A DNA stretch of 64,000 bases from Phormidium tenue FACHB-886. GTDB taxonomy: Bacteria; Cyanobacteriota; Cyanobacteriia; Elainellales; Elainellaceae. A program made the position numbers and the translations under genes. The notes beneath the pieces were generated by a model. That model was not told the origin of the DNA, searched no databases, and saw nothing but the letters and a program-made list of their open reading frames with translations. This document shows positions 1 to 64,000 of the stretch, piece after piece (within the stretch, counting starts at the first letter, position 1; each line of letters starts with the position of its first letter). The DNA lies in the NCBI RefSeq assembly GCF_014764505.1, contig NZ_JACXWX010000003.1:248001-312000 (forward strand). Reading direction: 5' to 3'.

Positions 1-606
1 CATGGCGTCCAGCCGTCCAATGCTGCCCACGACCATCGGCACTTGAGCTGGAGGCAGAGAAGGGGGTGCAACATCTGGAACGCCATTAGGAATCGAAACA
101 ACAGAGTCTCGTCCCAGTGCATAAAAATCTTCCATCCGCCGAGCGCTGGCTTCGCCCACTGCAACATGAGCATCTGTGCGCAAACAGAGGGCGCGGGTTC
201 GCCAAAGCGTGGCAGCATCAGTCGTGCGGAGCGGCAGCTGATCAACGCGGACAATGCGCACTCCCGGGCAAAAAAGGGCAGCGGTTAGACCCGTGGCATT
301 TGCCCAAGGGGTACAGCAGTTAAAGTGAAGAACCTGAGGACGTAAGCGGCGGAAAGTTTGGACATGAGCCAGGAAAGAACGGAAACCTGACGGAGGTAAA
401 ATCAGGCGATCGACCTGTGGACGGTTTCGGGTAATCGCTTCTACTACATCTGGCACAACTCCTATAACTGTAAGTTGAATCTCCCGAGATACAGTTGCGA
501 TCAGATGCCCCAGGCTAATTTCTGCACCGCCAACGCCTGCTGCATCGGTGTAGACTGCCACATGCAATGGTTGGTTGGGCGCAGCGCGATCGTTCAGGCG
601 GGTCAT
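1..606 (-). CDS. Glycosyltransferase family 4 protein (partial, runs off the left edge)
   Basis: The reading frame opens with ATG at 606 and stays open to base 1, giving 202 N-terminal residues. The start overlaps the stop of the upstream gene (ATGA at 606-603), which suggests translational coupling. Residues 15-36 (HVAVYTDAAGVGGAEISLGH) match the Gly-rich N-terminal acceptor-side loop of GT-B, family 4 glycosyltransferases. The visible end (VVGSIGRLDAM) is the usual start of the second Rossmann domain, so roughly half the enzyme is present. The catalytic EX7E region lies outside the window. It is the last visible gene of the heptose/glycan cluster. Donor and acceptor cannot be told from sequence. 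Confidence 0.85.
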   Translation of the reverse strand, partial: MTRLNDRAAPNQPLHVAVYTDAAGVGGAEISLGHLIATVSREIQLTVIGVVPDVVEAITRNRPQVDRLILPPSGFRSFLAHVQTFRRLRPQVLHFNCCTPWANATGLTAALFCPGVRIVRVDQLPLRTTDAATLWRTRALCLRTDAHVAVGEASARRMEDFYALGRDSVVSIPNGVPDVAPPSLPPAQVPMVVGSIGRLDAM

Positions 607-1862
607 ACGGCGGAATGGGACGCAGAGGTGAGTTTTTGCAAAGCCGTTTGGTAGACCGAGCGATGGGTTTCGCCAATGCTTGACCAGCTAAATTGACGGC
701 TAAACCGATAGGCGGCTACCCCAAGCTGATGCCGTAGATCGCGATTTGCTAAGAGCTGGCTGATTTGAGCGGCGAGCTGCTCCACGTTTCGAGGGGAGAC
801 CAGCCGCAGGAGCCGATCGTTTTCTAAGTCTGGATCAGGCGGCGTGGCGCGAGTGGCGACGATCGGCAGCGCATGTGCCATCATCGCCAACAGCGAGCCA
901 CTTTTCAGCGTCACCCCAGGATTGAATGGCAAAACGCCCAGCTCTACCCCTGCCAAATCCTGAGACACGGCATCAGGCTGCAGATAGCCCGTTAGATGCA
1001 CGGTATCGTTCAGCCCAAGCTCAGCAATTAACTGCTGGAGCTTTTGCCAATATTGGGCTGCCTGCTCCTTCGGCAACGCCAAACTCTCAACGCCACCGAT
1101 AACCAACAGCCGAGCGTTGGGATGGCTAGCTAGCACCTGCCGAAACGCAGGCAGCAGTGTTTCTAATCCTTTCACCGGATGCAGAAACCCAAAAAAGGCG
1201 ATTACCTGTGCCTCAGGTGCCCAGCCGTAGCGCTGTTTAAGCCGCTGTTGGGCCGCCTGACGATCGTCTCGCTCGATTGGCATAACATCAACATTTGCGC
1301 CAATTGGGATGCGATAAACCGGGGTTTTGAGGTGCGGCAATCGCGCTTTAATCACGGTTTCAGCGCTGGCATTGGTGGTGATGATGGCATCGCTTTGGGT
1401 CAGCAAGAAGCCGTCTTCCCGATCCCACCAGCCCTGTCGCTGTCCCCATGTTTTTAGCCCTTCCAGCAGGCGGGGGGGAATGACTGGAGGCTGCCACTCC
1501 CACCAGCCATATTCATGGATGGTGGTGACGATCGGCGCAGACCAACCTGTCAGCCTGAGCCAGAGCGGCAGCAGGAAGATAGATCGATCGAATCTATAAG
1601 TTCCGGCGGCGTGCTGGATGTGCAGAATATCGGCTTGGGTGGCGTGGAGCGCCCGGATCAGGGGGGCTAAGCAAGAAAGTTTCCACTGGTCGATCGCTCC
1701 GTGAACCGTTGGATCGGCAGCGGCTTGGGCTGCCTCATGCGTGGTTAGGACGATCGTTTCCAGTCCATGTTGGGCAAGCTGCTGTCTCAGGCGGGCAGTG
1801 TAGTCAGCAACGCCACAGTGCTGAGGCTGATAGGTTCCGGCGATCAGGGCAATTCGGGTCAT
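603..1862 (-). CDS. Glycosyltransferase family 4 protein
   Basis: About 419 residues, full length for a GT-B family 4 enzyme. The N terminus (RIALIAGTYQPQHCGVADYT) carries the 'CGVADY' loop of GT4 proteins that transfer sugars onto envelope glycans. The C-terminal domain has the 'FFGFLHPVKGLETLLPAF' stretch, and an LPFNPGVTLKSGSLLAMMAHALPIVAT-type region (written here only as family context) stands where the EX7E motif normally lies. The usual first Glu is not obvious there. The start used is the ATG at 1862, one base inside the upstream stop; an in-frame GTG at 1865 is an alternative. It is probably a cytoplasmic or membrane-associated enzyme adding one residue to the glycan of this cluster. 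Sugar specificity is unknown. Confidence 0.9.
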   Translation of the reverse strand: MTRIALIAGTYQPQHCGVADYTARLRQQLAQHGLETIVLTTHEAAQAAADPTVHGAIDQWKLSCLAPLIRALHATQADILHIQHAAGTYRFDRSIFLLPLWLRLTGWSAPIVTTIHEYGWWEWQPPVIPPRLLEGLKTWGQRQGWWDREDGFLLTQSDAIITTNASAETVIKARLPHLKTPVYRIPIGANVDVMPIERDDRQAAQQRLKQRYGWAPEAQVIAFFGFLHPVKGLETLLPAFRQVLASHPNARLLVIGGVESLALPKEQAAQYWQKLQQLIAELGLNDTVHLTGYLQPDAVSQDLAGVELGVLPFNPGVTLKSGSLLAMMAHALPIVATRATPPDPDLENDRLLRLVSPRNVEQLAAQISQLLANRDLRHQLGVAAYRFSRQFSWSSIGETHRSVYQTALQKLTSASHSAV

Positions 1863-3946
1863 CACTTGAGTCCTGCTGCTTGCAATAGCTCTAGTGCCGC
1901 TGCCACTACTGCGTCAGGTGCAATCTCTAAACATTGCAGCTGATGGGGGCAGGTCATGGCATAGCAGGGGCTACAAACCGTGGAACGGTTTAGAAAACGG
2001 TTCCACGTATGGCGAAGATACCACTGAGATTTTTGCTCGGTGCCGGCAAATAAAACAACGGTTGGAGTTTGCATAGCGTCAGCAATATGCATAACAGAGG
2101 TATTGCTGGTCAAGACAAGCTTGGCGCTGCCAATCCAGCTGGCTAATTCCGTTAGATTGGTTTTGCCAATTAAATTAACGGCACGATCGCCCAGAATCTC
2201 CAGCAGGATTTGGGAGCGATCGCGGTCTTTCTCAACGCCTGTAACCACGACTGACCAACCCGTCAAGTCGCTAAGCCGTTGGGCAGCCATGGCAAAGCGA
2301 TCGGCTGGGTAGTTGCGGGATTGACAGCTTGTCCAGGGGTTGAGCAGGAGGTAGGGGTCGGGGTTGGCTAGCGGGGGAGCGGAAAGGGTAAGGTGGCGAT
2401 CAGCAATGGGGATACCGAGGGCTTCGATTAGGCGGAGGTTGCGCTCAGCTTGATGGAAGTGGTCAGGGGCGGGGGGAATGGCGTGGGTGAGGGTGTGGCA
2501 ATCTTGCTCTTTAGATTCGCCTGCCCGCAGCGGGATGCCTGCCAGATTGCAGACCAACCCTGCCGGATGGGGAGACTGGCTGAAGCTAGTGAAGATAATA
2601 GCTGCATCAAACTGCTGATCTTTTAACGTTTTGATCAGCTGCCACTCTCGATCGACATCGAAGGCTAATTTGCCCAAATCTTGCCATAGGACGCGCCACG
2701 GTAGAACGTGATCAACCCACGGCAGCAGCGGCGCCGTGAGTGCCCCCGCTGGGCTTGCCATCAGGGTAATTTTGGTCTGGGGCAGAGCTTGTCGTAGGGC
2801 TTTCAGCGCAGGCGTGGTCATGATCACATCGCCAATGTTGTCTAGCCGCATCACCAGCAGGTGACGAACCGATCGCCAGTCGAGCGGAACCGATGGGACA
2901 GGTGCGATCGCAGCAGGTGATTCTATGATCTGCACATGCTTTTCCGTCAAAAGCTTTTCTGCTGCCTCCAGCACCGTTTCTGGAGAAATATCTTCCAGAC
3001 AGGTTTGCCAGTCATAGGGACACTGCCCCCTATACCAGCAGCGCTGCTGGGTAAAGTTGCTGATGTCTCGCTCTGGACAGGCGGGAAACCCTTGTAGATC
3101 GATGTGAGGCGCAGGATGCCCATATCGTCCTGCCCAAGAGGGCCCGAACAGCGTTACGGTAGGAACATGGAGAGCGGCAGCAATATGGGCTAACCCAGTG
3201 TCACCAGAAACGACAAGATCGGCTTCTGCCAGCAGGGCGGCTAGGGCGCGCAAAGAGCCACGCTGCCAAACTTGGGCGGTTCCACCGATCGCTGCTGCAA
3301 TTTGGGCGGCGGCAGCAGGATCTTCGCCAATCGGGACAATGACGGTGGCTCCATAGCGCTGTTGCAGGGCTTTGCCGAGGTGGATGAAATGGGCAGACGG
3401 CCAGCGCTTGATCGCCATGCCTGCGTCGGTGCAGAGAAAAACCAGCGGACGATACAGCGCGCCAAGCTGCTGACGGGCGATCGCCTTTTCAGATGCGGTT
3501 AAATGAATTTCGGAGACAGTGCTGGAGGTGGCTTCTGGAGTAATCACACCTTCAGCCTGTAGGATATCTAGAAAACGCTGACTGACTCGCCGATCGGGGG
3601 GCGGCGATCGCCATAGATTTGTGACGACTTTAGGTGGAATTTTATATTGCTGGGAGTAACGCTGGATTGCATCAGCGATTCCGTCATAGTTTGTATCTGA
3701 AATAATTAGATCAAACGATTCCTGCAGCAGTTGATCGACCGCTTGCCGCGCTTCTCCTTTAGGGGCGCAAACGACGCGATCAATCAGCGGATCGGCAGTT
3801 AAGAGCTGATCGCCAGGGGCAAACGTTAGAACGGTAAGCCGGGCGGCAGGGTGCGATCGGGCAACGGCATGGATGGCAGGGAGGGCGATCGCAACATCTC
3901 CGATTCCTCCCAGCAATTCAATAAATAAAATGCGCTGTTCCGCCAT
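1862..3946 (-). CDS. Double-domain glycosyltransferase family 9 (heptosyltransferase-like) protein
   Basis: About 694 residues, roughly twice the usual GT9 length. Two complete heptosyltransferase-like units lie head to tail. Each begins with the family's GD motif: 'ELLGGIGDVAIALPAI' near residue 15 and 'MRLDNIGDVIMTTPAL' at about residue 366. Each contains a 'GDTGLAH' or 'SNTSVMH' donor-site segment and ends in a Cys-rich tail (QRCWYRGQCPYDWQTC and CSPCYAMTCPHQLQC). Family GT9 includes WaaC and WaaF, which use ADP-heptose. The chosen start is the ATG at 3946; a TTG at 3961 would overlap the GT2 gene before it. The two halves differ strongly, so this looks like an old fusion of two enzymes acting in succession rather than a recent duplication. 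Acceptor unknown. Confidence 0.92.
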   Translation of the reverse strand: MAEQRILFIELLGGIGDVAIALPAIHAVARSHPAARLTVLTFAPGDQLLTADPLIDRVVCAPKGEARQAVDQLLQESFDLIISDTNYDGIADAIQRYSQQYKIPPKVVTNLWRSPPPDRRVSQRFLDILQAEGVITPEATSSTVSEIHLTASEKAIARQQLGALYRPLVFLCTDAGMAIKRWPSAHFIHLGKALQQRYGATVIVPIGEDPAAAAQIAAAIGGTAQVWQRGSLRALAALLAEADLVVSGDTGLAHIAAALHVPTVTLFGPSWAGRYGHPAPHIDLQGFPACPERDISNFTQQRCWYRGQCPYDWQTCLEDISPETVLEAAEKLLTEKHVQIIESPAAIAPVPSVPLDWRSVRHLLVMRLDNIGDVIMTTPALKALRQALPQTKITLMASPAGALTAPLLPWVDHVLPWRVLWQDLGKLAFDVDREWQLIKTLKDQQFDAAIIFTSFSQSPHPAGLVCNLAGIPLRAGESKEQDCHTLTHAIPPAPDHFHQAERNLRLIEALGIPIADRHLTLSAPPLANPDPYLLLNPWTSCQSRNYPADRFAMAAQRLSDLTGWSVVVTGVEKDRDRSQILLEILGDRAVNLIGKTNLTELASWIGSAKLVLTSNTSVMHIADAMQTPTVVLFAGTEQKSQWYLRHTWNRFLNRSTVCSPCYAMTCPHQLQCLEIAPDAVVAAALELLQAAGLK

Positions 3947-3950
3947 TTGC

Positions 3951-4754
3951 CTAGCTGCCAAGTTTCAACAAATGCGGAGCGTCTTGACTGCGATCGACGA
4001 TCGTAGTGGGCAGCTCTTGGTGATAGGCTCCAGAGGGCAGAATGCCGCAGCCGCCGTATTGCGCCATTACTCGCTGCTGAGCTAGTACATCTTCACCACA
4101 GTGGTTAGGCGGGAGGTCTTGCCAAAATTCAAAGCCGCCAATGCTTCTGAGCTTATTTGTGTCATATAACGTGCAGGCCGCAATCCAGGCAATCCGATAC
4201 TTGCGAACGTTCTCTGGCGTGAGCTGGAGCTGTTGCTGAACGTGGTAAACGTTGGCAGCGTTATGCAGTTTATAGCGTTCCCATTCTGGGGTTCCTGCCC
4301 GAATCACTTCTGGCTGAACTGCGCCTTCCCAAAACTCGATCTGCTGCTGATGAGGACGGATATCTTCTCGAAAGCTCAATCCAATCACTGCCGATCCCAC
4401 AAAGCCACACTTTTCTGCTCTGATTGTATTCATCAAATTCTGGACGATCCAGGGTTCCAGGATCAGATCGTCATCCAGATAAAGCACGTAAGGTGCGGTG
4501 GCTTGATCCAACAAGAACTGCCGCTGTTCTGCAATGCCTAACCGAGGTAAATGCCGGTGTAAAACAACCGAGTGCCCATGTGCCTGCAGAACACGAACAG
4601 CGGCTTTTACTTCTCCAGCCTGCAGAGAATCGCCGTCTTCAGTTTGGTCGGAGATAATAACCCGAAAATCTCGGTAGGTTTGGGCACACAGGCTGGTTAA
4701 GGTCACAGCCAGAGCTGCAGGACGATTGTAGGTTGGAATCAGGATATCTAACAT
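3951..4754 (-). CDS. Glycosyltransferase family 2 protein
   Basis: 267 residues with a GT-A fold. The N terminus 'MLDILIPTYNRPAALAVTL' is the nucleotide-binding start of family 2. 'YVLYLDDDLILEP' near residue 90 supplies the DXD-type metal and nucleotide-sugar motif. There are no membrane segments, so the enzyme is cytosolic and probably works on the inner face of the membrane. It lies between a GT9 and the double GT9 with short spacing on both sides, so it is most likely part of the same operon. It would add a non-heptose sugar to the glycan, which is inferred from context only. Confidence 0.9.
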   Translation of the reverse strand: MLDILIPTYNRPAALAVTLTSLCAQTYRDFRVIISDQTEDGDSLQAGEVKAAVRVLQAHGHSVVLHRHLPRLGIAEQRQFLLDQATAPYVLYLDDDLILEPWIVQNLMNTIRAEKCGFVGSAVIGLSFREDIRPHQQQIEFWEGAVQPEVIRAGTPEWERYKLHNAANVYHVQQQLQLTPENVRKYRIAWIAACTLYDTNKLRSIGGFEFWQDLPPNHCGEDVLAQQRVMAQYGGCGILPSGAYHQELPTTIVDRSQDAPHLLKLGS

Positions 4755-4785
4755 AACAGCAAACGAATGAACTGAAGAACGTTTT

Positions 4786-5889
4786 TTAGGAGAAGACGGG
4801 ACTTATGGATGATAATTCTGGCTTTAGTGGATTCAACAGCTCGATCGCAGCTTCAACCACCGTCTGTGGTTCAACTAAGCGTAAGCAATGATGATGCTCT
4901 TCGGGACAAATACTCTTATAGCAAAGACGACAAGGAACATCGTGATAAAGAACACGATGCGGAACGCCCCAAGGCGTATGCTGCAAATTGGTGAGGGCGT
5001 ATAGATCGACAATCGGCGTGCCAACGGCTGCGGCGAGGTGAACGGGTCCTGTGTTGTTGGAAATGAGGAGGGGAGCCAGCGAAAGGAGGGCGGTGAGTTC
5101 GGCGAGGTCTAGCCGATCGACCAATGAAAAAGAGGGAGCTGCCATGGTTTGCTGGATCGACTGCACCAACTCTTGTTCAGATTGAGTGCCAGTGAAGACA
5201 ATTTGTAATCCATGAGTTTGGGCTAGTGTGCGAGCGGCGATCGCAAATTGTTCCGGCGGATAGCGACGAGAAGGGGCAGTGGCGCCGGGGTGGATAACCA
5301 GCCAGGGTCGATCGAGCTGGATGCCGATTTGCGCCATTTTCTGCTGAACGCGATCGGTTGCCGACGGGAGAACCTGTAGCTTCAGGCGGTCATCAGCGAT
5401 CGTATAGCCAACGCTTGCTACTAGCTCTAGCTGGCGATGGACTTCATGCCGCATGACTTCAGCGGGTTCTGGATCTTTAATCCAGTGGGTCAGCAGCTGA
5501 TAGGGATTTTCGTGGCAGTGCGCCAGCCGCAGAGGAATGTTTGCCATGTAGCAGAGAAAGGCAGAAGGGAGCGGGTTCTGGCTATACACCGTAAAAATAA
5601 TTGCCGCATCAAACTGCGCCTGTCGCAATCGTTCGATCATGGCAAATTCGGGTTCGCTGGTTTTTCGCAGAGCAGTTGCCTTTAGCCAAGGTGCATCGTA
5701 GACGATCGTCTGATCAATTTCGGCAACCAGCGGAACGATCGCGGCTCCTGCGGCAGAAGTCATCAGCGTAATTTGGCGATCGGGATCGGCAGCTTTGAGG
5801 GCGCGAATAGCGGGTGTAGTCATCACGACATCACCGATCGTGTCGAGACGAATACAGAGAATATTTTTGGCGGTGTCCCAGTTCAGCAT
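4786..5889 (-). CDS. Glycosyltransferase family 9 (heptosyltransferase-like) protein
   Basis: About 367 residues, normal for GT9. The GD motif is intact (ILCIRLDTIGDVVMTTPA). The C-terminal domain has 'WLVIHPGATAPSRRYP' and 'LISNNTGPVHLAAAVGTP', the donor-binding motifs of ADP-heptose transferases. It ends in the Cys/His tail CRLCYKSICPEEHHHC that also occurs in the neighbouring double GT9. The ATG at 5889 is preferred because it places the Rossmann start at the usual distance. A TTG at 5913 overlapping the hldE stop (TTGA) is possible and would imply coupling. It follows hldE directly, which supports ADP-heptose as donor. Confidence 0.93.
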   Translation of the reverse strand: MLNWDTAKNILCIRLDTIGDVVMTTPAIRALKAADPDRQITLMTSAAGAAIVPLVAEIDQTIVYDAPWLKATALRKTSEPEFAMIERLRQAQFDAAIIFTVYSQNPLPSAFLCYMANIPLRLAHCHENPYQLLTHWIKDPEPAEVMRHEVHRQLELVASVGYTIADDRLKLQVLPSATDRVQQKMAQIGIQLDRPWLVIHPGATAPSRRYPPEQFAIAARTLAQTHGLQIVFTGTQSEQELVQSIQQTMAAPSFSLVDRLDLAELTALLSLAPLLISNNTGPVHLAAAVGTPIVDLYALTNLQHTPWGVPHRVLYHDVPCRLCYKSICPEEHHHCLRLVEPQTVVEAAIELLNPLKPELSSISPVFS

Positions 5890-5909
5890 AAAAAAGAATG
5901 CAGCGTGGC

Positions 5910-7376
5910 TCAAAAATGCAACGCTCGAATTTGATGAATTAAACGGGTTGTAGAACGGTTATCCACATAAGGTAGAATTTTGACGATGCCGCCTAATTCC
6001 TCAACTAGTTCGGTTTCCGGCAGGGTTTCTCGGGTGTAGTCGCCGCCTTTGACGTAGATATTCGGGCAAATAATCCGGATTAAATTGTGGGGTGTCAGTT
6101 CGGCAAACGGCACCACGTGATCGACACAGCTAAGGGCTGAAAGCAGCGTCAGACGATCGCTCAGCGGGTTGACAGGTCGCCCTTCGCCTTTGAGCCGCTG
6201 CACGCTGGCATCGGTGTTCACCCCAACAATTAGCACATCGCCCAAGGTTTTAGCTTGGGTGAGGTAGGCAACATGACCGGGATGGAGAATATCAAAACAG
6301 CCGTTGGTGAAGACGATCCGGTAGCCTGCGGTACGGTACTGCTGAATGGACGTGGCTAAGTCGGATTGATCGATAATTAGCTTGTCGCTGCTGTCGCGGA
6401 TTAAAGCCTGCCGCAGTTCTTCCTGGTTGCAGGTTGTCGTTCCGGCTTGCTTGACGACGATCGCCGTGGCGCTGGCAGCTAGCGATGCGGCAACCGTGGC
6501 GGAGGCTCCGGCGGCAAGGGCAAGCGTCAGTGCGCTGATGAACGTGTCGCCTGCACCAGAAGTTTGATTGCTGGGGGCAGGCTGAGCGTAGGTGCGGAAG
6601 GGGGGTTGCTCGGATTCAAAAACGATCGCACCTTCGGTATCAAGCGTGACGGCAACGATCGCGGCTCCAGTTAAATTGAGCAGGGCGGCACCGTGGGGGG
6701 CGATCTGGTCGGCGCGTTCGTGGAGCTGCTTGGGCAAGCCCAAAAGCTGAGTCGTTTCGTCGTAGTTGGGCTTGACTGCGGTAGCGCCCACCGTTTGATA
6801 GCGCTCTAGATGACGAGAATCGATCACGAGGGGACGGGGATGCTGGGCTTGCAGCGCGGCTAGCGTTTGGATCAGGCGGGGAGTGAGAATGCCATAGTCA
6901 TAATCCGAGATAATCACGCCATCACACAGGCGATATTGCGCAGTGAGGCGATCGATCAGCTGCTGTTCCAAATCGGGAGCAATGGCGCTGGTGCTGCCCT
7001 GATCAAGCCGCACTAGCACCTGAGAACCTGCCACGACTCGCTGCTTTGCCAGCGTTTCTCGGCTGCTGCTCGCCAACATGGGAGCAGTAGAAACACCCCG
7101 CTGCTCCAGCCCAAAACGCAGCCGATCGCCTTCTGGATCAGCCCCAATCACTGAAAACAGCGAGGGCTTGCCGCCCAAACTGGCCACATTTGCGGCTGTG
7201 TTTGCCGCTCCACCCGGCACATCCTGCCGCTGTGAAATTGCGACGACTGGAGCCGGAGCCTCTCGACACAGCCGGTCGGCACTGCCGCTGAGATAGCTAT
7301 CGAGAATGGCATCGCCAATCACTAGGATATTCAAGGATTTCCAGGCATCGATCCAATACAGGAGATCAGAACTCAT
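5910..7376 (-). CDS. hldE: Bifunctional heptose 7-phosphate kinase / heptose 1-phosphate adenylyltransferase
   Basis: 488 residues, the usual size of fused HldE. Residues 1 to about 325 form a PfkB-type sugar kinase: 'GDAILDSYLSG', 'VPGGAANTAANVASLGG' and the catalytic 'SGAGDTFISAL'. Residues from about 350 form a nucleotidyltransferase with 'FTNGCFDILHPGHVAYL' (the HxGH motif) and 'YVKGGDYTRETLPE'. The first domain phosphorylates D-glycero-D-manno-heptose 7-phosphate at C1. The second adds AMP to heptose 1-phosphate. GmhB-type phosphatase lies just upstream and a GT9 just downstream. Both active sites look intact, so ADP-D-glycero-D-manno-heptose synthesis is likely. Confidence 0.97.
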   Translation of the reverse strand: MSSDLLYWIDAWKSLNILVIGDAILDSYLSGSADRLCREAPAPVVAISQRQDVPGGAANTAANVASLGGKPSLFSVIGADPEGDRLRFGLEQRGVSTAPMLASSSRETLAKQRVVAGSQVLVRLDQGSTSAIAPDLEQQLIDRLTAQYRLCDGVIISDYDYGILTPRLIQTLAALQAQHPRPLVIDSRHLERYQTVGATAVKPNYDETTQLLGLPKQLHERADQIAPHGAALLNLTGAAIVAVTLDTEGAIVFESEQPPFRTYAQPAPSNQTSGAGDTFISALTLALAAGASATVAASLAASATAIVVKQAGTTTCNQEELRQALIRDSSDKLIIDQSDLATSIQQYRTAGYRIVFTNGCFDILHPGHVAYLTQAKTLGDVLIVGVNTDASVQRLKGEGRPVNPLSDRLTLLSALSCVDHVVPFAELTPHNLIRIICPNIYVKGGDYTRETLPETELVEELGGIVKILPYVDNRSTTRLIHQIRALHF

Positions 7377-7430
7377 AAGGCTTTGGAGTGAGGAGTGGAT
7401 GTGTGAAGGCTGGGTTCAACAGCCCCAGAA

Positions 7431-8054
7431 TTAAGAGACGCGCTGGAGGGCGCTAAGGCGTTCTGTTGGATCGGGCGCTGAGGAGGGGATTGGAGAGTCG
7501 ATCGCCATAATCACCCGTGCGGCTTCGTGCAGATCGCTCACCAAGTGGTGAGGCAATCGCTCGGCAGAGAGCTGCCATTCTGTTTCGTTGCCATTATCTA
7601 GAAGAATGGTGCGGCAACCTGCCGATCGCCCTGCGGCAACATCATGCAAAATATCGCCAATAAACCAGGATTGGCTGAGATCGATCGAATGCTCACGAGC
7701 AGCCTGCTGTAGCAAACCGGGCTGTGGTTTTCGGCAGCCGCACTGAAACGTATAGGCTGGAATGCTGCCCTCTGGATGATGCGGACAGTAATAAAACCCG
7801 GAGAGCATTACCCCAACTTTGCTGAGCCTGTCTTGCAGCCCTTGGACGACTGCCGAAAGCGCAGTTTCAGCAAAGTAGCCCCGCGCAATGCCCGATTGAT
7901 TGGAGATGACAATGAGTTGATATCCTGCTTTGTATAGTAACTGCAACCCAGTGAGTGCGCCCGGCGTAAACTGCAGGCGAGCGGGATCGACATTATAAGG
8001 GATATCCTCAACGAGGGTTCCATCTTTGTCCAGGAAGACAGCGCGATGATTCAT
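7431..8054 (-). CDS. gmhB: D-glycero-D-manno-heptose 1,7-bisphosphate 7-phosphatase (HAD family)
   Basis: 207 residues. The HAD nucleophile motif is 'FLDKDGTLVED'; motif II is 'VISNQSGIARGYF'; motif III and the second acidic pair lie in 'CGCRKPQPG' and 'WFIGDILHDVAAG'. The zinc-binding loop (CPHHPEG ... CGC) is typical of GmhB and of the related HisB N-terminal phosphatase. It would remove the C7 phosphate between the two HldE reactions. Spacing to hldE is about 50 bases and to the SDR gene about 27 bases, both on the same strand. HisB-type histidinol-phosphatase is the alternative, but the neighbours favour the heptose pathway. Confidence 0.93.
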   Translation of the reverse strand: MNHRAVFLDKDGTLVEDIPYNVDPARLQFTPGALTGLQLLYKAGYQLIVISNQSGIARGYFAETALSAVVQGLQDRLSKVGVMLSGFYYCPHHPEGSIPAYTFQCGCRKPQPGLLQQAAREHSIDLSQSWFIGDILHDVAAGRSAGCRTILLDNGNETEWQLSAERLPHHLVSDLHEAARVIMAIDSPIPSSAPDPTERLSALQRVS

Positions 8055-8081
8055 AGGGTCAGGTGCCGGTGAATGGTTTAT

Positions 8082-8807
8082 TTAAGGCCAGGAGCTTTCG
8101 CGCATTGGGAGAACCATCACTTCCGGAATCACCGTTTCACCAGGCTGCATCAACACATAGCGAATCGTGTCCGCCACGTTGCGCGGATCTTGCAAAACAC
8201 CGGGATCGATGTCGGGAAAGCGATCGAGGAGAAATGGGGTTCTCATACCACCTGCCACAATCGCCGTGACTTTTACCCCCGCCGGTCGTGCTTCTACATG
8301 CAGGGCATGATTAAAGCCCATCAGCCCCCACTTGCTGGCATGGTAGACCGAGGCATTTGCCCAAGCGCGTTTGGCAGCGGTGGATGTGACATTGACAATA
8401 TGTCCACTGCCCTGCTGTTTCATGATCGGCAACACCAGCTTGGACAGCACAAACGGCGCTCGCAGATTCACCTGCATCACCCGATCCCAATCTTCGATCG
8501 AGAGTTCTTCGATCGACAAAGTCACATCTGTGCCAGCGTTGTTGATCAATCCATCAATGTGTCCATACTGTTCCACAATCTTTTGAATCGTGGTTTCAAC
8601 CTGCTGATCGTTGGTAATATCCAGCGGCATAGCGATCGCTTCCATTCCCCGCTCGCGGATGTCGGCTGCTACCTGTTCCGCCAAGTCAACCCGAATATCG
8701 GCAGCAATGACGATCGCGCCGGCTTCTGCAAGCGTTTGGCAAATGGCAGCTCCTAAACCGCGTCCGCCGCCTGTCACCAACATGACTTTGTTGCTCAAGG
8801 TATCCAT
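8082..8807 (-). CDS. Short-chain dehydrogenase/reductase family protein
   Basis: 241 residues, the classical SDR length. It shows the NAD(P) glycine motif 'VTGGGRGLGAAI', 'DITNDQQ', the structural 'NNAGTD' and the catalytic Ser with YxxxK (VTSTAAK ... VYHASKWG). The substrate is not identifiable. It sits between the GT4-GmhA fusion and gmhB in the heptose operon. It is a classical SDR of about 240 residues, not the extended type to which HldD (ADP-heptose 6-epimerase) belongs. It should therefore not be read as the missing epimerase, although an unusual modification of a heptose intermediate is conceivable. Confidence 0.92.
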   Translation of the reverse strand: MDTLSNKVMLVTGGGRGLGAAICQTLAEAGAIVIAADIRVDLAEQVAADIRERGMEAIAMPLDITNDQQVETTIQKIVEQYGHIDGLINNAGTDVTLSIEELSIEDWDRVMQVNLRAPFVLSKLVLPIMKQQGSGHIVNVTSTAAKRAWANASVYHASKWGLMGFNHALHVEARPAGVKVTAIVAGGMRTPFLLDRFPDIDPGVLQDPRNVADTIRYVLMQPGETVIPEVMVLPMRESSWP

Positions 8808-8883
8808 TATTGATTGAAGCTCCTTAATGTTCAGTACAGTGTGTTCACCTGCGAAGTTTGAGCGGTTCCAAAGTGCTCTAAAT

Positions 8884-10821
8884 TCAGGCAGGGGTGGGCG
8901 TATAAGGTACGACAGCCCCCGGTCGCGGCTCCGTCCGGTTTGGCTGAAGCGCTCCCAGCTCCCAGGTTCCCAGGGATTCTGTCCGAGCGGAGGTTGCCAA
9001 TAGCTGCTCCTCGATCAATTCACAAAGCAAATGAATAATCAGCAGCTGCACTTCTTGAATCCGCTGTGTCTCCAAAGCAGGAATCACAATGGGAATGGTT
9101 GCTTTCGCCCGCAGATCGCCGCCATCTTTGCCCAAAAGCGCGATCGAGGTGAGATTGAGCCGATGGGCAGCATCAAAGGCCGCAATCAGATTGGCAGATC
9201 GTCCGCTCGTGCTGATGCCCAGCAGCAGATCGTGGGGCTGGGCAAAGGTTTCGACCTGCCGCGCAAAGACATCATCGTAGCCAACATCGTTTGCCCAAGC
9301 GGTCAGAAAAGCGGTATCGGCAGTTAATGCCATCGCAGGCAAGCCAGCCCGATGCGGACAGCAAAACCGCCCGACCAGCTCTGCTGCCAGATGTTGAGCA
9401 TCTGCTGCGCTGCCGCCATTGCCGCAGATCAGCAGTTTGCCCCCCCGCAGGAAGCAATCGCTGATCGCCTGTGCCGCCGTTTGGATCGCCGGACGCAGCA
9501 GCCGTTGCGATTGCTGTACGGCTCTGATGATCGACTCAAAGCCGCGATCGAGAACGGCAAACTGGCTGGCGGCTGTATCGGCAACAGGTTCCAATCCTCT
9601 CAAAACTTCTTCGTATAGCGCTGCCACCGAACTGGTCACTTTTTGCCAGGTAAAGTGATCCTGAGCGCGACGAATTGCCTGTTGCCCAAACAGACTCACC
9701 AAATGGCGGTGGTTGAACAGATGGAGTAGGCGATCGGCAAGCATTTCCGGCTGATTGGGCGGAATCAGATAGCCCGTTTCCCCTTCTTTGACGGTGAACT
9801 TGACACCGCCAACATTCGCCCCAATGACCGGAGTGCCGCACGCCATTGCCTCGATCGGCGTAATCCCAAACGGTTCATACCAAGGCGTCGTTACAAACAC
9901 ATCAGCAGCACTGTAGTAATACTTCAGCACCTCGCGCCCTTTGCGTCCCACGAAGGTAACCTGGGATGCCACACCTAGCTCTTGGGCGATCGCGTTAAGC
10001 CGACCGATCTCAGGCGTCAGGTCTGGATCAGGCGTTTCGGTTTCGCCGCCGACGATCAGCAGCCGAGCGGGAAGCGCCTGCTGCTTTTGCCAATGGGCAA
10101 AGCCGCGAATCACCGTATCCACTCCTTTACGCGGCACCATGCGACCGAGCTGTAAGATTAGCCATTCGTCTGGGGGAAGCCCTAACGTCAGGCGGGCGCG
10201 CACTTTGTTAATCGCCCAAAATTCGGTTGGGTCAAAGCCACAGGGAATGATGCGAATCCGTTTGGGATCGGCATTATAGAGGCAGAGTAAATCTTCTCGA
10301 TCTTGCGGACATTCGGCAATGATTGAATCGGCTTCTCGCACAAGCCGCTCCTCAATCTCAAACCGCTCGTCGGGGAACTGGTCCGCATCGCCTTGATACT
10401 GTCGTCGCACTCGTCCCAGTGCATGAAACGTGATGACAAAAGGAATGCCAGTCACTCGTTTGATTTCTGCTGCCACCAACCCCGACATCCAAAAATTGGC
10501 GTGGATGAGATCATAAGGCTGCGCCTGACACCAGCTCAGCACAAATGCAGTGAACTCCTGCATGTAAGGCAACAAGCATTCTTTGGGAATGCAAGTGGGC
10601 GCTCCAGCAGGAACGTGAATGACTCGCACCCCTTGCTGCCAATCGACCACTTCCGGCAGATGCGGCTGATCGCGTCGGGTAAACACATCTACGTCATAGC
10701 CGATCGCCGCCAAATGTTTGGCTAATTGCCCGACATAAACATTCTGCCCACCGCTGTCTACCCCACCAAAAATCCCTAAAGGCGTGGCATGTTCACTAAT
10801 TAAAGCAATTCGTTTTGTCAT
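8884..10821 (-). CDS. Fused glycosyltransferase family 4 and phosphoheptose isomerase (GmhA-type SIS) protein
   Basis: 645 residues. Residues 1 to about 415 are a GT-B glycosyltransferase with 'GGVDSGGQNVYVGQLA', 'LQLGRMVPRKGVDTVI' and the EX7E-type 'EPFGITPIEAMACGTPV'. The N terminus resembles sucrose-phosphate-synthase-like and MshA-like GT4s. Residues about 430-620 are a SIS domain with the GmhA signatures 'GNGGSAADAQHLAAELVG' (467-484) and 'GISTSGRSANL'. Glu481 and His597 align with the GmhA catalytic Glu and His. The isomerase half would convert sedoheptulose 7-phosphate to D-glycero-D-manno-heptose 7-phosphate, the first step of the pathway. The join is continuous in frame with a short linker. 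No separate gmhA is seen nearby. Confidence 0.95.
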   Translation of the reverse strand: MTKRIALISEHATPLGIFGGVDSGGQNVYVGQLAKHLAAIGYDVDVFTRRDQPHLPEVVDWQQGVRVIHVPAGAPTCIPKECLLPYMQEFTAFVLSWCQAQPYDLIHANFWMSGLVAAEIKRVTGIPFVITFHALGRVRRQYQGDADQFPDERFEIEERLVREADSIIAECPQDREDLLCLYNADPKRIRIIPCGFDPTEFWAINKVRARLTLGLPPDEWLILQLGRMVPRKGVDTVIRGFAHWQKQQALPARLLIVGGETETPDPDLTPEIGRLNAIAQELGVASQVTFVGRKGREVLKYYYSAADVFVTTPWYEPFGITPIEAMACGTPVIGANVGGVKFTVKEGETGYLIPPNQPEMLADRLLHLFNHRHLVSLFGQQAIRRAQDHFTWQKVTSSVAALYEEVLRGLEPVADTAASQFAVLDRGFESIIRAVQQSQRLLRPAIQTAAQAISDCFLRGGKLLICGNGGSAADAQHLAAELVGRFCCPHRAGLPAMALTADTAFLTAWANDVGYDDVFARQVETFAQPHDLLLGISTSGRSANLIAAFDAAHRLNLTSIALLGKDGGDLRAKATIPIVIPALETQRIQEVQLLIIHLLCELIEEQLLATSARTESLGTWELGALQPNRTEPRPGAVVPYTPTPA

Positions 10822-10845
10822 GTTTTGAGGAGATTTGAAGGTTAA

Positions 10846-11850
10846 TTAGGAAAACCGTGAAGCGGGACTCGCAGCATGAACCACTCCTATAGTAGGGAGG
10901 GCTTTAGTGCGGCTGATCGCCTGTTCAAAAGCAGCCGTCCAGTCTTGGGTAAACCGCTGGATATTGAAGCGCATCTGCGCCTGCTCTCTGGCGGCTTTAC
11001 CGAGGCGATCGGCTCGTTCAGGATTGTCAATTAACTCCTGCATCCGTTCAATCAAAGTTTCAATATTGGTATCGATGTATCCAGAAATGCCATTCTCTAT
11101 AACGGTGGCAAGTTCGGTGGTCGCCAGTCCGACGATCGGCATCCCTAGCATCATTGCTTCGCAGACGGCTAAACCCAAGCTGGTGTAGCGCACCGGATGA
11201 AAGAAAAACCGATAGCGAGACTGAAAATCGGGCAGTTGAGCATGCGGGATTTCTCCCAGTCCGCCGAGCGATTCTGCATCCATGCCGACTAGATCGAGGG
11301 GAATCGATCGGCGCACCTGCTGAAACACATCGGCTCCCAGTCGTCTGCCGCGTGTCCGCAGTCCGTTGGCAACGACTAAACCTTTGGGCAATGTGCCGCT
11401 ATAGCGTGAGGTTTCAGGGACGGTAACGCCATGTTCGATCACACAAGTCGGGGTACTGCCGCAGTCCCACATCAGCCGATTGAAATGGGTGACATGCACC
11501 AGCAAAACCTCTGGATCGTTAACCACATGCGCGGTATCAGTGGGGTGTTCGCGGGGTGGATCGTGCTCCAGATAAAGCCGGGGCAGCTGCCGCTGTGCTT
11601 CTGACAAAATCTCAAACTGATCTTGCAAATAGTTGCGCCGCGACTGGAACAAAATACAATCAAAATCCTGATATTGCACCGCTTCAGCAGGAATATCATG
11701 CACATTGTCTCCCCAGGCAAATCCACCCAGCCGTCCGCCATAGCCTTCTGGCTTGCCCGGTTTGGTCGGCAGATAAAACTCATGTGGGGATTGAGTTAGA
11801 TAGTAAAGATAGCTGCCGTGAATATGCCAGGTGAGAATTTTCAATCGCAT
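10846..11850 (-). CDS. Glycosyltransferase family 4-like protein
   Basis: 334 residues. The C-terminal half shows 'FFHPVRYTSLGLAVCEAMMLG', which corresponds to the EX7E-bearing region of GT4 enzymes although the first acidic residue is replaced by Tyr/Thr surroundings. 'NPERADRLGKAAREQA' then follows, the typical terminal helices. The N terminus 'LKILTWHIHGSYLYYLTQ' is an unusual start found in some polysaccharide GTs. There are no membrane segments. It is 24 bases before the GT4-GmhA gene and five bases after the half-GT9 gene, so co-transcription is likely. Donor and acceptor unknown. Confidence 0.88.
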   Translation of the reverse strand: MRLKILTWHIHGSYLYYLTQSPHEFYLPTKPGKPEGYGGRLGGFAWGDNVHDIPAEAVQYQDFDCILFQSRRNYLQDQFEILSEAQRQLPRLYLEHDPPREHPTDTAHVVNDPEVLLVHVTHFNRLMWDCGSTPTCVIEHGVTVPETSRYSGTLPKGLVVANGLRTRGRRLGADVFQQVRRSIPLDLVGMDAESLGGLGEIPHAQLPDFQSRYRFFFHPVRYTSLGLAVCEAMMLGMPIVGLATTELATVIENGISGYIDTNIETLIERMQELIDNPERADRLGKAAREQAQMRFNIQRFTQDWTAAFEQAISRTKALPTIGVVHAASPASRFS

Positions 11851-11855
11851 AGATT

Positions 11856-12341
11856 TTAAAAGGGAGACACTAGGGAAGGATGATCTTTAACAACAAAACC
11901 GATCACCTGAAGCAGATGCAGATGGTATTCCACTGGAGAAACCGGATCGAGCGGCGGCTTAACCTCAGTAGATAATGTTTTACCACCAAATTCCAATGAC
12001 TGACCAACTCGTATAGGAATACCAGCAAGATAGCAAAGATACGCCAGGGAGTAGGGAGATTGACCGGGCGCTGTAAAAATAACGGCGGCATCAAAAGCTC
12101 GATCGCCAATCGTTTCAATTACCTGCATCGGGCTAGCGATCGAAATGCTGAAAGAATGAATCTGATCCAAAGATTTCAGCTTATATCCTGTCGTTTCGCA
12201 GGTCAAAAGCAGCAGGCTAGCAGCGGGCAGCGATCGCCGCAAAACTTGCAGGGCAGGATCAAGCTGCTCCGCCGCCATAGTTTGATCGCAGCTACAGGCT
12301 ATCAGAATGCGCTCAGCCGTTTGCCAATCTTTAGGACACAT
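11856..12341 (-). CDS. Half-length GT9-like protein lacking the donor domain
   Basis: 161 residues from the ATG at 12341, which overlaps the end of the upstream GT9 by 11 bases. The middle (AAVIFTAPGQSPYSLAYLCY and LAGIPIRVGQSL) matches the N-terminal acceptor domain of the cluster's GT9 proteins, such as 'AAIIFTSFSQSPHPAGLV' in the double GT9. The family's N-terminal GD motif, which carries the catalytic Asp, is gone: 'ILIACSCDQTMAAEQLDPAL' stands in its place. The whole C-terminal, nucleotide-sugar-binding half is missing. The next gene begins five bases after the stop, so no remnant of the second half survives. It may be a decayed copy or a non-catalytic partner. Confidence 0.75.
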   Translation of the reverse strand: MCPKDWQTAERILIACSCDQTMAAEQLDPALQVLRRSLPAASLLLLTCETTGYKLKSLDQIHSFSISIASPMQVIETIGDRAFDAAVIFTAPGQSPYSLAYLCYLAGIPIRVGQSLEFGGKTLSTEVKPPLDPVSPVEYHLHLLQVIGFVVKDHPSLVSPF

Positions 12342-13368
12342 AAATAGCCTCCCGCTGCAGCAGCGCTTGCGCTTCTTGCAGAACGATCGCCGGAGTAGGA
12401 TAGCTTTCGGCAAGCAGGCTATTCCCGCCCACAGCTCGATGCAGTTGTCGATCGAGGGGTGCCCAACGATGTGGATCGGAGTTTGTAAAAATGACGACGC
12501 TATTCACCCGCAAAGCGGCTGCCAAATGAGACACGCCTGTATCATTACAAATCAATAGCTGCGCCTTTTTTAGCAGTGCAGCCATGCCACCTAAATGCGT
12601 TTGCCCTGCCAGGTCAACGACCGGGAACCGCATTCTTTGAGCAACCGCTTGCGTTAGGCTTGCTTCTGAAGCCGTGCCCGTAAGAACAATCTGATACCCT
12701 TGTGCCGCTATCGCATCTGCAACGGCTGAAAAATGCTGAGAAAGCCAACATTTTTCAGCTGCACTTGCACCAGGATGAATGCAAATATAACGCCCCTGGT
12801 TTAACCCATAAGCGGCAGCGAGTGCTTCCGCTGCTTGCCAGTCTGCTCGTTCCAAGGGGAACTCTAGCTGGTCGCCCTGCAACGGCATTCCCAAAAACTC
12901 CAGCAGCCGCAGGTGCCGCCAAATTTCTGGTTCTTGTTCCGGGTAAGGCAGAAAGCGATCGGCATTTGGGCAAACATGAGCCGCAGGAAAAAAACCAGCG
13001 GTGTCTTTTGCACCCAGGAGCAGCGCAAAACCGTTGATATGAGAGCCACTCCCATGCATTTGCAGCACCAGATCGAATTTTAGCTGCTGTGCCTGAAGCA
13101 GGAACGCAGTAGTTCGAGCGGGTAGAAACGGCATTTCTGAGATGCCGGGAAACCCAGGAAACTCTAAGCATCGATCTAGATAGTGACTAAACCGTTGCAC
13201 AAACTCTTTTGCGCTCGGCAATCCAATTAGCGTCAGGGCTGCCTCTGGGTATGTACTGCGGATTGCACGCAGCGCAGGTACAACACAAAGCAAATCTCCC
13301 AAGCCGGGTAATGCTCGCACGATTGCAATAGTTTGAGGCAAAGTGTTCTTCAAAGGCGCATCAGTCAT
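12331..13368 (-). CDS. Glycosyltransferase family 9 (heptosyltransferase-like) protein
   Basis: About 345 residues. N-terminal motif 'IAIVRALPGLGDLLCVVPA' holds the family's GD pair. The C-terminal domain has 'YICIHPGASAAEKCW' and 'LLICNDTGVSHLAAALRV', the donor-site signatures of ADP-heptose:LPS heptosyltransferases. It is the first gene of the minus-strand run. The ATG at 13368 is preferred over a TTG at 13404, because it places the Rossmann strand about 16 residues in. About 400 non-coding bases lie upstream and should carry the operon promoter, although no clear -35/-10 pair stood out. Confidence 0.92.
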   Translation of the reverse strand: MTDAPLKNTLPQTIAIVRALPGLGDLLCVVPALRAIRSTYPEAALTLIGLPSAKEFVQRFSHYLDRCLEFPGFPGISEMPFLPARTTAFLLQAQQLKFDLVLQMHGSGSHINGFALLLGAKDTAGFFPAAHVCPNADRFLPYPEQEPEIWRHLRLLEFLGMPLQGDQLEFPLERADWQAAEALAAAYGLNQGRYICIHPGASAAEKCWLSQHFSAVADAIAAQGYQIVLTGTASEASLTQAVAQRMRFPVVDLAGQTHLGGMAALLKKAQLLICNDTGVSHLAAALRVNSVVIFTNSDPHRWAPLDRQLHRAVGGNSLLAESYPTPAIVLQEAQALLQREAIYVS

Positions 13369-13404
13369 AAGCAAGCCCACGATAAGAAGTTGACTTACTA
13401 TCAA

Positions 13405-13804
13405 TCCATTTGTACTGATGTCATCCTAAGAAGCTTGCCTTACTGAATCATTGGGCAATTGCATAAAGAAAAATATGGATCTGCTTTGAAGCGTTGTTCA
13501 ATTGCACAACCTATTAAAAATTCAGCAATAGTTTGTATTGTGTATAACAATATTTCCTAGAAATTATCGTCATAAGCCAAAGTATATAACAAAAGATAGA
13601 TAGGAAAAAACTGCCTTTGCGTGTATGAGCAGCTATAGGGTAATGTAAATTTGGGCTGCAAATGTTACATCACAGTGATGTAACATTTGCAGCCCAGCTA
13701 TTTATCTAGCTGCACCTGAATTTATACATCGGTATCTGTCTAGACCACCAATGTTCAGATGCTCGTAATTATTTCTCTATTATTTCTCTGTTACCCTATT
13801 GCAA
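13405..13804. other. Intergenic region between the fasciclin gene and the glycan cluster
   Basis: About 400 AT-rich bases with no convincing gene. It contains the long perfect palindrome listed separately. The promoter of the minus-strand glycan cluster should lie in its left part (13405-13500), but no strong consensus promoter could be picked by eye. Confidence 0.6.
13652..13696. repeat. Perfect 22-bp inverted repeat with a one-base centre
   Basis: The left arm at 13652-13673 begins TGGGCTGCAAATG and ends ACATCAC. The right arm at 13675-13696 is its exact reverse complement. A single A separates them, so the DNA is almost a perfect 45-base palindrome. No T-run follows on either strand. With a one-base loop the RNA hairpin would be strained at its tip. 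It could be a cruciform, a dimer binding site, a very stable RNA stem between two minus-strand genes, or a copy of a dispersed palindromic element. Confidence 0.9.
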
Positions 13805-14578
13805 TCACTGGGGAGATTGTAGGTTAGATAACTGCTGCCGCAGCTCACGGGGAATTAGCACTCGATTGACAACATGAACAACCCCGTTGGCGGCTGGAAT
13901 ATCAGCTTGCACAACGCTACCGTCATTCACAATGACTCGTTCTGGCGTTACCCGTACAGCAATACCGCCTCCCAGCGTATCTACAAGTCCAGTTCTTAAC
14001 TGGTTTGATCTAACTTCACCTGAGACAACATGGTAAGAAAGGAGCTGCCGTAGGAGATCGCGGTTTGCAGGCTGCAGAAGCTGCTCTAGCGTTCCAGGGG
14101 GAAGCGCAGCAAAAGCCTCATCGGTAGGGGCAAAGATCGTATAGCGACCGCCTTGATTCTGTAGGGCGGTATCTAGTCCGGCAGCTTGTACTGCTTGCGC
14201 TAAAGTGGTAAACGATCCTGTCTGAGATACTTGCTGAAGCAGATTAGACAGGGGTTGATTGCCAGTTGAGCCAAGTGGTGCAGCGGGCGCTGCAGGCGCT
14301 GTGGTGTTGGGCGCCGTTTGGCTAGGTGCTGTTTGAGTCGGTGCTGTTTGGTTTGGTGTAGTTTGACTAGGTGCCGTTTGACTGGGCGTAGTTTGACTGG
14401 GCGCAGTTTGGGTAGGCGCAGCTGGGGTGGCAGGGCTAGCGCTGGGCGCAGTTTGAGCCGGTGCCGTTTGGTTCGGCGCCGTTTGAGCGCGGAGTGGTAG
14501 GCTACTCAACACAATAAGTCCTGTCGTACCCGCTGCGATCGAAAGCATACGGGCGATAGGCAAGCGATTTTGATCCAT
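13805..14578 (-). CDS. Secreted fasciclin (FAS1) domain protein with a Gln/Thr/Ala/Pro-rich linker
   Basis: 257 residues. Residues 1 to about 31 form a signal peptide ending LPLRA before QTAPNQ. Residues about 32-100 are a low-complexity linker built from QTAPS/QTAPN/QTTPS units. Residues about 115-250 are one FAS1 domain with 'FTTLAQAVQAAGLD', 'YTIFAPTDEAFAALPPG' and 'LLSYHVVSGEVRS'. FAS1 domains mediate adhesion at the cell surface. The linker would hold the domain away from the membrane or be glycosylated on its many Thr and Ser residues. The latter is inference, but it is notable next to a glycan-assembly cluster. Confidence 0.95.
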   Translation of the reverse strand: MDQNRLPIARMLSIAAGTTGLIVLSSLPLRAQTAPNQTAPAQTAPSASPATPAAPTQTAPSQTTPSQTAPSQTTPNQTAPTQTAPSQTAPNTTAPAAPAAPLGSTGNQPLSNLLQQVSQTGSFTTLAQAVQAAGLDTALQNQGGRYTIFAPTDEAFAALPPGTLEQLLQPANRDLLRQLLSYHVVSGEVRSNQLRTGLVDTLGGGIAVRVTPERVIVNDGSVVQADIPAANGVVHVVNRVLIPRELRQQLSNLQSPQ

Positions 14579-14631
14579 AATTTCAACTAATTCCTGAGCG
14601 AATACTCCACGAATACTTTGCTACTACTTTG

Positions 14632-14973
14632 CTACTGTTCATCCCGACCGTGAACTTGGGCAGGTGGGCTGGTTGCCTCCACGGCCGTAAAAGGCTCTAG
14701 AATTTTGTACGTATGGCTTGTTTTGGGGGGTACAACCCAAGAGCTACCTGGCTCCAATAGCACCATTTGACCTTCGATATGCAGCTCAGCCCGTCCCTCG
14801 ATTACAAATCCAACAGTTTCATAGTCTCGCTGAGTTTCTGGTTTAGGTTCTGCAGGTTGCTCATTTTCCCAAAGTCGCATCGAGACGTGAACGCCGGAGG
14901 CAAGGTATTTTTGCCCCATTTCACCTTTAGGTGAAGCAGCAGAGTCAACTTTGATGACGCTTTTATTAGTCAT
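14632..14973 (-). CDS. Cupin domain protein
   Basis: 113 residues from the ATG at 14973, which follows a GAGG ribosome site eight bases upstream; a GTG at 15000 would add nine residues. The small beta-barrel shows 'YETVGFVIEGRAELHIEG', the first cupin motif in weakened form, and 'PGSSWVVPPKTSHTYKI' with the second-motif His. Metal-binding His residues are fewer than in catalytic cupins, so a sensor or binding role is possible. Function not identifiable. It stands alone on the minus strand before the fasciclin gene. Confidence 0.85.
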   Translation of the reverse strand: MTNKSVIKVDSAASPKGEMGQKYLASGVHVSMRLWENEQPAEPKPETQRDYETVGFVIEGRAELHIEGQMVLLEPGSSWVVPPKTSHTYKILEPFTAVEATSPPAQVHGRDEQ

Positions 14974-15390
14974 AACTATTACCTCAGCGGAAGAAAGCAC
15001 AGGCGTATTCTAAGAAGTTAGACAGATGTTTCCCTCGTCCTTCAGTTGTAGGATGCTGACAATTTGCTGCAATTATCAGCATTTTTCTCACTTCATTTGC
15101 ACTAACAGCTCGGTCAATATGGCTATAGAAGGGGAATGCAAAACTTTAGTGTGATTTAGATAACACAAAAGCTTCACAGAGTTCACGACTAAAGGCGTAT
15201 ATAACCTGGAGCGGCTGAAATGACTTTTCTTTCTTTGGAAGGACACGTAAAGCAGATAACAAAGCTTACATAAGTCAATACAGACATGACATTCGGTGTA
15301 GAAACACAGTTCTGCTTGCGGGCTAAATTCAACATCATAAATGTTCATTCCAAACTTTAATCGCTCAAATTCCCTTCTTCTTTCTTTGCA
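14974..15390. other. Intergenic region between divergent cupin and SDR genes
   Basis: About 417 bases between divergently transcribed genes, so promoters for both should lie here. A hairpin at 15053-15082 (ATGCTGA/TCAGCAT stem) is followed by five T on the plus strand and resembles a short terminator. No convincing gene was found. Confidence 0.5.
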
Positions 15391-16419
15391 ATGACAGATA
15401 TTCAACTCAAGCCAATCAACCAGCAGGTTGTTGCGGTGATTGGTGCTTCTAGTGGTATTGGGCGAGTAGCTGCCCTAGAGTTTGCCAAGCGCGGTGCTAA
15501 AGTCGTTGTCTCGGCTCGCACTCAGTCAGGATTAAATTCTTTGGTAGACGAAATCAGGCAATCAGGCGGAGAAGCAATGGCGGTTCCTGCGGACGTTGCT
15601 GTGTTTGAACAAGTTCAAGCCATCGCCGATAAGACTGTCGAATGGTATGGACGGCTAGACACCTGGGTACATTTGGCTGCTACTGCGGTAATTGGGCCGT
15701 TTGAGCAGGTAACACCAGAAGAATTCAAGCGAGTTATCGATGTCAATTTTATGGGTCAGGTGTATGGCGCAAAAGTGGCTTTGCCTTATTTGCGGCGCGA
15801 AGGACGAGGGGCACTGATCCATGTTTCTTCTTTAGAAGGGCGACGATCGCTACCGCTTCAAAGCTCTTATTCTGCCTCTAAGCATGCCCTTGAAGGTTTT
15901 CTAGATTCCTTAAGAGTGGAGCTACAGCACGAGGGTGTACCCATCAGCGTTACCAATTTAATGCCTGCTACAATCAATACTCCGTTCTACAACAAAGCAC
16001 GAACAAAGCTAGGAGTGCAGCCCACAGGCGTTCCACCCTACTACCAGCCAGAACTAGTCGCTAAAGCAATTTTGCATGTTGCCGAGCATCCCACCCGCGA
16101 CATTATTGTTGGTGATGTAGGTCGTGCGCTGGATATAATGCAAAAAATCTCACCGCAGTTCCTCGATTGGGTGCTGCAGCTGATTGCAATTGAAGGTCAG
16201 AAAACGCAGATTCCTAAAGGCGAAAACGATCCAAACAATCTTTACGAGCCGATCGAAGGCTACAATCGCGCTCGGGGCGATTACGGTGACAAAGCGATTC
16301 CCAGCTTCTTGGATTGGTTTGACTGGCATCCGGTGGCGAAGTGGGGAGCAGTTGCAGGGCTTGGGGCACTCGCACTATTGGCGACCCAAACCTTAAAGGA
16401 TATGAATCTCGACAAATAA
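15391..16419 (+). CDS. Short-chain dehydrogenase/reductase with a C-terminal membrane anchor
   Basis: 342 residues, about 90 longer than a classical SDR. It has the glycine motif 'VIGASSGIGRVAALEFA', 'NFMGQ', the catalytic Ser ('HVSSLEG') and YxxxK in 'SYSASKHALEG'. The C-terminal extension ends in one hydrophobic helix (about residues 313-330, GAVAGLGALALLATQ), which would tether the enzyme to a membrane. This SDR plus C-terminal tail layout is common in cyanobacteria and actinobacteria, with unknown substrate. A strong hairpin at 16458-16500 lies between it and the regulator gene downstream. Confidence 0.94.
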   Translation: MTDIQLKPINQQVVAVIGASSGIGRVAALEFAKRGAKVVVSARTQSGLNSLVDEIRQSGGEAMAVPADVAVFEQVQAIADKTVEWYGRLDTWVHLAATAVIGPFEQVTPEEFKRVIDVNFMGQVYGAKVALPYLRREGRGALIHVSSLEGRRSLPLQSSYSASKHALEGFLDSLRVELQHEGVPISVTNLMPATINTPFYNKARTKLGVQPTGVPPYYQPELVAKAILHVAEHPTRDIIVGDVGRALDIMQKISPQFLDWVLQLIAIEGQKTQIPKGENDPNNLYEPIEGYNRARGDYGDKAIPSFLDWFDWHPVAKWGAVAGLGALALLATQTLKDMNLDK

Positions 16420-16457
16420 GGAGATCCAATATCGCTACATCTGAGTAGAAAAAGTTG

Positions 16458-16500
16458 ATGATTTTTGAGAGGGGCGATCGGCGTTCCTCTCAAAAATCAT
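16458..16500 (+). terminator. Hairpin after the SDR gene, touching the next gene's start region
   Basis: A 15-bp perfect stem (16458-16472 with 16486-16500, arms beginning ATGATTTTTGAGAGG) encloses a 13-base loop that contains CGATCG. A short T-poor stretch follows, so termination would be weak. The hairpin ends four bases before a possible GTG start at 16505, which would hide that start's ribosome site. Confidence 0.6.
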
Positions 16501-16531
16501 TGTTGTGTCTGAAACCCTACCAAAAGGATTC

Positions 16532-17728
16532 ATGGTGGAAGTATCTGACGGATTTACTCAAATTGCTAAGGTTGTAACGAGCAAAGTTGCTGAGCTGCTG
16601 TATGCCCCTGTGGTTGTTACAAACGATCGGGGGGTTGTGATTACGAGCAGCCAACCTGTTCAGGCTGATGTTTGGTTTCATCCCTCTAGCTATGGCAGGG
16701 GGCTGAACAATACGCTACGCATCCCGCTTTGCCATGAAATGGAAATGGGCGAAGTGATTGTGGGGGAATCTCTTACCGAAAAGCCAATCTCCCATCAGCT
16801 AGCGCATGCGCTAGTAGAACTGGTGATCCATCAAACTACTCTTCAGGATAAGCTGCCCAGTCAGCACAAAAAGAATCAGCTGATCGAAGACCTGCTATTG
16901 GGTCGCATTGAAGATGAAGTGATCGTTTTAAGTCGGGCTAAACGATTGGGAATCGACCTAAACCCGCCTAGAGCAGTAATTTTGGTTGATGCAGCGAACT
17001 ATATCCTGTCAGGCGAAGCGAATGCTAACGGAGACTATCTAGAGATCACGGAACGCCAGCGGGCACAGACTGTTATTGACAGCATCGTTAGCTTTTTCCA
17101 TCTGCCCAATGAAACAATCTGCACACACTTGGGGCAAGGCAAAGTCTGTGTTTTGAAGGCAAGCGATAGCAAGAATCTGGATCTGTGGGCAGGCGATGGA
17201 GACATTCCAAAACGACTAGATTCCTCCTGGGCAAATTTGATTGCGCTCAAGCGGGCGGCGATCGCCCTACGCCTGCGGCTGCAGAAAGATACAGGAAGCG
17301 CGATCAGCATCGGCATTGGGCGCTATCATCCTGGGCTTGAGGGCTTAGCCCGCTCTTACGAAGATGCTCGTGCTGCGCTAACGTTGGGCAGTCGGCTGCA
17401 AGCCTGCAACTCAGTCCACTGTTTGGCAGAGCTAGGGATCGCTGCTTTTGTAGGAGTTTCCGATGAGGTCACTAAGATTGAGCTGGCGAAATATCTCTTG
17501 AGTCCTTTGGATCACGAACCTGAGCTATTAGCCACAATCGACGCCTTTTTTGCAGAGAATTGCTGCTCCTCCTCCACTGCCAAACGGCTCTATATTCACC
17601 GAAACACGCTTAGCTATCGTCTTGACAAGATTGCTTCCCTGACTGGCTTAGACCCTCGTAAATTTGATGACGCAGTGCAAATTCGGCTTTCTTTGCTGTT
17701 ACGATCGCTAAATCAAGAACGGTCGTAA
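16532..17728 (+). CDS. CdaR/PucR-type transcriptional regulator
   Basis: 398 residues from ATG 16532, which has AAGGA about four bases upstream. An in-frame GTG at 16505 would add nine residues but directly abuts a hairpin. The N-terminal third matches the sugar-diacid-recognition (CdaR) domain: 'VTNDRGVVITSSQPV' and 'IPLCHEMEMGEVIVGE'. The middle is a GGDEF-like, degenerate PucR segment (ISIGIGRYHPGLEGLARSY). The end is the PucR helix-turn-helix with 'TAKRLYIHRNTLSYRLDKI'. Relatives activate catabolic genes for glycerate, glucarate or purines. The ligand here is unknown. The SDR upstream or the secreted protein 17 bases downstream could be its targets. Confidence 0.93.
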   Translation: MVEVSDGFTQIAKVVTSKVAELLYAPVVVTNDRGVVITSSQPVQADVWFHPSSYGRGLNNTLRIPLCHEMEMGEVIVGESLTEKPISHQLAHALVELVIHQTTLQDKLPSQHKKNQLIEDLLLGRIEDEVIVLSRAKRLGIDLNPPRAVILVDAANYILSGEANANGDYLEITERQRAQTVIDSIVSFFHLPNETICTHLGQGKVCVLKASDSKNLDLWAGDGDIPKRLDSSWANLIALKRAAIALRLRLQKDTGSAISIGIGRYHPGLEGLARSYEDARAALTLGSRLQACNSVHCLAELGIAAFVGVSDEVTKIELAKYLLSPLDHEPELLATIDAFFAENCCSSSTAKRLYIHRNTLSYRLDKIASLTGLDPRKFDDAVQIRLSLLLRSLNQERS

Positions 17729-17745
17729 AAAGTTCAACGGTCAAA

Positions 17746-19083
17746 ATGGCTCATTGGCTTTGCTCTGCTCGGTTGGCTCCCTTAGCGTTTTCTTTAGGGT
17801 TAGCTGCTAATTCGCTCTCTGCTTCGCCCACATTTGCCAGCCCTACTATTCCAGAGGCAACGGCGGCAGCTAGAGTCGATCAACGCCAGCAGCAGGTTCG
17901 GCAAGTCCGTCCAGAAAGCTACGATGTAGCTCGCTACCCGATCGCCAATTGGGATCATTGGCGCAATATGCTGTGGGTAACGGCGCTCGTTGAGCCGCGC
18001 GAAACCTATGTAACTGAGGCAGTCGCCCGATTGATTTCAATGCAGCACTCTGATCTTTCAAGCTCAGAGAAACGCACCCTCGATATGGCAATGACGATCG
18101 CGAATCAGCTATATCTCAGCGATTCAGCCTTCTACGCTAGCCTCAGACCGCCGCTTGAACAAACGCTAGCACAAAGTTCAGATTCGTACTGGGTGGGAAT
18201 TGCCCTTTCAACCTTGACACAGGTAGGCTCAACGGCTGAACAGCGGATAACGTGGCGCAACCAGGTGATTCAGCGGTTCCCCAACTGGCAAAATGATGTC
18301 TATCTATACAGCACGTTGCGCGATGTTGGGGCAATCGACCAGCCTACAGAACTACCGCCCCTGCGGGATTTGCTGCAATGGTCAATCGCGCCTAATGAAC
18401 CGCAGCTATATGTGTTTTGTCGTCCCGATCGAGGCGTGCTATGCCAGACGGTATTAAAAGATGCTAACGGTGAATTTGTGCGGCAGGAGGGAACGCTTTG
18501 GTCTATACCTTTGGTCTTGCGATCGCTACACAATTTGCCCTGGATTTTTACCCGTGGGCAGTCTCCTCAAGGTATCTATCGCATTGAAGGAACCGTTCCA
18601 CAACCGGATACAGAATACTTTCGTCCGTTTGGGCTGTTCTCATTGGTAAACTTGTATATTCCATTTGAGTCTGGCGTTCAAGCATTTGTGCCGGGTAGAG
18701 CCAGCCAGCTAACCAGCCTGCCTAGCTACCAGTCTTTACTGCCGCCCTCTTGGCGCAACTACTTTCCGATTCAGCAAACCTACTGGGCCGGGAAAGCCGG
18801 ACGCAGCGAATTTCGAATTCATGGCACCGGTGAATCTCCTGGTTTGTTTACCAGCAACAGCCGCTACACTCAAACTGCAGGCTGGAACCCGTCGATCGGC
18901 TGCTTGTCTGCCCTAGAGCTTTATGATGAGAATGGGCAACTCCAGCAGGCAGATATGCCAAAGATTTTAGAGGCGCTAACGGCGGCAAGTCGGGCAGAAT
19001 TGACTGGCTATCTCATCGTAGTGGATGTACCCGGCGATGATACGCCTGTGTCCTTGGCAGAGATCGAAAGCGCACTTCAGTAG
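17746..19083 (+). CDS. Secreted protein with an L,D-transpeptidase-like HG...SxGC active-site region
   Basis: 445 residues with an N-terminal signal peptide (hydrophobic core about 8-24, cleavage near SPTFA). Residues 40-300 have no recognised domain. The C-terminal part has 'FRIHGTGESPGLF' with His359 and 'NPSIGCLSALELYDENG' with Cys386. This spacing and the SxGC signature are those of the YkuD (L,D-transpeptidase) catalytic His and Cys. The usual third residue of the motif (Arg after GC) is absent. If active, it would cross-link or edit peptidoglycan. It starts 17 bases after the regulator gene and may be co-transcribed. The catalytic call is inference from two short motifs. Confidence 0.85.
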   Translation: MAHWLCSARLAPLAFSLGLAANSLSASPTFASPTIPEATAAARVDQRQQQVRQVRPESYDVARYPIANWDHWRNMLWVTALVEPRETYVTEAVARLISMQHSDLSSSEKRTLDMAMTIANQLYLSDSAFYASLRPPLEQTLAQSSDSYWVGIALSTLTQVGSTAEQRITWRNQVIQRFPNWQNDVYLYSTLRDVGAIDQPTELPPLRDLLQWSIAPNEPQLYVFCRPDRGVLCQTVLKDANGEFVRQEGTLWSIPLVLRSLHNLPWIFTRGQSPQGIYRIEGTVPQPDTEYFRPFGLFSLVNLYIPFESGVQAFVPGRASQLTSLPSYQSLLPPSWRNYFPIQQTYWAGKAGRSEFRIHGTGESPGLFTSNSRYTQTAGWNPSIGCLSALELYDENGQLQQADMPKILEALTAASRAELTGYLIVVDVPGDDTPVSLAEIESALQ

Positions 19084-19102
19084 AAACAGATTCAGAATCA
19101 AC

Positions 19103-19143
19103 AGCCCGGTTTTACAGGCGCTTCACATCTGTAAAACCGGGCT
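19103..19143. terminator. Bidirectional terminator between convergent genes
   Basis: A perfect 15-bp stem (19103-19117 with 19129-19143, arm starting AGCCCGGTTTTACAG) with an 11-base loop lies 20 bases after the stop of the transpeptidase-like gene and 17 bases from the stop of the convergent minus-strand gene. Confidence 0.75.
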
Positions 19144-19160
19144 ATTGAACTGACACTACT

Positions 19161-19544
19161 TTAACCTGCTTTTTGCTCGTAGTAGCTCGAAATGTGCTCG
19201 TAAACGTGATCGGGAAACTGTAGCTCTCGGTAAACGTTGCAGCTATCCGGATCGTCAGCATTCGGGCAAATTTGAAAGTCCTGCTGACTTTGCCATTCCA
19301 AAATGCGATCGCGCTTGGGCGGGTTGTAGTCTTTGCCCTGCACCTGTTGAATTAGCGCTTTTGCTTCGATTTCATTAAAGTCCTTATCCTTCTGCAAATG
19401 CTTCAACAGTTCTTCTTCACTTAGGAAATGACGTGCGATCATCGCAAACGTTAGTCGTCCATAGTGACCGATGTCTTCACCTTGATCGAGGGCATCCAGT
19501 AGATGCGCCATCATGGGGCTTTTGCGTAACTCTTCGATTGCCAT
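19161..19544 (-). CDS. Conserved small protein of unknown function
   Basis: 127 residues from the ATG at 19544 (a TTG at 19553 is less likely). It is acidic, soluble and mainly helical. The central part reads 'GHYGRLTFAMIARHFLSEEEL'. The C-terminal part has two Cys in 'QICPNADDPDSCNVYREL' that could bind a metal or form a disulfide. The style is that of conserved cyanobacterial proteins, but no function is recognised. It stands alone, with Yfr1 upstream on the same strand and a shared terminator downstream. Confidence 0.85.
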   Translation of the reverse strand: MAIEELRKSPMMAHLLDALDQGEDIGHYGRLTFAMIARHFLSEEELLKHLQKDKDFNEIEAKALIQQVQGKDYNPPKRDRILEWQSQQDFQICPNADDPDSCNVYRELQFPDHVYEHISSYYEQKAG

Positions 19545-19671
19545 AATTCTCAATAAAATCAGTTCTGCTTTCCCTGTTATAAAAGCTAGGCACAGTGCTG
19601 CCGTCTACCAAAAGGTATTACTTTAGTGCTTTTGTACTATAGGAGCCGATCGCCCAGCTGCAGTTAATATG

Positions 19672-19755
19672 AAAAACCCCCGGTAGCTATACCGAGGGGC
19701 TCTGTTGGTGTGAGGAGTGTGTAATTGAAACTTATTTATTAAGATAAGGCTGGGT
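19672..19755 (-). ncRNA. yfr1: Yfr1-type small regulatory RNA
   Basis: On the minus strand the sequence contains ACTCCTCACACC (complement of 19707-19718), the ultra-conserved unpaired core of cyanobacterial Yfr1. It is followed by a terminator hairpin (19677-19699, about 10 bp with loop TAGC) and five T (19672-19676). An AT-rich 5' segment can form a weak first stem (CTTAT/ATAAG). A GATAAT -10-like box lies upstream, so the 5' end is near 19755 and is approximate. Yfr1 pairs with mRNAs through its CU-rich core, for example those of outer-membrane and transport proteins. The window holds no obvious outer-membrane target. Confidence 0.85.
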
Positions 19756-19904
19756 TGTGACATTATCAGCACAAGTCTATGTCAGTCTTATGACAATTTT
19801 GCAGCTGTCATAGCTGGCAGAGCTTTGGCAAAAGCGAAGGCGCTTTCAGCTCTTTATGCTTTATTTGCGCTATCCTTCACCCCAAAGTCAAGAGACAATG
19901 AGCA

Positions 19905-22298
19905 ATGGTGCAATCAGTCCAAGCCGTTCTTCGGGTGGATCCACAGCAGGGAGACGATAGCGCAACCGGTGAACCCACAGCCCCCGTCAAAACCCTTTCC
20001 CAAGCCCTGCGGCTAGCCGTAGCTGGAACGGTAATTCGTCTCAGCGAAGGAATCTATACCGTAGAAACCGGCGAGGAGTTTCCGCTGCGGGTTCCGGCAG
20101 GTGTGACGCTGGTAGGCAATGTGGGCAACCGGGGCAGTGCTGTAGTGATTGTGGGCAGTGGCCCGATCGACAGCATTAACTTTGGACAACAAACGGTTGC
20201 CCTGCTGCTAGAGGCTACTGCACAGCTACGGGGCATAACGGTCACGAATCCTGCCCCCCAAGGAACCGGCATCTGGATCGAATCTGCTCAGTCTTCACTT
20301 CAGCTCTCACTTCAGCCCATAGTCGCCCATTGCACAATTGCCCGCTGCGAACGGGAGGGCATCTTCGTCTCTGGAACTGCCTTACCTGCAATTACAAACT
20401 GTTTGCTGCAGGGTAATCGAGCCAGTGGTATTGCCTTTGTCCGTTATGCCAAGGGCGAAGTTCGCCGCTGCGTCCTTCTCGAAAATCACTTTGGGATGGT
20501 CTTGAGCGATCGCGCGGCCCCCTTACTCGTCGATAACCAAGTTCACCACAACCGAATTGGCATTGCCCTTTCCGGAGCAGCGCATCCGGTGCTACGGCAC
20601 AACGTGATCGAACACAACAGCCGCGCAGGATTAGCTGTGTTTGGTGTTGCCCAACCCGATCTCGGCAATCCACAAGCGCCCGCCAGCAATCAGTTTAAAG
20701 ATAATCAGGCTGCTGATCTTGCTAACCACACCTCTACACCGCTCAACAGCGTCGGCAACCAGCTCAACCCGCTTCAAGTTAGAGGAGCCATAAATTTTCA
20801 AAGGGTTGCTTCTGCTATTCCTCCTGCCCCTCGCTCATTGGAAGCCACTGTCCCTCATTCTCCTCCGCCTCGGTTTCCCCACACTCCCACCTCCCCCATC
20901 TCACATAGTCGCTTCGCTGCCCTCCTCTCAAAAGCATTGCCCAATCCAATTTCCTATAGTGCAGCTGAGACAGCGGATCTTCCTCTAACTCGACTACAGG
21001 CGATCGTGCTTCTTTGCCAAGCTTTAGGTTTAACAGCAGGGAATCCAGCGCTGCTGGATATTTATCGCGATCGCGCTCAAATTCCTAGCGAGTTTGCCTT
21101 GTGGGTGGCAGCTGCAACACAACATCGGCTGGTCGTGCTGTTTCCTCCAGTTGGGGGTGGAGCTTTTCCAAAGGAAAATCGGCTGCAGCCGCTGCAGCCC
21201 CTCACTGAGGCAGAAGCGGCTGCCATGCTGCATCAAGCGCTAGTTATGCAGGGAAAAGCCCCAGCGATCGACGATCCCTGGATTGTGCAACCCTCGCCTG
21301 CAAATGTTGCCTTTGCAGATGTACAAGGGCATTGGGCAGCGAGTTTTATCCAAGGGCTGGCAAGCCGAGGGGCAATTGCAGGCGATCGACGGGGTATTTT
21401 TGCAGCCGATCAGCCGATGTCTGGCGGAGACTACAGTCAGCTTTTGACTTGGCTTTTTAGCACAGCTCCCACCGTTGAGCTGTCACCGCTGTCGCGGCTT
21501 CAGATGTGGCAGTCGCTGTTAGAAGGGCTGGCATCGAATGGTCTTGCCTTGCCGTCTGTCGATCTAACCCTGCTAAATCGCTATAAAGATGCGGCAAATC
21601 TTCCCACGGAAGCTCAAGTCACGATCGCGCAAGCTACCCAACTGCGGCTCGTCGCCAATGCCCCTCAACTACGACAGCTCCGCCCTCACGAAACTGCAAC
21701 TCGCTCAGAAATTGCCGTGGTTATTTGGCAAGCGGGCATCCTGCTGGGGCGATGTGCCCCGATTGCTTCTCCTTTCTTAATTGATCCCGATCGTCCAGCT
21801 CAGCCACAGCCCAGATTAAAGATGCCCCATTGTGTCTTGCTTAAGCTGGGAGCGGCAGAAGGGGTGCAGGCGATCGCCCAAGCGCTAACTAACCTGCTAC
21901 AACAGCAGGCAATTGAGGTGCTGCAATTGCCCGATGCACCCCCAACTTTGGCTGCGGGGCAAACTGCAATCCAGCTAGAAATTACGACCGCTGACTCAGA
22001 TGTCCAGAATCAAAGCGGTGTTGCCGTGTTTTACCCGACTGGGGCGATCGACAGCGCCCGGCTAGCTCATCGACTACACAAGACGATCCTGCAGATACTA
22101 GATGCTCCCAGCCGCGGTGTTCAGGCTTACCCAGCTGAAGCGTTGCCACCGATTGCTACTGCCCGAATCGAGGTTGGGATACTGTCGCATCCTACCGATA
22201 GCCGTAACCTTGCTGAGCCAGAGTACTGCAAATCAATGGCAGAAGCGATTACCCAAGGAGTTCTGCAGGTTTTGGGAAAGCAAGTTTTCTTAGCTTGA
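19905..22298 (+). CDS. DUF1565/parallel beta-helix protein with SLH-like repeats and a degenerate amidase domain
   Basis: 797 residues. Residues 1-75 match DUF1565 ('PVKTLSQALRLAVAGTVIRL', 'IYTVETGEEFPLRVPAGV'). Residues about 75-260 are right-handed beta-helix rungs with repeated 'GNRASGIAFV'-style turns. Residues about 330-620 contain S-layer-homology-like segments ('FADVQGHWAASFIQGLASRG'). Residues about 635-797 follow the outline of an N-acetylmuramoyl-L-alanine amidase 3 domain and end 'IEVGILSHPTDSRNLAEPEY', but the other zinc-binding His/Glu residues are missing. No clear signal peptide is seen from the ATG at 19905. It is probably a cell-wall-associated binding protein rather than an enzyme. 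Confidence 0.92.
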   Translation: MVQSVQAVLRVDPQQGDDSATGEPTAPVKTLSQALRLAVAGTVIRLSEGIYTVETGEEFPLRVPAGVTLVGNVGNRGSAVVIVGSGPIDSINFGQQTVALLLEATAQLRGITVTNPAPQGTGIWIESAQSSLQLSLQPIVAHCTIARCEREGIFVSGTALPAITNCLLQGNRASGIAFVRYAKGEVRRCVLLENHFGMVLSDRAAPLLVDNQVHHNRIGIALSGAAHPVLRHNVIEHNSRAGLAVFGVAQPDLGNPQAPASNQFKDNQAADLANHTSTPLNSVGNQLNPLQVRGAINFQRVASAIPPAPRSLEATVPHSPPPRFPHTPTSPISHSRFAALLSKALPNPISYSAAETADLPLTRLQAIVLLCQALGLTAGNPALLDIYRDRAQIPSEFALWVAAATQHRLVVLFPPVGGGAFPKENRLQPLQPLTEAEAAAMLHQALVMQGKAPAIDDPWIVQPSPANVAFADVQGHWAASFIQGLASRGAIAGDRRGIFAADQPMSGGDYSQLLTWLFSTAPTVELSPLSRLQMWQSLLEGLASNGLALPSVDLTLLNRYKDAANLPTEAQVTIAQATQLRLVANAPQLRQLRPHETATRSEIAVVIWQAGILLGRCAPIASPFLIDPDRPAQPQPRLKMPHCVLLKLGAAEGVQAIAQALTNLLQQQAIEVLQLPDAPPTLAAGQTAIQLEITTADSDVQNQSGVAVFYPTGAIDSARLAHRLHKTILQILDAPSRGVQAYPAEALPPIATARIEVGILSHPTDSRNLAEPEYCKSMAEAITQGVLQVLGKQVFLA

Positions 22299-22302
22299 TT
22301 AA

Positions 22303-22384
22303 AATGTCATAGCTTCATGACATTAATTTAGATTCAGGGAGCTATTGAGGATCAAAATGTCACAGTTTCATGACATTTTGATCC
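22303..22384 (+). repeat. Two tandem related hairpins after the beta-helix gene
   Basis: The first hairpin core (about 22301-22324) and the second (22349-22384) share the pattern AAATGTCA(T/C)AG(C/T)TTCATGACATT. The second has a perfect 14-bp stem (GGATCAAAATGTCA with its complement) and an eight-base loop. They may act as a double terminator or represent a duplicated palindromic element. Confidence 0.7.
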
Positions 22385-22668
22385 CCGTTTGCCTTGAAAT
22401 TCCGTTGGAAGCTGCTTTTCTAGTGTTGCTACCCCTTGATTCGACTAGGAATTTTCTGCACTATGAAGTAAATCTTGATCCCAACGATCAACAGTTCTAA
22501 AGAAGAAGCTGAAGCAGCGATCGAAAGAGTACTCATTTACTCCCCGTTCTTGATGCTGAGCTAGTCCTCTTGGCGTTTAGCAGCCTTCTGCTCTGACAGC
22601 CTTTTTAACAGCGCACCTGTGCAAAGGTATCCCCGTGACTGCAATCCGAACATTAGGAGGTTTCTTAC
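22385..22668. other. Upstream region of the DUF4912 gene
   Basis: About 280 bases without a gene. It ends in a strong ribosome site, AGGAGG at 22655-22660, eight bases before the ATG at 22669. A promoter is expected here but none was clear by eye. Confidence 0.5.
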
Positions 22669-24639
22669 ATGTCCTCATCCTCAGAACGCCCACCTTTGGA
22701 AGAAATGACCCTGCGGCAGCTCCGCAGAGTCGCTAGCGAACTTGGCATCTCGCGCTATAGCCGCATGAGAAAAGAGCAGATGCTCAGCGCGATCTTGGAG
22801 ATTCAACAGCGGAATCAACAAACTTCGTTGACGGAGAATGAGCCAGTTCCTAGTCCATCTCGCACTCTGGAGGCACAGGCAGAAGTGGAAGCAGCAAAGT
22901 TTAATGTAGGGCAGATCGACCGCACAGGCGGTTCTTTAGCAATGGTTGATGAAATGCTCCCTGATCTCCCCGATGGCTATGGTGACAGCCGAATTGTGCT
23001 ATTGCCTCGCGATCCCCAATGGGCTTACACCTATTGGGATATTTCAAATGAGACGAAGGAGCTGATACGGCGGCAGGGCGGTGTTCGGTTGGCGCTGCGT
23101 TTTTATGATGTAACGGATTTGAATCTGGATCTTCAGCGCCCCCACAGCATGCAGCAGTACGAGTGTGATGAGCTAGCGCGGGAGTGGTATTTGCCTGTGC
23201 CCGTTAGCGATCGTGACTACATGACTGAAATTGGCTACCTGACGCTAGCTGGAACTTGGCTAACACTAGCGCGATCGAGTTCTGTCCGCATTCCACCGAT
23301 CTACCCCTCTGATTGGCTCGACGACCAATTCTTGACAATCGAATGGGATGAAGAACTGCGCGGCAAAACGTTTTTCAAGCTAATTCAAACTTCTAAGCAA
23401 CTCGAAGACGCTACTGCACCCGTTCATAAAGAAGCGTTTGCTTTGGCAGAAATGGCAGAAGCTCAGCGAGTTGCAGGGTCTGTCTTTAACTCAGTTCAAC
23501 AGGCACCCGAGGAAGCAGTTAGCTCCTATGTCTTTCCGTCGGGCGTTGGACAATGGGCATCAGGAGCGGGTATCAGTGGTGTCAGTGGTATGTCGGGCGT
23601 CGGTGTGACGGGGATGTCGGGCGCAGCAGCAGCAAGCATGTCGGGCGTGGGAATAGCGTCTGGCGTCGGATTGATGTCTGGTGTAGGTGCCATAGGGCTG
23701 TCTGGCGCAGGTTTAATGTCTGGCGTAGGTTTAATGGGACTGTCCGGTGTCGGGCTGGCATCTGGTGTTGGGCTAGGATCTGGTGTCGGGCTGGGGTCAG
23801 GTGTAGGCATGTCGGGGGTCGGCATGTATACCACTTCAGGCATGGGTATGTCGGGTGCAGGCTTTGGGATTGCAGGGATGTCTGGTATTGGACTATCAGG
23901 CAGCGGCATTTATACAGCCTCCGGGGTCAACACGATGTCGGGGGTCGGCATGTACACCACTTCAGGTGTGGGCATGTCGGGGGTCGGTATGTCTGGCGTG
24001 GGCATGTACACCACTTCAGGCATGGGTATGTCGGGTGTGGGTTTCGGGGTTGCAGGCATGTCTGGCATTGGCATGTCGGGGGTCGGCATGTACACCACTT
24101 CAGGCATGGGTATGTCAGGTGTGGGCATGTACACCACTTCAGGCATGGGTATGTCGGGTGTGGGTTTCGAGTCCCTCTCTACGATGTCTGGGATTGGAAT
24201 GACCTCTGGCATCGGCATGTATACGACCTCTGGCGTGGGCATATCTGGCGTGGGCATGTACACCACTTCAGGCATGGGCATGTCAGGTGTGGGCATGTAC
24301 ACGATGTCGGGCATGGGTATGTCGGGTGTGGGTTTCTCCGCCTCTGCACCCCCTATACAGCCGCGCCAGTTCTGGTTATTGGCAGATGCAGAGCTAATTA
24401 TTTATGGAGCAACGGAGCCAGATGCTACAGTGACGATCGGCGGTCGTCCAGTTAAGCTCAATTCTGACGGTACGTTCCGCTTCCAGATGTCTTTCCAAGA
24501 CGGCAAGATTGATTTCCCGATTATGGCGGTGGCAGCAGATGGGGTGCAAACGCGATCGGTTCATCTGAAATTTGAGCGGGAAACACCAGAACGCCGTACA
24601 AATACCAAAGAGGAAGCAGTAAAGGAGTGGTTGGTTTAG
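22669..24639 (+). CDS. DUF4912 protein with Rho-N-like start and a long Gly/Met/Ser repeat
   Basis: 656 residues with a strong AGGAGG ribosome site. Residues 8-45 resemble a Rho N-terminal/SAP-like helical unit ('MTLRQLRRVASELGISRYSR'). Residues about 95-240 are DUF4912 ('RIVLLPRDPQWAYTYWDI', 'YMTEIGYLTLAGTWLTLARS'). Residues about 300-558 are a repeat made of SGVGM, SGMGM and YTTSG units with almost no charge. Residues about 560-650 form a small beta domain ('FWLLADAELIIYGATEPDA', 'VTIGGRPVKLNSDGTF'), which looks like a second carbohydrate- or peptide-binding module. The first and last parts are conserved in cyanobacteria. The repeat length is expected to vary between strains. Function unknown; no signal peptide. 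Confidence 0.92.
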   Translation: MSSSSERPPLEEMTLRQLRRVASELGISRYSRMRKEQMLSAILEIQQRNQQTSLTENEPVPSPSRTLEAQAEVEAAKFNVGQIDRTGGSLAMVDEMLPDLPDGYGDSRIVLLPRDPQWAYTYWDISNETKELIRRQGGVRLALRFYDVTDLNLDLQRPHSMQQYECDELAREWYLPVPVSDRDYMTEIGYLTLAGTWLTLARSSSVRIPPIYPSDWLDDQFLTIEWDEELRGKTFFKLIQTSKQLEDATAPVHKEAFALAEMAEAQRVAGSVFNSVQQAPEEAVSSYVFPSGVGQWASGAGISGVSGMSGVGVTGMSGAAAASMSGVGIASGVGLMSGVGAIGLSGAGLMSGVGLMGLSGVGLASGVGLGSGVGLGSGVGMSGVGMYTTSGMGMSGAGFGIAGMSGIGLSGSGIYTASGVNTMSGVGMYTTSGVGMSGVGMSGVGMYTTSGMGMSGVGFGVAGMSGIGMSGVGMYTTSGMGMSGVGMYTTSGMGMSGVGFESLSTMSGIGMTSGIGMYTTSGVGISGVGMYTTSGMGMSGVGMYTMSGMGMSGVGFSASAPPIQPRQFWLLADAELIIYGATEPDATVTIGGRPVKLNSDGTFRFQMSFQDGKIDFPIMAVAADGVQTRSVHLKFERETPERRTNTKEEAVKEWLV

Positions 24640-24674
24640 GTCACCCGACCTGCCTAAACCAAAATTTTTATTAG

Positions 24675-24705
24675 AAAAGTTCCCCTTCAACAGGGGAACT
24701 TTTTT
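24675..24705 (+). terminator. Rho-independent terminator of the DUF4912 gene
   Basis: A 12-bp stem (24675-24686 with 24692-24703, AAAAGTTCCCCT type) and a five-base loop are followed by T residues, 36 bases after the stop codon. Confidence 0.85.
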
Positions 24706-24706
24706 A

Positions 24707-24753
24707 AGGGACATTTTTGTGGGCGTGCATAGCACGCCCACAAAAATGTCCCT
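24707..24753. repeat. 22-bp inverted repeat, copy 1 of a dispersed palindromic element
   Basis: The left arm at 24707-24728 (starts AGGGACATTTTTGTGGGCG) and the right arm at 24732-24753 are exact complements around a three-base centre. Read on the minus strand, 24732-24760 matches the plus-strand sequence at 41911-41938 with only a few differences. The element therefore occurs twice in this window, in opposite orientation. Confidence 0.85.
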
Positions 24754-25280
24754 GTCTCAATATTTCGTATTAGCCAAATAACAGAGGCTAGGCTTCTAGC
24801 GCCAAAATTCCATGCTGCTGAGCTGGAAAGAGTCCAAAAAATTTACTTAAACTTTAAAAAGCAACTTTATTAATCTGCCTGCAGGAAGATTCAGTAAGTT
24901 TCCTGGCTTGTCCGGATGAGCGGTTAAGACCGTTGGATTAGCGAATTAAGTGTACATAAAGCCAGGGGAAAACCATAGTAATGAGTTGACGCGATATGTG
25001 AAAATCTGAGCGAAATTTGTATGATATTGCTCTCAACGATAGAACAAGTTTTTGAGCGAGAACTTGAGCTGTTTGAGCGGCTAGTATCTTCTACAAATGA
25101 TTCCTCCATTGTCTTCGGAGGATGTCTGAAAGATTGCTTTTTGCGCCTTGAGATTTCGATCGAACAAGTTCTTTCAAACATCTTCTTAGAGCCAATATCG
25201 ATAATCAACTGTTGCCAGGTTGTCAATATTGTCTCAACGCTACCTAACTCTTTACACGCGCTGTCACGTTTCAGGTTCCG
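24754..25280 (+). promoter_or_regulatory. Long leader of the M23 peptidase gene; possible structured RNA (candidate c-di-AMP-type riboswitch)
   Basis: About 530 bases precede the peptidase gene. CCTGGCTT (24902-24909) can pair with AAGCCAGG (24959-24966), enclosing a CGGT-TAAG-ACCG hairpin (24921-24932). The segment GCGAATTAAG ... AGCCAGGGGAAAACC (24951-24974) loosely resembles the conserved GAAT and GCCGGGGGAACC elements of ydaO (c-di-AMP) riboswitches, which often precede murein hydrolase genes. The match is imperfect and was judged by eye. A second small hairpin (TCCTCC/GGAGGA) lies near 25102-25122. An 87-codon open frame from 25021 ends in ATGA overlapping the peptidase start. It may be chance. 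Confidence 0.35.
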
Positions 25281-27557
25281 ATGAAGCATTTCTCTAAATC
25301 AATTGGGCAGTGTCTGATGACTGTCCTGATGACTTCTACCATTCTCGAAATCTACACCCTACCCCTCTTCGGTTCATCCACTTCAGAGGCTGCTCCTGCT
25401 CCACCTGAAGCCGATCGCGTCACCCCTGAAGCAACACCAGCCTCAGTTACGGTGCCAATAGTTGCTCCACCTGAAGCAGTCTCGATCGAGATTTCCCCTG
25501 CCGCCTCAGCCCCGATTGTAGAGATTGCTCCCGCTCCTGCGGCTGACACGCCTCCCTCCCCTGAACCGTCCTCTGAAGTTCTCTCCCCTGAAGCACCGCC
25601 TCCTGCGGCAGCCTCTGTTCCTCCCGCAGTGCCGAGCGCTTCTCCTGCACCAGCAGCTCCTTCCCCAGCTGCAAGTCCAGCAAGTAGTGCTCCGGCATCC
25701 CTTGGCACCAATAGCTCGACTGCAGCACCCAGTAAAAGACTAGCTGCCGCTAGACAAACAATCGCTGACAAGCTAGCAACCTTAGTCAATCGCGATCGGG
25801 TGGCGCAAGAATCGCAGCTTCAGCAAAACCTGATGGCATTAGCCGTCTATTATGCGCAGATCGGCGAATTTGAAGATGCTCGCGAAGTTGCCCAACACCC
25901 CGCTCTGTCGCTAGAAGTGCAGACGACAATCCTCGCCGAAATTGCACAAATTGAACAGATTGTGGCTCAAGTTGGCGAGCAACCGCAGCCCGGACAACCT
26001 CCTCAAGCAGATCAGGCTGCTCAAGGAGCTGCTGTTGCCGTGAACAGCGCTGAAGACTCTAGCAAAACAGCTGAAAACACCAACCCTACACCCACTACAG
26101 TTGCCACAGCCGTTAATACTGAAGCTATTGCTGACCCAGGCTATTGGACAGTTCCCGCTACACCCGAACTACTCCAGCCTTATCTTAGCGATCGCTGCCT
26201 CAAACCATCGGTGGCTACCACGTCTGCAGTTTCCACAACCCCGAAACCTAGTACCGCTGCCTCATCCACTCGCCGCTCTCCCTTTCTAGCGATTGGAAAA
26301 CAGGCAGCTACTCGCCTCAAAACCCTCAGTGGAACGTTGACCGCAACTGTATCCCCCACTCAAGCTCCCACTCAGTCAGCTCAACCCAGTTCTCAGGCTG
26401 TCAAACTGCCTGTGACTATTAACCAGACTGTAATCGTCAGCCGAATTGCACCCATCCGCCCTGCGCCTGCTGTGTCTTCTCCGATCGCTCAACCCAGTAC
26501 TACTCAGTCAGCCCAATCGGGTAGGCTAGCTGAACGCCCAGGCGAAAACGCTCTGAGTAATGCAATTGCCAAACCCCTGCTGGAGGCACCAACGCTGGCG
26601 ATTGGTTCTGTTGCAGAGCAGACTGATATCCAGCTGCAACCCCTCCAACCTAGTTTCAGTGAGAGGGCTCAGCTCCCTCCGCAGCTAGAAGTCGATCGGC
26701 TAGCAGAAAATGCGATTGCTACGTCTTTTGATCAAATGGGTGTTGGGATTCCAAAATCGCTAGAGTCGCTGGTTGCAGGCTGGTTCCATGGTAGATCTGG
26801 GCTGCCACTCGAGATGAATCGCCAGCCGCTTTCGGTAACTCTAGAAGCTTCACCAGCGGATGGTTCACTGCTACCAGAAGATTCCTACATCCCTACGCAA
26901 TTTCAAATTGATAGCACGGTTCTGCCGAGTTTCATTAAGTTAACAAGGGGGGCTACAAAGCTGACATCGCTGCCGCAAACGGCGACTCAACCGACTGCGA
27001 AGTCTGTTGCCGCACCCTCAAATCAGGCTTCTGACTACTGGCGGACGATCGCCACAAACTGTGGAGGGTTGGAATCTGCCAATGCTCAGCAGACCTACGT
27101 GGTAAATCCTGCTGTAAGTAGACAGCTAACCGGCAGCAACATGATCTTCCCCTTACCCATTCCTGCCCAGTTGACCTCTGGCTTTGGCTGGCGGATTCAT
27201 CCCATCCGTGGGGATCGCCGGTTTCACCCTGGCATCGATCTGGGTGCACCATACGGAACGCCAGTGCTGTCAGCCCTAGCGGGTCGAGTAGTTGAAGCAG
27301 GAGAGATGGGCGGCTATGGGCTGGCTGTGATCGTGGAAGCAGCTTCAGGACAGCAGCAAAACCTCTATGCGCACCTGTCGACGATTGCGGTTAAACCAGG
27401 CGATCAGGTACAGCAAGGTAGTGTTTTAGGATTAGTAGGCAGCACGGGCAGCTCGACGGGTCCACACCTCCACTTTGAAACGCTGCTGCCTACTACTGAA
27501 GGCTGGACTGCAGTTGATCCGTTGGCGGCGGTGACGCTAGCAGCGGCTTCCCAGTAG
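25281..27557 (+). CDS. Secreted M23-family metallopeptidase with a long Pro/Ala/Gln-rich stalk
   Basis: 758 residues. An N-terminal hydrophobic segment (about 8-32) acts as signal or anchor. Residues about 35-150 are Ala/Pro/Ser-rich. A short helical part around 160-230 (ARQTIADKLATLVNRDRVAQ, YYAQIGEFEDAREVAQ) is TPR-like. More low-complexity sequence follows to about 620. The peptidase occupies about 625-745 with the zinc ligands in 'FHPGIDLGAPYGTP' and 'GPHLHFETL' intact, and 'PIPAQLTSGFGWRIHPI' at its start. It would cleave peptidoglycan peptides in the periplasm, for example during cell separation or wall growth. The long stalk suggests reach across the thick cyanobacterial wall. Confidence 0.95.
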   Translation: MKHFSKSIGQCLMTVLMTSTILEIYTLPLFGSSTSEAAPAPPEADRVTPEATPASVTVPIVAPPEAVSIEISPAASAPIVEIAPAPAADTPPSPEPSSEVLSPEAPPPAAASVPPAVPSASPAPAAPSPAASPASSAPASLGTNSSTAAPSKRLAAARQTIADKLATLVNRDRVAQESQLQQNLMALAVYYAQIGEFEDAREVAQHPALSLEVQTTILAEIAQIEQIVAQVGEQPQPGQPPQADQAAQGAAVAVNSAEDSSKTAENTNPTPTTVATAVNTEAIADPGYWTVPATPELLQPYLSDRCLKPSVATTSAVSTTPKPSTAASSTRRSPFLAIGKQAATRLKTLSGTLTATVSPTQAPTQSAQPSSQAVKLPVTINQTVIVSRIAPIRPAPAVSSPIAQPSTTQSAQSGRLAERPGENALSNAIAKPLLEAPTLAIGSVAEQTDIQLQPLQPSFSERAQLPPQLEVDRLAENAIATSFDQMGVGIPKSLESLVAGWFHGRSGLPLEMNRQPLSVTLEASPADGSLLPEDSYIPTQFQIDSTVLPSFIKLTRGATKLTSLPQTATQPTAKSVAAPSNQASDYWRTIATNCGGLESANAQQTYVVNPAVSRQLTGSNMIFPLPIPAQLTSGFGWRIHPIRGDRRFHPGIDLGAPYGTPVLSALAGRVVEAGEMGGYGLAVIVEAASGQQQNLYAHLSTIAVKPGDQVQQGSVLGLVGSTGSSTGPHLHFETLLPTTEGWTAVDPLAAVTLAAASQ

Positions 27558-27953
27558 TGAATGGCTGCAACGACGCAGTTTTCCTCTGGCAATATTCACA
27601 TGTTTGCATTCGGACTTTGCACGGATGCAAACATGCGGATCTCTACCCATTCCTTCATCAAGTAGGACTTACTCAATATTGCTGAAAAGCTGTCAATCTC
27701 AAAACAGTAGCTCCAACACTTAGGTGAATTTACCGTTTTCTTAGAATAAAGATTTCATAAAAGTAGAGGGTCTATTAGTAAAACCGTCCAAATTTCTGCA
27801 AATCTGCTGTAAATGTTATAAAAATATGCCAGCTTGACCCATATTGCCTGTTCTCAACCTGCTGGATCTTCTGTAGAAAACTCAAAAGAATCGGGCACCC
27901 TAAAAGCAATTTGGTTCTGCTGTTGCGTTCCTGTATACCCCATTTCATCAACT
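27558..27953. other. Intergenic region with a hairpin
   Basis: About 400 bases. A hairpin at 27599-27635 (11-bp stem CATGTTTGCAT with its complement, 15-base loop) lies 42 bases after the peptidase stop and may end that transcript. The remainder is AT-rich and should carry the promoter of the sugar-nucleotide genes. The frame upstream of the decarboxylase start at 27954 is open but does not look coding. Confidence 0.5.
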
Positions 27954-28922
27954 ATGCGAATTCTAGTGACAGGCGGTGCGGGCTTTATTGGTTCCCACCT
28001 GATCGATCGCTTAATGGCTCAAGGGCATGAAGTGATTTGCCTAGACAACTTTTACACTGGGCACAAGCGGAACATTCTCAAATGGATGAATCATCCTTTC
28101 TTTGAGCTAATCCGGCATGATATCACAGAGCCAATCCGGCTAGAAGTGGATCAAATCTATCACTTGGCTTGTCCAGCATCGCCAGTCCACTACCAATACA
28201 ACCCCGTCAAAACCATTAAAACAAATGTAATGGGAACGCTGAACATGCTGGGTTTAGCGAAGCGGGTCAAGGCGCGGTTTCTTTTAGCGTCTACCTCTGA
28301 AGTCTATGGTGATCCCGAAGTTCACCCGCAAACAGAAGACTATCGGGGCAACGTTAACCCGATCGGTATTCGCAGCTGCTACGACGAAGGCAAACGAGTT
28401 GCAGAGACGCTAGCGTTTGACTACCATCGGCAAAACGATGTGGATATTCGCGTGGTGCGAATTTTCAACACTTATGGTCCACGGATGTTGGAGAACGACG
28501 GACGTGTCGTCAGCAATCTTGTGGTACAGGCGCTCAAAGGACAGCCCTTGACGGTATATGGGGACGGTTCTCAAACGCGTAGTTTCTGCTATGTCTCTGA
28601 TCTGGTTGAAGGACTGATGCGCTTGATGAACGGCGATCATATTGGTCCAGTCAACTTAGGTAACCCCGGTGAATACACTATTCTAGAGCTGGCAAAAACT
28701 GTGCAAGAAATGGTAAATCCTGACACTGAAGTTAGGTTTGAACCCCTGCCGCAGGATGACCCCCGCCGCCGTAAGCCAGATATCACTAAAGCACAAAGCT
28801 GGCTAGGCTGGCAGCCTACCGTACCGCTTCATGAAGGGCTCCGGCTAACGATCGACGATTTTCGCTCGCGCATGACCGATCCAGCTCCTGTTGAAGCTAT
28901 ATCGTCTCCAAGCAAAATCTAG
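27954..28922 (+). CDS. UDP-glucuronate decarboxylase-type NAD-dependent epimerase/dehydratase
   Basis: 322 residues from ATG 27954, the standard place for the Rossmann motif '[19 protein letters not shown]'. Further family motifs are '[11 protein letters not shown]', '[20 protein letters not shown]', the catalytic Tyr and Lys in '[11 protein letters not shown]', and '[10 protein letters not shown]'. These are highly characteristic of UDP-xylose synthase, which oxidises and decarboxylates UDP-glucuronate to UDP-xylose. The next gene makes UDP-glucuronate, so the two form a pathway supplying xylose for extracellular polysaccharide. Confidence 0.95.
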
Positions 28923-29047
28923 GGAAATATAAACTGTCTGGTTCAGACTTGCTTGTTTGAGTTTGAACCTGTAGGTTTGAAAGCTTTGCTTATTTGCTGT
29001 TGAGCTGTCTGAACAAGTTTGTACACATTCACTGCTGAGGATCTAAT

Positions 29048-30436
29048 ATGCGTGTATGCGTCATTGGTACGGGATACGTTGGCTTAGTAACAGGCGTTTG
29101 TTTAGCACATATTGGACATCATGTAATCTGCGTTGACAATAATGAAGAGAAAGTCAAGCTGATGCAGTCTGGGCAATCGCCAATCTTTGAGCCAGGGCTC
29201 TCGGAACTAATGCAGGGTGCTATTCAAAGCCAGCGAATTGAATTCACTACCGATTTAGCAGCAGGCGTGGCGCACGGCGAGGTTTTATTTATCGCCGTTG
29301 GTACGCCTCCTTTGCCCACAGGTGAAAGCGATACACGCTACGTAGAAGCAGTCGCTCGTGGTATTGGCGCTCATCTTAACGGTGGCTACAAGGTGATCGT
29401 GAATAAATCAACGGTGCCGATCGGCTCTGGTGACTGGGTGCGGATGCTGGTGCTGGACGGCGTCGCAGAACGGCAGCAGGCAACGGTGACAGCGGGCGGT
29501 GGTACAATCACCACAGAAATTACCGCAGATTTTGATGTAGTAAGCAATCCGGAGTTTCTGCGCGAAGGCTGTGCCATCTACGACACCTTCAACCCTGACC
29601 GAATTGTGTTGGGCGGCAACAGCCAGCGAGCAGTCGGCATGATGCGAGAGCTGTATGCACCGATCGTGTCTCGTGAGTTTGCGGAAGATAAGCATCTGCC
29701 AACTGTACCGATCGTTGTGACTGACCTTAGTTCGGCGGAAATGGTGAAGTATGCTTCAAACGCCTTCCTGGCAACCAAAATTAGCTTCATCAACGAGGTT
29801 GCGAATATCTGCGATCGCGTGGGCGCAGACGTGACTCAGGTGGCTAAGGGAATTGGTTTAGATTCGCGAATCGGCAACAAGTTTTTGCAGGCTGGCATTG
29901 GCTGGGGCGGCTCCTGTTTCCCCAAAGATGTGTCAGCGCTGATCCACACGGCAGATGACTATGGTTATGAGGCCCAACTGCTGAAGGCAGCGGTAACAGT
30001 GAACCAGCGCCAGCGGATGATCGCGCTAGAAAAACTTCAGCAGGTGCTAAAAATCCTCAAGGGCAAAACGATCGGTCTGCTGGGTCTAACCTTTAAGCCG
30101 GACACAGACGATCTGCGGGATGCGCCTGCCCTCGACCTGATTGAGCATCTGCACCGTTTGGGAGCAAGAGTCAAAGCGTATGACCCACTCGTTTCTCAAA
30201 GCGGCATGCGCTACGGATTGTCAAATGTGATCGTGGAGACAGACGCAGAACGCTTGGCAGATGGCTGTGATGCCCTTGTGTTAGTAACAGATTGGAGCCA
30301 GTTTCGGACGCTCGACTACAAAAAGATGGCTCAGCTCATGAGCCATCCGGTGATGATCGATGGTCGTAATTTCTTAGATCAGCAAGCGCTAGAAGCGGAT
30401 GGCTTCCGCTATGTAGGGATCGGTCGCCAAGGCTAA
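29048..30436 (+). CDS. ugd: UDP-glucose 6-dehydrogenase
   Basis: 462 residues, typical for the family. N-terminal 'VIGTGYVGLVTGVCLAHIGH' binds NAD. 'SNPEFLREGCAIYD' and the catalytic Cys in 'GWGGSCFPKDVSALI' are intact. The C-terminal UDP-binding domain has 'LGLTFKPDTDDLRDAPAL'. It oxidises UDP-glucose twice to UDP-glucuronate, the substrate of the preceding gene's product. A GAGGATC ribosome site precedes the start. A strong hairpin follows the stop at 30455-30485. Confidence 0.97.
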   Translation: MRVCVIGTGYVGLVTGVCLAHIGHHVICVDNNEEKVKLMQSGQSPIFEPGLSELMQGAIQSQRIEFTTDLAAGVAHGEVLFIAVGTPPLPTGESDTRYVEAVARGIGAHLNGGYKVIVNKSTVPIGSGDWVRMLVLDGVAERQQATVTAGGGTITTEITADFDVVSNPEFLREGCAIYDTFNPDRIVLGGNSQRAVGMMRELYAPIVSREFAEDKHLPTVPIVVTDLSSAEMVKYASNAFLATKISFINEVANICDRVGADVTQVAKGIGLDSRIGNKFLQAGIGWGGSCFPKDVSALIHTADDYGYEAQLLKAAVTVNQRQRMIALEKLQQVLKILKGKTIGLLGLTFKPDTDDLRDAPALDLIEHLHRLGARVKAYDPLVSQSGMRYGLSNVIVETDAERLADGCDALVLVTDWSQFRTLDYKKMAQLMSHPVMIDGRNFLDQQALEADGFRYVGIGRQG

Positions 30437-30454
30437 GGGTTCTCTCAAAAGTTG

Positions 30455-30485
30455 AATGGTACAGCAGTGCCGCTGCTGTACCATT
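30455..30485 (+). terminator. Hairpin after ugd, directly before the endonuclease V start
   Basis: A perfect 13-bp stem (30455-30467 with 30473-30485, AATGGTACAGCAG type) with loop TGCCG, 19 bases after ugd and six bases before the nfi ATG at 30491. No T-run follows, so it may instead mask the nfi ribosome site. Confidence 0.6.
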
Positions 30486-30490
30486 ACTGT

Positions 30491-31207
30491 ATGAAAATTC
30501 CTCGTCATGACTGGAACCTGACTCCTGAAGCAGCGATCGCGCTCCAACAGACTCTCCGTAGTGAAATTATTTTAGAGGATCAGCTGGGTGAGGTGCAGAC
30601 CGTTGCAGGGGTTGATGTGGGGTTTGAGGATGACGGCAGTATCACGAGAGCGGCGATTGCCGTCCTTCATTTTCCATCTTTGCGACTTCAGGAGCGGGCG
30701 ATCGCCCGTCGTCCGACTAGCTTCCCTTACATTCCGGGTCTGCTTTCGTTTCGGGAAGCGCCTGCCGTTTTAGAAGCATTAGAAAAGCTGAAGACCCCGC
30801 CCGATCTACTGCTGTGCGACGGACAGGGCATTGCGCATCCTCGCCGTTTTGGGATTGCCTGCCATATTGGGCTATTGGCAGATCTGCCAGCCATTGGCGT
30901 TGGAAAATCCCTGCTGGTGGGCAAGCATGCCGAAGCACCTGATGAAAAAGGAGCTTGGACCCCGCTGCTGCATAAGGGCGAGACGATCGGCGCAGTGCTG
31001 CGGACTCGTCTAGGAACCAAACCGCTTTACATCTCTCCGGGACATCGGATCAGCTTAGAGAGATCGATCGACTTTGTAATGCGCTGCACAACTAGGTACC
31101 GCCTGCCAGAAACAACACGCCAAGCCCATAAGCTTGCTTCAGAGACACCTCTTGCAGAACTGGAGGCTGAGCAAACAGAGGATGCACAGCTATCGCTGGG
31201 ATTTTAG
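30491..31207 (+). CDS. nfi: Endonuclease V (deoxyinosine 3'-endonuclease)
   Basis: About 238 residues from the ATG at 30491. Family motifs are intact: '[12 protein letters not shown]' with the first metal-binding Asp, '[15 protein letters not shown]' (PYVSG-like wedge with Glu), '[21 protein letters not shown]' with the second Asp region, and '[10 protein letters not shown]'. It nicks DNA near deoxyinosine from adenine deamination. It is unrelated to its polysaccharide neighbours and lies in the gap between ugd and the convergent GT2 gene. Confidence 0.96.
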
Positions 31208-31234
31208 CGCTGGGATTTTAGGACGAACGCGCCT

Positions 31235-32701
31235 CTAACCTTCCTCCTTGACTACATCTAGCCAAACCTCATCGCTGCCGTGATGCACCGTCTTTACCCA
31301 CTTCAGCCGCTTTGGACGCACTGCCATCCGGGCTGTAGTGCTTGCCACTACAGGCAGCCAGTGCAGCATATAGAGCGTACCAAACAGCGTATGGATTAGC
31401 GTCAGCAGCGCCAACGGCAGCCGCCTGTGTTTGTTACCCTCTTTTGGCTGAGAGCGCCCACGCGTGCGGCGCAACCCTGCATACATACCCATCATCGACA
31501 GAGTGATCGTAAAGCTGGTGACAGGCAAAAGCATCGGCGAGCTATTGCGGACAAACGCCATCAAAAAGTCTGGAACTGCTGCTGTGGGCAAGGCATATTG
31601 AAATAGCCAGAACAAAAACAGGTCGATCGTCTTCTTTGTACCCAGTCGGTTTTTGGCTATTAGCCGCCAGTAGTCAAAATAGCGCTGATAGCCGCCTTCT
31701 GCCCAGCGATTGCGCTGATGCCATAGGCCAATTGCCCGTGTCACCCCTTCTTCGCCCACAGCAGGGTGCATCAGCAGATCAATTTCCCACTGATCCAAAT
31801 GCAGGCGGAAGGTTAGATCCAAATCATCAGTAATAGTCTTCTCATTCCAGCCGCCGCAGCGTTCTAAGGCTGCCCGTCGAACAAATTGACCATTACCGCG
31901 CAGCTCGCCCAGCCCACCGATGGCAATTCGCCGCCGTTGCAAAACACCATCGATCGCCATTTCCGCCTGCTGCCCTCTTGTCCAAAGATTAGTGGCGGCA
32001 TTAACAATTGCCTTTCGCACCTGTACCGCGCCTAGCTTTTCACGCTGAAACATAGGCACGATTTGCCGCAGCAGATCGCTTGGCACTTGGGCATCAGCAT
32101 CAAAAACGGCAATAATTTCGCCTTGAGTTGCAGGCAACACTTGGTTTAGTGCCCCTGATTTGCCACCGCCTGCGTTGGGCAAGCGATGAACCACATTGAG
32201 CTGCTGGTACTCTCTGGCAAGCCGATCGAGGACTAAAGCGGTTCGGTCGGTGCTGGCATCATTAATAATCCACAGATCATATCGATCGGTAGGGTAATCC
32301 AGGCTACATAAATCCTCAACCAATGCCGCGATCACGGCTTCCTCGTTTTTTGCCGCTACCATGAGCGACACATAGGGATAGTCGTCAGGATTATCGCTGT
32401 TGAGGGAGGCAGGCACGGGAATTTCGCGGGCACAAAGCAGCCGCAAAAAGTGCAAGCCAAACACTGTCATTAAGCCCCAAACAAACCAAACTCCCCAGGC
32501 TGAAAGGTGGAGAGCAATTGTGCTGCTCCAGATCAGGGAGAGAGCGATCGCGGCTTTCTGTCGACGTCCCTCTAAGCCGCGATCATAGTCATGCAAGGTT
32601 AGCTCATTCAAATCGGCAGATGCACCCAATTGACTAGACGGGCGTGAGTGGATTGGCAGATCGCTGTAGGAATCGCTTTCGAGCCAGGAATTCTCCTGCA
32701 T
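31235..32701 (-). CDS. Membrane glycosyltransferase family 2 (cellulose-synthase-like)
   Basis: 488 residues. Two hydrophobic helices near residues 50-90 come first, then a processive GT-A domain with 'VSLMVAAKNEEAVIAALV', 'NDASTDRTALVLD', 'AVFDADAQVPSDLL' (DXD), 'TDDLDLTFRL' and 'HQRNRWAEGGYQR' (the QxxRW motif). Further membrane helices follow around 345-450. This D, D, D, QxxRW set is that of beta-glucan, chitin or hyaluronan-type synthases that polymerise and export a chain. The first 68 bases overlap the end of the radical SAM gene in another frame. No SD is obvious. It probably uses a UDP-sugar, possibly made by the ugd pathway next door. Confidence 0.93.
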   Translation of the reverse strand: MQENSWLESDSYSDLPIHSRPSSQLGASADLNELTLHDYDRGLEGRRQKAAIALSLIWSSTIALHLSAWGVWFVWGLMTVFGLHFLRLLCAREIPVPASLNSDNPDDYPYVSLMVAAKNEEAVIAALVEDLCSLDYPTDRYDLWIINDASTDRTALVLDRLAREYQQLNVVHRLPNAGGGKSGALNQVLPATQGEIIAVFDADAQVPSDLLRQIVPMFQREKLGAVQVRKAIVNAATNLWTRGQQAEMAIDGVLQRRRIAIGGLGELRGNGQFVRRAALERCGGWNEKTITDDLDLTFRLHLDQWEIDLLMHPAVGEEGVTRAIGLWHQRNRWAEGGYQRYFDYWRLIAKNRLGTKKTIDLFLFWLFQYALPTAAVPDFLMAFVRNSSPMLLPVTSFTITLSMMGMYAGLRRTRGRSQPKEGNKHRRLPLALLTLIHTLFGTLYMLHWLPVVASTTARMAVRPKRLKWVKTVHHGSDEVWLDVVKEEG

Positions 32702-33629
32702 AGGTCATTTGATTAAGGAACCAATACTTGTCTAAACCCTTGAAGAAGCTGGGGATGAGGTAGCACCAAACCGTACAGCCTTCACACACCGCTAGTTTGC
32801 CCTGCGACTGGCGGAATTTCTCGACCTCTTCTGACTCGCGGTACAGCTCATACAGCTTACCCGCGATCGGTACAGCAGATTGGGCAAAGTGATAGCAGGG
32901 GAGGAGCAACTCATCGTTAGGTGAGATTGCAATCACAGCATCCACCGCTTTACAGCGTGGATTGTTCGTGTCGTTGCCTCCCGCCTCAATGAACGCCAAT
33001 GCAGCTTTATTGTAGCCAACATTACGGTACTGTCGGGCAGCAGATTCTATCGCTTTGGCGATCTCAGGGGTGGGATTCTTCTTGTTGTTGTAATGTTCGT
33101 GGGCGGTAAAGGCGGGATTGAGCCAGACTCGTACGCCCAGCTTTTCGCCCAGTATGGCAATCTCACCAATGCGATCGAAGTTCTGGGCGGTAACAGTGTG
33201 GTTGAGGACGGGGAACTCCCCCAGCGACAGAGCGATCTTGACAGATTCTACAAGGGTGTCGAAGATTTTGGTACCACGGGAGTGGTCGTGGGTTTCGGCA
33301 TCGGCTCCATCTAGCGAGAAGTTGAGGAAGTCTACTAACCCCCGCATTGCCTCAGCTTTTTGAGGATACAGGATGGTGTTGGTCGTCATACTGGTCAAAA
33401 AGCCTTGCTGCTTAGCTTCGGCAAAAATTTCTGCAACATCCGATCGCAGCAGAGGTTCACCGCCAGTAAAGTCTACGTACTTTGTACCCAACCGTCGCAA
33501 ATCGCGCAAGTTGTGCTGAATTGTTTCAAAGCTAGCTTCCTTTCCAGGCTCTAGCGCCCAGATGTCGCAAAAGTGGCAGCGAGCATTGCAACGATAGGTC
33601 AAATAATAGTTCGCAACAAGAGGGGGCAT
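32634..33629 (-). CDS. Radical SAM protein with C-terminal cysteine cluster
   Basis: 331 residues. The radical SAM iron-sulfur motif is 'YLTYRCNARCHFCDIW' (CX3CX2C), followed by 'VDFTGGEPLLRSDVAE' for S-adenosylmethionine binding. The C-terminal part has further Cys ('NPRCKAVDA', 'LLPCYHF', 'CEGCTVWC'), as in SPASM or twitch-type enzymes with extra clusters. The reaction is unknown. It overlaps the membrane GT2 gene by 68 bases, so the two are almost certainly translated from one mRNA. A role in tailoring or regulating the polysaccharide made by that GT2 is inferred from this. Confidence 0.94.
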   Translation of the reverse strand: MPPLVANYYLTYRCNARCHFCDIWALEPGKEASFETIQHNLRDLRRLGTKYVDFTGGEPLLRSDVAEIFAEAKQQGFLTSMTTNTILYPQKAEAMRGLVDFLNFSLDGADAETHDHSRGTKIFDTLVESVKIALSLGEFPVLNHTVTAQNFDRIGEIAILGEKLGVRVWLNPAFTAHEHYNNKKNPTPEIAKAIESAARQYRNVGYNKAALAFIEAGGNDTNNPRCKAVDAVIAISPNDELLLPCYHFAQSAVPIAGKLYELYRESEEVEKFRQSQGKLAVCEGCTVWCYLIPSFFKGLDKYWFLNQMTYAGEFLARKRFLQRSANPLTPV

Positions 33630-34339
33630 AGGCGTTGGAGGGAGTTATCAAGGGTAGAGGCTTTCCGCTATAGTCTTTTGTCGATGATATATAAAAAAAC
33701 CATTGAACTTAATCTAGCAGCTATCAACCTCTAGAAAATTGCTTCCAAGAAAATCAACAGCATGAAATACTACTTTACAGCCGTGCTGGAAATAGTTTAC
33801 CAAGCAGGCAGACCCAAATGAAATCATAAAGAAAATCTATTTGGAGGCAAGCGATTTGGAATTTGAGCTGTGGCTTGACGGCTTCATGACGCCACGTAAG
33901 ACTTTCCAGCACCATAGCAGTACTTTAGCGATCTACTTAGGAGCAGCGATCTGGTAAGTGCAATGAAGACAACCGCTCACGAAGGACAAGCCAAAAACAA
34001 GGACAAGCCAAAAATCAAGACATCTGCAAAATTTGGTTGAGAGCAATTAGCCCTGTGGATGAGGTAAGTTCTAAGGATTCGCTACACCAGCGCCACACGG
34101 CCTCTCTGTGAGCACGCATCAGCATATGAATTACGTTCTGACATAAGACATTCGAGCGGCTGATTACGTTGCACAGTAACAAACTTGCGGTTTGCCTTAA
34201 AGCATTGGCGATCGAACATTGCTTTGATTCAGGCATCAAGAAAAAGTACTTGTAGAATTGTCTGCTTAGAGAAGCGGCATTAAACTTAGTGAGAGTCACA
34301 AAACTCTATCTCATAGACATACCAGGAGTAAGCAGATAT
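33630..34339. other. Gene-poor 710-base intergenic region
   Basis: No convincing gene on either strand. It is AT-rich at its left end. A 16-base unit (AAGGACAAGCCAAAAA) is repeated in tandem at 33982-33997 and 33999-34014. A 25-codon Lys-rich frame from the ATG at 33963 spans this repeat, but it lacks a good ribosome site. The 94-codon minus frame at 34015-34299 resembles nothing recognisable. Confidence 0.5.
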
Positions 34340-34723
34340 ATGCAAGTTGAGCGTAAGAATTATCCTTATCTCGACGCACCCGTCGGACCATATGTTCATG
34401 CGGTCAGCTATAACGGCTTGCTTTTCCTCTCGGGCTTAACTGCATACAATACACCAGCACAGGATAAAGATATTGCAACTCAAGCCGAAGCAATTTGTAG
34501 CCAAATGAGAAGCATATTTGAAATGGAAGGTATTAGCTTTAATAATCTGATAAAGGTAACGATGTTTGTAACAGAGCTTGAAGAGATAGATAAACTCAGA
34601 AGTGTTTTATCCAGTAACTATGGCAACAATCTGCCAGCCAGTTCACTAGTTCAAGTCAAGAGTCTATTTGCACCGGAATTAAAAATAGAAATTGAAGCGA
34701 TAGTAGCCGTAGCGCATTCATAG
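34340..34723 (+). CDS. RidA (YjgF/YER057c) family protein
   Basis: 127 residues from ATG 34340, preceded by AGGAG. It has the family signatures 'DAPVGPYVHAVSYNGLLF', 'QMRSIFEMEGISFNNLIKVT', 'MFVTELEEIDKL' and 'KIEIEAIVAVAHS'. Members form trimers. True RidA hydrolyses reactive enamine/imine intermediates and uses a conserved Arg in the 'PARS' turn. Here the same turn reads 'PASS' (Ser101), so imine deaminase activity is doubtful and the protein may belong to a Rid subgroup of other function. It stands alone on the plus strand. Confidence 0.92.
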   Translation: MQVERKNYPYLDAPVGPYVHAVSYNGLLFLSGLTAYNTPAQDKDIATQAEAICSQMRSIFEMEGISFNNLIKVTMFVTELEEIDKLRSVLSSNYGNNLPASSLVQVKSLFAPELKIEIEAIVAVAHS

Positions 34724-34883
34724 TTGCCATCGACTTTATGAATCACGCAGGGTACTTCTAAGATAGAGAATCATACTGAAACAGTTAGGCAGATTCTTGG
34801 GTTGAGCGTGACGAGTGGAAGCACAGGCAAGTCCTTCTGCAGACCCTTCTACTGTCTTAAGCCCAAAACTTTGTAGAGCTGTT

Positions 34884-35162
34884 TTATTTAAACAAGATTT
34901 GAGCGATCGCTTCCTCTAGTTCTGGCTGGTTCAAACTTGTCAACACAAACACCTCTTGAAATGTTTTTCCTTTGCGAGCAATCAGCTTGAAGCCGCCTCG
35001 AATTGGCACAGACACCTTTATTTTCATAGAGGGTGAATTAGATTTGGCGTGACCTAACACGGCAGGCGTGATCGTTTGAATCGCCTCAAGCCGAGCTAGG
35101 CGCTCCAAAAGGGGGATTAAGCCGGGCAGATGCGTTGAGTGGTTCCAAACAATTCTGCCCAT
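34884..35162 (-). CDS. DUF2103 family small protein
   Basis: 92 residues from the ATG at 35162, the conserved start 'MGRIVWNHSTHLPGLIP'. A TTG at 35219 would overlap clpS. 'KVSVPIRGGFKLIARKGKTF' follows. The family is described as predicted metal-binding, and His residues in 'NHSTH' could serve. It follows clpS closely on the same strand and is probably in the same transcript. No experimental role is known to me. Confidence 0.82.
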   Translation of the reverse strand: MGRIVWNHSTHLPGLIPLLERLARLEAIQTITPAVLGHAKSNSPSMKIKVSVPIRGGFKLIARKGKTFQEVFVLTSLNQPELEEAIAQILFK

Positions 35163-35205
35163 TAATTCTCTAATCGAGTCAGTGAAAAGACAAGACCCAG
35201 CGTCA

Positions 35206-35565
35206 TCAAGCTGCCTCAAGTGGAGCCATCGTTAAACCTGCCCGCCCTAGCTGTTCGTGATACAGTTCAGCCTGCTCTTGCGGACCGACCCAAACGATCG
35301 CTTGCCCTTCAAAGTGAATTTGATTAGTTAATCCCCAAGCCCGATCGCTGCTCATGCCAGGAATGTATTTCATCAGGCACTCTGCCACATGCTGAAAGGT
35401 ATTGAAATCATCATTGAGGACGATTACCTTGTAGTTAGGGTAAGGTTTTTGGGTAACTTGGGTAGCGCGATCAGGTGTGACGATCGGCGTAGTTGCCATC
35501 GCTCGGGCAAACTCTGCTTGGGTGGTCGTTGCTTTGACTGTAGAAGCTGCCGTTACCGAGATCAT
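35206..35565 (-). CDS. clpS: ATP-dependent Clp protease adaptor ClpS (second cyanobacterial type)
   Basis: 119 residues from the ATG at 35565. An ATG at 35499 giving 97 residues is equally possible, since the first 22 residues are poorly conserved. The core 'YKVIVLNDDFNTFQHVAECL' holds the ClpS N-end-recognition residues (NDD and nearby). 'EQAELYHEQLGRAGLTMAPL' is the typical end of the second cyanobacterial ClpS type. It would deliver N-degron substrates to ClpC-ClpP. The cysE terminator lies just upstream. Confidence 0.93.
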   Translation of the reverse strand: MISVTAASTVKATTTQAEFARAMATTPIVTPDRATQVTQKPYPNYKVIVLNDDFNTFQHVAECLMKYIPGMSSDRAWGLTNQIHFEGQAIVWVGPQEQAELYHEQLGRAGLTMAPLEAA

Positions 35566-35655
35566 GGGCGCTGTTACTAAAAACTTAACAGAACTATAGT
35601 AGCGGATCAATTTAGTTGAGGGCAGGTTGTTCCAGCACAGAAGTAATAGGCTTTC

Positions 35656-35692
35656 TAAAGCAAAAGGGCGGCAAAGCCGCCCTTTTGCTTTA
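35656..35692 (-). terminator. Terminator of cysE
   Basis: A perfect 17-bp stem (35656-35672 with 35676-35692) and a three-base loop. On the minus strand it reads GGGCGGC-TTT-GCCGCCC followed by TTTTG. Its upstream arm includes the cysE stop codon. It separates cysE from clpS. Confidence 0.88.
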
Positions 35693-36445
35693 GATTCCGG
35701 CTCCGTCTAGAAATTGCTCGATGATTTTGTCTTGCGCTCGATGGTCATGCAGTTCAGCCAAGCTACTTGAAGCCCTTGCATGGGCATAGGCAGGCTGCCT
35801 GTCCTGCTGCAGGGTCTGAAGCTGTTGCTCTAGTGCTTCAATGCGATCGACAAGTGCGCGGATAACCTGTGCCTCTGAGTCGGGGAGTTGCCCGTGATCG
35901 AGCGGACCAACGCGTTCTCCAGCACGATAGACGATCCGACCCGGCACACCGACTACTGTGCAATCAGATGGAACATCGCGCAGCACCACCGAACCTGCAC
36001 CAATGCGGACATTACTACCAATTTGAAGGTTCCCCAACACCTTGGCGCCAGCCCCTACTACCACATTTGTCCCCAGCGTTGGGTGACGCTTACCAATTTC
36101 CTTGCCTGTTCCACCCAGCGTTACGCCCTGGTAGATTAGGGCATAATCTCCAATGATCGCCGTTTCACCAATCACCACCCCCATACCATGATCGATGAAT
36201 ACGCCTTTGCCGATCGTTGCGCCAGGGTGAATCTCAATGCCCGTCAGAAAGCGGGCAAGATGGGAGATCAGGCGCGGAATGAAGGGAAGTCGCAGACAAT
36301 AGAGAGTATGGGCAACTCGGTGGAGCAGAAGCACCTGGATGCCGGGATAGCAGAAGAGAACCTCTAGCCAGTTACGCGCCGCTGGGTCACGCTCAAAAAT
36401 AATCCGAAAATCAGTGGTGAGTGCATCCAGTACAGACTTAAACAC
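35690..36445 (-). CDS. cysE: Serine O-acetyltransferase
   Basis: 251 residues with a GTG start, in the short cyanobacterial/plant-like form. The N-terminal helical part reads '[19 protein letters not shown]'. Then come left-handed beta-helix hexapeptide turns: '[20 protein letters not shown]' with the catalytic His pair, '[20 protein letters not shown]' and '[13 protein letters not shown]'. It transfers acetyl from acetyl-CoA to L-serine in cysteine synthesis. A C-terminal tail of about 50 residues is Gln-rich and predicted helical. cysH of the sulfate pathway is 5 kb away on the other strand. Confidence 0.96.
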
Positions 36446-36757
36446 AGGTGGTTACCCCACTTTAAAAATGAAATTACTAAAGATTCTGTCAAGAGTGATT
36501 GCTAGAAGAATCTATCGCAGTTTAGATTGGGTCGATTGCCATTCACCATCTTACCGTTCCTCTGGTCTTAGAAAGATGAGAGCAAACTGAGGAAACCCTG
36601 AATAAAACCGATGGGGTTTAAGCCGCCGTTGATTGAAAGCGTGAAGGATGGCAAAGCTTCGCCATCCTTCACGCCACAGAACTGGATTGATATAGCGCTA
36701 CGCGCTTACATAAAAACAATTTTGATTTAGGCACGCAGTGCCATAACTGAATCTGAA
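36446..36757. repeat. Intergenic region with an inverted repeat
   Basis: About 310 bases. A 14-bp inverted repeat lies at 36639-36652 and 36661-36674 (GCGTGAAGGATGGC and complement) around AAGCTT. It could terminate the small HTH gene on its right or be another dispersed palindrome. Nothing else recognised. Confidence 0.6.
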
Positions 36758-37108
36758 TTAGTTTGGGGACGATCGCGCTTGCAGGAGCTGATGAATACCC
36801 TGTAGCTCGGTCAAAATGGCTTGCAGGAGTACTTGAGTTGCTGTTTCCGGGGGTTGCTGAATGGCAATCGTCACCGCTTTGATTCCCAGGATATCTTTGG
36901 CAAAGCGAGCGACTTCATTGGGGTGAAACAACAAGGGATCGTCCTTGTCAGTACGGTGTTCGGGATTGAGCCTGCGATGATCATAGGGTGGGTTGAGCAG
37001 CTCAGGGCTGGTATTAGCGTAGCGGTAGACAGAGGCGCGAGAACGGTTTAGGGCTTTTTGGGCGGCTTCAATAGTCATTAGCCCCTGAGAATTTGTAGAA
37101 ATCTCCAT
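36758..37108 (-). CDS. Small helix-turn-helix protein of unknown function
   Basis: 116 residues. 'LMTIEAAQKALNRSRASVYRYAN' looks like a MerR/excisionase-type winged helix that reads DNA. 'FHPNEVARFAKDILGI' completes the domain. The C-terminal 45 residues are helical with Gln/Leu repeats (ILTELQGIHQLLQA) and may dimerise. An inner ATG at 37078 is also possible. No neighbour suggests its target. It may be a regulator or a relic of a mobile element. No transposase or integrase is seen nearby. Confidence 0.75.
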   Translation of the reverse strand: MEISTNSQGLMTIEAAQKALNRSRASVYRYANTSPELLNPPYDHRRLNPEHRTDKDDPLLFHPNEVARFAKDILGIKAVTIAIQQPPETATQVLLQAILTELQGIHQLLQARSSPN

Positions 37109-37213
37109 GATCGTGCAGATGAGCGAGATCGAATAGTAAGGACGCTCAACTATAGCAGATTGTCTCGTTGTTAGATTGCAGGTCTCAACGTGAGAACGAT
37201 TTGAGAACGCCGA

Positions 37214-38761
37214 TTATTTTTCCTTCTTGTAGACTGGCAGCAGCAAGGTAAAGGCAGATCCTTCATTGACTTTGCTCTTAACCGCAATTGATCCACCGCA
37301 GCGCAATAAGAGCTGCTGCACAATCGACAGTCCCAGCCCTGAGCCGCTGGAGTCTTCGCCAGATGCAATGCGAACTCGGTAGAAGCGATCGAAGATGCGG
37401 GGCAGATCAGCAGAGGCAATGCCAATCCCGGTGTCGCGGAACTCAATCTGGACGTAATCGCCCTGCTGCTTAGCCCTTACCCAAACTTGCCCGCCATTAG
37501 ACGTAAATTTAATGCTGTTATGCAGCAAGTTAATCACAATTTGCTTTAGCCAGTGGCTCACGCAGGAAACTGGCTGCAAGTCTTCGGGAATCATATAGCC
37601 CAGCATGATTCCCCGTTCTTGGGCAAGCGGCTGATAGGTACTGACCACACCCGGCACAATATCTGCTAGCCGCAGGGCTTCCATGGGCGCTGGATCAATC
37701 ATGCTCTCAATTTGAACCAGATCCAGCACGCTGGTAATGAGAGAGCTTTGACGATCGCACTCTTGGCTGAGCATGTCCATATATCTTTGACGCTGCGGCG
37801 GCTTCAGGCTAGGAGAATTTAACAGCGACAGGGCAGTTTTCATCGTACTAAGGGGTGTTCGTAGCTCCTGCCCCATGATCTTCACAAACTCGTCTTTCTG
37901 ACGCAGGTTAAGCAGCAGGTCTTCATTGCCTTGACGTAGCGAGGTGGCGTTTTCAGCTTGCCGCCGATGAGCGGCTCCATTGCGCCAGATATCTTCCTGG
38001 CGCTGAATTTGCTTGGTCAATAAACTGCCCAGCAGCGACGGGTTCATCGGTGTGAGGTTGTCTGCTGTAAGCGTTTTCCAGTCAAGCAGGAGTGAGGCGA
38101 TCTGCTCACTCGATTTGGTTCCTGGTTGCCCAAAGCAGATGGCCCGGTTAATGCCTTCCAGCACTCGTTGTAAGGTGCTGGGTTCAAATGAGCATAGCCC
38201 CAAGAGCAGGTGCTTTTGCTCTAGCGTTTCGTCGCTCAGGCTCACTTTAGAATCGGGTTTAGGACGGCTCGATCTCGGTCGGTGGGTCAATATCAACCCC
38301 TGAAAGCCAGGAGCGGCAACCAGCAAAAAATATTCCCGCTTCAGCTGGCTTTCCGATGACAGCGGCAGTCGATGCACAGTGCAATTTTCGGCGGCAGGAA
38401 ATTCATTCCCATCGATGGCTTCTTCTAAGCTTGGTTCTGGCGTGTCGCTTTCCCAAGCATTTGCCTCACTCACCTCCACCTTCTGCTTACGATCGTCAGT
38501 GTCTTGATTCGTCTGCAGGCTATAGAGGGAGTAGGGCGCAGTTGCCTTCTGGCAAAACTGCTGGATCTCTGCCTGCCATACCTCACCTTTGGGTAGCTTC
38601 AGCCAGATCGTTGCAGGAAGGCGCTGATCAATCAGTAAATCAAGCACCAGCCCAACCATTGATTTAAAGGTTGTTGGGCTGATTTGCAACAGTTGCGGAT
38701 TTGGTTCAGATTCGATCGCCAACTCATATAGAGAGGCATCAGGAAAGCGCAAAAGATCCAT
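37214..38761 (-). CDS. Histidine-kinase-like protein with Gln at the phospho-acceptor position
   Basis: 515 residues. Residues 1 to about 230 form an N-terminal sensory region with no membrane helix, resembling sensory parts of cyanobacterial kinases. Residues about 290-350 are the dimerisation domain. The H-box reads 'KIMGQELRTPLSTM' with Gln298 where His is expected. The ATP-binding domain is complete: 'NLLHNSIKFT' (N box), 'DTGIGIASADLPRIFDRFYR' (G1 and F boxes) and 'GSGLGLSIV' (G2). It cannot autophosphorylate in the normal way. It might instead phosphorylate a partner, act as a phosphatase or ATP sensor, or carry a single-base error (CAG versus CAC/CAT). Confidence 0.9.
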   Translation of the reverse strand: MDLLRFPDASLYELAIESEPNPQLLQISPTTFKSMVGLVLDLLIDQRLPATIWLKLPKGEVWQAEIQQFCQKATAPYSLYSLQTNQDTDDRKQKVEVSEANAWESDTPEPSLEEAIDGNEFPAAENCTVHRLPLSSESQLKREYFLLVAAPGFQGLILTHRPRSSRPKPDSKVSLSDETLEQKHLLLGLCSFEPSTLQRVLEGINRAICFGQPGTKSSEQIASLLLDWKTLTADNLTPMNPSLLGSLLTKQIQRQEDIWRNGAAHRRQAENATSLRQGNEDLLLNLRQKDEFVKIMGQELRTPLSTMKTALSLLNSPSLKPPQRQRYMDMLSQECDRQSSLITSVLDLVQIESMIDPAPMEALRLADIVPGVVSTYQPLAQERGIMLGYMIPEDLQPVSCVSHWLKQIVINLLHNSIKFTSNGGQVWVRAKQQGDYVQIEFRDTGIGIASADLPRIFDRFYRVRIASGEDSSGSGLGLSIVQQLLLRCGGSIAVKSKVNEGSAFTLLLPVYKKEK

Positions 38762-39030
38762 AGCGTTACACTTTCAATCGCAAAAGCGTGAAGGTCAGTA
38801 GAGTTTTCTCTATGCATAGCGCTTTTTAAGCCATTTTGCGACCGAGAAAGTCACAGCAATAGAGAAAGTCACAGGAGAATCATGCTCAGTTTTCCCACCA
38901 ATGACAAAGTAATAGACATTGTGGTAACTGTTCTTGGATTTAAGTCTTGAGCTTGATTCGCGACTTCCCCTTCCGCAAACCTTCTGCTCTTAGTGCATTT
39001 TGTCTAGTGCAATCTGTAGGTGCAGCTCAG

Positions 39031-40548
39031 CTATTGGACATTTCTTGAAGCAAGCCGCACCCCTAACGCCGCTCGTGCCTGCTCTCGATCGTCAAAATGC
39101 ACCTTTTCAGTACCCAGAATCTGGTAATCTTCATGCCCTTTCCCAGCAATCAATACGCCATCTCCCGGCTGGGCATTTAAGATCGCTGTGCGAATTGCCT
39201 CTGCCCGATCACCAATCACCGTTGGATTAGTTTCAGCCGGGATACCCTTTAAAATATCCTGTAAAATCCGCTCCGGGTCTTCAGTGCGGGGATTGTCGGA
39301 GGTGACGATTGCCCAGTCTGAGAGCTGAGCCGCAATGGCTCCCATCTTGGGGCGTTTGGTGCGGTCTCGATCGCCACCGCAGCCAAATACACAGATCAAT
39401 CGCCCTGGGATAAACGGACGCGCTGCCCGCAGCATATTCTCTAAGCTGTCGGGCGTGTGGGCATAGTCTACGACTACGCTGATGTCTTGTTCGCTGTGGG
39501 TCAGGTCGGGCGGGAGCTGTACCTGCTCCATCCGGCCTGGCACACCTGTAAACTGCGGTAAGGCCTGTGCGATCGTCTCTAGCTCCACTCCCAAGTTCAG
39601 CACCGCCCCGACTGCTGCCAGTAGGTTAGCTAAATTGAACTGTCCTACAAGGGGCGATCGAAATGCTATATCGCCTTGGGGCGTATGCAGGATGCCCTGC
39701 ACTCCTTCGGGTTCATAGGCGAGATCGCTTGTCCACAGATCGGCTGAAGTGTCTGCAACGCTGTATGTCCATACCTGATCGGCGGGCAACGACTCGATCA
39801 GCCGTTTGCCGTAGGGATCGTCTAGATTAATGATCGCGCGTCCCTTTAAATAGTCTGGACTGAAGAGCAGAGCCTTTGCCGCAAAATAGTCCTCTAGATC
39901 TTTGTGGTAATCCAAATGGTCTTGCGTCAAATTGGTGAACACAGCCACCTGAAATGGACAACCCCATACTCGCCCCTGTGCTAGCGCATGCGAGCTAACC
40001 TCCATCACTGCTACCTGACAGCCCGCCTCCACTGCAGATTGGAGCTGTGCTTGCAGATCTAGCGCAAACGGTGTGGTGTGGACAGCAGTCTGTTGATAGC
40101 CTGCCCAGCGCGTATAAAGCGTTCCCAGCAGCGCGGTGGCTTGCTGCGCTTGGTTGAGCAAGAATTCGATGAGATGGGTGGTGGTAGTTTTGCCGTTGGT
40201 GCCAGTCACGCCGATGAGCTGGAGCTTTTGCCCTGGATAGCCGTAAAAGGCAGCGCCAAGCTGAGCACAGGCTTTCGCCATGTCAGGGTATGGCACAACA
40301 TAAGCAGAGTGAAGATCGCCGGCTTTTTGGGCAGCAGCAGGAGAAACAAGGGCAGCGATCGCCCCTGCCTCGATCGCACTCGCCCAAAACTCGCCGCCAT
40401 CGACTCGCGTTCCGGGCATCCCGATGAAGAGATCGCCGGAATGGCAAGCGTGCGAGTTGGTTGCTAGACCTGCCACTTCTTGCTCTAATGCCGGATGTTC
40501 AGGCAAAGACACAGAGGGCAGCGTCGAGAGTAAGTCTCTGAGTTTCAT
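39031..40548 (-). CDS. murE: UDP-N-acetylmuramoyl-L-alanyl-D-glutamate--2,6-diaminopimelate ligase
   Basis: 505 residues from the ATG at 40548; upstream in-frame Met codons up to 40620 do not look coding. The P-loop 'VTGTNGKTTTTHLIEFLLN' binds ATP. 'MEVSSHALAQGRVWG' and 'DYAHTPDSLENML' are Mur ligase motifs. 'TSDNPRTEDPERIL' carries the DNPR signature specific for meso-diaminopimelate. It adds diaminopimelate to the peptidoglycan precursor. The glutaredoxin-like gene lies 108 bases upstream on the same strand. Confidence 0.97.
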   Translation of the reverse strand: MKLRDLLSTLPSVSLPEHPALEQEVAGLATNSHACHSGDLFIGMPGTRVDGGEFWASAIEAGAIAALVSPAAAQKAGDLHSAYVVPYPDMAKACAQLGAAFYGYPGQKLQLIGVTGTNGKTTTTHLIEFLLNQAQQATALLGTLYTRWAGYQQTAVHTTPFALDLQAQLQSAVEAGCQVAVMEVSSHALAQGRVWGCPFQVAVFTNLTQDHLDYHKDLEDYFAAKALLFSPDYLKGRAIINLDDPYGKRLIESLPADQVWTYSVADTSADLWTSDLAYEPEGVQGILHTPQGDIAFRSPLVGQFNLANLLAAVGAVLNLGVELETIAQALPQFTGVPGRMEQVQLPPDLTHSEQDISVVVDYAHTPDSLENMLRAARPFIPGRLICVFGCGGDRDRTKRPKMGAIAAQLSDWAIVTSDNPRTEDPERILQDILKGIPAETNPTVIGDRAEAIRTAILNAQPGDGVLIAGKGHEDYQILGTEKVHFDDREQARAALGVRLASRNVQ

Positions 40549-40656
40549 TGTCCAGACCTCTTTACGCCTTTTGCGGTTGTGCATGTGTCGCTTTGATTTT
40601 TCGGGCAGTAGTACTGCCAATCTCGATCAAGCTGACACACTTCCTTGGGGTTGCGC

Positions 40657-40944
40657 CTATTTTGCCGTATTTTCTGGATTTTCTGACAGGTAGCGCTGTA
40701 ACATCTGTGCCACTTGCTGCACAGATGCCCGAGGAGAGAGGCGCGGCAACAAAGTGCTTTGCCCATCTCTGATGGCAAATAAAACTGGAATTTCGTACTG
40801 GTAAGCGTTGAACCACTCTGGGCGAGTCGTGATATCTCGAACTTCTAGCTCAAAGGTAGGAGACGTGACTTGTTCTAACTTTTCCAGTAGCCCCTCACAC
40901 AGGTGACAACCTAGTTTGTTGTAGAGAATTAGCTGCACAAACAT
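40657..40944 (-). CDS. Glutaredoxin family protein
   Basis: 95 residues, with AGGGAG just before the ATG. Near the N terminus 'LILYNKLGCHLCEGLLEKL' holds a CHLC active-site motif in a thioredoxin fold. 'EVRDITTRPEWFNAYQYEIP' ends in the cis-Pro segment 'IPVLFAI'. It resembles the glutaredoxin-2-like (DUF836) group, single-domain thiol oxidoreductases of uncertain partner. It is probably co-transcribed with murE. The divergent neighbour is cysH. Confidence 0.9.
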   Translation of the reverse strand: MFVQLILYNKLGCHLCEGLLEKLEQVTSPTFELEVRDITTRPEWFNAYQYEIPVLFAIRDGQSTLLPRLSPRASVQQVAQMLQRYLSENPENTAK

Positions 40945-41144
40945 ACTCCCTTTTCAAGGCTCTTTTATAAAGTTAGAACTCAGAACTTATTTAAGCTTCT
41001 ATTCGCATCGCTTTTTGTAAGGCGCAGCAACGCGATTTAAGCAAATATACTTAGAACTCCTTATCTCCGATCGGCTTATGTGCCTTTCCACGATAAAATA
41101 GGTAGCAACCCGTTAAAAACACATAACACTTGAGCGAACCGAGT

Positions 41145-41882
41145 ATGGTGTCTTATTCTGTCGATCCACAAGAGGTCAGCATCACCAGTTTTGACTTAGA
41201 GACGCTGAATCAGCAGTTTGAAACAGCGCATCCTGCCGAGATTCTTGCTTGGGCTGTGGAGAATGTCCCCAAGGGACTCGTTCAAACGAGCGCTTTCAAT
41301 GTAGACGATTTAGTAATTACCAATATCCTCTATCGTCAGCTTAAGCCCGCTCAACCCACGCCCGTCATTTTTCTAGACACGCTGTATCACTTCCCCCAAA
41401 CATTAGAGCTGGTTGCCAAAGCTAAAGATCTCTACAACTTGGATTTGCGCGTTTACAAAATGCCAGAGGTGAACAGCCGTGAGGCATTTGTGGCTCGTTA
41501 TGGCGAAGCTCTCTGGGATACCGACATTCAGCAGTTCCACCACATTACCAAGATTGAGCCGCTGCAGCGCGGTTTGGATGAGCTGAACACAGTTGCTTGG
41601 ATCACCGGACGGCGACGCGATCAGGCTGTCACTCGTGCCAACATGCCCGTTTTTGAGCTAGATAATCAGCAGCGCCTCAAGATTAATCCGATCGCAGCTT
41701 GGACGCGCAAAGAAAGCTGGGAATATGTTGCCGAACATGGAGTCATCTACAACCCACTTCACGATCAGGGTTATCCCAGCATTGGCGATGAGCCAATCAC
41801 AACACCGGTCAAAGAAGGGGAAGATGAACGGGCAGGACGCTGGCGCGGTACTGGCAAAACTGAGTGTGGCATCCATATCTAG
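41145..41882 (+). CDS. cysH: Phosphoadenylyl-sulfate reductase (thioredoxin dependent)
   Basis: 245 residues from the ATG at 41145; a TTG at 41130 is also open. 'VPKGLVQTSAFNVDDLVI' begins the adenine-nucleotide alpha-hydrolase (PP-loop) fold. 'WITGRRRDQAVTR' binds the PAPS phosphate. The C terminus 'GTGKTECGIHI' holds the catalytic Cys of the ECGxH motif. The extra Cys pairs of the iron-sulfur APS reductases are absent, so PAPS with thioredoxin or glutaredoxin is the likely system. It reduces activated sulfate to sulfite. Confidence 0.95.
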   Translation: MVSYSVDPQEVSITSFDLETLNQQFETAHPAEILAWAVENVPKGLVQTSAFNVDDLVITNILYRQLKPAQPTPVIFLDTLYHFPQTLELVAKAKDLYNLDLRVYKMPEVNSREAFVARYGEALWDTDIQQFHHITKIEPLQRGLDELNTVAWITGRRRDQAVTRANMPVFELDNQQRLKINPIAAWTRKESWEYVAEHGVIYNPLHDQGYPSIGDEPITTPVKEGEDERAGRWRGTGKTECGIHI

Positions 41883-41910
41883 CGAGCTCCTACAGCAACT
41901 GTTACAGCAT

Positions 41911-41955
41911 TTGAGACAGGGACGTTTTTGTGGGCGCGGTACGCGCCCACAAAAA
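41911..41955. repeat. Palindromic element, copy 2 of the dispersed repeat
   Basis: A perfect 14-bp stem (41925-41938 with 41942-41955) around GTA. The left flank TTGAGACAGGGACG and stem match the reverse complement of the element at 24707-24760. It lies about 30 bases after cysH and may also end its transcript. Confidence 0.8.
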
Positions 41956-42076
41956 TTGCTGCAGGTTTAATGGCGACATCTATAACTTTGTGAATTATTT
42001 TTGCCTTATTGCCCTTATTGCGAAGTGAAAGGGTTGCAAAGCACGCCTTTCATTTAGCAACAGGATAAGAATTTGG

Positions 42077-43699
42077 TTATTCTTCTAGCCTGCGATTCTC
42101 AAGCGGTAGGAAGATCGTCAACACTTCTCCTTGCTGGGGACGCTGTTTTACAATCAGCTTGCCACCAACAGCCTGAAACAAATTTTTGGTAACCGCCATA
42201 CTCAAGCTGAGATTGCCCGTTTCCGGTTGAAACATTAGCAGTTGCCCCAGTGACTTCAGGGCAGGCGCAAAGCCAAACTTTTGTTTGTCTTCCTGCTGCG
42301 GATGCGACTCTAGCTGTAGTTTGAGCTGATGCCCTGCCTGAGAGACGTGAATTTGGATGTGGCTACCGGGCGGCAGGGTATGAGTAATGCGATCGACCAA
42401 GCCTGTCAGCATTTGATCCAGCATGGTTGGGTCAGTCACTACCATAGGCAATTTCTGGGGCAACGTCACATCTAGCGTATGGCTGTGCTGACTGGCTTGC
42501 TGCTGCCACCGGGATATGTTCTGCTGCAGCACTTGCGTTAGTGAAATGGGCGCAAGTGCAGTCAGCGAATTTTTGCCTGCCATTTCTAGCTCTGCTGCCC
42601 GGAAAATCAAGCTAAAGCGATCGATTTGCTCACTGCATTCGCGATCGATAATCTCTAACCGCTTCAGGACATCAGGATGCATATCTTTGCGACGCAGCAG
42701 CAGCCGCGTCAACGTCCGAATTGTGGTGAGTGGCGTGCGGACTTCATGCGCGATCGCCTGTAGCAGTTCTGTGTCAAAGTGCGATTCTGCTGAAGCTAAC
42801 GGCTCAAGCTGTTCTGTTTTTGTAGCTGCTGCTTTGCGGACATCACTCTGAGCCACGAAGCGAGCAGTAGATCCTGACTGAGGCTTGGCAGTGACCGACA
42901 CTGCTGGTTCTGGCGCAGGCGCAGGCAGGGAGCTAGCAATGCCCTGTAGGGCATGACCTGTTTGAATGGTCCGCTTCTCTTCCAGATCGGAAGGGTAGGG
43001 CAAGTTTGCCAGCATCAAATGGCTAAACTGCGTCACCAGTCGATAGTCAGGCGTCACAAAGCCAAATTGTTCAACCAGCTTGTTGAGTACCGTTAGTGCA
43101 TAGGGAGCAGTCATCTTAAGACGTGCCTGCAGCGATCGCCATGCCTGCTGCACCACTTCTGGGTCAAACGAAAATAGAAAAGCAGGCTCCCCTTCTGGGG
43201 TTTCACCCAGCACTAACACTACGCTAAACCTTGAGGTTAGCGTCAAACAAAACTGCTCTGCGGCAAGCGGATCGGTCGACAGGAGCGGCAAGGTGGGAAT
43301 GGGTACATCAGTGACCGCGCCTGCTGCTTCAGGAGCAGGCAAAAGCTGCAATGGCATCTCCCCCGGTCTGCCTACTGTAAAGGTCCAGGTGGAAAGCTGA
43401 GCCAACAGATCGGGCTGATCCAGGATGGGGAAGGGTCCTGAGAGCAACATCCCCTGCATTAGTCCCTCAACCCAGCAGCCTTCCTTTGAGTTCTTCGAGG
43501 AGCTGTCTACAGGCGGTAAAGTGGATTGCAAAAGCTGTTTGAGTGCGGCGATCGCTCCACTCCACTCGCGCTCCGCCCGGAGTCGTTGCTGTGCTGGAGA
43601 CTGAAAGCCATTCCCAGCTTGGTCACAGCTAACTGGCTCTGGGAGCATTGCACTCACAGCAATAATTTCACTAAGGGTAGGCAAGTACCATTTGTACAT
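42077..43699 (-). CDS. Histidine-kinase-like protein with degenerate ATP-binding domain
   Basis: 540 residues, no membrane helix. Residues 1 to about 240 form a sensory region of unknown fold. A Pro/Ala-rich linker lies near 255-290. The H-box is normal, 'LLQAIAHEVRTPLTTIRTLT', with His318. In the ATP domain the N box is 'LTGLVDRITHTL' (Asp for the key Asn). The G1 box (DxGxG) cannot be found, and the G2 region reads 'ETGNLSLSMAV' instead of GxGLGL. It probably binds ATP poorly or not at all. It may receive phosphate from, or pair with, another kinase, or act as a scaffold. This type may be conserved in cyanobacteria. Confidence 0.9.
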   Translation of the reverse strand: MYKWYLPTLSEIIAVSAMLPEPVSCDQAGNGFQSPAQQRLRAEREWSGAIAALKQLLQSTLPPVDSSSKNSKEGCWVEGLMQGMLLSGPFPILDQPDLLAQLSTWTFTVGRPGEMPLQLLPAPEAAGAVTDVPIPTLPLLSTDPLAAEQFCLTLTSRFSVVLVLGETPEGEPAFLFSFDPEVVQQAWRSLQARLKMTAPYALTVLNKLVEQFGFVTPDYRLVTQFSHLMLANLPYPSDLEEKRTIQTGHALQGIASSLPAPAPEPAVSVTAKPQSGSTARFVAQSDVRKAAATKTEQLEPLASAESHFDTELLQAIAHEVRTPLTTIRTLTRLLLRRKDMHPDVLKRLEIIDRECSEQIDRFSLIFRAAELEMAGKNSLTALAPISLTQVLQQNISRWQQQASQHSHTLDVTLPQKLPMVVTDPTMLDQMLTGLVDRITHTLPPGSHIQIHVSQAGHQLKLQLESHPQQEDKQKFGFAPALKSLGQLLMFQPETGNLSLSMAVTKNLFQAVGGKLIVKQRPQQGEVLTIFLPLENRRLEE

Positions 43700-44065
43700 G
43701 GAGCAGACCTGAATCCGTTAATACCTGAATCTGACTGAAGATTATCTTTCAATGTCTTAGCGCTCTAGGCAGATGCTTCTACCACGCTACTTACGACAAT
43801 ACTTGCAGGAACTGAACAGAAACAACCTTAAAACCGAACCCTCTGTGTCGCAATGTCCCTCCGTAGGGCTAAGCATGTTCTAAACTTAATGTTCTAAACC
43901 TGTAGTTAATTTTCCCAAACGCGCGTGCAGCAACCTTTTTAGAAAATCAACCGCAGACCGACTTATTCTCTCGTATAACAACGCTACAGCAGTTGGGCTT
44001 GGACAGTTGAACACCTAAGCTTAGAGAGGACAGCCATTAGGTAGTGAGGTAGTGGAGGGACGGAG
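43700..44065. other. Intergenic region between divergent genes
   Basis: 366 bases between the kinase-like gene (minus) and the hydrolase-like gene (plus), so both promoters should be here. A short direct repeat of ATGTTCTAAAC occurs near 43877-43902. No gene or RNA recognised. Confidence 0.5.
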
Positions 44066-44617
44066 ATGAAAGTAGTCATTTGCCCAGGAGTGCATGAGGT
44101 GGCGCTCACAGCGGCTTTTCTAACAAATATGGGTAATTTGCGAGAGCCACTCGTTTATCCAACCGATCGCTATCCCGCTTACTCCCCGTTACATCTCCTA
44201 ACCTTCCTTCACAGCAAACTCCCTCAAGCTGCGGACGCTGAACCCTTACTGCTTTTAGGCTTCAGCGCGGGCGTTGTAGCAGCAATCGGGGCGGCGCGTC
44301 GGTGGCAAAAGGCAGGGGGACGGGTGCTGGCGCTGATGGCGATCGATGGCTGGGGGGTTCCTTTAATTGGGGATTTTCCGCTGCATCGGCTGAGCCATGA
44401 TTCATTCACGCATTGGAGTTCGCTGGTTTTAGGAGCAGGGCAAGACAGCTTTTATGCCGATCCAGCCGTCGGACATTTAGAACTATGGCGGTCGCCGCAA
44501 GCTGCAAGCGGCTGGTGGATTAACTCTGTTGGGGGCGATCGAATTGCTACAACAGCGGAACAGTTCCTCCAGGACTGGCTACGCTTTTACGAGCAACAAG
44601 GTAGCGCTGATGCTTGA
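44066..44617 (+). CDS. Alpha/beta-hydrolase-like protein of unknown substrate
   Basis: 183 residues, small for this fold. 'PLLLLGFSAGVVAAIGAARR' has the nucleophile elbow GFSAG with Ser in the right place. 'ALMAIDGWGVPL' follows, and a late His ('DPAVGHLELWRSP') could complete a triad. The N terminus 'MKVVICPGVHE' is the first strand. No lipase or esterase subgroup could be assigned. GGAGG lies upstream of the ATG. It appears to be a single gene. Confidence 0.85.
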   Translation: MKVVICPGVHEVALTAAFLTNMGNLREPLVYPTDRYPAYSPLHLLTFLHSKLPQAADAEPLLLLGFSAGVVAAIGAARRWQKAGGRVLALMAIDGWGVPLIGDFPLHRLSHDSFTHWSSLVLGAGQDSFYADPAVGHLELWRSPQAASGWWINSVGGDRIATTAEQFLQDWLRFYEQQGSADA

Positions 44618-44635
44618 GAAGCACGATGGGATCTC

Positions 44636-44665
44636 TTGACCTATATCGAAGTACGGCTTTATAAG
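44636..44665 (+). promoter_or_regulatory. Possible sigma-70 promoter for the three-module protein
   Basis: TTGACC (44636-44641) and TATAAG (44660-44665) are separated by 18 bases. They lie about 228 bases before the gene at 44893, leaving a long leader. Found by eye only. Confidence 0.35.
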
Positions 44666-44892
44666 GCTGGCATACAGGCTTTCAAAAATCATTCACTCAA
44701 GAATCCTTTACAGAAAAATTTAGATCTGGCAATTATAGTGACTTTTTTCTACCCAACTTCATCTTTAACTTATGAACGCTGCTAAATCTTCATAGAAAGA
44801 ATAAGAGAAGCCCGGATATCTATAAATTTAATTTCAATTTGGGCAAACTCTCTTAAGATATTCCAGAGTTATTGCATTTGGTTAGGGCGAGC

Positions 44893-46008
44893 ATGAACAG
44901 ACGACCCAGAGCGGACAGCAACGGTCGAGGAGAAGCTAATGGCAACGGTCGAGGACATCTAAATGGTAAAGGAGCATTACGGACAGAGGTTAGCCGGAGA
45001 TTTCCAGTTCGACCGCCTGTCCGCAAGCCTGCCTCTGCCTTGCCAGTGCTGTTGGTGTTGAGTGGAGTTACTGCAATTGGGATTATTTTGGCAATTGCTG
45101 CTCAAGATCCACTGGTGATGCCATCTGCCTCTCCCTCCCCTGTGCCCAAAGCGCAAGCGTTTCGGCTGGGCGTTAACCGTGCTATTAATGCTGCGGAAGT
45201 CACCCAAACCGCCAACTCCAAGGCAGAGTGGCAAACGATCGCGGCTTGGTGGGAAGAGGCAGCTCGTTTAATGCAGTCGGTTCCGCTCTCTAATCCCAAT
45301 GCAGCAGTCGCTCAGAGCCGAATTCCAGACTACGAACGCAACCTTGCCTATGCCAAACAGCAGCTTGAGCAGGCTCCCCTATCTCAGTTCTCCAGAGCAC
45401 TTTGGACGAAAGGAATGCGCCGCGCCGAGGTGATTCGCATCCAGGGTAAGCCTGCCCAAAGCGAACGCTATGATGCGCTCTGCAAAGAAGTGCTGTACTA
45501 CGGCGGTAGCACGGTAGAACTCAATAATGGCATTGTGGTGCGCTATGAAGACACCGATCGCAACTTAAAGGCCAGCCTTAGCGAATTACCGCTTGTCACG
45601 ACTGTCAGCAACACTGCTTGGACACTCGACTCCCCCGAAAGCGAACTTTTCCGCATCCAGGGAACTCCAACCCGCGTCGTTCGCTACGATTCTTCTCAAA
45701 GTGATGTGTTGTATTACAGTGATAGTCAAGTGTACGTTGCCGACGATCGAGTGGTGGGCTATGACAACTTGAGTAATAATCTTAGAGTTACCGTTGCGCC
45801 GAGCGGCAGCAACTCGGTTAATGCTTGGTCGATCGACTCTCCCAGAGACGAGATTTTCCGGGTGCAGGGCACTCCCACTAGCGTCAATCTGGATGCCGCT
45901 TCTTGCAGCGAAACGCTGCATTATGGCAATAGCAGCGTCGAACTCCGTAATGGTTTTGTAGCAGGATACGACGATTTAGATGGTAATCTGCGAGTCCGCG
46001 TCAAGTAG
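44893..46008 (+). CDS. Membrane-anchored protein with three repeated modules
   Basis: 371 residues from the ATG at 44893. Residues 1-45 are Gly/Asn/Arg-rich and cytosolic. One membrane helix lies near 49-72 (ALPVLLVLSGVTAIGIILAI). Residues about 100-160 form a helical segment. Three modules of about 60 residues start at Trp171, Trp243 and Trp312. Each follows the pattern W..D.P..E.FR.QG.P, then Y...L.Y..S.V.L.NG.V..Y.D...NL.V, for example 'SELFRIQGTPTRVVRYD' and 'DEIFRVQGTPTSVNLD'. The modules resemble small SmpA/BamE-like folds in outline. They would sit in the periplasm. Function unknown; a binding scaffold is plausible. Confidence 0.88.
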   Translation: MNRRPRADSNGRGEANGNGRGHLNGKGALRTEVSRRFPVRPPVRKPASALPVLLVLSGVTAIGIILAIAAQDPLVMPSASPSPVPKAQAFRLGVNRAINAAEVTQTANSKAEWQTIAAWWEEAARLMQSVPLSNPNAAVAQSRIPDYERNLAYAKQQLEQAPLSQFSRALWTKGMRRAEVIRIQGKPAQSERYDALCKEVLYYGGSTVELNNGIVVRYEDTDRNLKASLSELPLVTTVSNTAWTLDSPESELFRIQGTPTRVVRYDSSQSDVLYYSDSQVYVADDRVVGYDNLSNNLRVTVAPSGSNSVNAWSIDSPRDEIFRVQGTPTSVNLDAASCSETLHYGNSSVELRNGFVAGYDDLDGNLRVRVK

Positions 46009-46093
46009 CCAGACTGATGCTGCGGGATATGCAGCTTGGAATGTTGCACCATTGAGCGCACTGGGGGCAGCTCTTTGGCAAACTTCTGGTTTC

Positions 46094-47344
46094 CTACAGT
46101 TTCGGCAGTTCTATTTCACGTGGGTAAAGTAGCCAACTACGCTGGCGCGGCTCAATCAGGGCGTGAATTAATGGCGATAGATCGCTGATTTCCTGTAGCC
46201 CCAGCTCAGTCTGCAGTTTTATCCCCCGCTGATATTGCGTGTATCCCCGACTCCAAATCGTTCGCAGTCCTGCATAGTACTCTGGCGCTAGCTCAGTCTG
46301 GGCAAGCGAATATTGGACTTTTTCTAAAACCTGCTGCTGCTCCTCACTGCTAAGCGAGGTGATATCAAACGCCTTTAGCAAATCCCGGTTGATAAACCGC
46401 CGACACAAATCCCCAAGGGTGCGATCGGCATGGTGCTGCCAGCGCTGCAGGTGATAAAACAATACGCCATCATCTGCATCCAGGTATTGTGCCAGCGGCA
46501 ACTGGTTGCAGTCTTGCTGAAGCCATGCCGTGACCGTTTCGTCGGCAGGCAGTTCCCCGATTGCCATCAGCTCCCGTGCTCTACGGAACGCCTGCTCCAA
46601 AATCCAAGAAGCTGCCAAATTTTTGGAGTGGTTGTAGATCTGGCCATACATAAAATGGCGAACAATCAAATAATGCTCGATCGCTGCCATTCCCTTTTTA
46701 GCCACGACTAACTGCTGCGTTACTGGATCGTAGTTCAGCGCTAGCAGGATGCGATCGAGATCGAGCCGTCCGTAGGAAGTGCCCGTGAAGTAGGTGTCGC
46801 GCATCAAATAATCTAGGCGATCGCAGTCCAACTGGCTGGTGACAAGCTGCCAAACAAATGGAACTGGATGTCGCTTAAGAAAAACTTGCTCTAGCTGACT
46901 TGGTAGACCCGGATCGAACGCTACCAGCAAGGCTTGGATTGGCGCAGATTCTTTAAGAATTCGCCCTGTCCACAGCTCGTGCTGGCAACCAAATATCTCT
47001 TCACAGGTGTGGCTAAAGGGTCCATGCCCAATGTCATGCAGCAAGGCAGCACACAGCACTACGGGTCGATAAGGCTGAAGCTGCGGATATTTAGCGGCAA
47101 GCCGATCGAATGCCCGCCGCGCAATTGCCATGGCGCCAATGGAATGGGTAAACCGACTCGACTCGGCTCCATGAAAAGTGAGGCTAGCCGGACCTAGCTG
47201 GCGAATCCGGCGCAAGCGCTGAAAGGCAGGCGTATCAATGAGCTGGATTAGCAGCGTTTCTGTGGCATTGCCGCCATCGAGCACAATTGCCCCATGCAGT
47301 GGGTCATGATACGTTCTTCCCCGGCTGTGCCTGCTATGCTGCAC
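46094..47344 (-). CDS. HD-domain phosphohydrolase (dNTPase-like)
   Basis: 416 residues with a GTG start overlapping the end of ctpA by 11 bases. 'RTYHDPLHGAI' and 'FQRLRRIRQLGPASLTFHGA' are family signatures. The metal-binding HD is in 'LCAALLHDIGHGPFSHTCEE', and a later 'LDCDRLDYLMRDTYFTG' supplies the final Asp. Relatives include SAMHD1-like dNTP triphosphohydrolases, but the substrate of the cyanobacterial group is not established here. Overlap with ctpA implies coupled translation. Confidence 0.94.
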   Translation of the reverse strand: MQHSRHSRGRTYHDPLHGAIVLDGGNATETLLIQLIDTPAFQRLRRIRQLGPASLTFHGAESSRFTHSIGAMAIARRAFDRLAAKYPQLQPYRPVVLCAALLHDIGHGPFSHTCEEIFGCQHELWTGRILKESAPIQALLVAFDPGLPSQLEQVFLKRHPVPFVWQLVTSQLDCDRLDYLMRDTYFTGTSYGRLDLDRILLALNYDPVTQQLVVAKKGMAAIEHYLIVRHFMYGQIYNHSKNLAASWILEQAFRRARELMAIGELPADETVTAWLQQDCNQLPLAQYLDADDGVLFYHLQRWQHHADRTLGDLCRRFINRDLLKAFDITSLSSEEQQQVLEKVQYSLAQTELAPEYYAGLRTIWSRGYTQYQRGIKLQTELGLQEISDLSPLIHALIEPRQRSWLLYPREIELPKL

Positions 47345-48617
47345 CTGCCACCACGGCTCCCTGCATTAGCACTTCGACAGCAGCTTGGTACTGGCGATCA
47401 GCACTGGTTGCGACTTCGTCACGGCTAATCGGATCGAGCGGCACGGTGATATCGGGTGGGATACCCTGCCGATTGATGTCATGATGATTGGGCGTTTCGT
47501 ATTTGGCGATCGTCACTGCCAGCCCAGACCCATCTGACAGATTGAACAAGGATTGGATTAAGCCTTTGCCAAAGGTGCGTTCGCCAATGAGCTGAGCCCG
47601 TCCATTGTCCTGCAGTGCACCTGCCAAAATTTCGCTGGCGCTGGCGGTTCCCTGGTTGACTAACACCACTAGCGGATCATCTGTGAGAGCTTCGCCCGTT
47701 GCCGTGAAGCTGTCCTGAATGCCATTACGGTTGACTGTGTAGACGATCGTGCCATCTGCCAGCCACAGCCGCGCAATCTCGATTCCCGATTGCAGCAGTC
47801 CACCCGGATTGCTGCGGAGATCTAGCACATAGGCATCCGCACCCTGAGACTCTAGCCGCCGGATGGCATTGGCAACTTCCAGGCTGGCATTAGCGTTGAA
47901 TTGATTGAGCCGGATATAGCCAATGTTCGTGCCATTTTCCTGGCTGCGGAGGTCAGCATAAACGGGATTAAGACTAATGCGGTCGCGCACCAGCAACACG
48001 TCTTGTGCTTGGGTACTGTCTTCCTCGGGGGCAACGGTCAGCGTTACCTTGCTGCCGATGGGCCCGCGCATCCGCTCAGCAGCATCATCTAGCGTCAAGC
48101 TGTCAGTGGGGAAGCCATTGATCTTGAGGATGCGATTGCGGGGCTTAATGCCTGCTTTTTCAGCAGGTGAGCCTTCAATAGGAGAAATCACCCGCAGTCC
48201 GCCAGCTTCATCTTGGGTGATCTGTAAGCCAACACCGGTCAATTCGCCAGAGGTATTGGTTTGCAGACTGCGGTATTGGTCTGGCTTCAGCAGGCGTGTA
48301 AACGGATCTTCCAGGCTTGCCAGCATTTTTTGAATGGCGCTGTAAGCCTGCTCCCGATTGTTGAGAGGCTGCTGGAGTGCTTTTTGCCGCACCAGCCACC
48401 AGTTTTGATGGTTGAAAGTGTCATCTACGTAAGCACGATCGACGATGCGCCAAACCTCACTTAATAGCCGCTGTTCTTCAGTCAGGGCTGAAGCGGGCGA
48501 CTGGAAGCTAAAGGCAATGGCGATCGCCAGCGTACAGACTAGTACGATACCTAGTGCAGCGCGAAAGAGTGGGATAGCCCGAAAAATCTGTGCAGAGCAA
48601 AAAATCCGTCTTCTCAT
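47334..48617 (-). CDS. ctpA: Carboxyl-terminal processing protease (S41 family)
   Basis: 427 residues. An N-terminal signal or anchor (about 12-35, hydrophobic, ending ASALT) sends it across the membrane. A PDZ domain lies near 100-190 ('GVGLQITQDEAGGLRVI', 'KAGIKPRNRILKING'). The catalytic domain has 'VLVNQGTASASEILAGALQD' with Ser and 'TFGKGLIQSLF' with the Lys of the Ser/Lys dyad. In cyanobacteria CtpA trims the C terminus of the D1 protein (PsbA) so that the manganese cluster can assemble. It is divergent from petB, an arrangement I recall from other cyanobacteria. Confidence 0.95.
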   Translation of the reverse strand: MRRRIFCSAQIFRAIPLFRAALGIVLVCTLAIAIAFSFQSPASALTEEQRLLSEVWRIVDRAYVDDTFNHQNWWLVRQKALQQPLNNREQAYSAIQKMLASLEDPFTRLLKPDQYRSLQTNTSGELTGVGLQITQDEAGGLRVISPIEGSPAEKAGIKPRNRILKINGFPTDSLTLDDAAERMRGPIGSKVTLTVAPEEDSTQAQDVLLVRDRISLNPVYADLRSQENGTNIGYIRLNQFNANASLEVANAIRRLESQGADAYVLDLRSNPGGLLQSGIEIARLWLADGTIVYTVNRNGIQDSFTATGEALTDDPLVVLVNQGTASASEILAGALQDNGRAQLIGERTFGKGLIQSLFNLSDGSGLAVTIAKYETPNHHDINRQGIPPDITVPLDPISRDEVATSADRQYQAAVEVLMQGAVVAGAA

Positions 48618-48834
48618 GATACATATCTTAAGGGGAGTCCGAACTCCTGGCTACTGAGTAGCGGCTGGAGAAAAGCGTTAGTGCTTCACTTGTTCTAAAT
48701 GTTGTTTTAACAAATAGCTTTATGCAAATCTACTCAAACCCTTGATTCTCTAAGATCTTACGGCGTGCAAACTGTCTTAGAGGTGTGTTACATTTATTGA
48801 CAGTAATCATATTCCCCCCTGGAATTTCCGTTTC

Positions 48835-49503
48835 ATGTTTACTAAACAAGTAACAGACTCCAAACCTTACAAGTGGTTTGACGAGCGCTTGGAAATCCAA
48901 GCGCTTGCTGATGACATTAGCAGCAAGTACGTTCCTCCTCATGTCAATATTTTTTATTGCTTTGGTGGAATTACCTTGGTTTGCTTCCTGATCCAGTTTG
49001 CCACTGGATTTGCAATGACTTTTTACTATAAACCGACGGTAGCTGAAGCTTTTTCCTCTGTGCAATACCTGATGACCGATGTGAACTTCGGTTGGTTGAT
49101 TCGCTCCATCCATCGCTGGTCTGCCAGCATGATGGTGCTGATGATGATTCTGCACGTCTTCCGTGTTTATCTAACAGGCGGCTTTAAGAAGCCTCGTGAG
49201 CTAACCTGGGTGACGGGCGTGGTGCTGGCGGTGATCACCGTGTCTTTCGGTGTGACAGGCTACTCCTTGCCTTGGGATCAGGTTGGCTACTGGGCGGTGA
49301 AGATTGTGTCGGGTGTTCCGGAAGCCATTCCCGTTGTGGGTACGCTGATTGCTGACCTGCTGCGCGGCGGCGACAGCGTGGGTCAAGCGACGCTGACTCG
49401 CTACTACAGTGCTCACACTTTTGTTCTGCCTTGGCTGATTGCGGTCTTCATGCTGCTACACTTCTTGATGATCCGCAAGCAAGGTATTTCTGGTCCCTTG
49501 TAA
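48835..49503 (+). CDS. petB: Cytochrome b6
   Basis: 222 residues, the standard length. The start '[20 protein letters not shown]' is typical. Haem-binding His pairs lie in '[18 protein letters not shown]' and '[10 protein letters not shown]', and later in '[20 protein letters not shown]'. Four membrane helices are evident. Cys near the start of '[15 protein letters not shown]' would attach haem c-n. It is a core subunit of the cytochrome b6f complex in the thylakoid membrane. petD follows after about 157 bases. The 217-base gap to ctpA should hold divergent promoters. Confidence 0.99.
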
Positions 49504-49660
49504 GAACTGCTGCAAGAATTGCGGCAAACGGTCCCTACCGATCTATTCTGTAATTCCTTTGAATTCCCGCCCTGTCAGAGATCTGCAACTTCCGGAGAGC
49601 TGACAGCCTTGGAAATTCCTGTTATCTTTTTCCTAAAAACTAATAGGAGAACGCTTACTC

Positions 49661-50143
49661 ATGGCAACTATCAAAAAGCCGGATCTTGCCGATCCCGTCT
49701 TGCGCGAGAAACTGAAGAAGGGCATGGGTCACAACTATTACGGTGAACCCGCTTGGCCCAATGACCTCCTCTACATCTTCCCGGTAGTTATCCTGGGAAC
49801 GATCGCCTGCTGCGTTTCTCTGGCAGTCCTTGATCCTGCGATGGTGGGCGAACCTGCCGATCCGTTCGCAACACCGCTGGAAATTCTGCCGGAGTGGTAT
49901 CTTTACCCTGTATTCAACATCCTGCGTTTGGTACCTAACAAGCTGCTAGGCGTGACGCTAATGGCCTCTGTGCCCCTCGGATTGATGGTCGTTCCCTTCA
50001 TTGAGAACGTTAACAAGTTCCAAAATCCTTTCCGTCGCCCCGTTGCTACCACCGTCTTCCTGTTTGGCACACTGGTAACTCTATATCTGGGCATTGGCGC
50101 GGCCTTCCCGGTTAGCAAAGCGCTGACGCTGGGCTTGTTCTAA
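49661..50143 (+). CDS. petD: Cytochrome b6f complex subunit IV
   Basis: 160 residues, standard. '[20 protein letters not shown]' is the usual start. '[18 protein letters not shown]' contains the PEWY quinol-oxidation motif. Three membrane helices follow. TAATAGGAGAAC just upstream provides the ribosome site. It is transcribed with petB. A hairpin with ACGGGTGTCAA arms at 50177-50236 ends the operon. Confidence 0.99.
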
Positions 50144-50627
50144 GGTTTGGCTTCCAGGCTTTAATTTCTCTACAATTTGACACCCGTGGTGGTCTTGAGT
50201 GCATATGGCATTTGAAAAGATCATTACGGGTGTCAACTTTTGTTTACCCTACAGTAGGCTAAGTCGGGTCGCCAGCGTAGAGCGCCTCACTTACAGCAAC
50301 TACTCCCTAGAGCGTCAAACCTATTAGCCAAAGTAGGCAAGACCTGCTAGTGTGATAATTGTCACTGATGTAAGCTGGCAACGGACTCACCACTCTGACA
50401 TCGTGAAAGCTTTGCTGCGAGTAAAGGGCGTGCGCGATTAGCCCTTTGGCTCTACAACGTTAGTGAGGGTAGAAGTGAGGGTAGAACGGGCATGGCTGGT
50501 AAGCAGCTTGCAGGCGCTAGAAGAGTTTGAAGGAGCAATCGTTTCTCCGTCCTGGGAGTTTTTTCTGCATCTTGCCAATACTGGGCAGAGAAGCTCTAGC
50601 GCTTCTCGTTCCTCTCTGGCAAGCGCC
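50144..50627. other. Intergenic region after petD
   Basis: 484 bases. A probable petBD terminator spans 50177-50236 (11-bp stem TTGACACCCGT with its complement, a large loop, then CTTTTGTTT). Beyond it, the upstream in-frame extension of the GT4 gene (50463-50627) has no matching family sequence and is treated as non-coding. Confidence 0.6.
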
Positions 50628-51803
50628 ATGTTTTCCACTGCCAAACAAAATTTGCTCCAAAACCCTTCGAAGGCTGCAGAATCCCCACCTTATCTATTTG
50701 TGTTTCTAGAAATCTTCAGCCATGAAGGTGGAATCCAATCTTATGTGCGAGAGCTGTTGCAAAGCTATCTGAGCCTGAGCGATCACCCCAAGGCAGACAT
50801 TTTTCTGCTGCGCGACGGTAGAGACTGCGAGAATCCGCTTCAGTCCGACGTATTAAAATTTCACTACTTCAAAACGCAGTCTGTGTTCTGGAGCCGTTTC
50901 AGGCTGGCAGCTGCGATTTTGTTCTACCTCCTGCGCTATCGACCCCAGCACGTTTTTTGTGGGCATATGCATCTCGCTCCGTTGAGCTGGCTTGTGTGCA
51001 AGCCGCTCGGCATTCCATACACGATCATGACCCACGGCAAAGAAGTTTGGCTACGGCAACCGCTTTTAGCGCGTCTGGCACTTCAGCAAGCTGATCGCAT
51101 CTGGTCGGTGAGTCGCTATAGCCGTGATCGGGCTGCCCAATCAAACCAGCTTGACCCGCAGAAGATGCAGCTGCTGCCTTGTCCGATCGATGGCGATCGC
51201 TTTAAGCCTGCTGCTAAATCTGCCGCGCTGATTGACCAGTATGGGCTAGCAGGCGCTAAGGTAATCCTGACGGTGGCACGGCTGTGGTCGGGCGATCCCT
51301 ACAAAGGGGTGGATATAACAATTCGGGCACTGCCTGCTATCGCCGCAGCTGTCCCTAACGTAAAGTATTTAGTAATTGGACGAGGAGACGACCAGCCGCG
51401 ATTGGCAAGTCTGGCGCAGGAATTGGGAATGGGCGATCGTGTTGTCTTTGCAGGCTTTGTGTCCGCAGCAGAACTAGCAGCACACTATCGGCTAGCAGAT
51501 GCTTATGTGATGCCCTCTCAAGAAGGCTTTGGGATTGTGTATCTCGAAGCGATGGTCTGTGGCGTACCGGTGCTGTCTGGAGATGCTGATGGCTCTGCTG
51601 ATCCGCTCCAGGATGGAGAACTGGGCTGGCGGGTTGCTCATCGAGATTCGCAGGCCGTAGCACAAGCCTGTATCGAGATGCTGACGACTCAAGACCCTCG
51701 CACCGATGCAGGATGGCTCCGGCAGCGGGCGATCGAGCTATTTGGCAAAGCAGCATTCACCCAACGGCTGCAGGCTTTGCTAAAGCCACAGGCTACCGAT
51801 TAG
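50628..51803 (+). CDS. Glycosyltransferase family 4 protein
   Basis: 391 residues from ATG 50628; an earlier start at 50463 would add 55 residues unlike the family. 'FLEIFSHEGGIQSYVRELLQ' is the N-terminal loop. 'IMTHGKEVW' lies mid-protein. 'LTVARLWSGDPYKGVDITIR' is the donor-domain start. 'MPSQEGFGIVYLEAMVCGVP' gives an EX7E motif in full (E..FGIVYLE). It transfers an unknown sugar to an envelope or exported glycan. It is not next to other glycan genes. Confidence 0.93.
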   Translation: MFSTAKQNLLQNPSKAAESPPYLFVFLEIFSHEGGIQSYVRELLQSYLSLSDHPKADIFLLRDGRDCENPLQSDVLKFHYFKTQSVFWSRFRLAAAILFYLLRYRPQHVFCGHMHLAPLSWLVCKPLGIPYTIMTHGKEVWLRQPLLARLALQQADRIWSVSRYSRDRAAQSNQLDPQKMQLLPCPIDGDRFKPAAKSAALIDQYGLAGAKVILTVARLWSGDPYKGVDITIRALPAIAAAVPNVKYLVIGRGDDQPRLASLAQELGMGDRVVFAGFVSAAELAAHYRLADAYVMPSQEGFGIVYLEAMVCGVPVLSGDADGSADPLQDGELGWRVAHRDSQAVAQACIEMLTTQDPRTDAGWLRQRAIELFGKAAFTQRLQALLKPQATD

Positions 51804-52083
51804 CAATATCCACACCTGATACGGGATTAAATCAACCCATCTTCATGCCTTCCGTAGCCTGTCTTTGCAGGGGCAATTCGTCTATTGTGGAGGAAACAAA
51901 TTTAAAAGCAGCTTAAGTTCTGAGACATCAGCGATCGCATCTGCTAAATGTAAAAAGACTAGGCACAGCAGCAGTTTACCCAAACCTGTTTCCCTGAACC
52001 TATGCCTAGCTCAAAGGATGGATTGCCAGCTCTATCCAGAATGGCAAAATAGCTAACAATTATCACTATCGCAGGAGGCCGCC

Positions 52084-52461
52084 GTGAATCAGAATAGCTT
52101 TAGCCGACAGTTTAACCTGGCAGGGCTTCGCTTCTGGATCGCCCTGTTTGCGGTGGTATGGCTGCTGGGAGCGATCGGCTTAGGCTGGTTGGTCAAGTCG
52201 TTTTTAATTCTGCTGGCGCTGCTGCTGATTGCGCCTGTCGTTGCCTTTTTAGGGTTTCGCTGGTGGTTGCAGCGGAACTTGGTGATGGATCAGTGTCCTG
52301 TCTGTCGTTTTGAATCAGCGGGCATTAACGGCACGCAGATGCGCTGCCCCAACTGCAGTGAACCGTTGCGCATTGACAAAGGACATTTCTATCGATTGAC
52401 ACCGCCTGGAACAGTGGATGTCGAAGCGATCGATGTCTCCGTGAAGCAGCTCGAAGACTAG
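52084..52461 (+). CDS. Small membrane protein with a zinc ribbon
   Basis: 125 residues with a GTG start after an excellent AGGAGG (52074-52079). Two hydrophobic segments lie near 14-34 and 37-60. Then a two-CxxC ribbon follows ('DQCPVCRFESAG' and 'MRCPNCSEPLR'), which should bind one zinc. The C terminus is acidic. Function unknown; the layout suggests a membrane-anchored adaptor. It ends at a shared bidirectional terminator. Confidence 0.85.
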   Translation: MNQNSFSRQFNLAGLRFWIALFAVVWLLGAIGLGWLVKSFLILLALLLIAPVVAFLGFRWWLQRNLVMDQCPVCRFESAGINGTQMRCPNCSEPLRIDKGHFYRLTPPGTVDVEAIDVSVKQLED

Positions 52462-52483
52462 CTTAATCTTGTAACTAACTGCA

Positions 52484-52525
52484 AACACAAGAAGCGCCAG
52501 CCGAACGGCTGGCGCTTCTTGTGTT
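52484..52525. terminator. Bidirectional terminator between convergent genes
   Basis: A perfect 19-bp stem (52484-52502 with 52507-52525, arms containing GAAGCGCCAGCC) and loop GAAC lie between the stop of the zinc-ribbon gene and the stop of the hydroxylase-family gene. Confidence 0.9.
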
Positions 52526-52534
52526 GACCGATTT

Positions 52535-53032
52535 TTACCACCAACGCAATTCTAGATAGCCGCGCTGCGGACGGTTCAATTCTTCTTCAGTCAGCCAATC
52601 TACCGCTTTGTAAGTGCCAAAGACATGATCCCACCAGTCCACCGCTAGACCAAAGTTGTGATGCCACATCCCGTACTTGTGATGAACATAATGGACGGGC
52701 ATTTTCATCCAGAAGCACTTTTGGGGATTTTCGTGCTGGAGCTGGTGCGCGTAGGCTGAGAAAGCCGCATAGACTAGCGCTCCTAGAAACCAACCCAAGC
52801 CCGCCTGCCAAGAGATGAAGAACACCAAGCACATGACGAGCGCGCTCCCCTTCACATAGTCCCGGAATTCCCAAATCACCCCCTGCCCTTCGTTGCGGCG
52901 ATGATGATCGCGGTGGCGTTCGCCCAGTTTATTAGTGGAGGGCTTGTGCATAAAGCGATGCAGCCAATATTCCACCAAGCTGGCAAGAACGAAAGCAGTA
53001 ATAAAACAAGCGATCGCAACTATCCAGATCAT
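52535..53032 (-). CDS. Sterol desaturase/fatty acid hydroxylase family membrane protein
   Basis: 165 residues. The di-iron His motifs are present in order: 'YWLHRFMHKP', 'GERHRDHHRRNEG' and 'HYVHHKYGMWHHNFG'. Helices at 4-20 and 60-95 form the membrane part. The length is short for the family but shared by the bacterial carotenoid/fatty acid hydroxylase-like group. The substrate may be a carotenoid, a lipid or a hopanoid. No neighbour decides this. It is convergent with the zinc-ribbon gene. Confidence 0.93.
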   Translation of the reverse strand: MIWIVAIACFITAFVLASLVEYWLHRFMHKPSTNKLGERHRDHHRRNEGQGVIWEFRDYVKGSALVMCLVFFISWQAGLGWFLGALVYAAFSAYAHQLQHENPQKCFWMKMPVHYVHHKYGMWHHNFGLAVDWWDHVFGTYKAVDWLTEEELNRPQRGYLELRWW

Positions 53033-53116
53033 GACCGTTCTCCTGACACACCAATCCCTAATCGTTGAAAGTAAACTTTAAACGCTACGACCTCAATAAC
53101 CAAATCAAGTTCCCCC

Positions 53117-55438
53117 TTAGTCTTCCTCAGCAGGAAGCTGCGCCGAAGCTAGTTTTGCTTCTAGGGTTTTTGGGCGATCGAGCTTCAGCATCAAAACGCC
53201 CAATGGCGGCAGGCACAGATCGATTGAATAGGGGCGATTGTGGTATGACCATTCCTCTGCCCACTTGCCGCCCAGGTTACCCATGTTGCTACCGCCATAC
53301 TCGCGGGCATCGCTGTTGAACAACTCAGTGTAGAAGCCAAATTCGGGAACCCCAACGCGATAGTGAGAATGGGGCTGCGGCGTGAAGTTACAGACCACCA
53401 CCACATAGTCTTCTGGATCATCTTTCGCCTTACGAATAAACGCAACGACGCTGTGCCGGTTGTCGCTACAGTCGATCCATTCAAAGCCTTCGTAAGAGAA
53501 GTCGTTGGTGTAGAGGGCTGGCTGGCTCTTATAAAGCGAATTCAAGCGACTCATAAAATACTTCAGCTTTTGATGCGGCTCATACTGAAGCAGATGCCAA
53601 TCCAAGTCACTCCAAACGTTCCATTCCGTCCACTGCCCCAGCTCCATGCTCATGAACAGAGTTTTCTTACCGGGATGGGCAAACATGTAGGTGTAGAGTG
53701 ACCGCAGATTAGCGTATTTCTGCCATTCGTCACCAGGCATTTTGCCGATCATCGGGCTCTTACCGTGAACGACCTCATCATGCGAGAGCGCCAGCATAAA
53801 GTTTTCGCTAAAGGCGTACATGATGCTGAAGGTGACATTGTTCTGGTGGAACTGGCGGAACCACGGATCCATGTGGAAGTAGTCCAGCATGTCGTGCATC
53901 CAGCCCATATTCCACTTCAGGTTGAAGCCCAAGCCGCCCATGTAGGTGGGCCAAGATACCATGGGCCAAGTGGTAGATTCTTCTGCGATGCTCAAAATGC
54001 CAGGGAAGTAGCTAAACAGCAAGTGGTTCATCTGCCGTAGGAAATCGGCTGCCTCAATGTGTTCCCGCCCACCATATTGATTGGGCAACCATTGGCCCGC
54101 CGGACGCAGATAGTCGAGATAGAGCATCGAAGCAACCGCGTCCACCCGAATCCCGTCGATGTGGTACTTATCGAACCAGAAGAGGGCGTTTGCCACCAGG
54201 AAGTTACGAACTTCATTGCGCCCGTAGTTGAAGACTAACGTCCCCCACTCTTTGTGTTCGCCTTTGCGCGGATCGGCATGTTCATAGAGGGCAGTACCGT
54301 CAAAGTTAGCTAGTCCATGCCCGTCTTTGGGGAAGTGTCCTGGCACCCAGTCAACGATGACGCCAATTCCATTGACATGACACTGATCGACAAAGTACAT
54401 GAAATCTTGCGGCGATCCAAAGCGGGAGGTAGCCGCATAATAGCCAGTCACCTGGTAGCCCCAAGAGCCATCAAAGGGGTGTTCGGCAACGGGCAGCAGC
54501 TCGATGTGGGTATAGCCCAGCTCTTTGACGTATGGAACCAGCCGCTCTGCTAACTCCCGATAGGTAAGGAAGCGCGCCCCTGGCTTATATTCCGAGACAA
54601 TGACAACCTCGGTCGGGTTGCCGTTAACATCTAGCGGTGGTTCGGAGGCAGCTGCATGCAGCCAGGAACCCAAATGAACTTCGTAAACAGAGATCGGCTG
54701 TGCCAGCGGATCGTTTTGGCGCCGCTTTTCCATCCATTCTTCGTCTTGCCACTGGTAGCTGCTGAGATTGGCAACGATCGATGCCGTTTTGGGTCGGGGC
54801 TCCTGCTGGTATCCGTAGGGGTCAGTCTTTTCGTAGATGTGACCCGCTTGGTTCTTGACCTCATATTTATAAGCAGTGCCAACGCCTAAGCCCGGAATAA
54901 ACAAATCCCAAATGCCATTAGAGATCTTCCGCATTTGATGGTCGCGCCCGTCCCAGTGGTTGAAGTCGCCCAGCACAGAGACGTTGCGGGCATTAGGAGC
55001 CCAAAGCGCAAAGTAAACTCCTGAAATACCGCCCACTTCGCTGATGTGCGCGCCCAGCTTTTCGTAGATGCGGTGGTGGTTGCCCTCTGCAAACAGGTGA
55101 ATATCGAAATCAGTGAGGAAGGGCGATCGAAATGCATAAGGGTCGTAAATCACCCGCTCGTGTTCGCCTTCTTTGATCCGGAGCTGGTAGTTTTTTAGCT
55201 CTAGGGTATCTAGAATGCACTCAAAAAAGTTGGGGTGATGGACAGGCTCCATCGGAAACTCTTTGCGATCTTCTGGGAAAACGACCCAGGCTTCATTAGC
55301 GCGGGGGAGGTAAGCCCTTACAACCCAGACCGATTTGCCGTCTCGCTCAACCTGATGAGGTCCCAAGACTTCAAAGGGGTCTTGGTGCTGGTTCCAAACA
55401 ATCCGTTCAATCTGATCTGGCGCAACGGTCGTTACCAT
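53117..55438 (-). CDS. glgB: 1,4-alpha-glucan branching enzyme
   Basis: 773 residues, typical for the cyanobacterial enzyme. Residues about 15-110 and 120-230 are N-terminal carbohydrate-binding modules ('FALWAPNARNVSVLGDFNHW'). The catalytic barrel has 'ELLPVAEHPFDGSWGYQVTG', the nucleophile Asp in 'DGIRVDAVASMLYLDY', the acid/base Glu in 'LSIAEESTTWPMV' and 'ALSHDEVVHGKSP'. It makes alpha-1,6 branches in glycogen. The gene stands alone. Confidence 0.98.
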   Translation of the reverse strand: MVTTVAPDQIERIVWNQHQDPFEVLGPHQVERDGKSVWVVRAYLPRANEAWVVFPEDRKEFPMEPVHHPNFFECILDTLELKNYQLRIKEGEHERVIYDPYAFRSPFLTDFDIHLFAEGNHHRIYEKLGAHISEVGGISGVYFALWAPNARNVSVLGDFNHWDGRDHQMRKISNGIWDLFIPGLGVGTAYKYEVKNQAGHIYEKTDPYGYQQEPRPKTASIVANLSSYQWQDEEWMEKRRQNDPLAQPISVYEVHLGSWLHAAASEPPLDVNGNPTEVVIVSEYKPGARFLTYRELAERLVPYVKELGYTHIELLPVAEHPFDGSWGYQVTGYYAATSRFGSPQDFMYFVDQCHVNGIGVIVDWVPGHFPKDGHGLANFDGTALYEHADPRKGEHKEWGTLVFNYGRNEVRNFLVANALFWFDKYHIDGIRVDAVASMLYLDYLRPAGQWLPNQYGGREHIEAADFLRQMNHLLFSYFPGILSIAEESTTWPMVSWPTYMGGLGFNLKWNMGWMHDMLDYFHMDPWFRQFHQNNVTFSIMYAFSENFMLALSHDEVVHGKSPMIGKMPGDEWQKYANLRSLYTYMFAHPGKKTLFMSMELGQWTEWNVWSDLDWHLLQYEPHQKLKYFMSRLNSLYKSQPALYTNDFSYEGFEWIDCSDNRHSVVAFIRKAKDDPEDYVVVVCNFTPQPHSHYRVGVPEFGFYTELFNSDAREYGGSNMGNLGGKWAEEWSYHNRPYSIDLCLPPLGVLMLKLDRPKTLEAKLASAQLPAEED

Positions 55439-55795
55439 GAGGCTACCTACCTAAACTGATTTACTGAATCGAGAATTGCTAGCGCAAATTCAAGAGAAGA
55501 GATCGCTGGAATAGGGGCGATCGGTTGGGAAAATCTTGCACCCGCAAAGACCGTTAAAGTTGATTCTAAGGCTTGTCGTGTAGCAGATTCATCTAGCTGT
55601 GGAAATTACGTAGGTGGTCTAAGGTACCACCTATCGAAATATGTTGATCTTATAAAGAACTGAGCTAAAGCTTAACAAAGCGTAGCAAATTGCGGGGGAA
55701 GTCTCAAATGAAATTTTGCAGCAAGCAGCGCTAAAACTGGCGCAAAGCTGAGATAGTCTGCCTAGATGATAAAGAAATTTAATTGTGATTTCTAC
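55439..55795. other. Upstream region of glgB
   Basis: 357 bases. A small hairpin lies at 55611-55633 (TAGGTGGT with ACCACCTA). Promoter elements for glgB are expected here but were not distinct. No gene seen. Confidence 0.5.
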
Positions 55796-56110
55796 TTACG
55801 TTCCGTCCCAGCGATAGTCTTTAAAGCTAATTTTGCCGCTGGCATTGAATTGGATTCCTTCTTGCTCTAGCAGCGATCGCTGCAGGTCATCAGCACCCTG
55901 GCGAAAAGGCGAATAGGAAATTTCTCCCTTCGCATTAATCACCCGATGCCACGGCACATCCTCTATCTGAGCGTGAATCTGGTAGAGCGCATAGCCGACC
56001 AGCCGCGCCTGACCCGGTAAATTTGCCAACTCTGCTACCTGTCCATAGGTGGCAACTTTGCCATAGGGAATTTGACGGACGATTTTGTAGATAGCATCGT
56101 AGGCAGACAT
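55796..56110 (-). CDS. Alkyltransferase-like (ATL) protein, MGMT family without the acceptor Cys
   Basis: 104 residues from the ATG at 56110, which fits 'MSAYDAIYKIVRQIPYGKVA' as the usual start. It has the DNA-binding helix-turn-helix of O6-alkylguanine transferases ('TYGQVAELANLPGQARLVGY'). The active-site motif is 'VPWHRVINAKGEISY', with Trp54 where the MGMT acceptor Cys (PCHRV) would be. ATL proteins bind O6-alkylguanine and flag it for nucleotide excision repair instead of repairing it. Single gene. Confidence 0.93.
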   Translation of the reverse strand: MSAYDAIYKIVRQIPYGKVATYGQVAELANLPGQARLVGYALYQIHAQIEDVPWHRVINAKGEISYSPFRQGADDLQRSLLEQEGIQFNASGKISFKDYRWDGT

Positions 56111-56201
56111 GCCGCAGACCAAACACAACGTCGTGATTTTGCATAATTCTGATCAGTTTAGGGCATGTCGATCGTCGTTTGCCTTGGTATGCTCATAATC
56201 A

Positions 56202-57074
56202 GTGTCTCCTGCCGCTTTTGGGCAGATTCCTCTCGTGACTCAGGCAACTCCTCACCTTGATCAATTTGTCCATTGGCTGCAAGACTCATCCTCCTCAGTC
56301 TTGGCTTCTAAACGGCTTTCGCAGTGGCTTGACCGTCTTAAAGCACTGCAGGGCTGGCTGCTGAGCGGAGCAGTGCTGCTGGTGCTGCTGATCTGGAACT
56401 GGCAATTTGTGCTGTCAATTGGGCTAGGGCTAGCGGTGCTGATTTGGGTTTACCTGGCGCAGCAAGGCTGGTGGCAGCCCCCGCAGTGGAACTGGCAGCA
56501 AAACTGGCAGCGGCTGTGGAATCGGGCAAATCGATCGCTGACGATTGCCGCTATTAGCGGAGGTGGGGTAGCGATCGCCAGCTATCTCGCGATCGCCATT
56601 TGGCGAGAAGAGCATTTTTGGCTGGGAACGGCAGTGATTTTAGAGGGTTTGCTGCTGCTAGTAGTACTGGGGTTGCTTTGGCAGCTAGGGCAGCAGATCC
56701 GGATAGCACGGGAGGGCAACGGCAATTCTTTGCAAAAGGGTACAGAACGTCCAATCGATCCCTTGCTTGCCGATCTTTTTGCCGATCTCTCAAATGTCGA
56801 TCCACTCAAACGCATGATTGCAATCCGCCAGCTCACCCATCAGTTCAGTAGCTCAACGGCGATTGATCGACCCATGACAGCCGCTGATCTAACAGACTGC
56901 TTCCGGCTGATGCTGAACCGAGAAACAGAACCTGCAGTGTGCAGCGCATTGTTAGATGGGCTGCATCGGCTGAACCATCTGCCCCAGCAGGTGCAGCTAG
57001 AAGCTGCAAAGGTGACGACGTTTCCGGCTGAGACGATTGGACGAGTGAAGGAACGAAAGGCGATCCTTGAGTAA
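56202..57074 (+). CDS. Multi-pass membrane protein with a C-terminal helical domain, unknown function
   Basis: 290 residues with a GTG start at 56202; a second GTG at 56235 is possible. Hydrophobic helices lie near 50-70, 73-87, 114-133 and 140-160. The soluble part from about 175 is helical (DPLLADLFADLSNVDPLKRM, AIRQLTHQFSSSTAI) and looks like one or two HEAT-type repeats ending near 275. The pattern suggests a membrane-anchored adaptor. No function recognised. It is 20 bases upstream of the pentapeptide-repeat gene and likely co-transcribed. Confidence 0.85.
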   Translation: MSPAAFGQIPLVTQATPHLDQFVHWLQDSSSSVLASKRLSQWLDRLKALQGWLLSGAVLLVLLIWNWQFVLSIGLGLAVLIWVYLAQQGWWQPPQWNWQQNWQRLWNRANRSLTIAAISGGGVAIASYLAIAIWREEHFWLGTAVILEGLLLLVVLGLLWQLGQQIRIAREGNGNSLQKGTERPIDPLLADLFADLSNVDPLKRMIAIRQLTHQFSSSTAIDRPMTAADLTDCFRLMLNRETEPAVCSALLDGLHRLNHLPQQVQLEAAKVTTFPAETIGRVKERKAILE

Positions 57075-57094
57075 TTCATTCCCTACTACAACCT

Positions 57095-58462
57095 ATGCGA
57101 TACCAAGCGCTGGTGCTACTGACCCCCTTTATTTTGGGCGCCCCTGCCATTGCTCAATCTAGCGACGACGATCTACGCGAACTCTACAATCTCTGCTCCC
57201 GTTTTCCTTACAACTCTAAGTGCGAAGGCTACGACATTCCGATTCCGCTTGCCTACCGAACTGGGGATGAGGTGCGCTGCACCGTAGCTCTTTACGAGGG
57301 AGACCAAAAACAGCGGGGGCACTGCAAGCTGGCGATCGCCGATGATAGCCTGACGCTTTATGTGGAAGAAGGAGAGCCGATCGAACTGTTAGAAAACCAG
57401 TATGCCAGTCGAGAAATCAAAATCTCCACCAACCAGATTCTGGCGCTCACCTACTTGCTCTGGGATGAAGTGAGCGGCAACTTGTTCGATCTGGGCAACT
57501 CCTTCTCTATCATTAATAAAGACTTTGCCACACTGGAAGTCACCTACTCAACAGAACCTACTGAGGACAGTCAGGCGAGCGCCGGTAACCAGACCAACAT
57601 AGTCAAGTTTGTCATGAATGTTGATGAGGCTACAGCGCTGCGCGATCGCCTCATGCAAGGGATGGCAGCGGACGGGCAATTGGGAATCGCTGCTGAGACC
57701 CCAACGACTTCCACTCCAGCGGTACAGCAGCTGCTAGACACAAACGCCTGTGTTCGCTGCGATCTGCGGGGGGCAAATCTAGAAAACACCGATTTGGATG
57801 GCGCAAATCTGGAAGGGGCAAATCTAGAGGGGGCGAATCTGCGAGAAGCGGAACTGGACAAAGCGTATCTGGTAGGGGCAAGCCTAAACGGAGCAGATTT
57901 AACAGATGCAGATTTAGAAAACGCGAAGCTGCTCTACGCCACGCTAATTGATGCAAATCTCACCAGCGCTTCTCTCGCAGGCGCTAACCTACAGTTTGCC
58001 GACCTACAAAATGCCAATCTGACGGAAGCCAAGCTAACTGCACCTGCGGTTCTGCAAGATGCCAATCTGCAAAATGCGAACTTAACGAGCGCTCAGCTAG
58101 GTGGAGCAGATTTTGAACGGGCGAATCTGGCGGGAGCAAATCTAGAAGGAGCCGACTTAAGCGATCTAAAGCTGGAGATCAACATTTCTGGGATCGGCAT
58201 TTCAGCCGAAGAAGTGTTTGCAGGCATCCTGCTGGGAACAGATTCCCAAAAGAATTTCAAATTCAACACGAACCTGAGCAACGCTAACCTTAGTGGTGCC
58301 AACCTGCAAAGGGCCGACCTAGAGGATGTGATTCTGCTAAACACTAACTTCAGCAACGCCCAGCTCACCGATGCAGATTTGAATGACATAGATTTAGCAG
58401 AAGTCAATCTGTGCGGTGCCACGATGCCTGATGGAACGCAATCAACTCAGGGCTGTCCATAA
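57095..58462 (+). CDS. Secreted pentapeptide-repeat protein
   Basis: 455 residues. A signal peptide ends near 20 (PFILGAPAIAQS). Residues 25-190 form an N-terminal domain with 'LYNLCSRFPYNSKCEGYDI'. From about 225 the A(D/N)LxX pentapeptides begin ('LRGANLENTDLDGANLEGAN') and continue in two blocks separated near 365-395, ending at about 450. The blocks would fold as a right-handed quadrilateral beta-helix. Such proteins are numerous in cyanobacteria and mostly uncharacterised. The export signal places this one in the periplasm or thylakoid lumen. Confidence 0.93.
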   Translation: MRYQALVLLTPFILGAPAIAQSSDDDLRELYNLCSRFPYNSKCEGYDIPIPLAYRTGDEVRCTVALYEGDQKQRGHCKLAIADDSLTLYVEEGEPIELLENQYASREIKISTNQILALTYLLWDEVSGNLFDLGNSFSIINKDFATLEVTYSTEPTEDSQASAGNQTNIVKFVMNVDEATALRDRLMQGMAADGQLGIAAETPTTSTPAVQQLLDTNACVRCDLRGANLENTDLDGANLEGANLEGANLREAELDKAYLVGASLNGADLTDADLENAKLLYATLIDANLTSASLAGANLQFADLQNANLTEAKLTAPAVLQDANLQNANLTSAQLGGADFERANLAGANLEGADLSDLKLEINISGIGISAEEVFAGILLGTDSQKNFKFNTNLSNANLSGANLQRADLEDVILLNTNFSNAQLTDADLNDIDLAEVNLCGATMPDGTQSTQGCP

Positions 58463-58514
58463 CGCTACTGAGATAGATAGGAGCACGATCCATCTCCTCC
58501 CAAAAAGTTGGGTG

Positions 58515-58557
58515 GTGTTTTGTGGAAGCTGGGCTACACCCAGCTTCCACAAAACAC
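58515..58557 (+). terminator. Long hairpin after the pentapeptide-repeat gene
   Basis: A perfect 19-bp stem (58515-58533 with 58539-58557, arm starting GTGTTTTGTGGAAGC) with loop CTACA, about 50 bases after the stop. A weak T-containing tail (CTGTTTCT) follows. It is a terminator or another palindromic element. Confidence 0.7.
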
Positions 58558-58657
58558 TGTTTCTAAACAACCAAAACCTGAAATAAAAGCTGAATTTTGA
58601 TCCAGTTTTGAAGACTGCAGTTATGCTGTTAAACCATTGCGTTTCGCTGTGTGCCCT

Positions 58658-59383
58658 ATGGATCGGTTTTTTACTGTTCAAGTCCTCTCTCAAACTACAA
58701 ATCCGCAGCAGGTGATTTATGCAGCAATGCATCAGGACTATGCGGAGAATTTTGTCTGGAGCGATCGCGATTGCTTCCCCACTGAAATCGAGGCGGGGTC
58801 GATTGTAATCAAGCACCTGCTGGCAGGGAACCGGGGGCACTTTGGACCGCTGGAGCATCCGCAAATCGTTCTCAACTGCGGCTTTTTTCCCCATTCCACA
58901 ATGCAGCAGATCCGGACACATCGGGTGGGCATGAGCTTTGATGTACAATCTTTCCGCTATACGGGCAAGCGAATCACTGATGTAGTAGAAGGCAAACGAG
59001 ATATTGAAGAAGTGTTTTATCTGCGTCCGATCGGTTCCTACAGCGATCGCCAAGGCAAGCGCTATGACTACACTGAGGAATTGCGCCAACAGGATCTAGA
59101 GTGGTGTTTGAAAGCTTGCTACCGCTATCAAGAACGCATTCACCAGGGTTTCTCTGAAGAACATGCTCGCAGCATCATTCCGTTTGACGTGCGGCAACAT
59201 TGGGTGATGTCTGCTAACGTGCGATCGCTGATGCATTTACTTGATCTGCGCTGGAAACTAGACGCACAGCTAGAAGCACAGCAGTTGTGCGAACTAATTT
59301 GGAAATCGTTCCAAGAATGGGTTCCGGCGATCGCAGAATGGTATGAAGCCAATCGCGCTAAAAAGGCGCGGCTTGCGCCATAG
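58658..59383 (+). CDS. thyX: FAD-dependent thymidylate synthase
   Basis: 241 residues from the ATG at 58658. 'QQIRTHRVGMSFDVQSFRYT' is the ThyX motif (RHRxxS-type with the later Ser and RY). 'LRQQDLEWCLKACYRYQERI' and 'ANVRSLMHLLDLRWKLDAQ' are the other conserved blocks. The enzyme makes dTMP with FAD and methylene-tetrahydrofolate. Many cyanobacteria use ThyX in place of ThyA. A long hairpin upstream separates it from the pentapeptide gene. Confidence 0.96.
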   Translation: MDRFFTVQVLSQTTNPQQVIYAAMHQDYAENFVWSDRDCFPTEIEAGSIVIKHLLAGNRGHFGPLEHPQIVLNCGFFPHSTMQQIRTHRVGMSFDVQSFRYTGKRITDVVEGKRDIEEVFYLRPIGSYSDRQGKRYDYTEELRQQDLEWCLKACYRYQERIHQGFSEEHARSIIPFDVRQHWVMSANVRSLMHLLDLRWKLDAQLEAQQLCELIWKSFQEWVPAIAEWYEANRAKKARLAP

Positions 59384-59492
59384 TTGAAGGTAACGACTTT
59401 CGTGTTTTAGAGAGAATGCACAACAGCTTGGAGCTACAGCTAAGCGCACTTGTAAGCCTAGAGAACTTGCCGAAGTTTTTAGTGAAACGGCC

Positions 59493-60686
59493 ATGCGTTT
59501 AAGCTTCTGCATGATCGTCAAAAACGAGGCGGAAAACTTGCCTCGCTGCCTCAATAGCGTCAAAGCTGCGGCAGATGAGCTAATCATCCTCGATACAGGC
59601 TCTACCGATGCCACGATCGCCATCGCTCAGTCTTTCGGCGCTCAGGTCTACCAATCCACCTGGACAAACGATTTTTCTGTCGCTCGCAATGAGGCGCTGC
59701 GGTACGTTACCGGAGACTGGGTGCTGGTGCTAGATGCAGATGAAGTATTCGTTGCAGACGTGATGCCGTCGTTGCGGCAGGCAATGCAGCCAGAGACGAT
59801 TGTCATCAACTTAATTCGCCAGGAAATCGGCGCGTCCCAATCTCCCTATTCTCTGGTATCCCGGTTGTTTCGCCGTCATCCAGACCTCTATTTCTCCCGG
59901 CCCTATCACGCAATGGTGGATGATAGCGTAGCCCAGCTCTTACAAAAAGAACCGCACTGGCAGGTTATCGACTGCCCAGAGGTTGCTATCCTCCACTATG
60001 GCTATCAGCCGGGTGCGATCGTCAGCCGCAACAAGCTGGAAAAAGCGCGAGCTACTATGGAAGGCTTCCTGGCTGCTCATCCTAACGATCCTTATGTTTG
60101 CAGTAAACTTGGCGCACTCTATGTCGAAGTCAACGAAACAGAACAGGGCATTGAGCTACTAGAGCGGGGTCTGGCCAGCAGCCAAGCTGATGCTCCTGTA
60201 TGCTACGAGCTGTACTATCACCTGGGCATCGCTTACAGCCGCCTACGAAACCCGATCGAAGCAGAACAGCACTATCGGCAGGCAATTCGTCAGCCTATCC
60301 TGGAGTCGCTGAAGCTGGGAGCATACAACAACCTGGGCACTCTCCTGCAGGGTAAAGGAGACCTCGCTGCCGCCAAAGTGCTTTATGAACAAACCATCGC
60401 CATCGACCCTAGTTTTGCCCCCGGTTACTACAACCTGGGGATGGTATTAAAGGCAAGCGGACAGCTAGAACAAGCGATCGACCGCTATCAGCAAGCCATT
60501 GCCCTGAACCCTACCTATGCCGAAGCCTTTCAGAACCTTGGCGTTGCCTTGCTGAAGTTGAGCAAAGTTCCCGAAAGCCTGCTGGCGTTCAGCAGGGCGA
60601 TCGCTCTCCACGAGCCGCAAAACCCTGCGGAAGCCGATCGGCTTCGCCAAGGGCTGCGGCAGATGGGCTTCCGAGTGGGAGAGTAG
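59493..60686 (+). CDS. Glycosyltransferase family 2 protein with TPR repeats
   Basis: 397 residues. Residues 1-210 are a GT-A domain: 'MRLSFCMIVKNEAENLPRCL', 'LIILDTGSTDATIAIAQSF', and 'GDWVLVLDADEVFVADV' with the DXD. Residues about 215-390 hold four or five TPR units ('LGTLLQGKGDLAAAKVLY', 'YNLGMVLKASGQLEQAI', 'FQNLGVALLKLSKVPESL'). This GT2-TPR layout is found in many cyanobacterial and clostridial proteins that glycosylate proteins or surface polymers. No membrane segment. Confidence 0.93.
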   Translation: MRLSFCMIVKNEAENLPRCLNSVKAAADELIILDTGSTDATIAIAQSFGAQVYQSTWTNDFSVARNEALRYVTGDWVLVLDADEVFVADVMPSLRQAMQPETIVINLIRQEIGASQSPYSLVSRLFRRHPDLYFSRPYHAMVDDSVAQLLQKEPHWQVIDCPEVAILHYGYQPGAIVSRNKLEKARATMEGFLAAHPNDPYVCSKLGALYVEVNETEQGIELLERGLASSQADAPVCYELYYHLGIAYSRLRNPIEAEQHYRQAIRQPILESLKLGAYNNLGTLLQGKGDLAAAKVLYEQTIAIDPSFAPGYYNLGMVLKASGQLEQAIDRYQQAIALNPTYAEAFQNLGVALLKLSKVPESLLAFSRAIALHEPQNPAEADRLRQGLRQMGFRVGE

Positions 60687-60885
60687 GTTGGAGGAAGAGA
60701 GCGGCAGAATAGGGCAACTGCCACTCCTCCCGCTCCCCCTTCCTGAAATTCCCTTTTCCCTTTACACGAAACCTCAGAAAATCCAGTTAAGCTATAGAAA
60801 TCAGAGGTTGCAGTTGGGCAAGTGCCGACTTAACCCCCTTGACCCGATTCACTTCTAGGCTGGCGTTTCTCAACACCCTGTGGCA

Positions 60886-62196
60886 ATGCTGCGAATCATA
60901 AATCAGCGGTCTGAAGCATTAACCGAACTACGGCGAATCTGCGATCGCACTCACGATGATCATGTTGTCCATAAAGAGGCAACGGTGCGAGAAGTGCTTC
61001 AGGCGGTCAAACGGCAGGGCGATCGAGCAGTGCTGCACTACACCGAAGAGTACGACCAGCTTACGCTGAAGCCCGAAGAGTTGAGAGTTACAGGTTCTGA
61101 ACTAGAAGCTGCCTATCAACAAATTCCCCAAGAACTGCTGGAAGCAATCCGGCTGGCTTGCCGTCAGGTCGAAGCATTTCACCGCCAGCGGCTTCCCAAA
61201 AGCTGGGTCGAGTTTGGCGAAAATGAAATTGTGCTGGGCAAGCGCTATACGCCCGTGGATCGGGCGGGGCTATATGTTCCTGGCGGACGTGCTGCCTACC
61301 CCAGCACGGTGATCATGAATGCGATTCCAGCTAGGGTCGCCAAAGTTCCTAGAATTGTCGTGACGACGCCACCCGGCCCTGATAAAGCCGTGAATGCGGC
61401 TGTGCTAGTGGCAGCACAGGAGGCAGGTGTCCAGGAAATTTATCGCGTGGGTGGGGCACAGGCGATCGCTGCCTTAGCTTACGGAACTGAGACAATCCCT
61501 AAAGTAGACGTAATTACCGGACCTGGCAACATTTATGTCACGCTTGCCAAAAAATTAGTCTATGGCACGGTCGGCATTGACTCACTGGCAGGTCCTTCAG
61601 AAGTTTTGATTATTGCTGATAGTGCTGCAAACCCGGTTCATGTCGCGGCAGATATGCTAGCCCAAGCCGAGCATGACCCTATGGCAGCAGCAATCTTGAT
61701 CACCCCTGATGCTGGTCTAGCAATGAAAGTGGTGACAGAGGTGAAGCAGCAGCTACTCAATCATCCTCGTAAAATGCTGACCGAAAAAGCGATCGCCCAC
61801 TACGGTTTGGTGGTCGTCGTAGATTCGCTAGAAGCTGCGGCTGAATTATCTAACGATTTTGCTCCTGAGCATCTAGAGCTAGAAGTTGCCGATCCTTGGA
61901 GCCTGCTAGAACATATTCGCCATGCAGGGGCGATCTTCCTGGGAAACTCTACCCCAGAAGCCGTTGGAGATTATTTGGCAGGGCCCAACCACACCTTGCC
62001 TACTTCCGGCTCGGCTCGCTATGCCTCGGCGCTAGGGGTCGAAACCTTTATGAAGCATTCCAGCTTGATTCAATATTCTCCTACCGCGCTGCGGCAAGTC
62101 GCTAAGGCGATCGACAACTTGGCAACCGCTGAGGGGCTCCCCTCCCATGCAGACTCGGTGAGGCTACGCGTACAGGAACTTGACACAGAGACGTGA
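60886..62196 (+). CDS. hisD: Histidinol dehydrogenase
   Basis: 436 residues from the ATG at 60886; a GTG at 60880 is in frame. 'VDRAGLYVPGGRAAYPSTVI' and 'TGPGNIYVTLAKKLVYGTVG' bind NAD. 'SLAGPSEVLIIADS' and 'DMLAQAEHDPMAAAILIT' supply a zinc ligand. 'FAPEHLELEV' and 'GPNHTLPTSGSARYAS' are the later signatures. It carries out the last two steps of histidine synthesis. Single gene, followed by a universal stress protein. Confidence 0.98.
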   Translation: MLRIINQRSEALTELRRICDRTHDDHVVHKEATVREVLQAVKRQGDRAVLHYTEEYDQLTLKPEELRVTGSELEAAYQQIPQELLEAIRLACRQVEAFHRQRLPKSWVEFGENEIVLGKRYTPVDRAGLYVPGGRAAYPSTVIMNAIPARVAKVPRIVVTTPPGPDKAVNAAVLVAAQEAGVQEIYRVGGAQAIAALAYGTETIPKVDVITGPGNIYVTLAKKLVYGTVGIDSLAGPSEVLIIADSAANPVHVAADMLAQAEHDPMAAAILITPDAGLAMKVVTEVKQQLLNHPRKMLTEKAIAHYGLVVVVDSLEAAAELSNDFAPEHLELEVADPWSLLEHIRHAGAIFLGNSTPEAVGDYLAGPNHTLPTSGSARYASALGVETFMKHSSLIQYSPTALRQVAKAIDNLATAEGLPSHADSVRLRVQELDTET

Positions 62197-62258
62197 ACCC
62201 CCCACGCTTCTGTTATTGAAAGCATCGACCCCACTGAAGGAGGCTGCAGGAGCCTGAC

Positions 62259-62684
62259 ATGCTCAAGAGGATTCTCGTTGCTTTAGACAGCTCCAATCTA
62301 TCGGCACAGGTCATTACTACCGTGCAGCAGCTCCAACTGCCTGCCGATGCTGAAATCGTTGTAGCACATGTGTTAGACCAGTCAAAATCTGATCTAGAAG
62401 TGGCTAGCGATCGCCCACCCGTCTCAACGGAAGCCATCCCTAAAGATAGTCTAGAAAAGCTAGAGGCTTATCAAGCTGCACTGCCGACCGAGAGCAGCTT
62501 GGAAGTGGTAGCAGGCGACCCCGCCGAAGAAATTATTCGTCTGGCCAATATTCACAAGACAGATTTGATTGTGATTGGCAGCCGAGGACTCACAGGAGTC
62601 GATCGCATCTTACAGCGATCGGTGAGCAGCCAGGTTGTGGAAGAGGCACACTGCTCGGTGCTGGTGGTGCGCCCCATAGCTTGA
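62259..62684 (+). CDS. Universal stress protein family protein
   Basis: 141 residues with AGGAG before the ATG. 'MLKRILVALDSSNLSAQVI' is the usual start. 'IVIGSRGLTGVDRILQRSVS' ending 'EEAHCSVLVVRPIA' gives the ATP-binding GxxGx9GS-type motif with Arg and Leu changes. The family forms dimers and binds ATP or AMP in stress responses. It ends five bases from the convergent FMN reductase gene. Confidence 0.94.
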   Translation: MLKRILVALDSSNLSAQVITTVQQLQLPADAEIVVAHVLDQSKSDLEVASDRPPVSTEAIPKDSLEKLEAYQAALPTESSLEVVAGDPAEEIIRLANIHKTDLIVIGSRGLTGVDRILQRSVSSQVVEEAHCSVLVVRPIA

Positions 62685-62689
62685 ACAGC

Positions 62690-63235
62690 TTATGCCACAT
62701 GCTGCAGTTTACGTGTATTATCCACCAGACTGCGGGCGAAGGCATCAAATCTCTTGGATAGCGCTTCATCTAACAGCTTGCCATCCTCTCCAAAGGCTTT
62801 CCAGGCTTGCCCGATCGACACCTGTTCTGGAATCATCCAGGCGTGAACCCAGCGCATAATCAGCCGCAGATCGTTAAGCGCGTTGCTGTTGGGCTGTCCG
62901 CCTAATACACTAATTGCACCTGTAACCTTGCCATCTAGATGCTCGAAGGCCATTAGATCTAGCGTATTTTTGAGAACCCCACTGATGCTGCCGTGATACT
63001 CTGGGGTCGCCAGAACTAGCCCATTTGCCTGCTTTACAGTTTGGCGTAGCTTGTCCACATCAGGGTAGTCACTGTAGTCATCACCACCGTTGCAGAAGGG
63101 CAAATTAAGCGATCGCAAATCGAGGACTTCGACTTCGACTCCTAGAGCTGCCACCCGCTGCATCGCAACATCCAACGCTAAGTGGCTATAGGAACCAGGG
63201 CGCAAACTTCCAGCAATACCAACTATCTTGACCAT
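62690..63235 (-). CDS. NADPH-dependent FMN reductase
   Basis: 181 residues, flavodoxin-like fold. 'IVGIAGSLRPGSYSHLALDV' binds the FMN phosphate. 'LVLATPEYHGSISGVLKNTL' is the second FMN loop. 'AISVLGGQPNSNALNDLRLI' is conserved in the chromate/quinone reductase-like group. The substrate (quinone, FMN, metal or dye) is not predictable. A possible -10 box (TATACT, minus strand, complement of 63284-63289) lies upstream. Confidence 0.94.
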   Translation of the reverse strand: MVKIVGIAGSLRPGSYSHLALDVAMQRVAALGVEVEVLDLRSLNLPFCNGGDDYSDYPDVDKLRQTVKQANGLVLATPEYHGSISGVLKNTLDLMAFEHLDGKVTGAISVLGGQPNSNALNDLRLIMRWVHAWMIPEQVSIGQAWKAFGEDGKLLDEALSKRFDAFARSLVDNTRKLQHVA

Positions 63236-63728
63236 GGTTTAAATCCTTGGCTTGAGCAAAATTATTTAGCTGACTTAATTACAGTATACCTAAAACGGAC
63301 TCGTTATGACTTCAGAATAAATAGTTAAAGCCAAACTTTGGCTTAGTGCTAGAAAAAAAGCAATTTGCCCGTGATTATCGCTCTTGCCCTAAAATTAGCT
63401 CATCCGTCCTGCGGTTGACACTGGCTCATTTGAGCCTACTCCTATTGAGCCTGCTCCTCTAGAAACTTTTGCTTGTCTAAATCCCAGTGCTTGGAAAAGT
63501 CGTAGACGGTGGGCTTCCAAAAAATAGTCAGGGTTTGCTCCACACGCTGTAAAAATATTTCCGGTGTAAGGGGATGTTTGAAAAGTACCAAATGTTCTGC
63601 ATTTACGCCCCAAATCGCTCAATTAAAAGAACTTCCAAACCAACTTTTGCTCAAAATCCTTTCAATTGGAGGGTTCAAGGGAGGGTTTGGTTTAGCAATC
63701 CGGGTAAGTTAATGCTCAAATAGAGAAC
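63236..63728. other. Intergenic region before the caspase-family gene
   Basis: 493 bases between divergent genes. It holds promoters for both by position. Short open frames on both strands (63395-63622 and 63509-63712) overlap each other and resemble no family, so they are not called. Confidence 0.5.
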
Positions 63729-64000
63729 ATGGGATCATCGCGACGAGTCTTTTTACGGCAGATGGGGGTAGCGCTGGGTGCTTTGGGACTTAGCGAAGCT
63801 GGCTTGTCGCTGCTGGCAGACCAATATCAGCAGGCGATCGCGCTGCCCACCCCTCGCAAATTAGCGCTGCTGGTAGGCATCAACCAATACACTGAGCCAG
63901 TCTGTGATTTTGCGCCCAGCCGAGGGGCTGCCCTCAGCGGCTGCCTCACTGATGTAGAACTTCAGCGTGAGCTTTTAATCCATCGCTTTGGGTTTCAGCC
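63729..64000 (+). CDS. Caspase-family (peptidase C14-like) protein, N terminus only
   Basis: The frame opens with ATG at 63729 and continues past the right edge; 90 residues are visible. The start 'MGSSRRVFLRQMGVALGALG' contains a twin-arginine-like RR followed by a hydrophobic stretch, so export by Tat is possible. 'KLALLVGINQYTEP' and 'LSGCLTDVELQRELLIHRFG' are the first strand and helix of the metacaspase/orthocaspase p20 domain. The catalytic His and Cys lie outside the window. Cyanobacteria with complex lifestyles often carry many such genes. Confidence 0.88.
   Translation, partial: MGSSRRVFLRQMGVALGALGLSEAGLSLLADQYQQAIALPTPRKLALLVGINQYTEPVCDFAPSRGAALSGCLTDVELQRELLIHRFGFQ

Follow-up and report, generated by a model that had tools for sequence, protein, structure and literature searches.

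The window analysed here, the whole stretch of 64,000 nucleotides from the genome of Phormidium tenue FACHB-886, carries on its reverse strand a gene (8884..10821) whose 645-amino-acid product combines a glycosyltransferase (GT) of family GT4 with a SIS domain of the phosphoheptose isomerase (GmhA) type. Its neighbours on the same strand include four GT9 domains in three genes, a GT2 protein, two more GT4 proteins, HldE, GmhB, and a short-chain dehydrogenase (SDR). Directly upstream lies a GT4 glycosyltransferase (10846..11850; Pfam), a constant partner of the fusion, followed by a 185-amino-acid protein (11856..12413) without a Pfam or NCBIfam match and a GT9 heptosyltransferase (12331..13404). 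On the other side are the SDR (8082..8807, 241 amino acids), a GmhB-like HAD phosphatase (D,D-heptose 1,7-bisphosphate 7-phosphatase; 7431..8054), and HldE (5910..7376), which combines heptose 7-phosphate kinase and heptose 1-phosphate adenylyltransferase. These are followed by a GT9 heptosyltransferase that scores above the TIGR02195 cut-off (4786..5913), the GT2 glycosyltransferase (3951..4754; Pfam), a 699-amino-acid frame with two GT9 heptosyltransferase domains (1862..3961), and the second additional GT4 glycosyltransferase (603..1865). Apart from this last GT4, and except where another basis is given, these neighbours were named from both Pfam and NCBIfam matches.

The order GT9, GT4, fusion, SDR, GmhB, HldE, GT9, GT2, double GT9 is identical in further cyanobacterial loci such as L034, L035, and L039, and the myxobacterium Nannocystis (L046) has the gene order of the cyanobacterial clusters from the first GT9 through the double GT9. 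A Chloroflexota locus (L050) retains GT4, fusion, SDR, GmhB, HldE, and GT9. Exceptions are L102, without an SDR at that place, and L186, where the SDR lies elsewhere; neither HldE nor GmhB was seen in the examined stretches of three fusion clusters (L043, L051, and L103). The two halves of the double GT9 occupy separate frames in L047 and L102, and the 185-amino-acid protein has counterparts of 31-49% identity in cyanobacterial clusters. Farther away on the forward strand, a regulator of the PucR/CdaR type (16505..17728) has relatives near the cluster in other cyanobacteria (e.g., L034-L038 and L043) and near some Chloroflexota clusters (L178, L179, and L184). A nucleotide-sugar epimerase/dehydratase and a UDP-glucose dehydrogenase are encoded on the same forward strand at 27834..30436, 15 kb away.

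Architecture and Distribution of the Fusion

The fused gene is a single uninterrupted frame that begins with ATG. Its GT4 domain (residues 4-407; 9601..10812) is followed by a linker (residues 408-424; 9550..9600), the SIS domain (residues 425-610; 8992..9549), and a C-terminal tail (residues 611-645; 8887..8991), all on the reverse strand. Pfam recognizes Glyco_trans_4_4 (106.3 bits, residues 24-195), Glycos_transf_1 (131.8 bits, residues 213-382), and SIS_2 (88.4 bits, residues 430-564; cut-off 27 bits). The model of the whole protein (mean pLDDT 81.8, pTM 0.61) is of low confidence at residues 411-439, which take in most of the linker, and at 612-645, where pLDDT is below 50. TTG codons at positions 407 and 410 are possible internal starts for the isomerase, and no ATG occurs between codons 390 and 470. 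The preliminary description of this locus had proposed one frame joining a complete GT4 to a complete GmhA-type SIS half, and the length of the frame together with its Pfam and PDB matches bears this out.

A frameshift or assembly error at the junction (about residues 415-430) was an objection raised in advance, and it can be discarded: of the 22 aligned fused proteins, all but L051 (59 residues) have 16-22 residues in the stretch 407-426, and the single frame recurs across genomes. The junction is in one frame in 19 of the 66 loci in named genome records, two of the 19 coming from one metagenome-assembled genome (MAG), and the fusion is found in 17 of the 36 genomes of the order to which the window's genome belongs; 13 of these 17 copies are nearly full length, and the other four are partial or split yet span the junction. 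Only 3 of 386 genomes in a phylum-wide sample of Cyanobacteriota carry it, so within this phylum the fusion is concentrated in that one order.

A database search for the same architecture, proposed as a check on the preliminary description, found it also in 7 of 301 Chloroflexota, 2 of 246 Actinomycetota, and 1 of 188 Myxococcota (Nannocystis). The join and its short linker persist at identities as low as 57% in Cyanobacteriota, Chloroflexota, and Myxococcota. No relative was found among viral contigs. Two of the named copies, L048 and L051, have an interrupted GT half; the latter, from Fischerella muscicola PCC 7414, is a decayed copy with its frame broken near residue 290. Another decayed copy (L101, genome G215) has only fusion residues 480-614 left, beside a partial GT4. 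In G016, a match over both halves resolved into two adjacent genes with a different kind of GT4. We also dropped L049 (JAICUY010000099.1), from a MAG titled Steroidobacteraceae, as evidence for Pseudomonadota, because the sample for its phylum has the same genomes as the Chloroflexota sample; the title itself may be wrong.

The Isomerase Half

Sequence and fold both rank GmhA first for the SIS half. Searched alone against PDB sequences, it has 15 distinct matches at E <= 0.001: 13 phosphoheptose isomerases lead (1.8e-46 to 4.7e-38; best 1x92), two DiaA entries follow (4.7e-36 and 5.5e-36), and no other SIS family appears at that threshold. Its separate model (pLDDT 89.1, pTM 0.85) matches GmhA structures with Z from 28.7 to 24.1, headed by 1x92 (Z 28.7 over 190 residues), DiaA with Z 27.0 and 26.9, and other SIS families with Z of 20.9 or less; the comparison extends the GmhA fold to the first helix. 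Two of the PDB entries in this comparison are inhibitor complexes; GmhA, the first enzyme of bacterial heptose synthesis, has been studied both for its part in making lipopolysaccharide (LPS) and as a target for antibacterials.

The residues Glu481 and His597, which the preliminary description had correctly named and which we take to be the catalytic pair, are present in all 22 aligned fused proteins, as are His477, Ser539, and Gln589, presumably metal or substrate ligands. These active-site residues align with those of LpcA and GmhA; an aligned DiaA, by contrast, carries Ser in place of Glu481, Arg in place of Ser539, and Asn in place of His597. We therefore discarded assignment to DiaA or to another SIS family on sequence rank, residues, and fold rank alike. 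The fusion stays below the naming cut-offs of the NCBIfam GmhA models PRK13936 (202.4 of 276 bits) and TIGR00441 (182.4 of 209.45 bits).

The Glycosyltransferase Half and Its Clade

Among PDB sequences, the GT half is closest to the sucrose-phosphate synthase Tll1590 (6kih, 2.5e-76) and next to MshA (3c48, 1.4e-63), and the GT part of the model superimposes on 6kih with Z 49.1 (residues 2-410) and on MshA (3c4q) with Z 48.2. A GT-B fold, an E-x7-E pair, and a donor-site Arg and Lys, the marks of a retaining GT4, are all present. Glu316 and Glu324 occur in all 22 aligned fused proteins and, together with Arg227 and Lys232, in all 63 rows of a clade that the largest GT tree (69 rows) separates from the sucrose-phosphate synthases with full support (100/100). 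Besides the fused proteins, this clade takes in stand-alone genes from Chloroflexota, Actinomycetota, Myxococcota, and Burkholderiaceae.

Two positions set the clade apart. Phe110 is found in 62 of its 63 rows and Ala134 in all 63, where sucrose-phosphate synthases have Tyr and Ser (29 of 29 in the 55-row set, 6 of 6 in the 69-row set) and MshA has Tyr110 and Thr134. In the MshA structure the acceptor phosphate is reportedly contacted by Lys78, Tyr110, Thr134, and Arg154; the other two contacts of this type are retained in the clade as Lys80 (61 of 63) and Arg153 (63 of 63). Because Phe110 and Ala134 replace phosphate-contact residues, the clade probably uses an acceptor other than that of MshA or sucrose-phosphate synthase, common to the fused and separate forms. 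Identification with either enzyme was rejected on these residues, on the trees, and on scores below the family cut-offs: 129.7 of 576 bits, far short, for the sucrose-phosphate synthase model TIGR02472 and 283.8 of 462.5 bits for the NCBIfam MshA model. The earlier view that the GT takes the last step of the heptose pathway finds no support; the heptosyltransferases of the cluster are GT9 proteins and the fused enzyme is a GT4 close to sucrose-phosphate synthase and MshA.

Separate-Gene Relatives and Origin of the Fusion

Actinobacterial relatives were surveyed in 20 loci, 16 chosen from the Actinomycetota matches and four from plasmid matches. In 10 of these, a separate GmhA gene adjoins the GT gene in the order GT, GmhA, and a stop codon divides them; the two lie 5-7 kb apart in five and share one frame in two, and no GmhA was seen in the remaining three. 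In L136 the annotated GT and GmhA overlap by four bases (11974-13212 and 13209-13838). One of the in-frame loci (L195) is of the cyanobacterial type, at 64% in the GT half. The other (L194, at 40%) nests among separate genes and pairs with the separate-gene L198 (97/95); given this grouping, it looks like a second, independent fusion, a single example with possible internal start codons.

Most Chloroflexota matches to the GT (23 of 30) are GT alone, and we examined the neighbourhoods of 17 of these 23 and of three of the seven fused genes. A second GT4 adjoins the GT in all 17 GT-only clusters. GmhA lies beside GmhB in eight of them and adjoins the GT in none; two have only a more distant SIS protein, and the examined stretches of the other seven contain no SIS protein. 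In three Burkholderiaceae loci, at about 55% identity, the GT is accompanied by GmhB, GT9 genes, and a GT4, and in two of the three by an SDR; the stretches examined contain neither GmhA nor HldE. Such a pattern would follow if the isomerase half served for supply, a function that an LPS pathway can take over; Burkholderiaceae presumably possess the genes for one. A carbamoyltransferase is annotated nearby in two of these loci, and a UDP-glucuronate decarboxylase occurs near the GT in Burkholderiaceae relatives. A possible link of the Burkholderia cluster with the low-oxygen lxa locus was dropped, as the passages of PMC6127331 consulted gave it no support. GT and GmhA kept apart in Chloroflexota and the GT present without GmhA in Burkholderiaceae speak against a strict need for the fusion.

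A GT tree of 55 rows, from which eleven repeat loci were left out, is compatible with a single fusion (90/80). Larger GT trees force two changes (with 15 sucrose-phosphate-synthase rows left out) and then three (the 69-row tree, with the sucrose-phosphate synthases reduced to six as outgroup), and a single event was therefore discarded. The Burkholderiaceae rows group with Nannocystis (98/81), which suggests that the isomerase half was lost there. The trees would fit one fusion with this loss and a second fusion in L194; several fusions would fit as well. In the SIS tree, again without repeat loci, the fused halves are not all grouped; it gives three changes on a poor backbone, one of them due to the truncated gene L101. 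Six SIS rows were left out of one SIS comparison before counting.

Heptose Supply and the Question of LPS

In a SIS_2 search of the window's genome the fusion scores 92.2 bits, and two further proteins score 30.5 (contig C212) and 25.3 bits; HldE is single (1065.8 bits, the next match being 25.3). At the thresholds used, the fusion is the only canonical GmhA of this genome, on which its ADP-heptose supply would therefore depend. The statement is limited to the canonical type because a divergent GmhA-like SIS protein, the 25.3-bit match (L111, G000:C201:24000-38000, at 6686-7294), adjoins a second GmhB-like phosphatase gene. In this protein Asp stands where the fusion has Glu481, and the GNGGS loop is altered; sugar nucleotidyltransferase-like and kinase-like genes, named from their translations, also lie beside it. 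Seven further named cyanobacterial genomes whose fusion is intact (G386-G392), and Nannocystis, gave no second SIS match at E <= 1e-15, and all four genomes with a fusion of the Chloroflexota type (G394, G396, G397, and G398) have further SIS matches.

The best HldD match in the window's genome reaches 121 bits against a cut-off of 274.6; the heptose may accordingly remain D,D-configured. The Kdo transferase domain PF04413, which would mark an inner core of Kdo-type LPS, has no match in this genome and was found in 3 of 14 control genomes. Actinobacteria are not known to have LPS. Given the missing Kdo transferase and the related clusters in actinobacteria, the glycan of the cluster is probably not the inner core of Kdo-type LPS.

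Proposed Role and Alternatives

We propose, with a probability of roughly 0.7, that the fusion is a bifunctional enzyme of a heptose-glycan cluster in which the sole canonical GmhA is tied to a retaining GT4. From its fold, residues, and neighbours, the C-terminal half would convert sedoheptulose 7-phosphate to D-glycero-D-manno-heptose 7-phosphate, which HldE and GmhB would turn into ADP-D-glycero-beta-D-manno-heptose, and the GT9 proteins would transfer heptose from this donor. The N-terminal half would add another sugar to the same glycan. Fusion would most likely fix a one-to-one expression of GT and isomerase. GmhA is a homotetramer, and if the isomerase half assembles in the same way, four GT domains would be gathered on each tetramer, an arrangement that is plausible. 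Since the product of the isomerase is three steps from the donor, direct channelling between the active sites is unneeded, and the benefit likely lies in fixed stoichiometry and co-assembly, not in product hand-over.

The completeness of both halves, the catalytic residues kept in all 22 aligned proteins, and the adjacent HldE, GmhB, and four GT9 domains speak for this proposal. The functional tie between GT and isomerase that the preliminary description suggested is strengthened by the adjoining ADP-heptose pathway, by the neighbouring GT and GmhA genes in half of the actinobacterial loci, and by the apparent second fusion. Against the bifunctional reading stand the unmet NCBIfam GmhA cut-offs, a fused state that is not general, the three clusters without HldE and GmhB in their examined stretches, and the further SIS matches in the Chloroflexota-type fusion genomes.

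Among the alternatives, the one with most to recommend it is that the fusion arose as a mere by-product of closely packed genes, in which overlapping ends lost a stop codon and left two independent enzymes joined to no benefit. The four-base overlap in L136 and the thriving unfused forms of other phyla agree with such an origin, but a join retained with its short linker to 57% identity in three phyla, and made again, it appears, in another lineage, speaks against it, and we consider it unlikely. Still less probable, in our judgment, is that the GT half glycosylates sedoheptulose 7-phosphate or heptose 7-phosphate, the fusion bringing together substrate and acceptor. Sucrose-phosphate synthase uses fructose 6-phosphate as acceptor and MshA too acts on a small sugar phosphate, so that the two nearest structures favour a phosphorylated acceptor, as do the two retained phosphate contacts at Lys80 and Arg153; the alteration of the other two, the complete HldE-GmhB route to ADP-heptose, and the occurrence of the clade without an attached GmhA point the other way. 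That the SIS half is a scaffold or regulator in the manner of DiaA, and not an active isomerase, we regard as scarcely credible: DiaA has the same fold and is among the nearest sequences, but the three residues substituted in the aligned DiaA are invariant in the 22 aligned fused proteins, and an inactive SIS half would leave a genome that encodes HldE and GmhB without a canonical GmhA.

Should the bifunctional reading be true, precursor supply and polymer assembly would be combined in one polypeptide, and the fusion would offer a convenient means of tracking down the heptose glycan in filamentous cyanobacteria, along with related glycans. More tentatively, as a reading to which we give somewhat less than even odds, the fusion may mark a widespread, undescribed, non-LPS heptose glycan of the cell surface in five groups (Cyanobacteriota, Chloroflexota, Actinomycetota, Myxococcota, and Burkholderiaceae), made by a common cluster of the fusion GT4, a second GT4, GT9, GmhB, and SDR, with GmhA and HldE where needed, and the physical coupling of GT and isomerase may be of enough use to have arisen at least twice.

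Comparison with Known Systems

Like LpcA, a GmhA or D-sedoheptulose 7-phosphate isomerase, the SIS half is a whole domain with the N-terminal helix and the full set of five active-site residues, and GmhA entries top its fold comparison. Unlike GmhA, it is joined to a glycosyltransferase and falls under the NCBIfam cut-offs; it also has Gln592 where two aligned GmhA proteins and the aligned DiaA have His. The GT half shares with sucrose-phosphate synthase the fold over residues 2-410 and the residues Glu316, Glu324, Arg227, and Lys232, but is 34-39% identical to it, forms its own clade, and differs at positions 110 and 134. MshA (D-inositol-3-phosphate glycosyltransferase) supplies the best NCBIfam model for the GT half, which nevertheless remains under the cut-off, carries Phe110 and Ala134, and is located among heptose genes. 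With LPS core synthesis the cluster has the HldE, GmhB, and GT9 heptosyltransferase families in common (Pfam and NCBIfam), whereas the window's genome has neither a Kdo transferase match nor an HldD over cut-off, and related clusters are found in actinobacteria. Here GmhA is tied to a GT4 of a new clade, and the pathway concerned extends to phyla that lack LPS. A search of the open full-text literature, which excludes most subscription journals, returned no description of the fusion, the GT4 clade, or the cluster. Both halves are of known kinds; the apparently new elements are their conserved fusion, the GT4 clade, and the common cluster.
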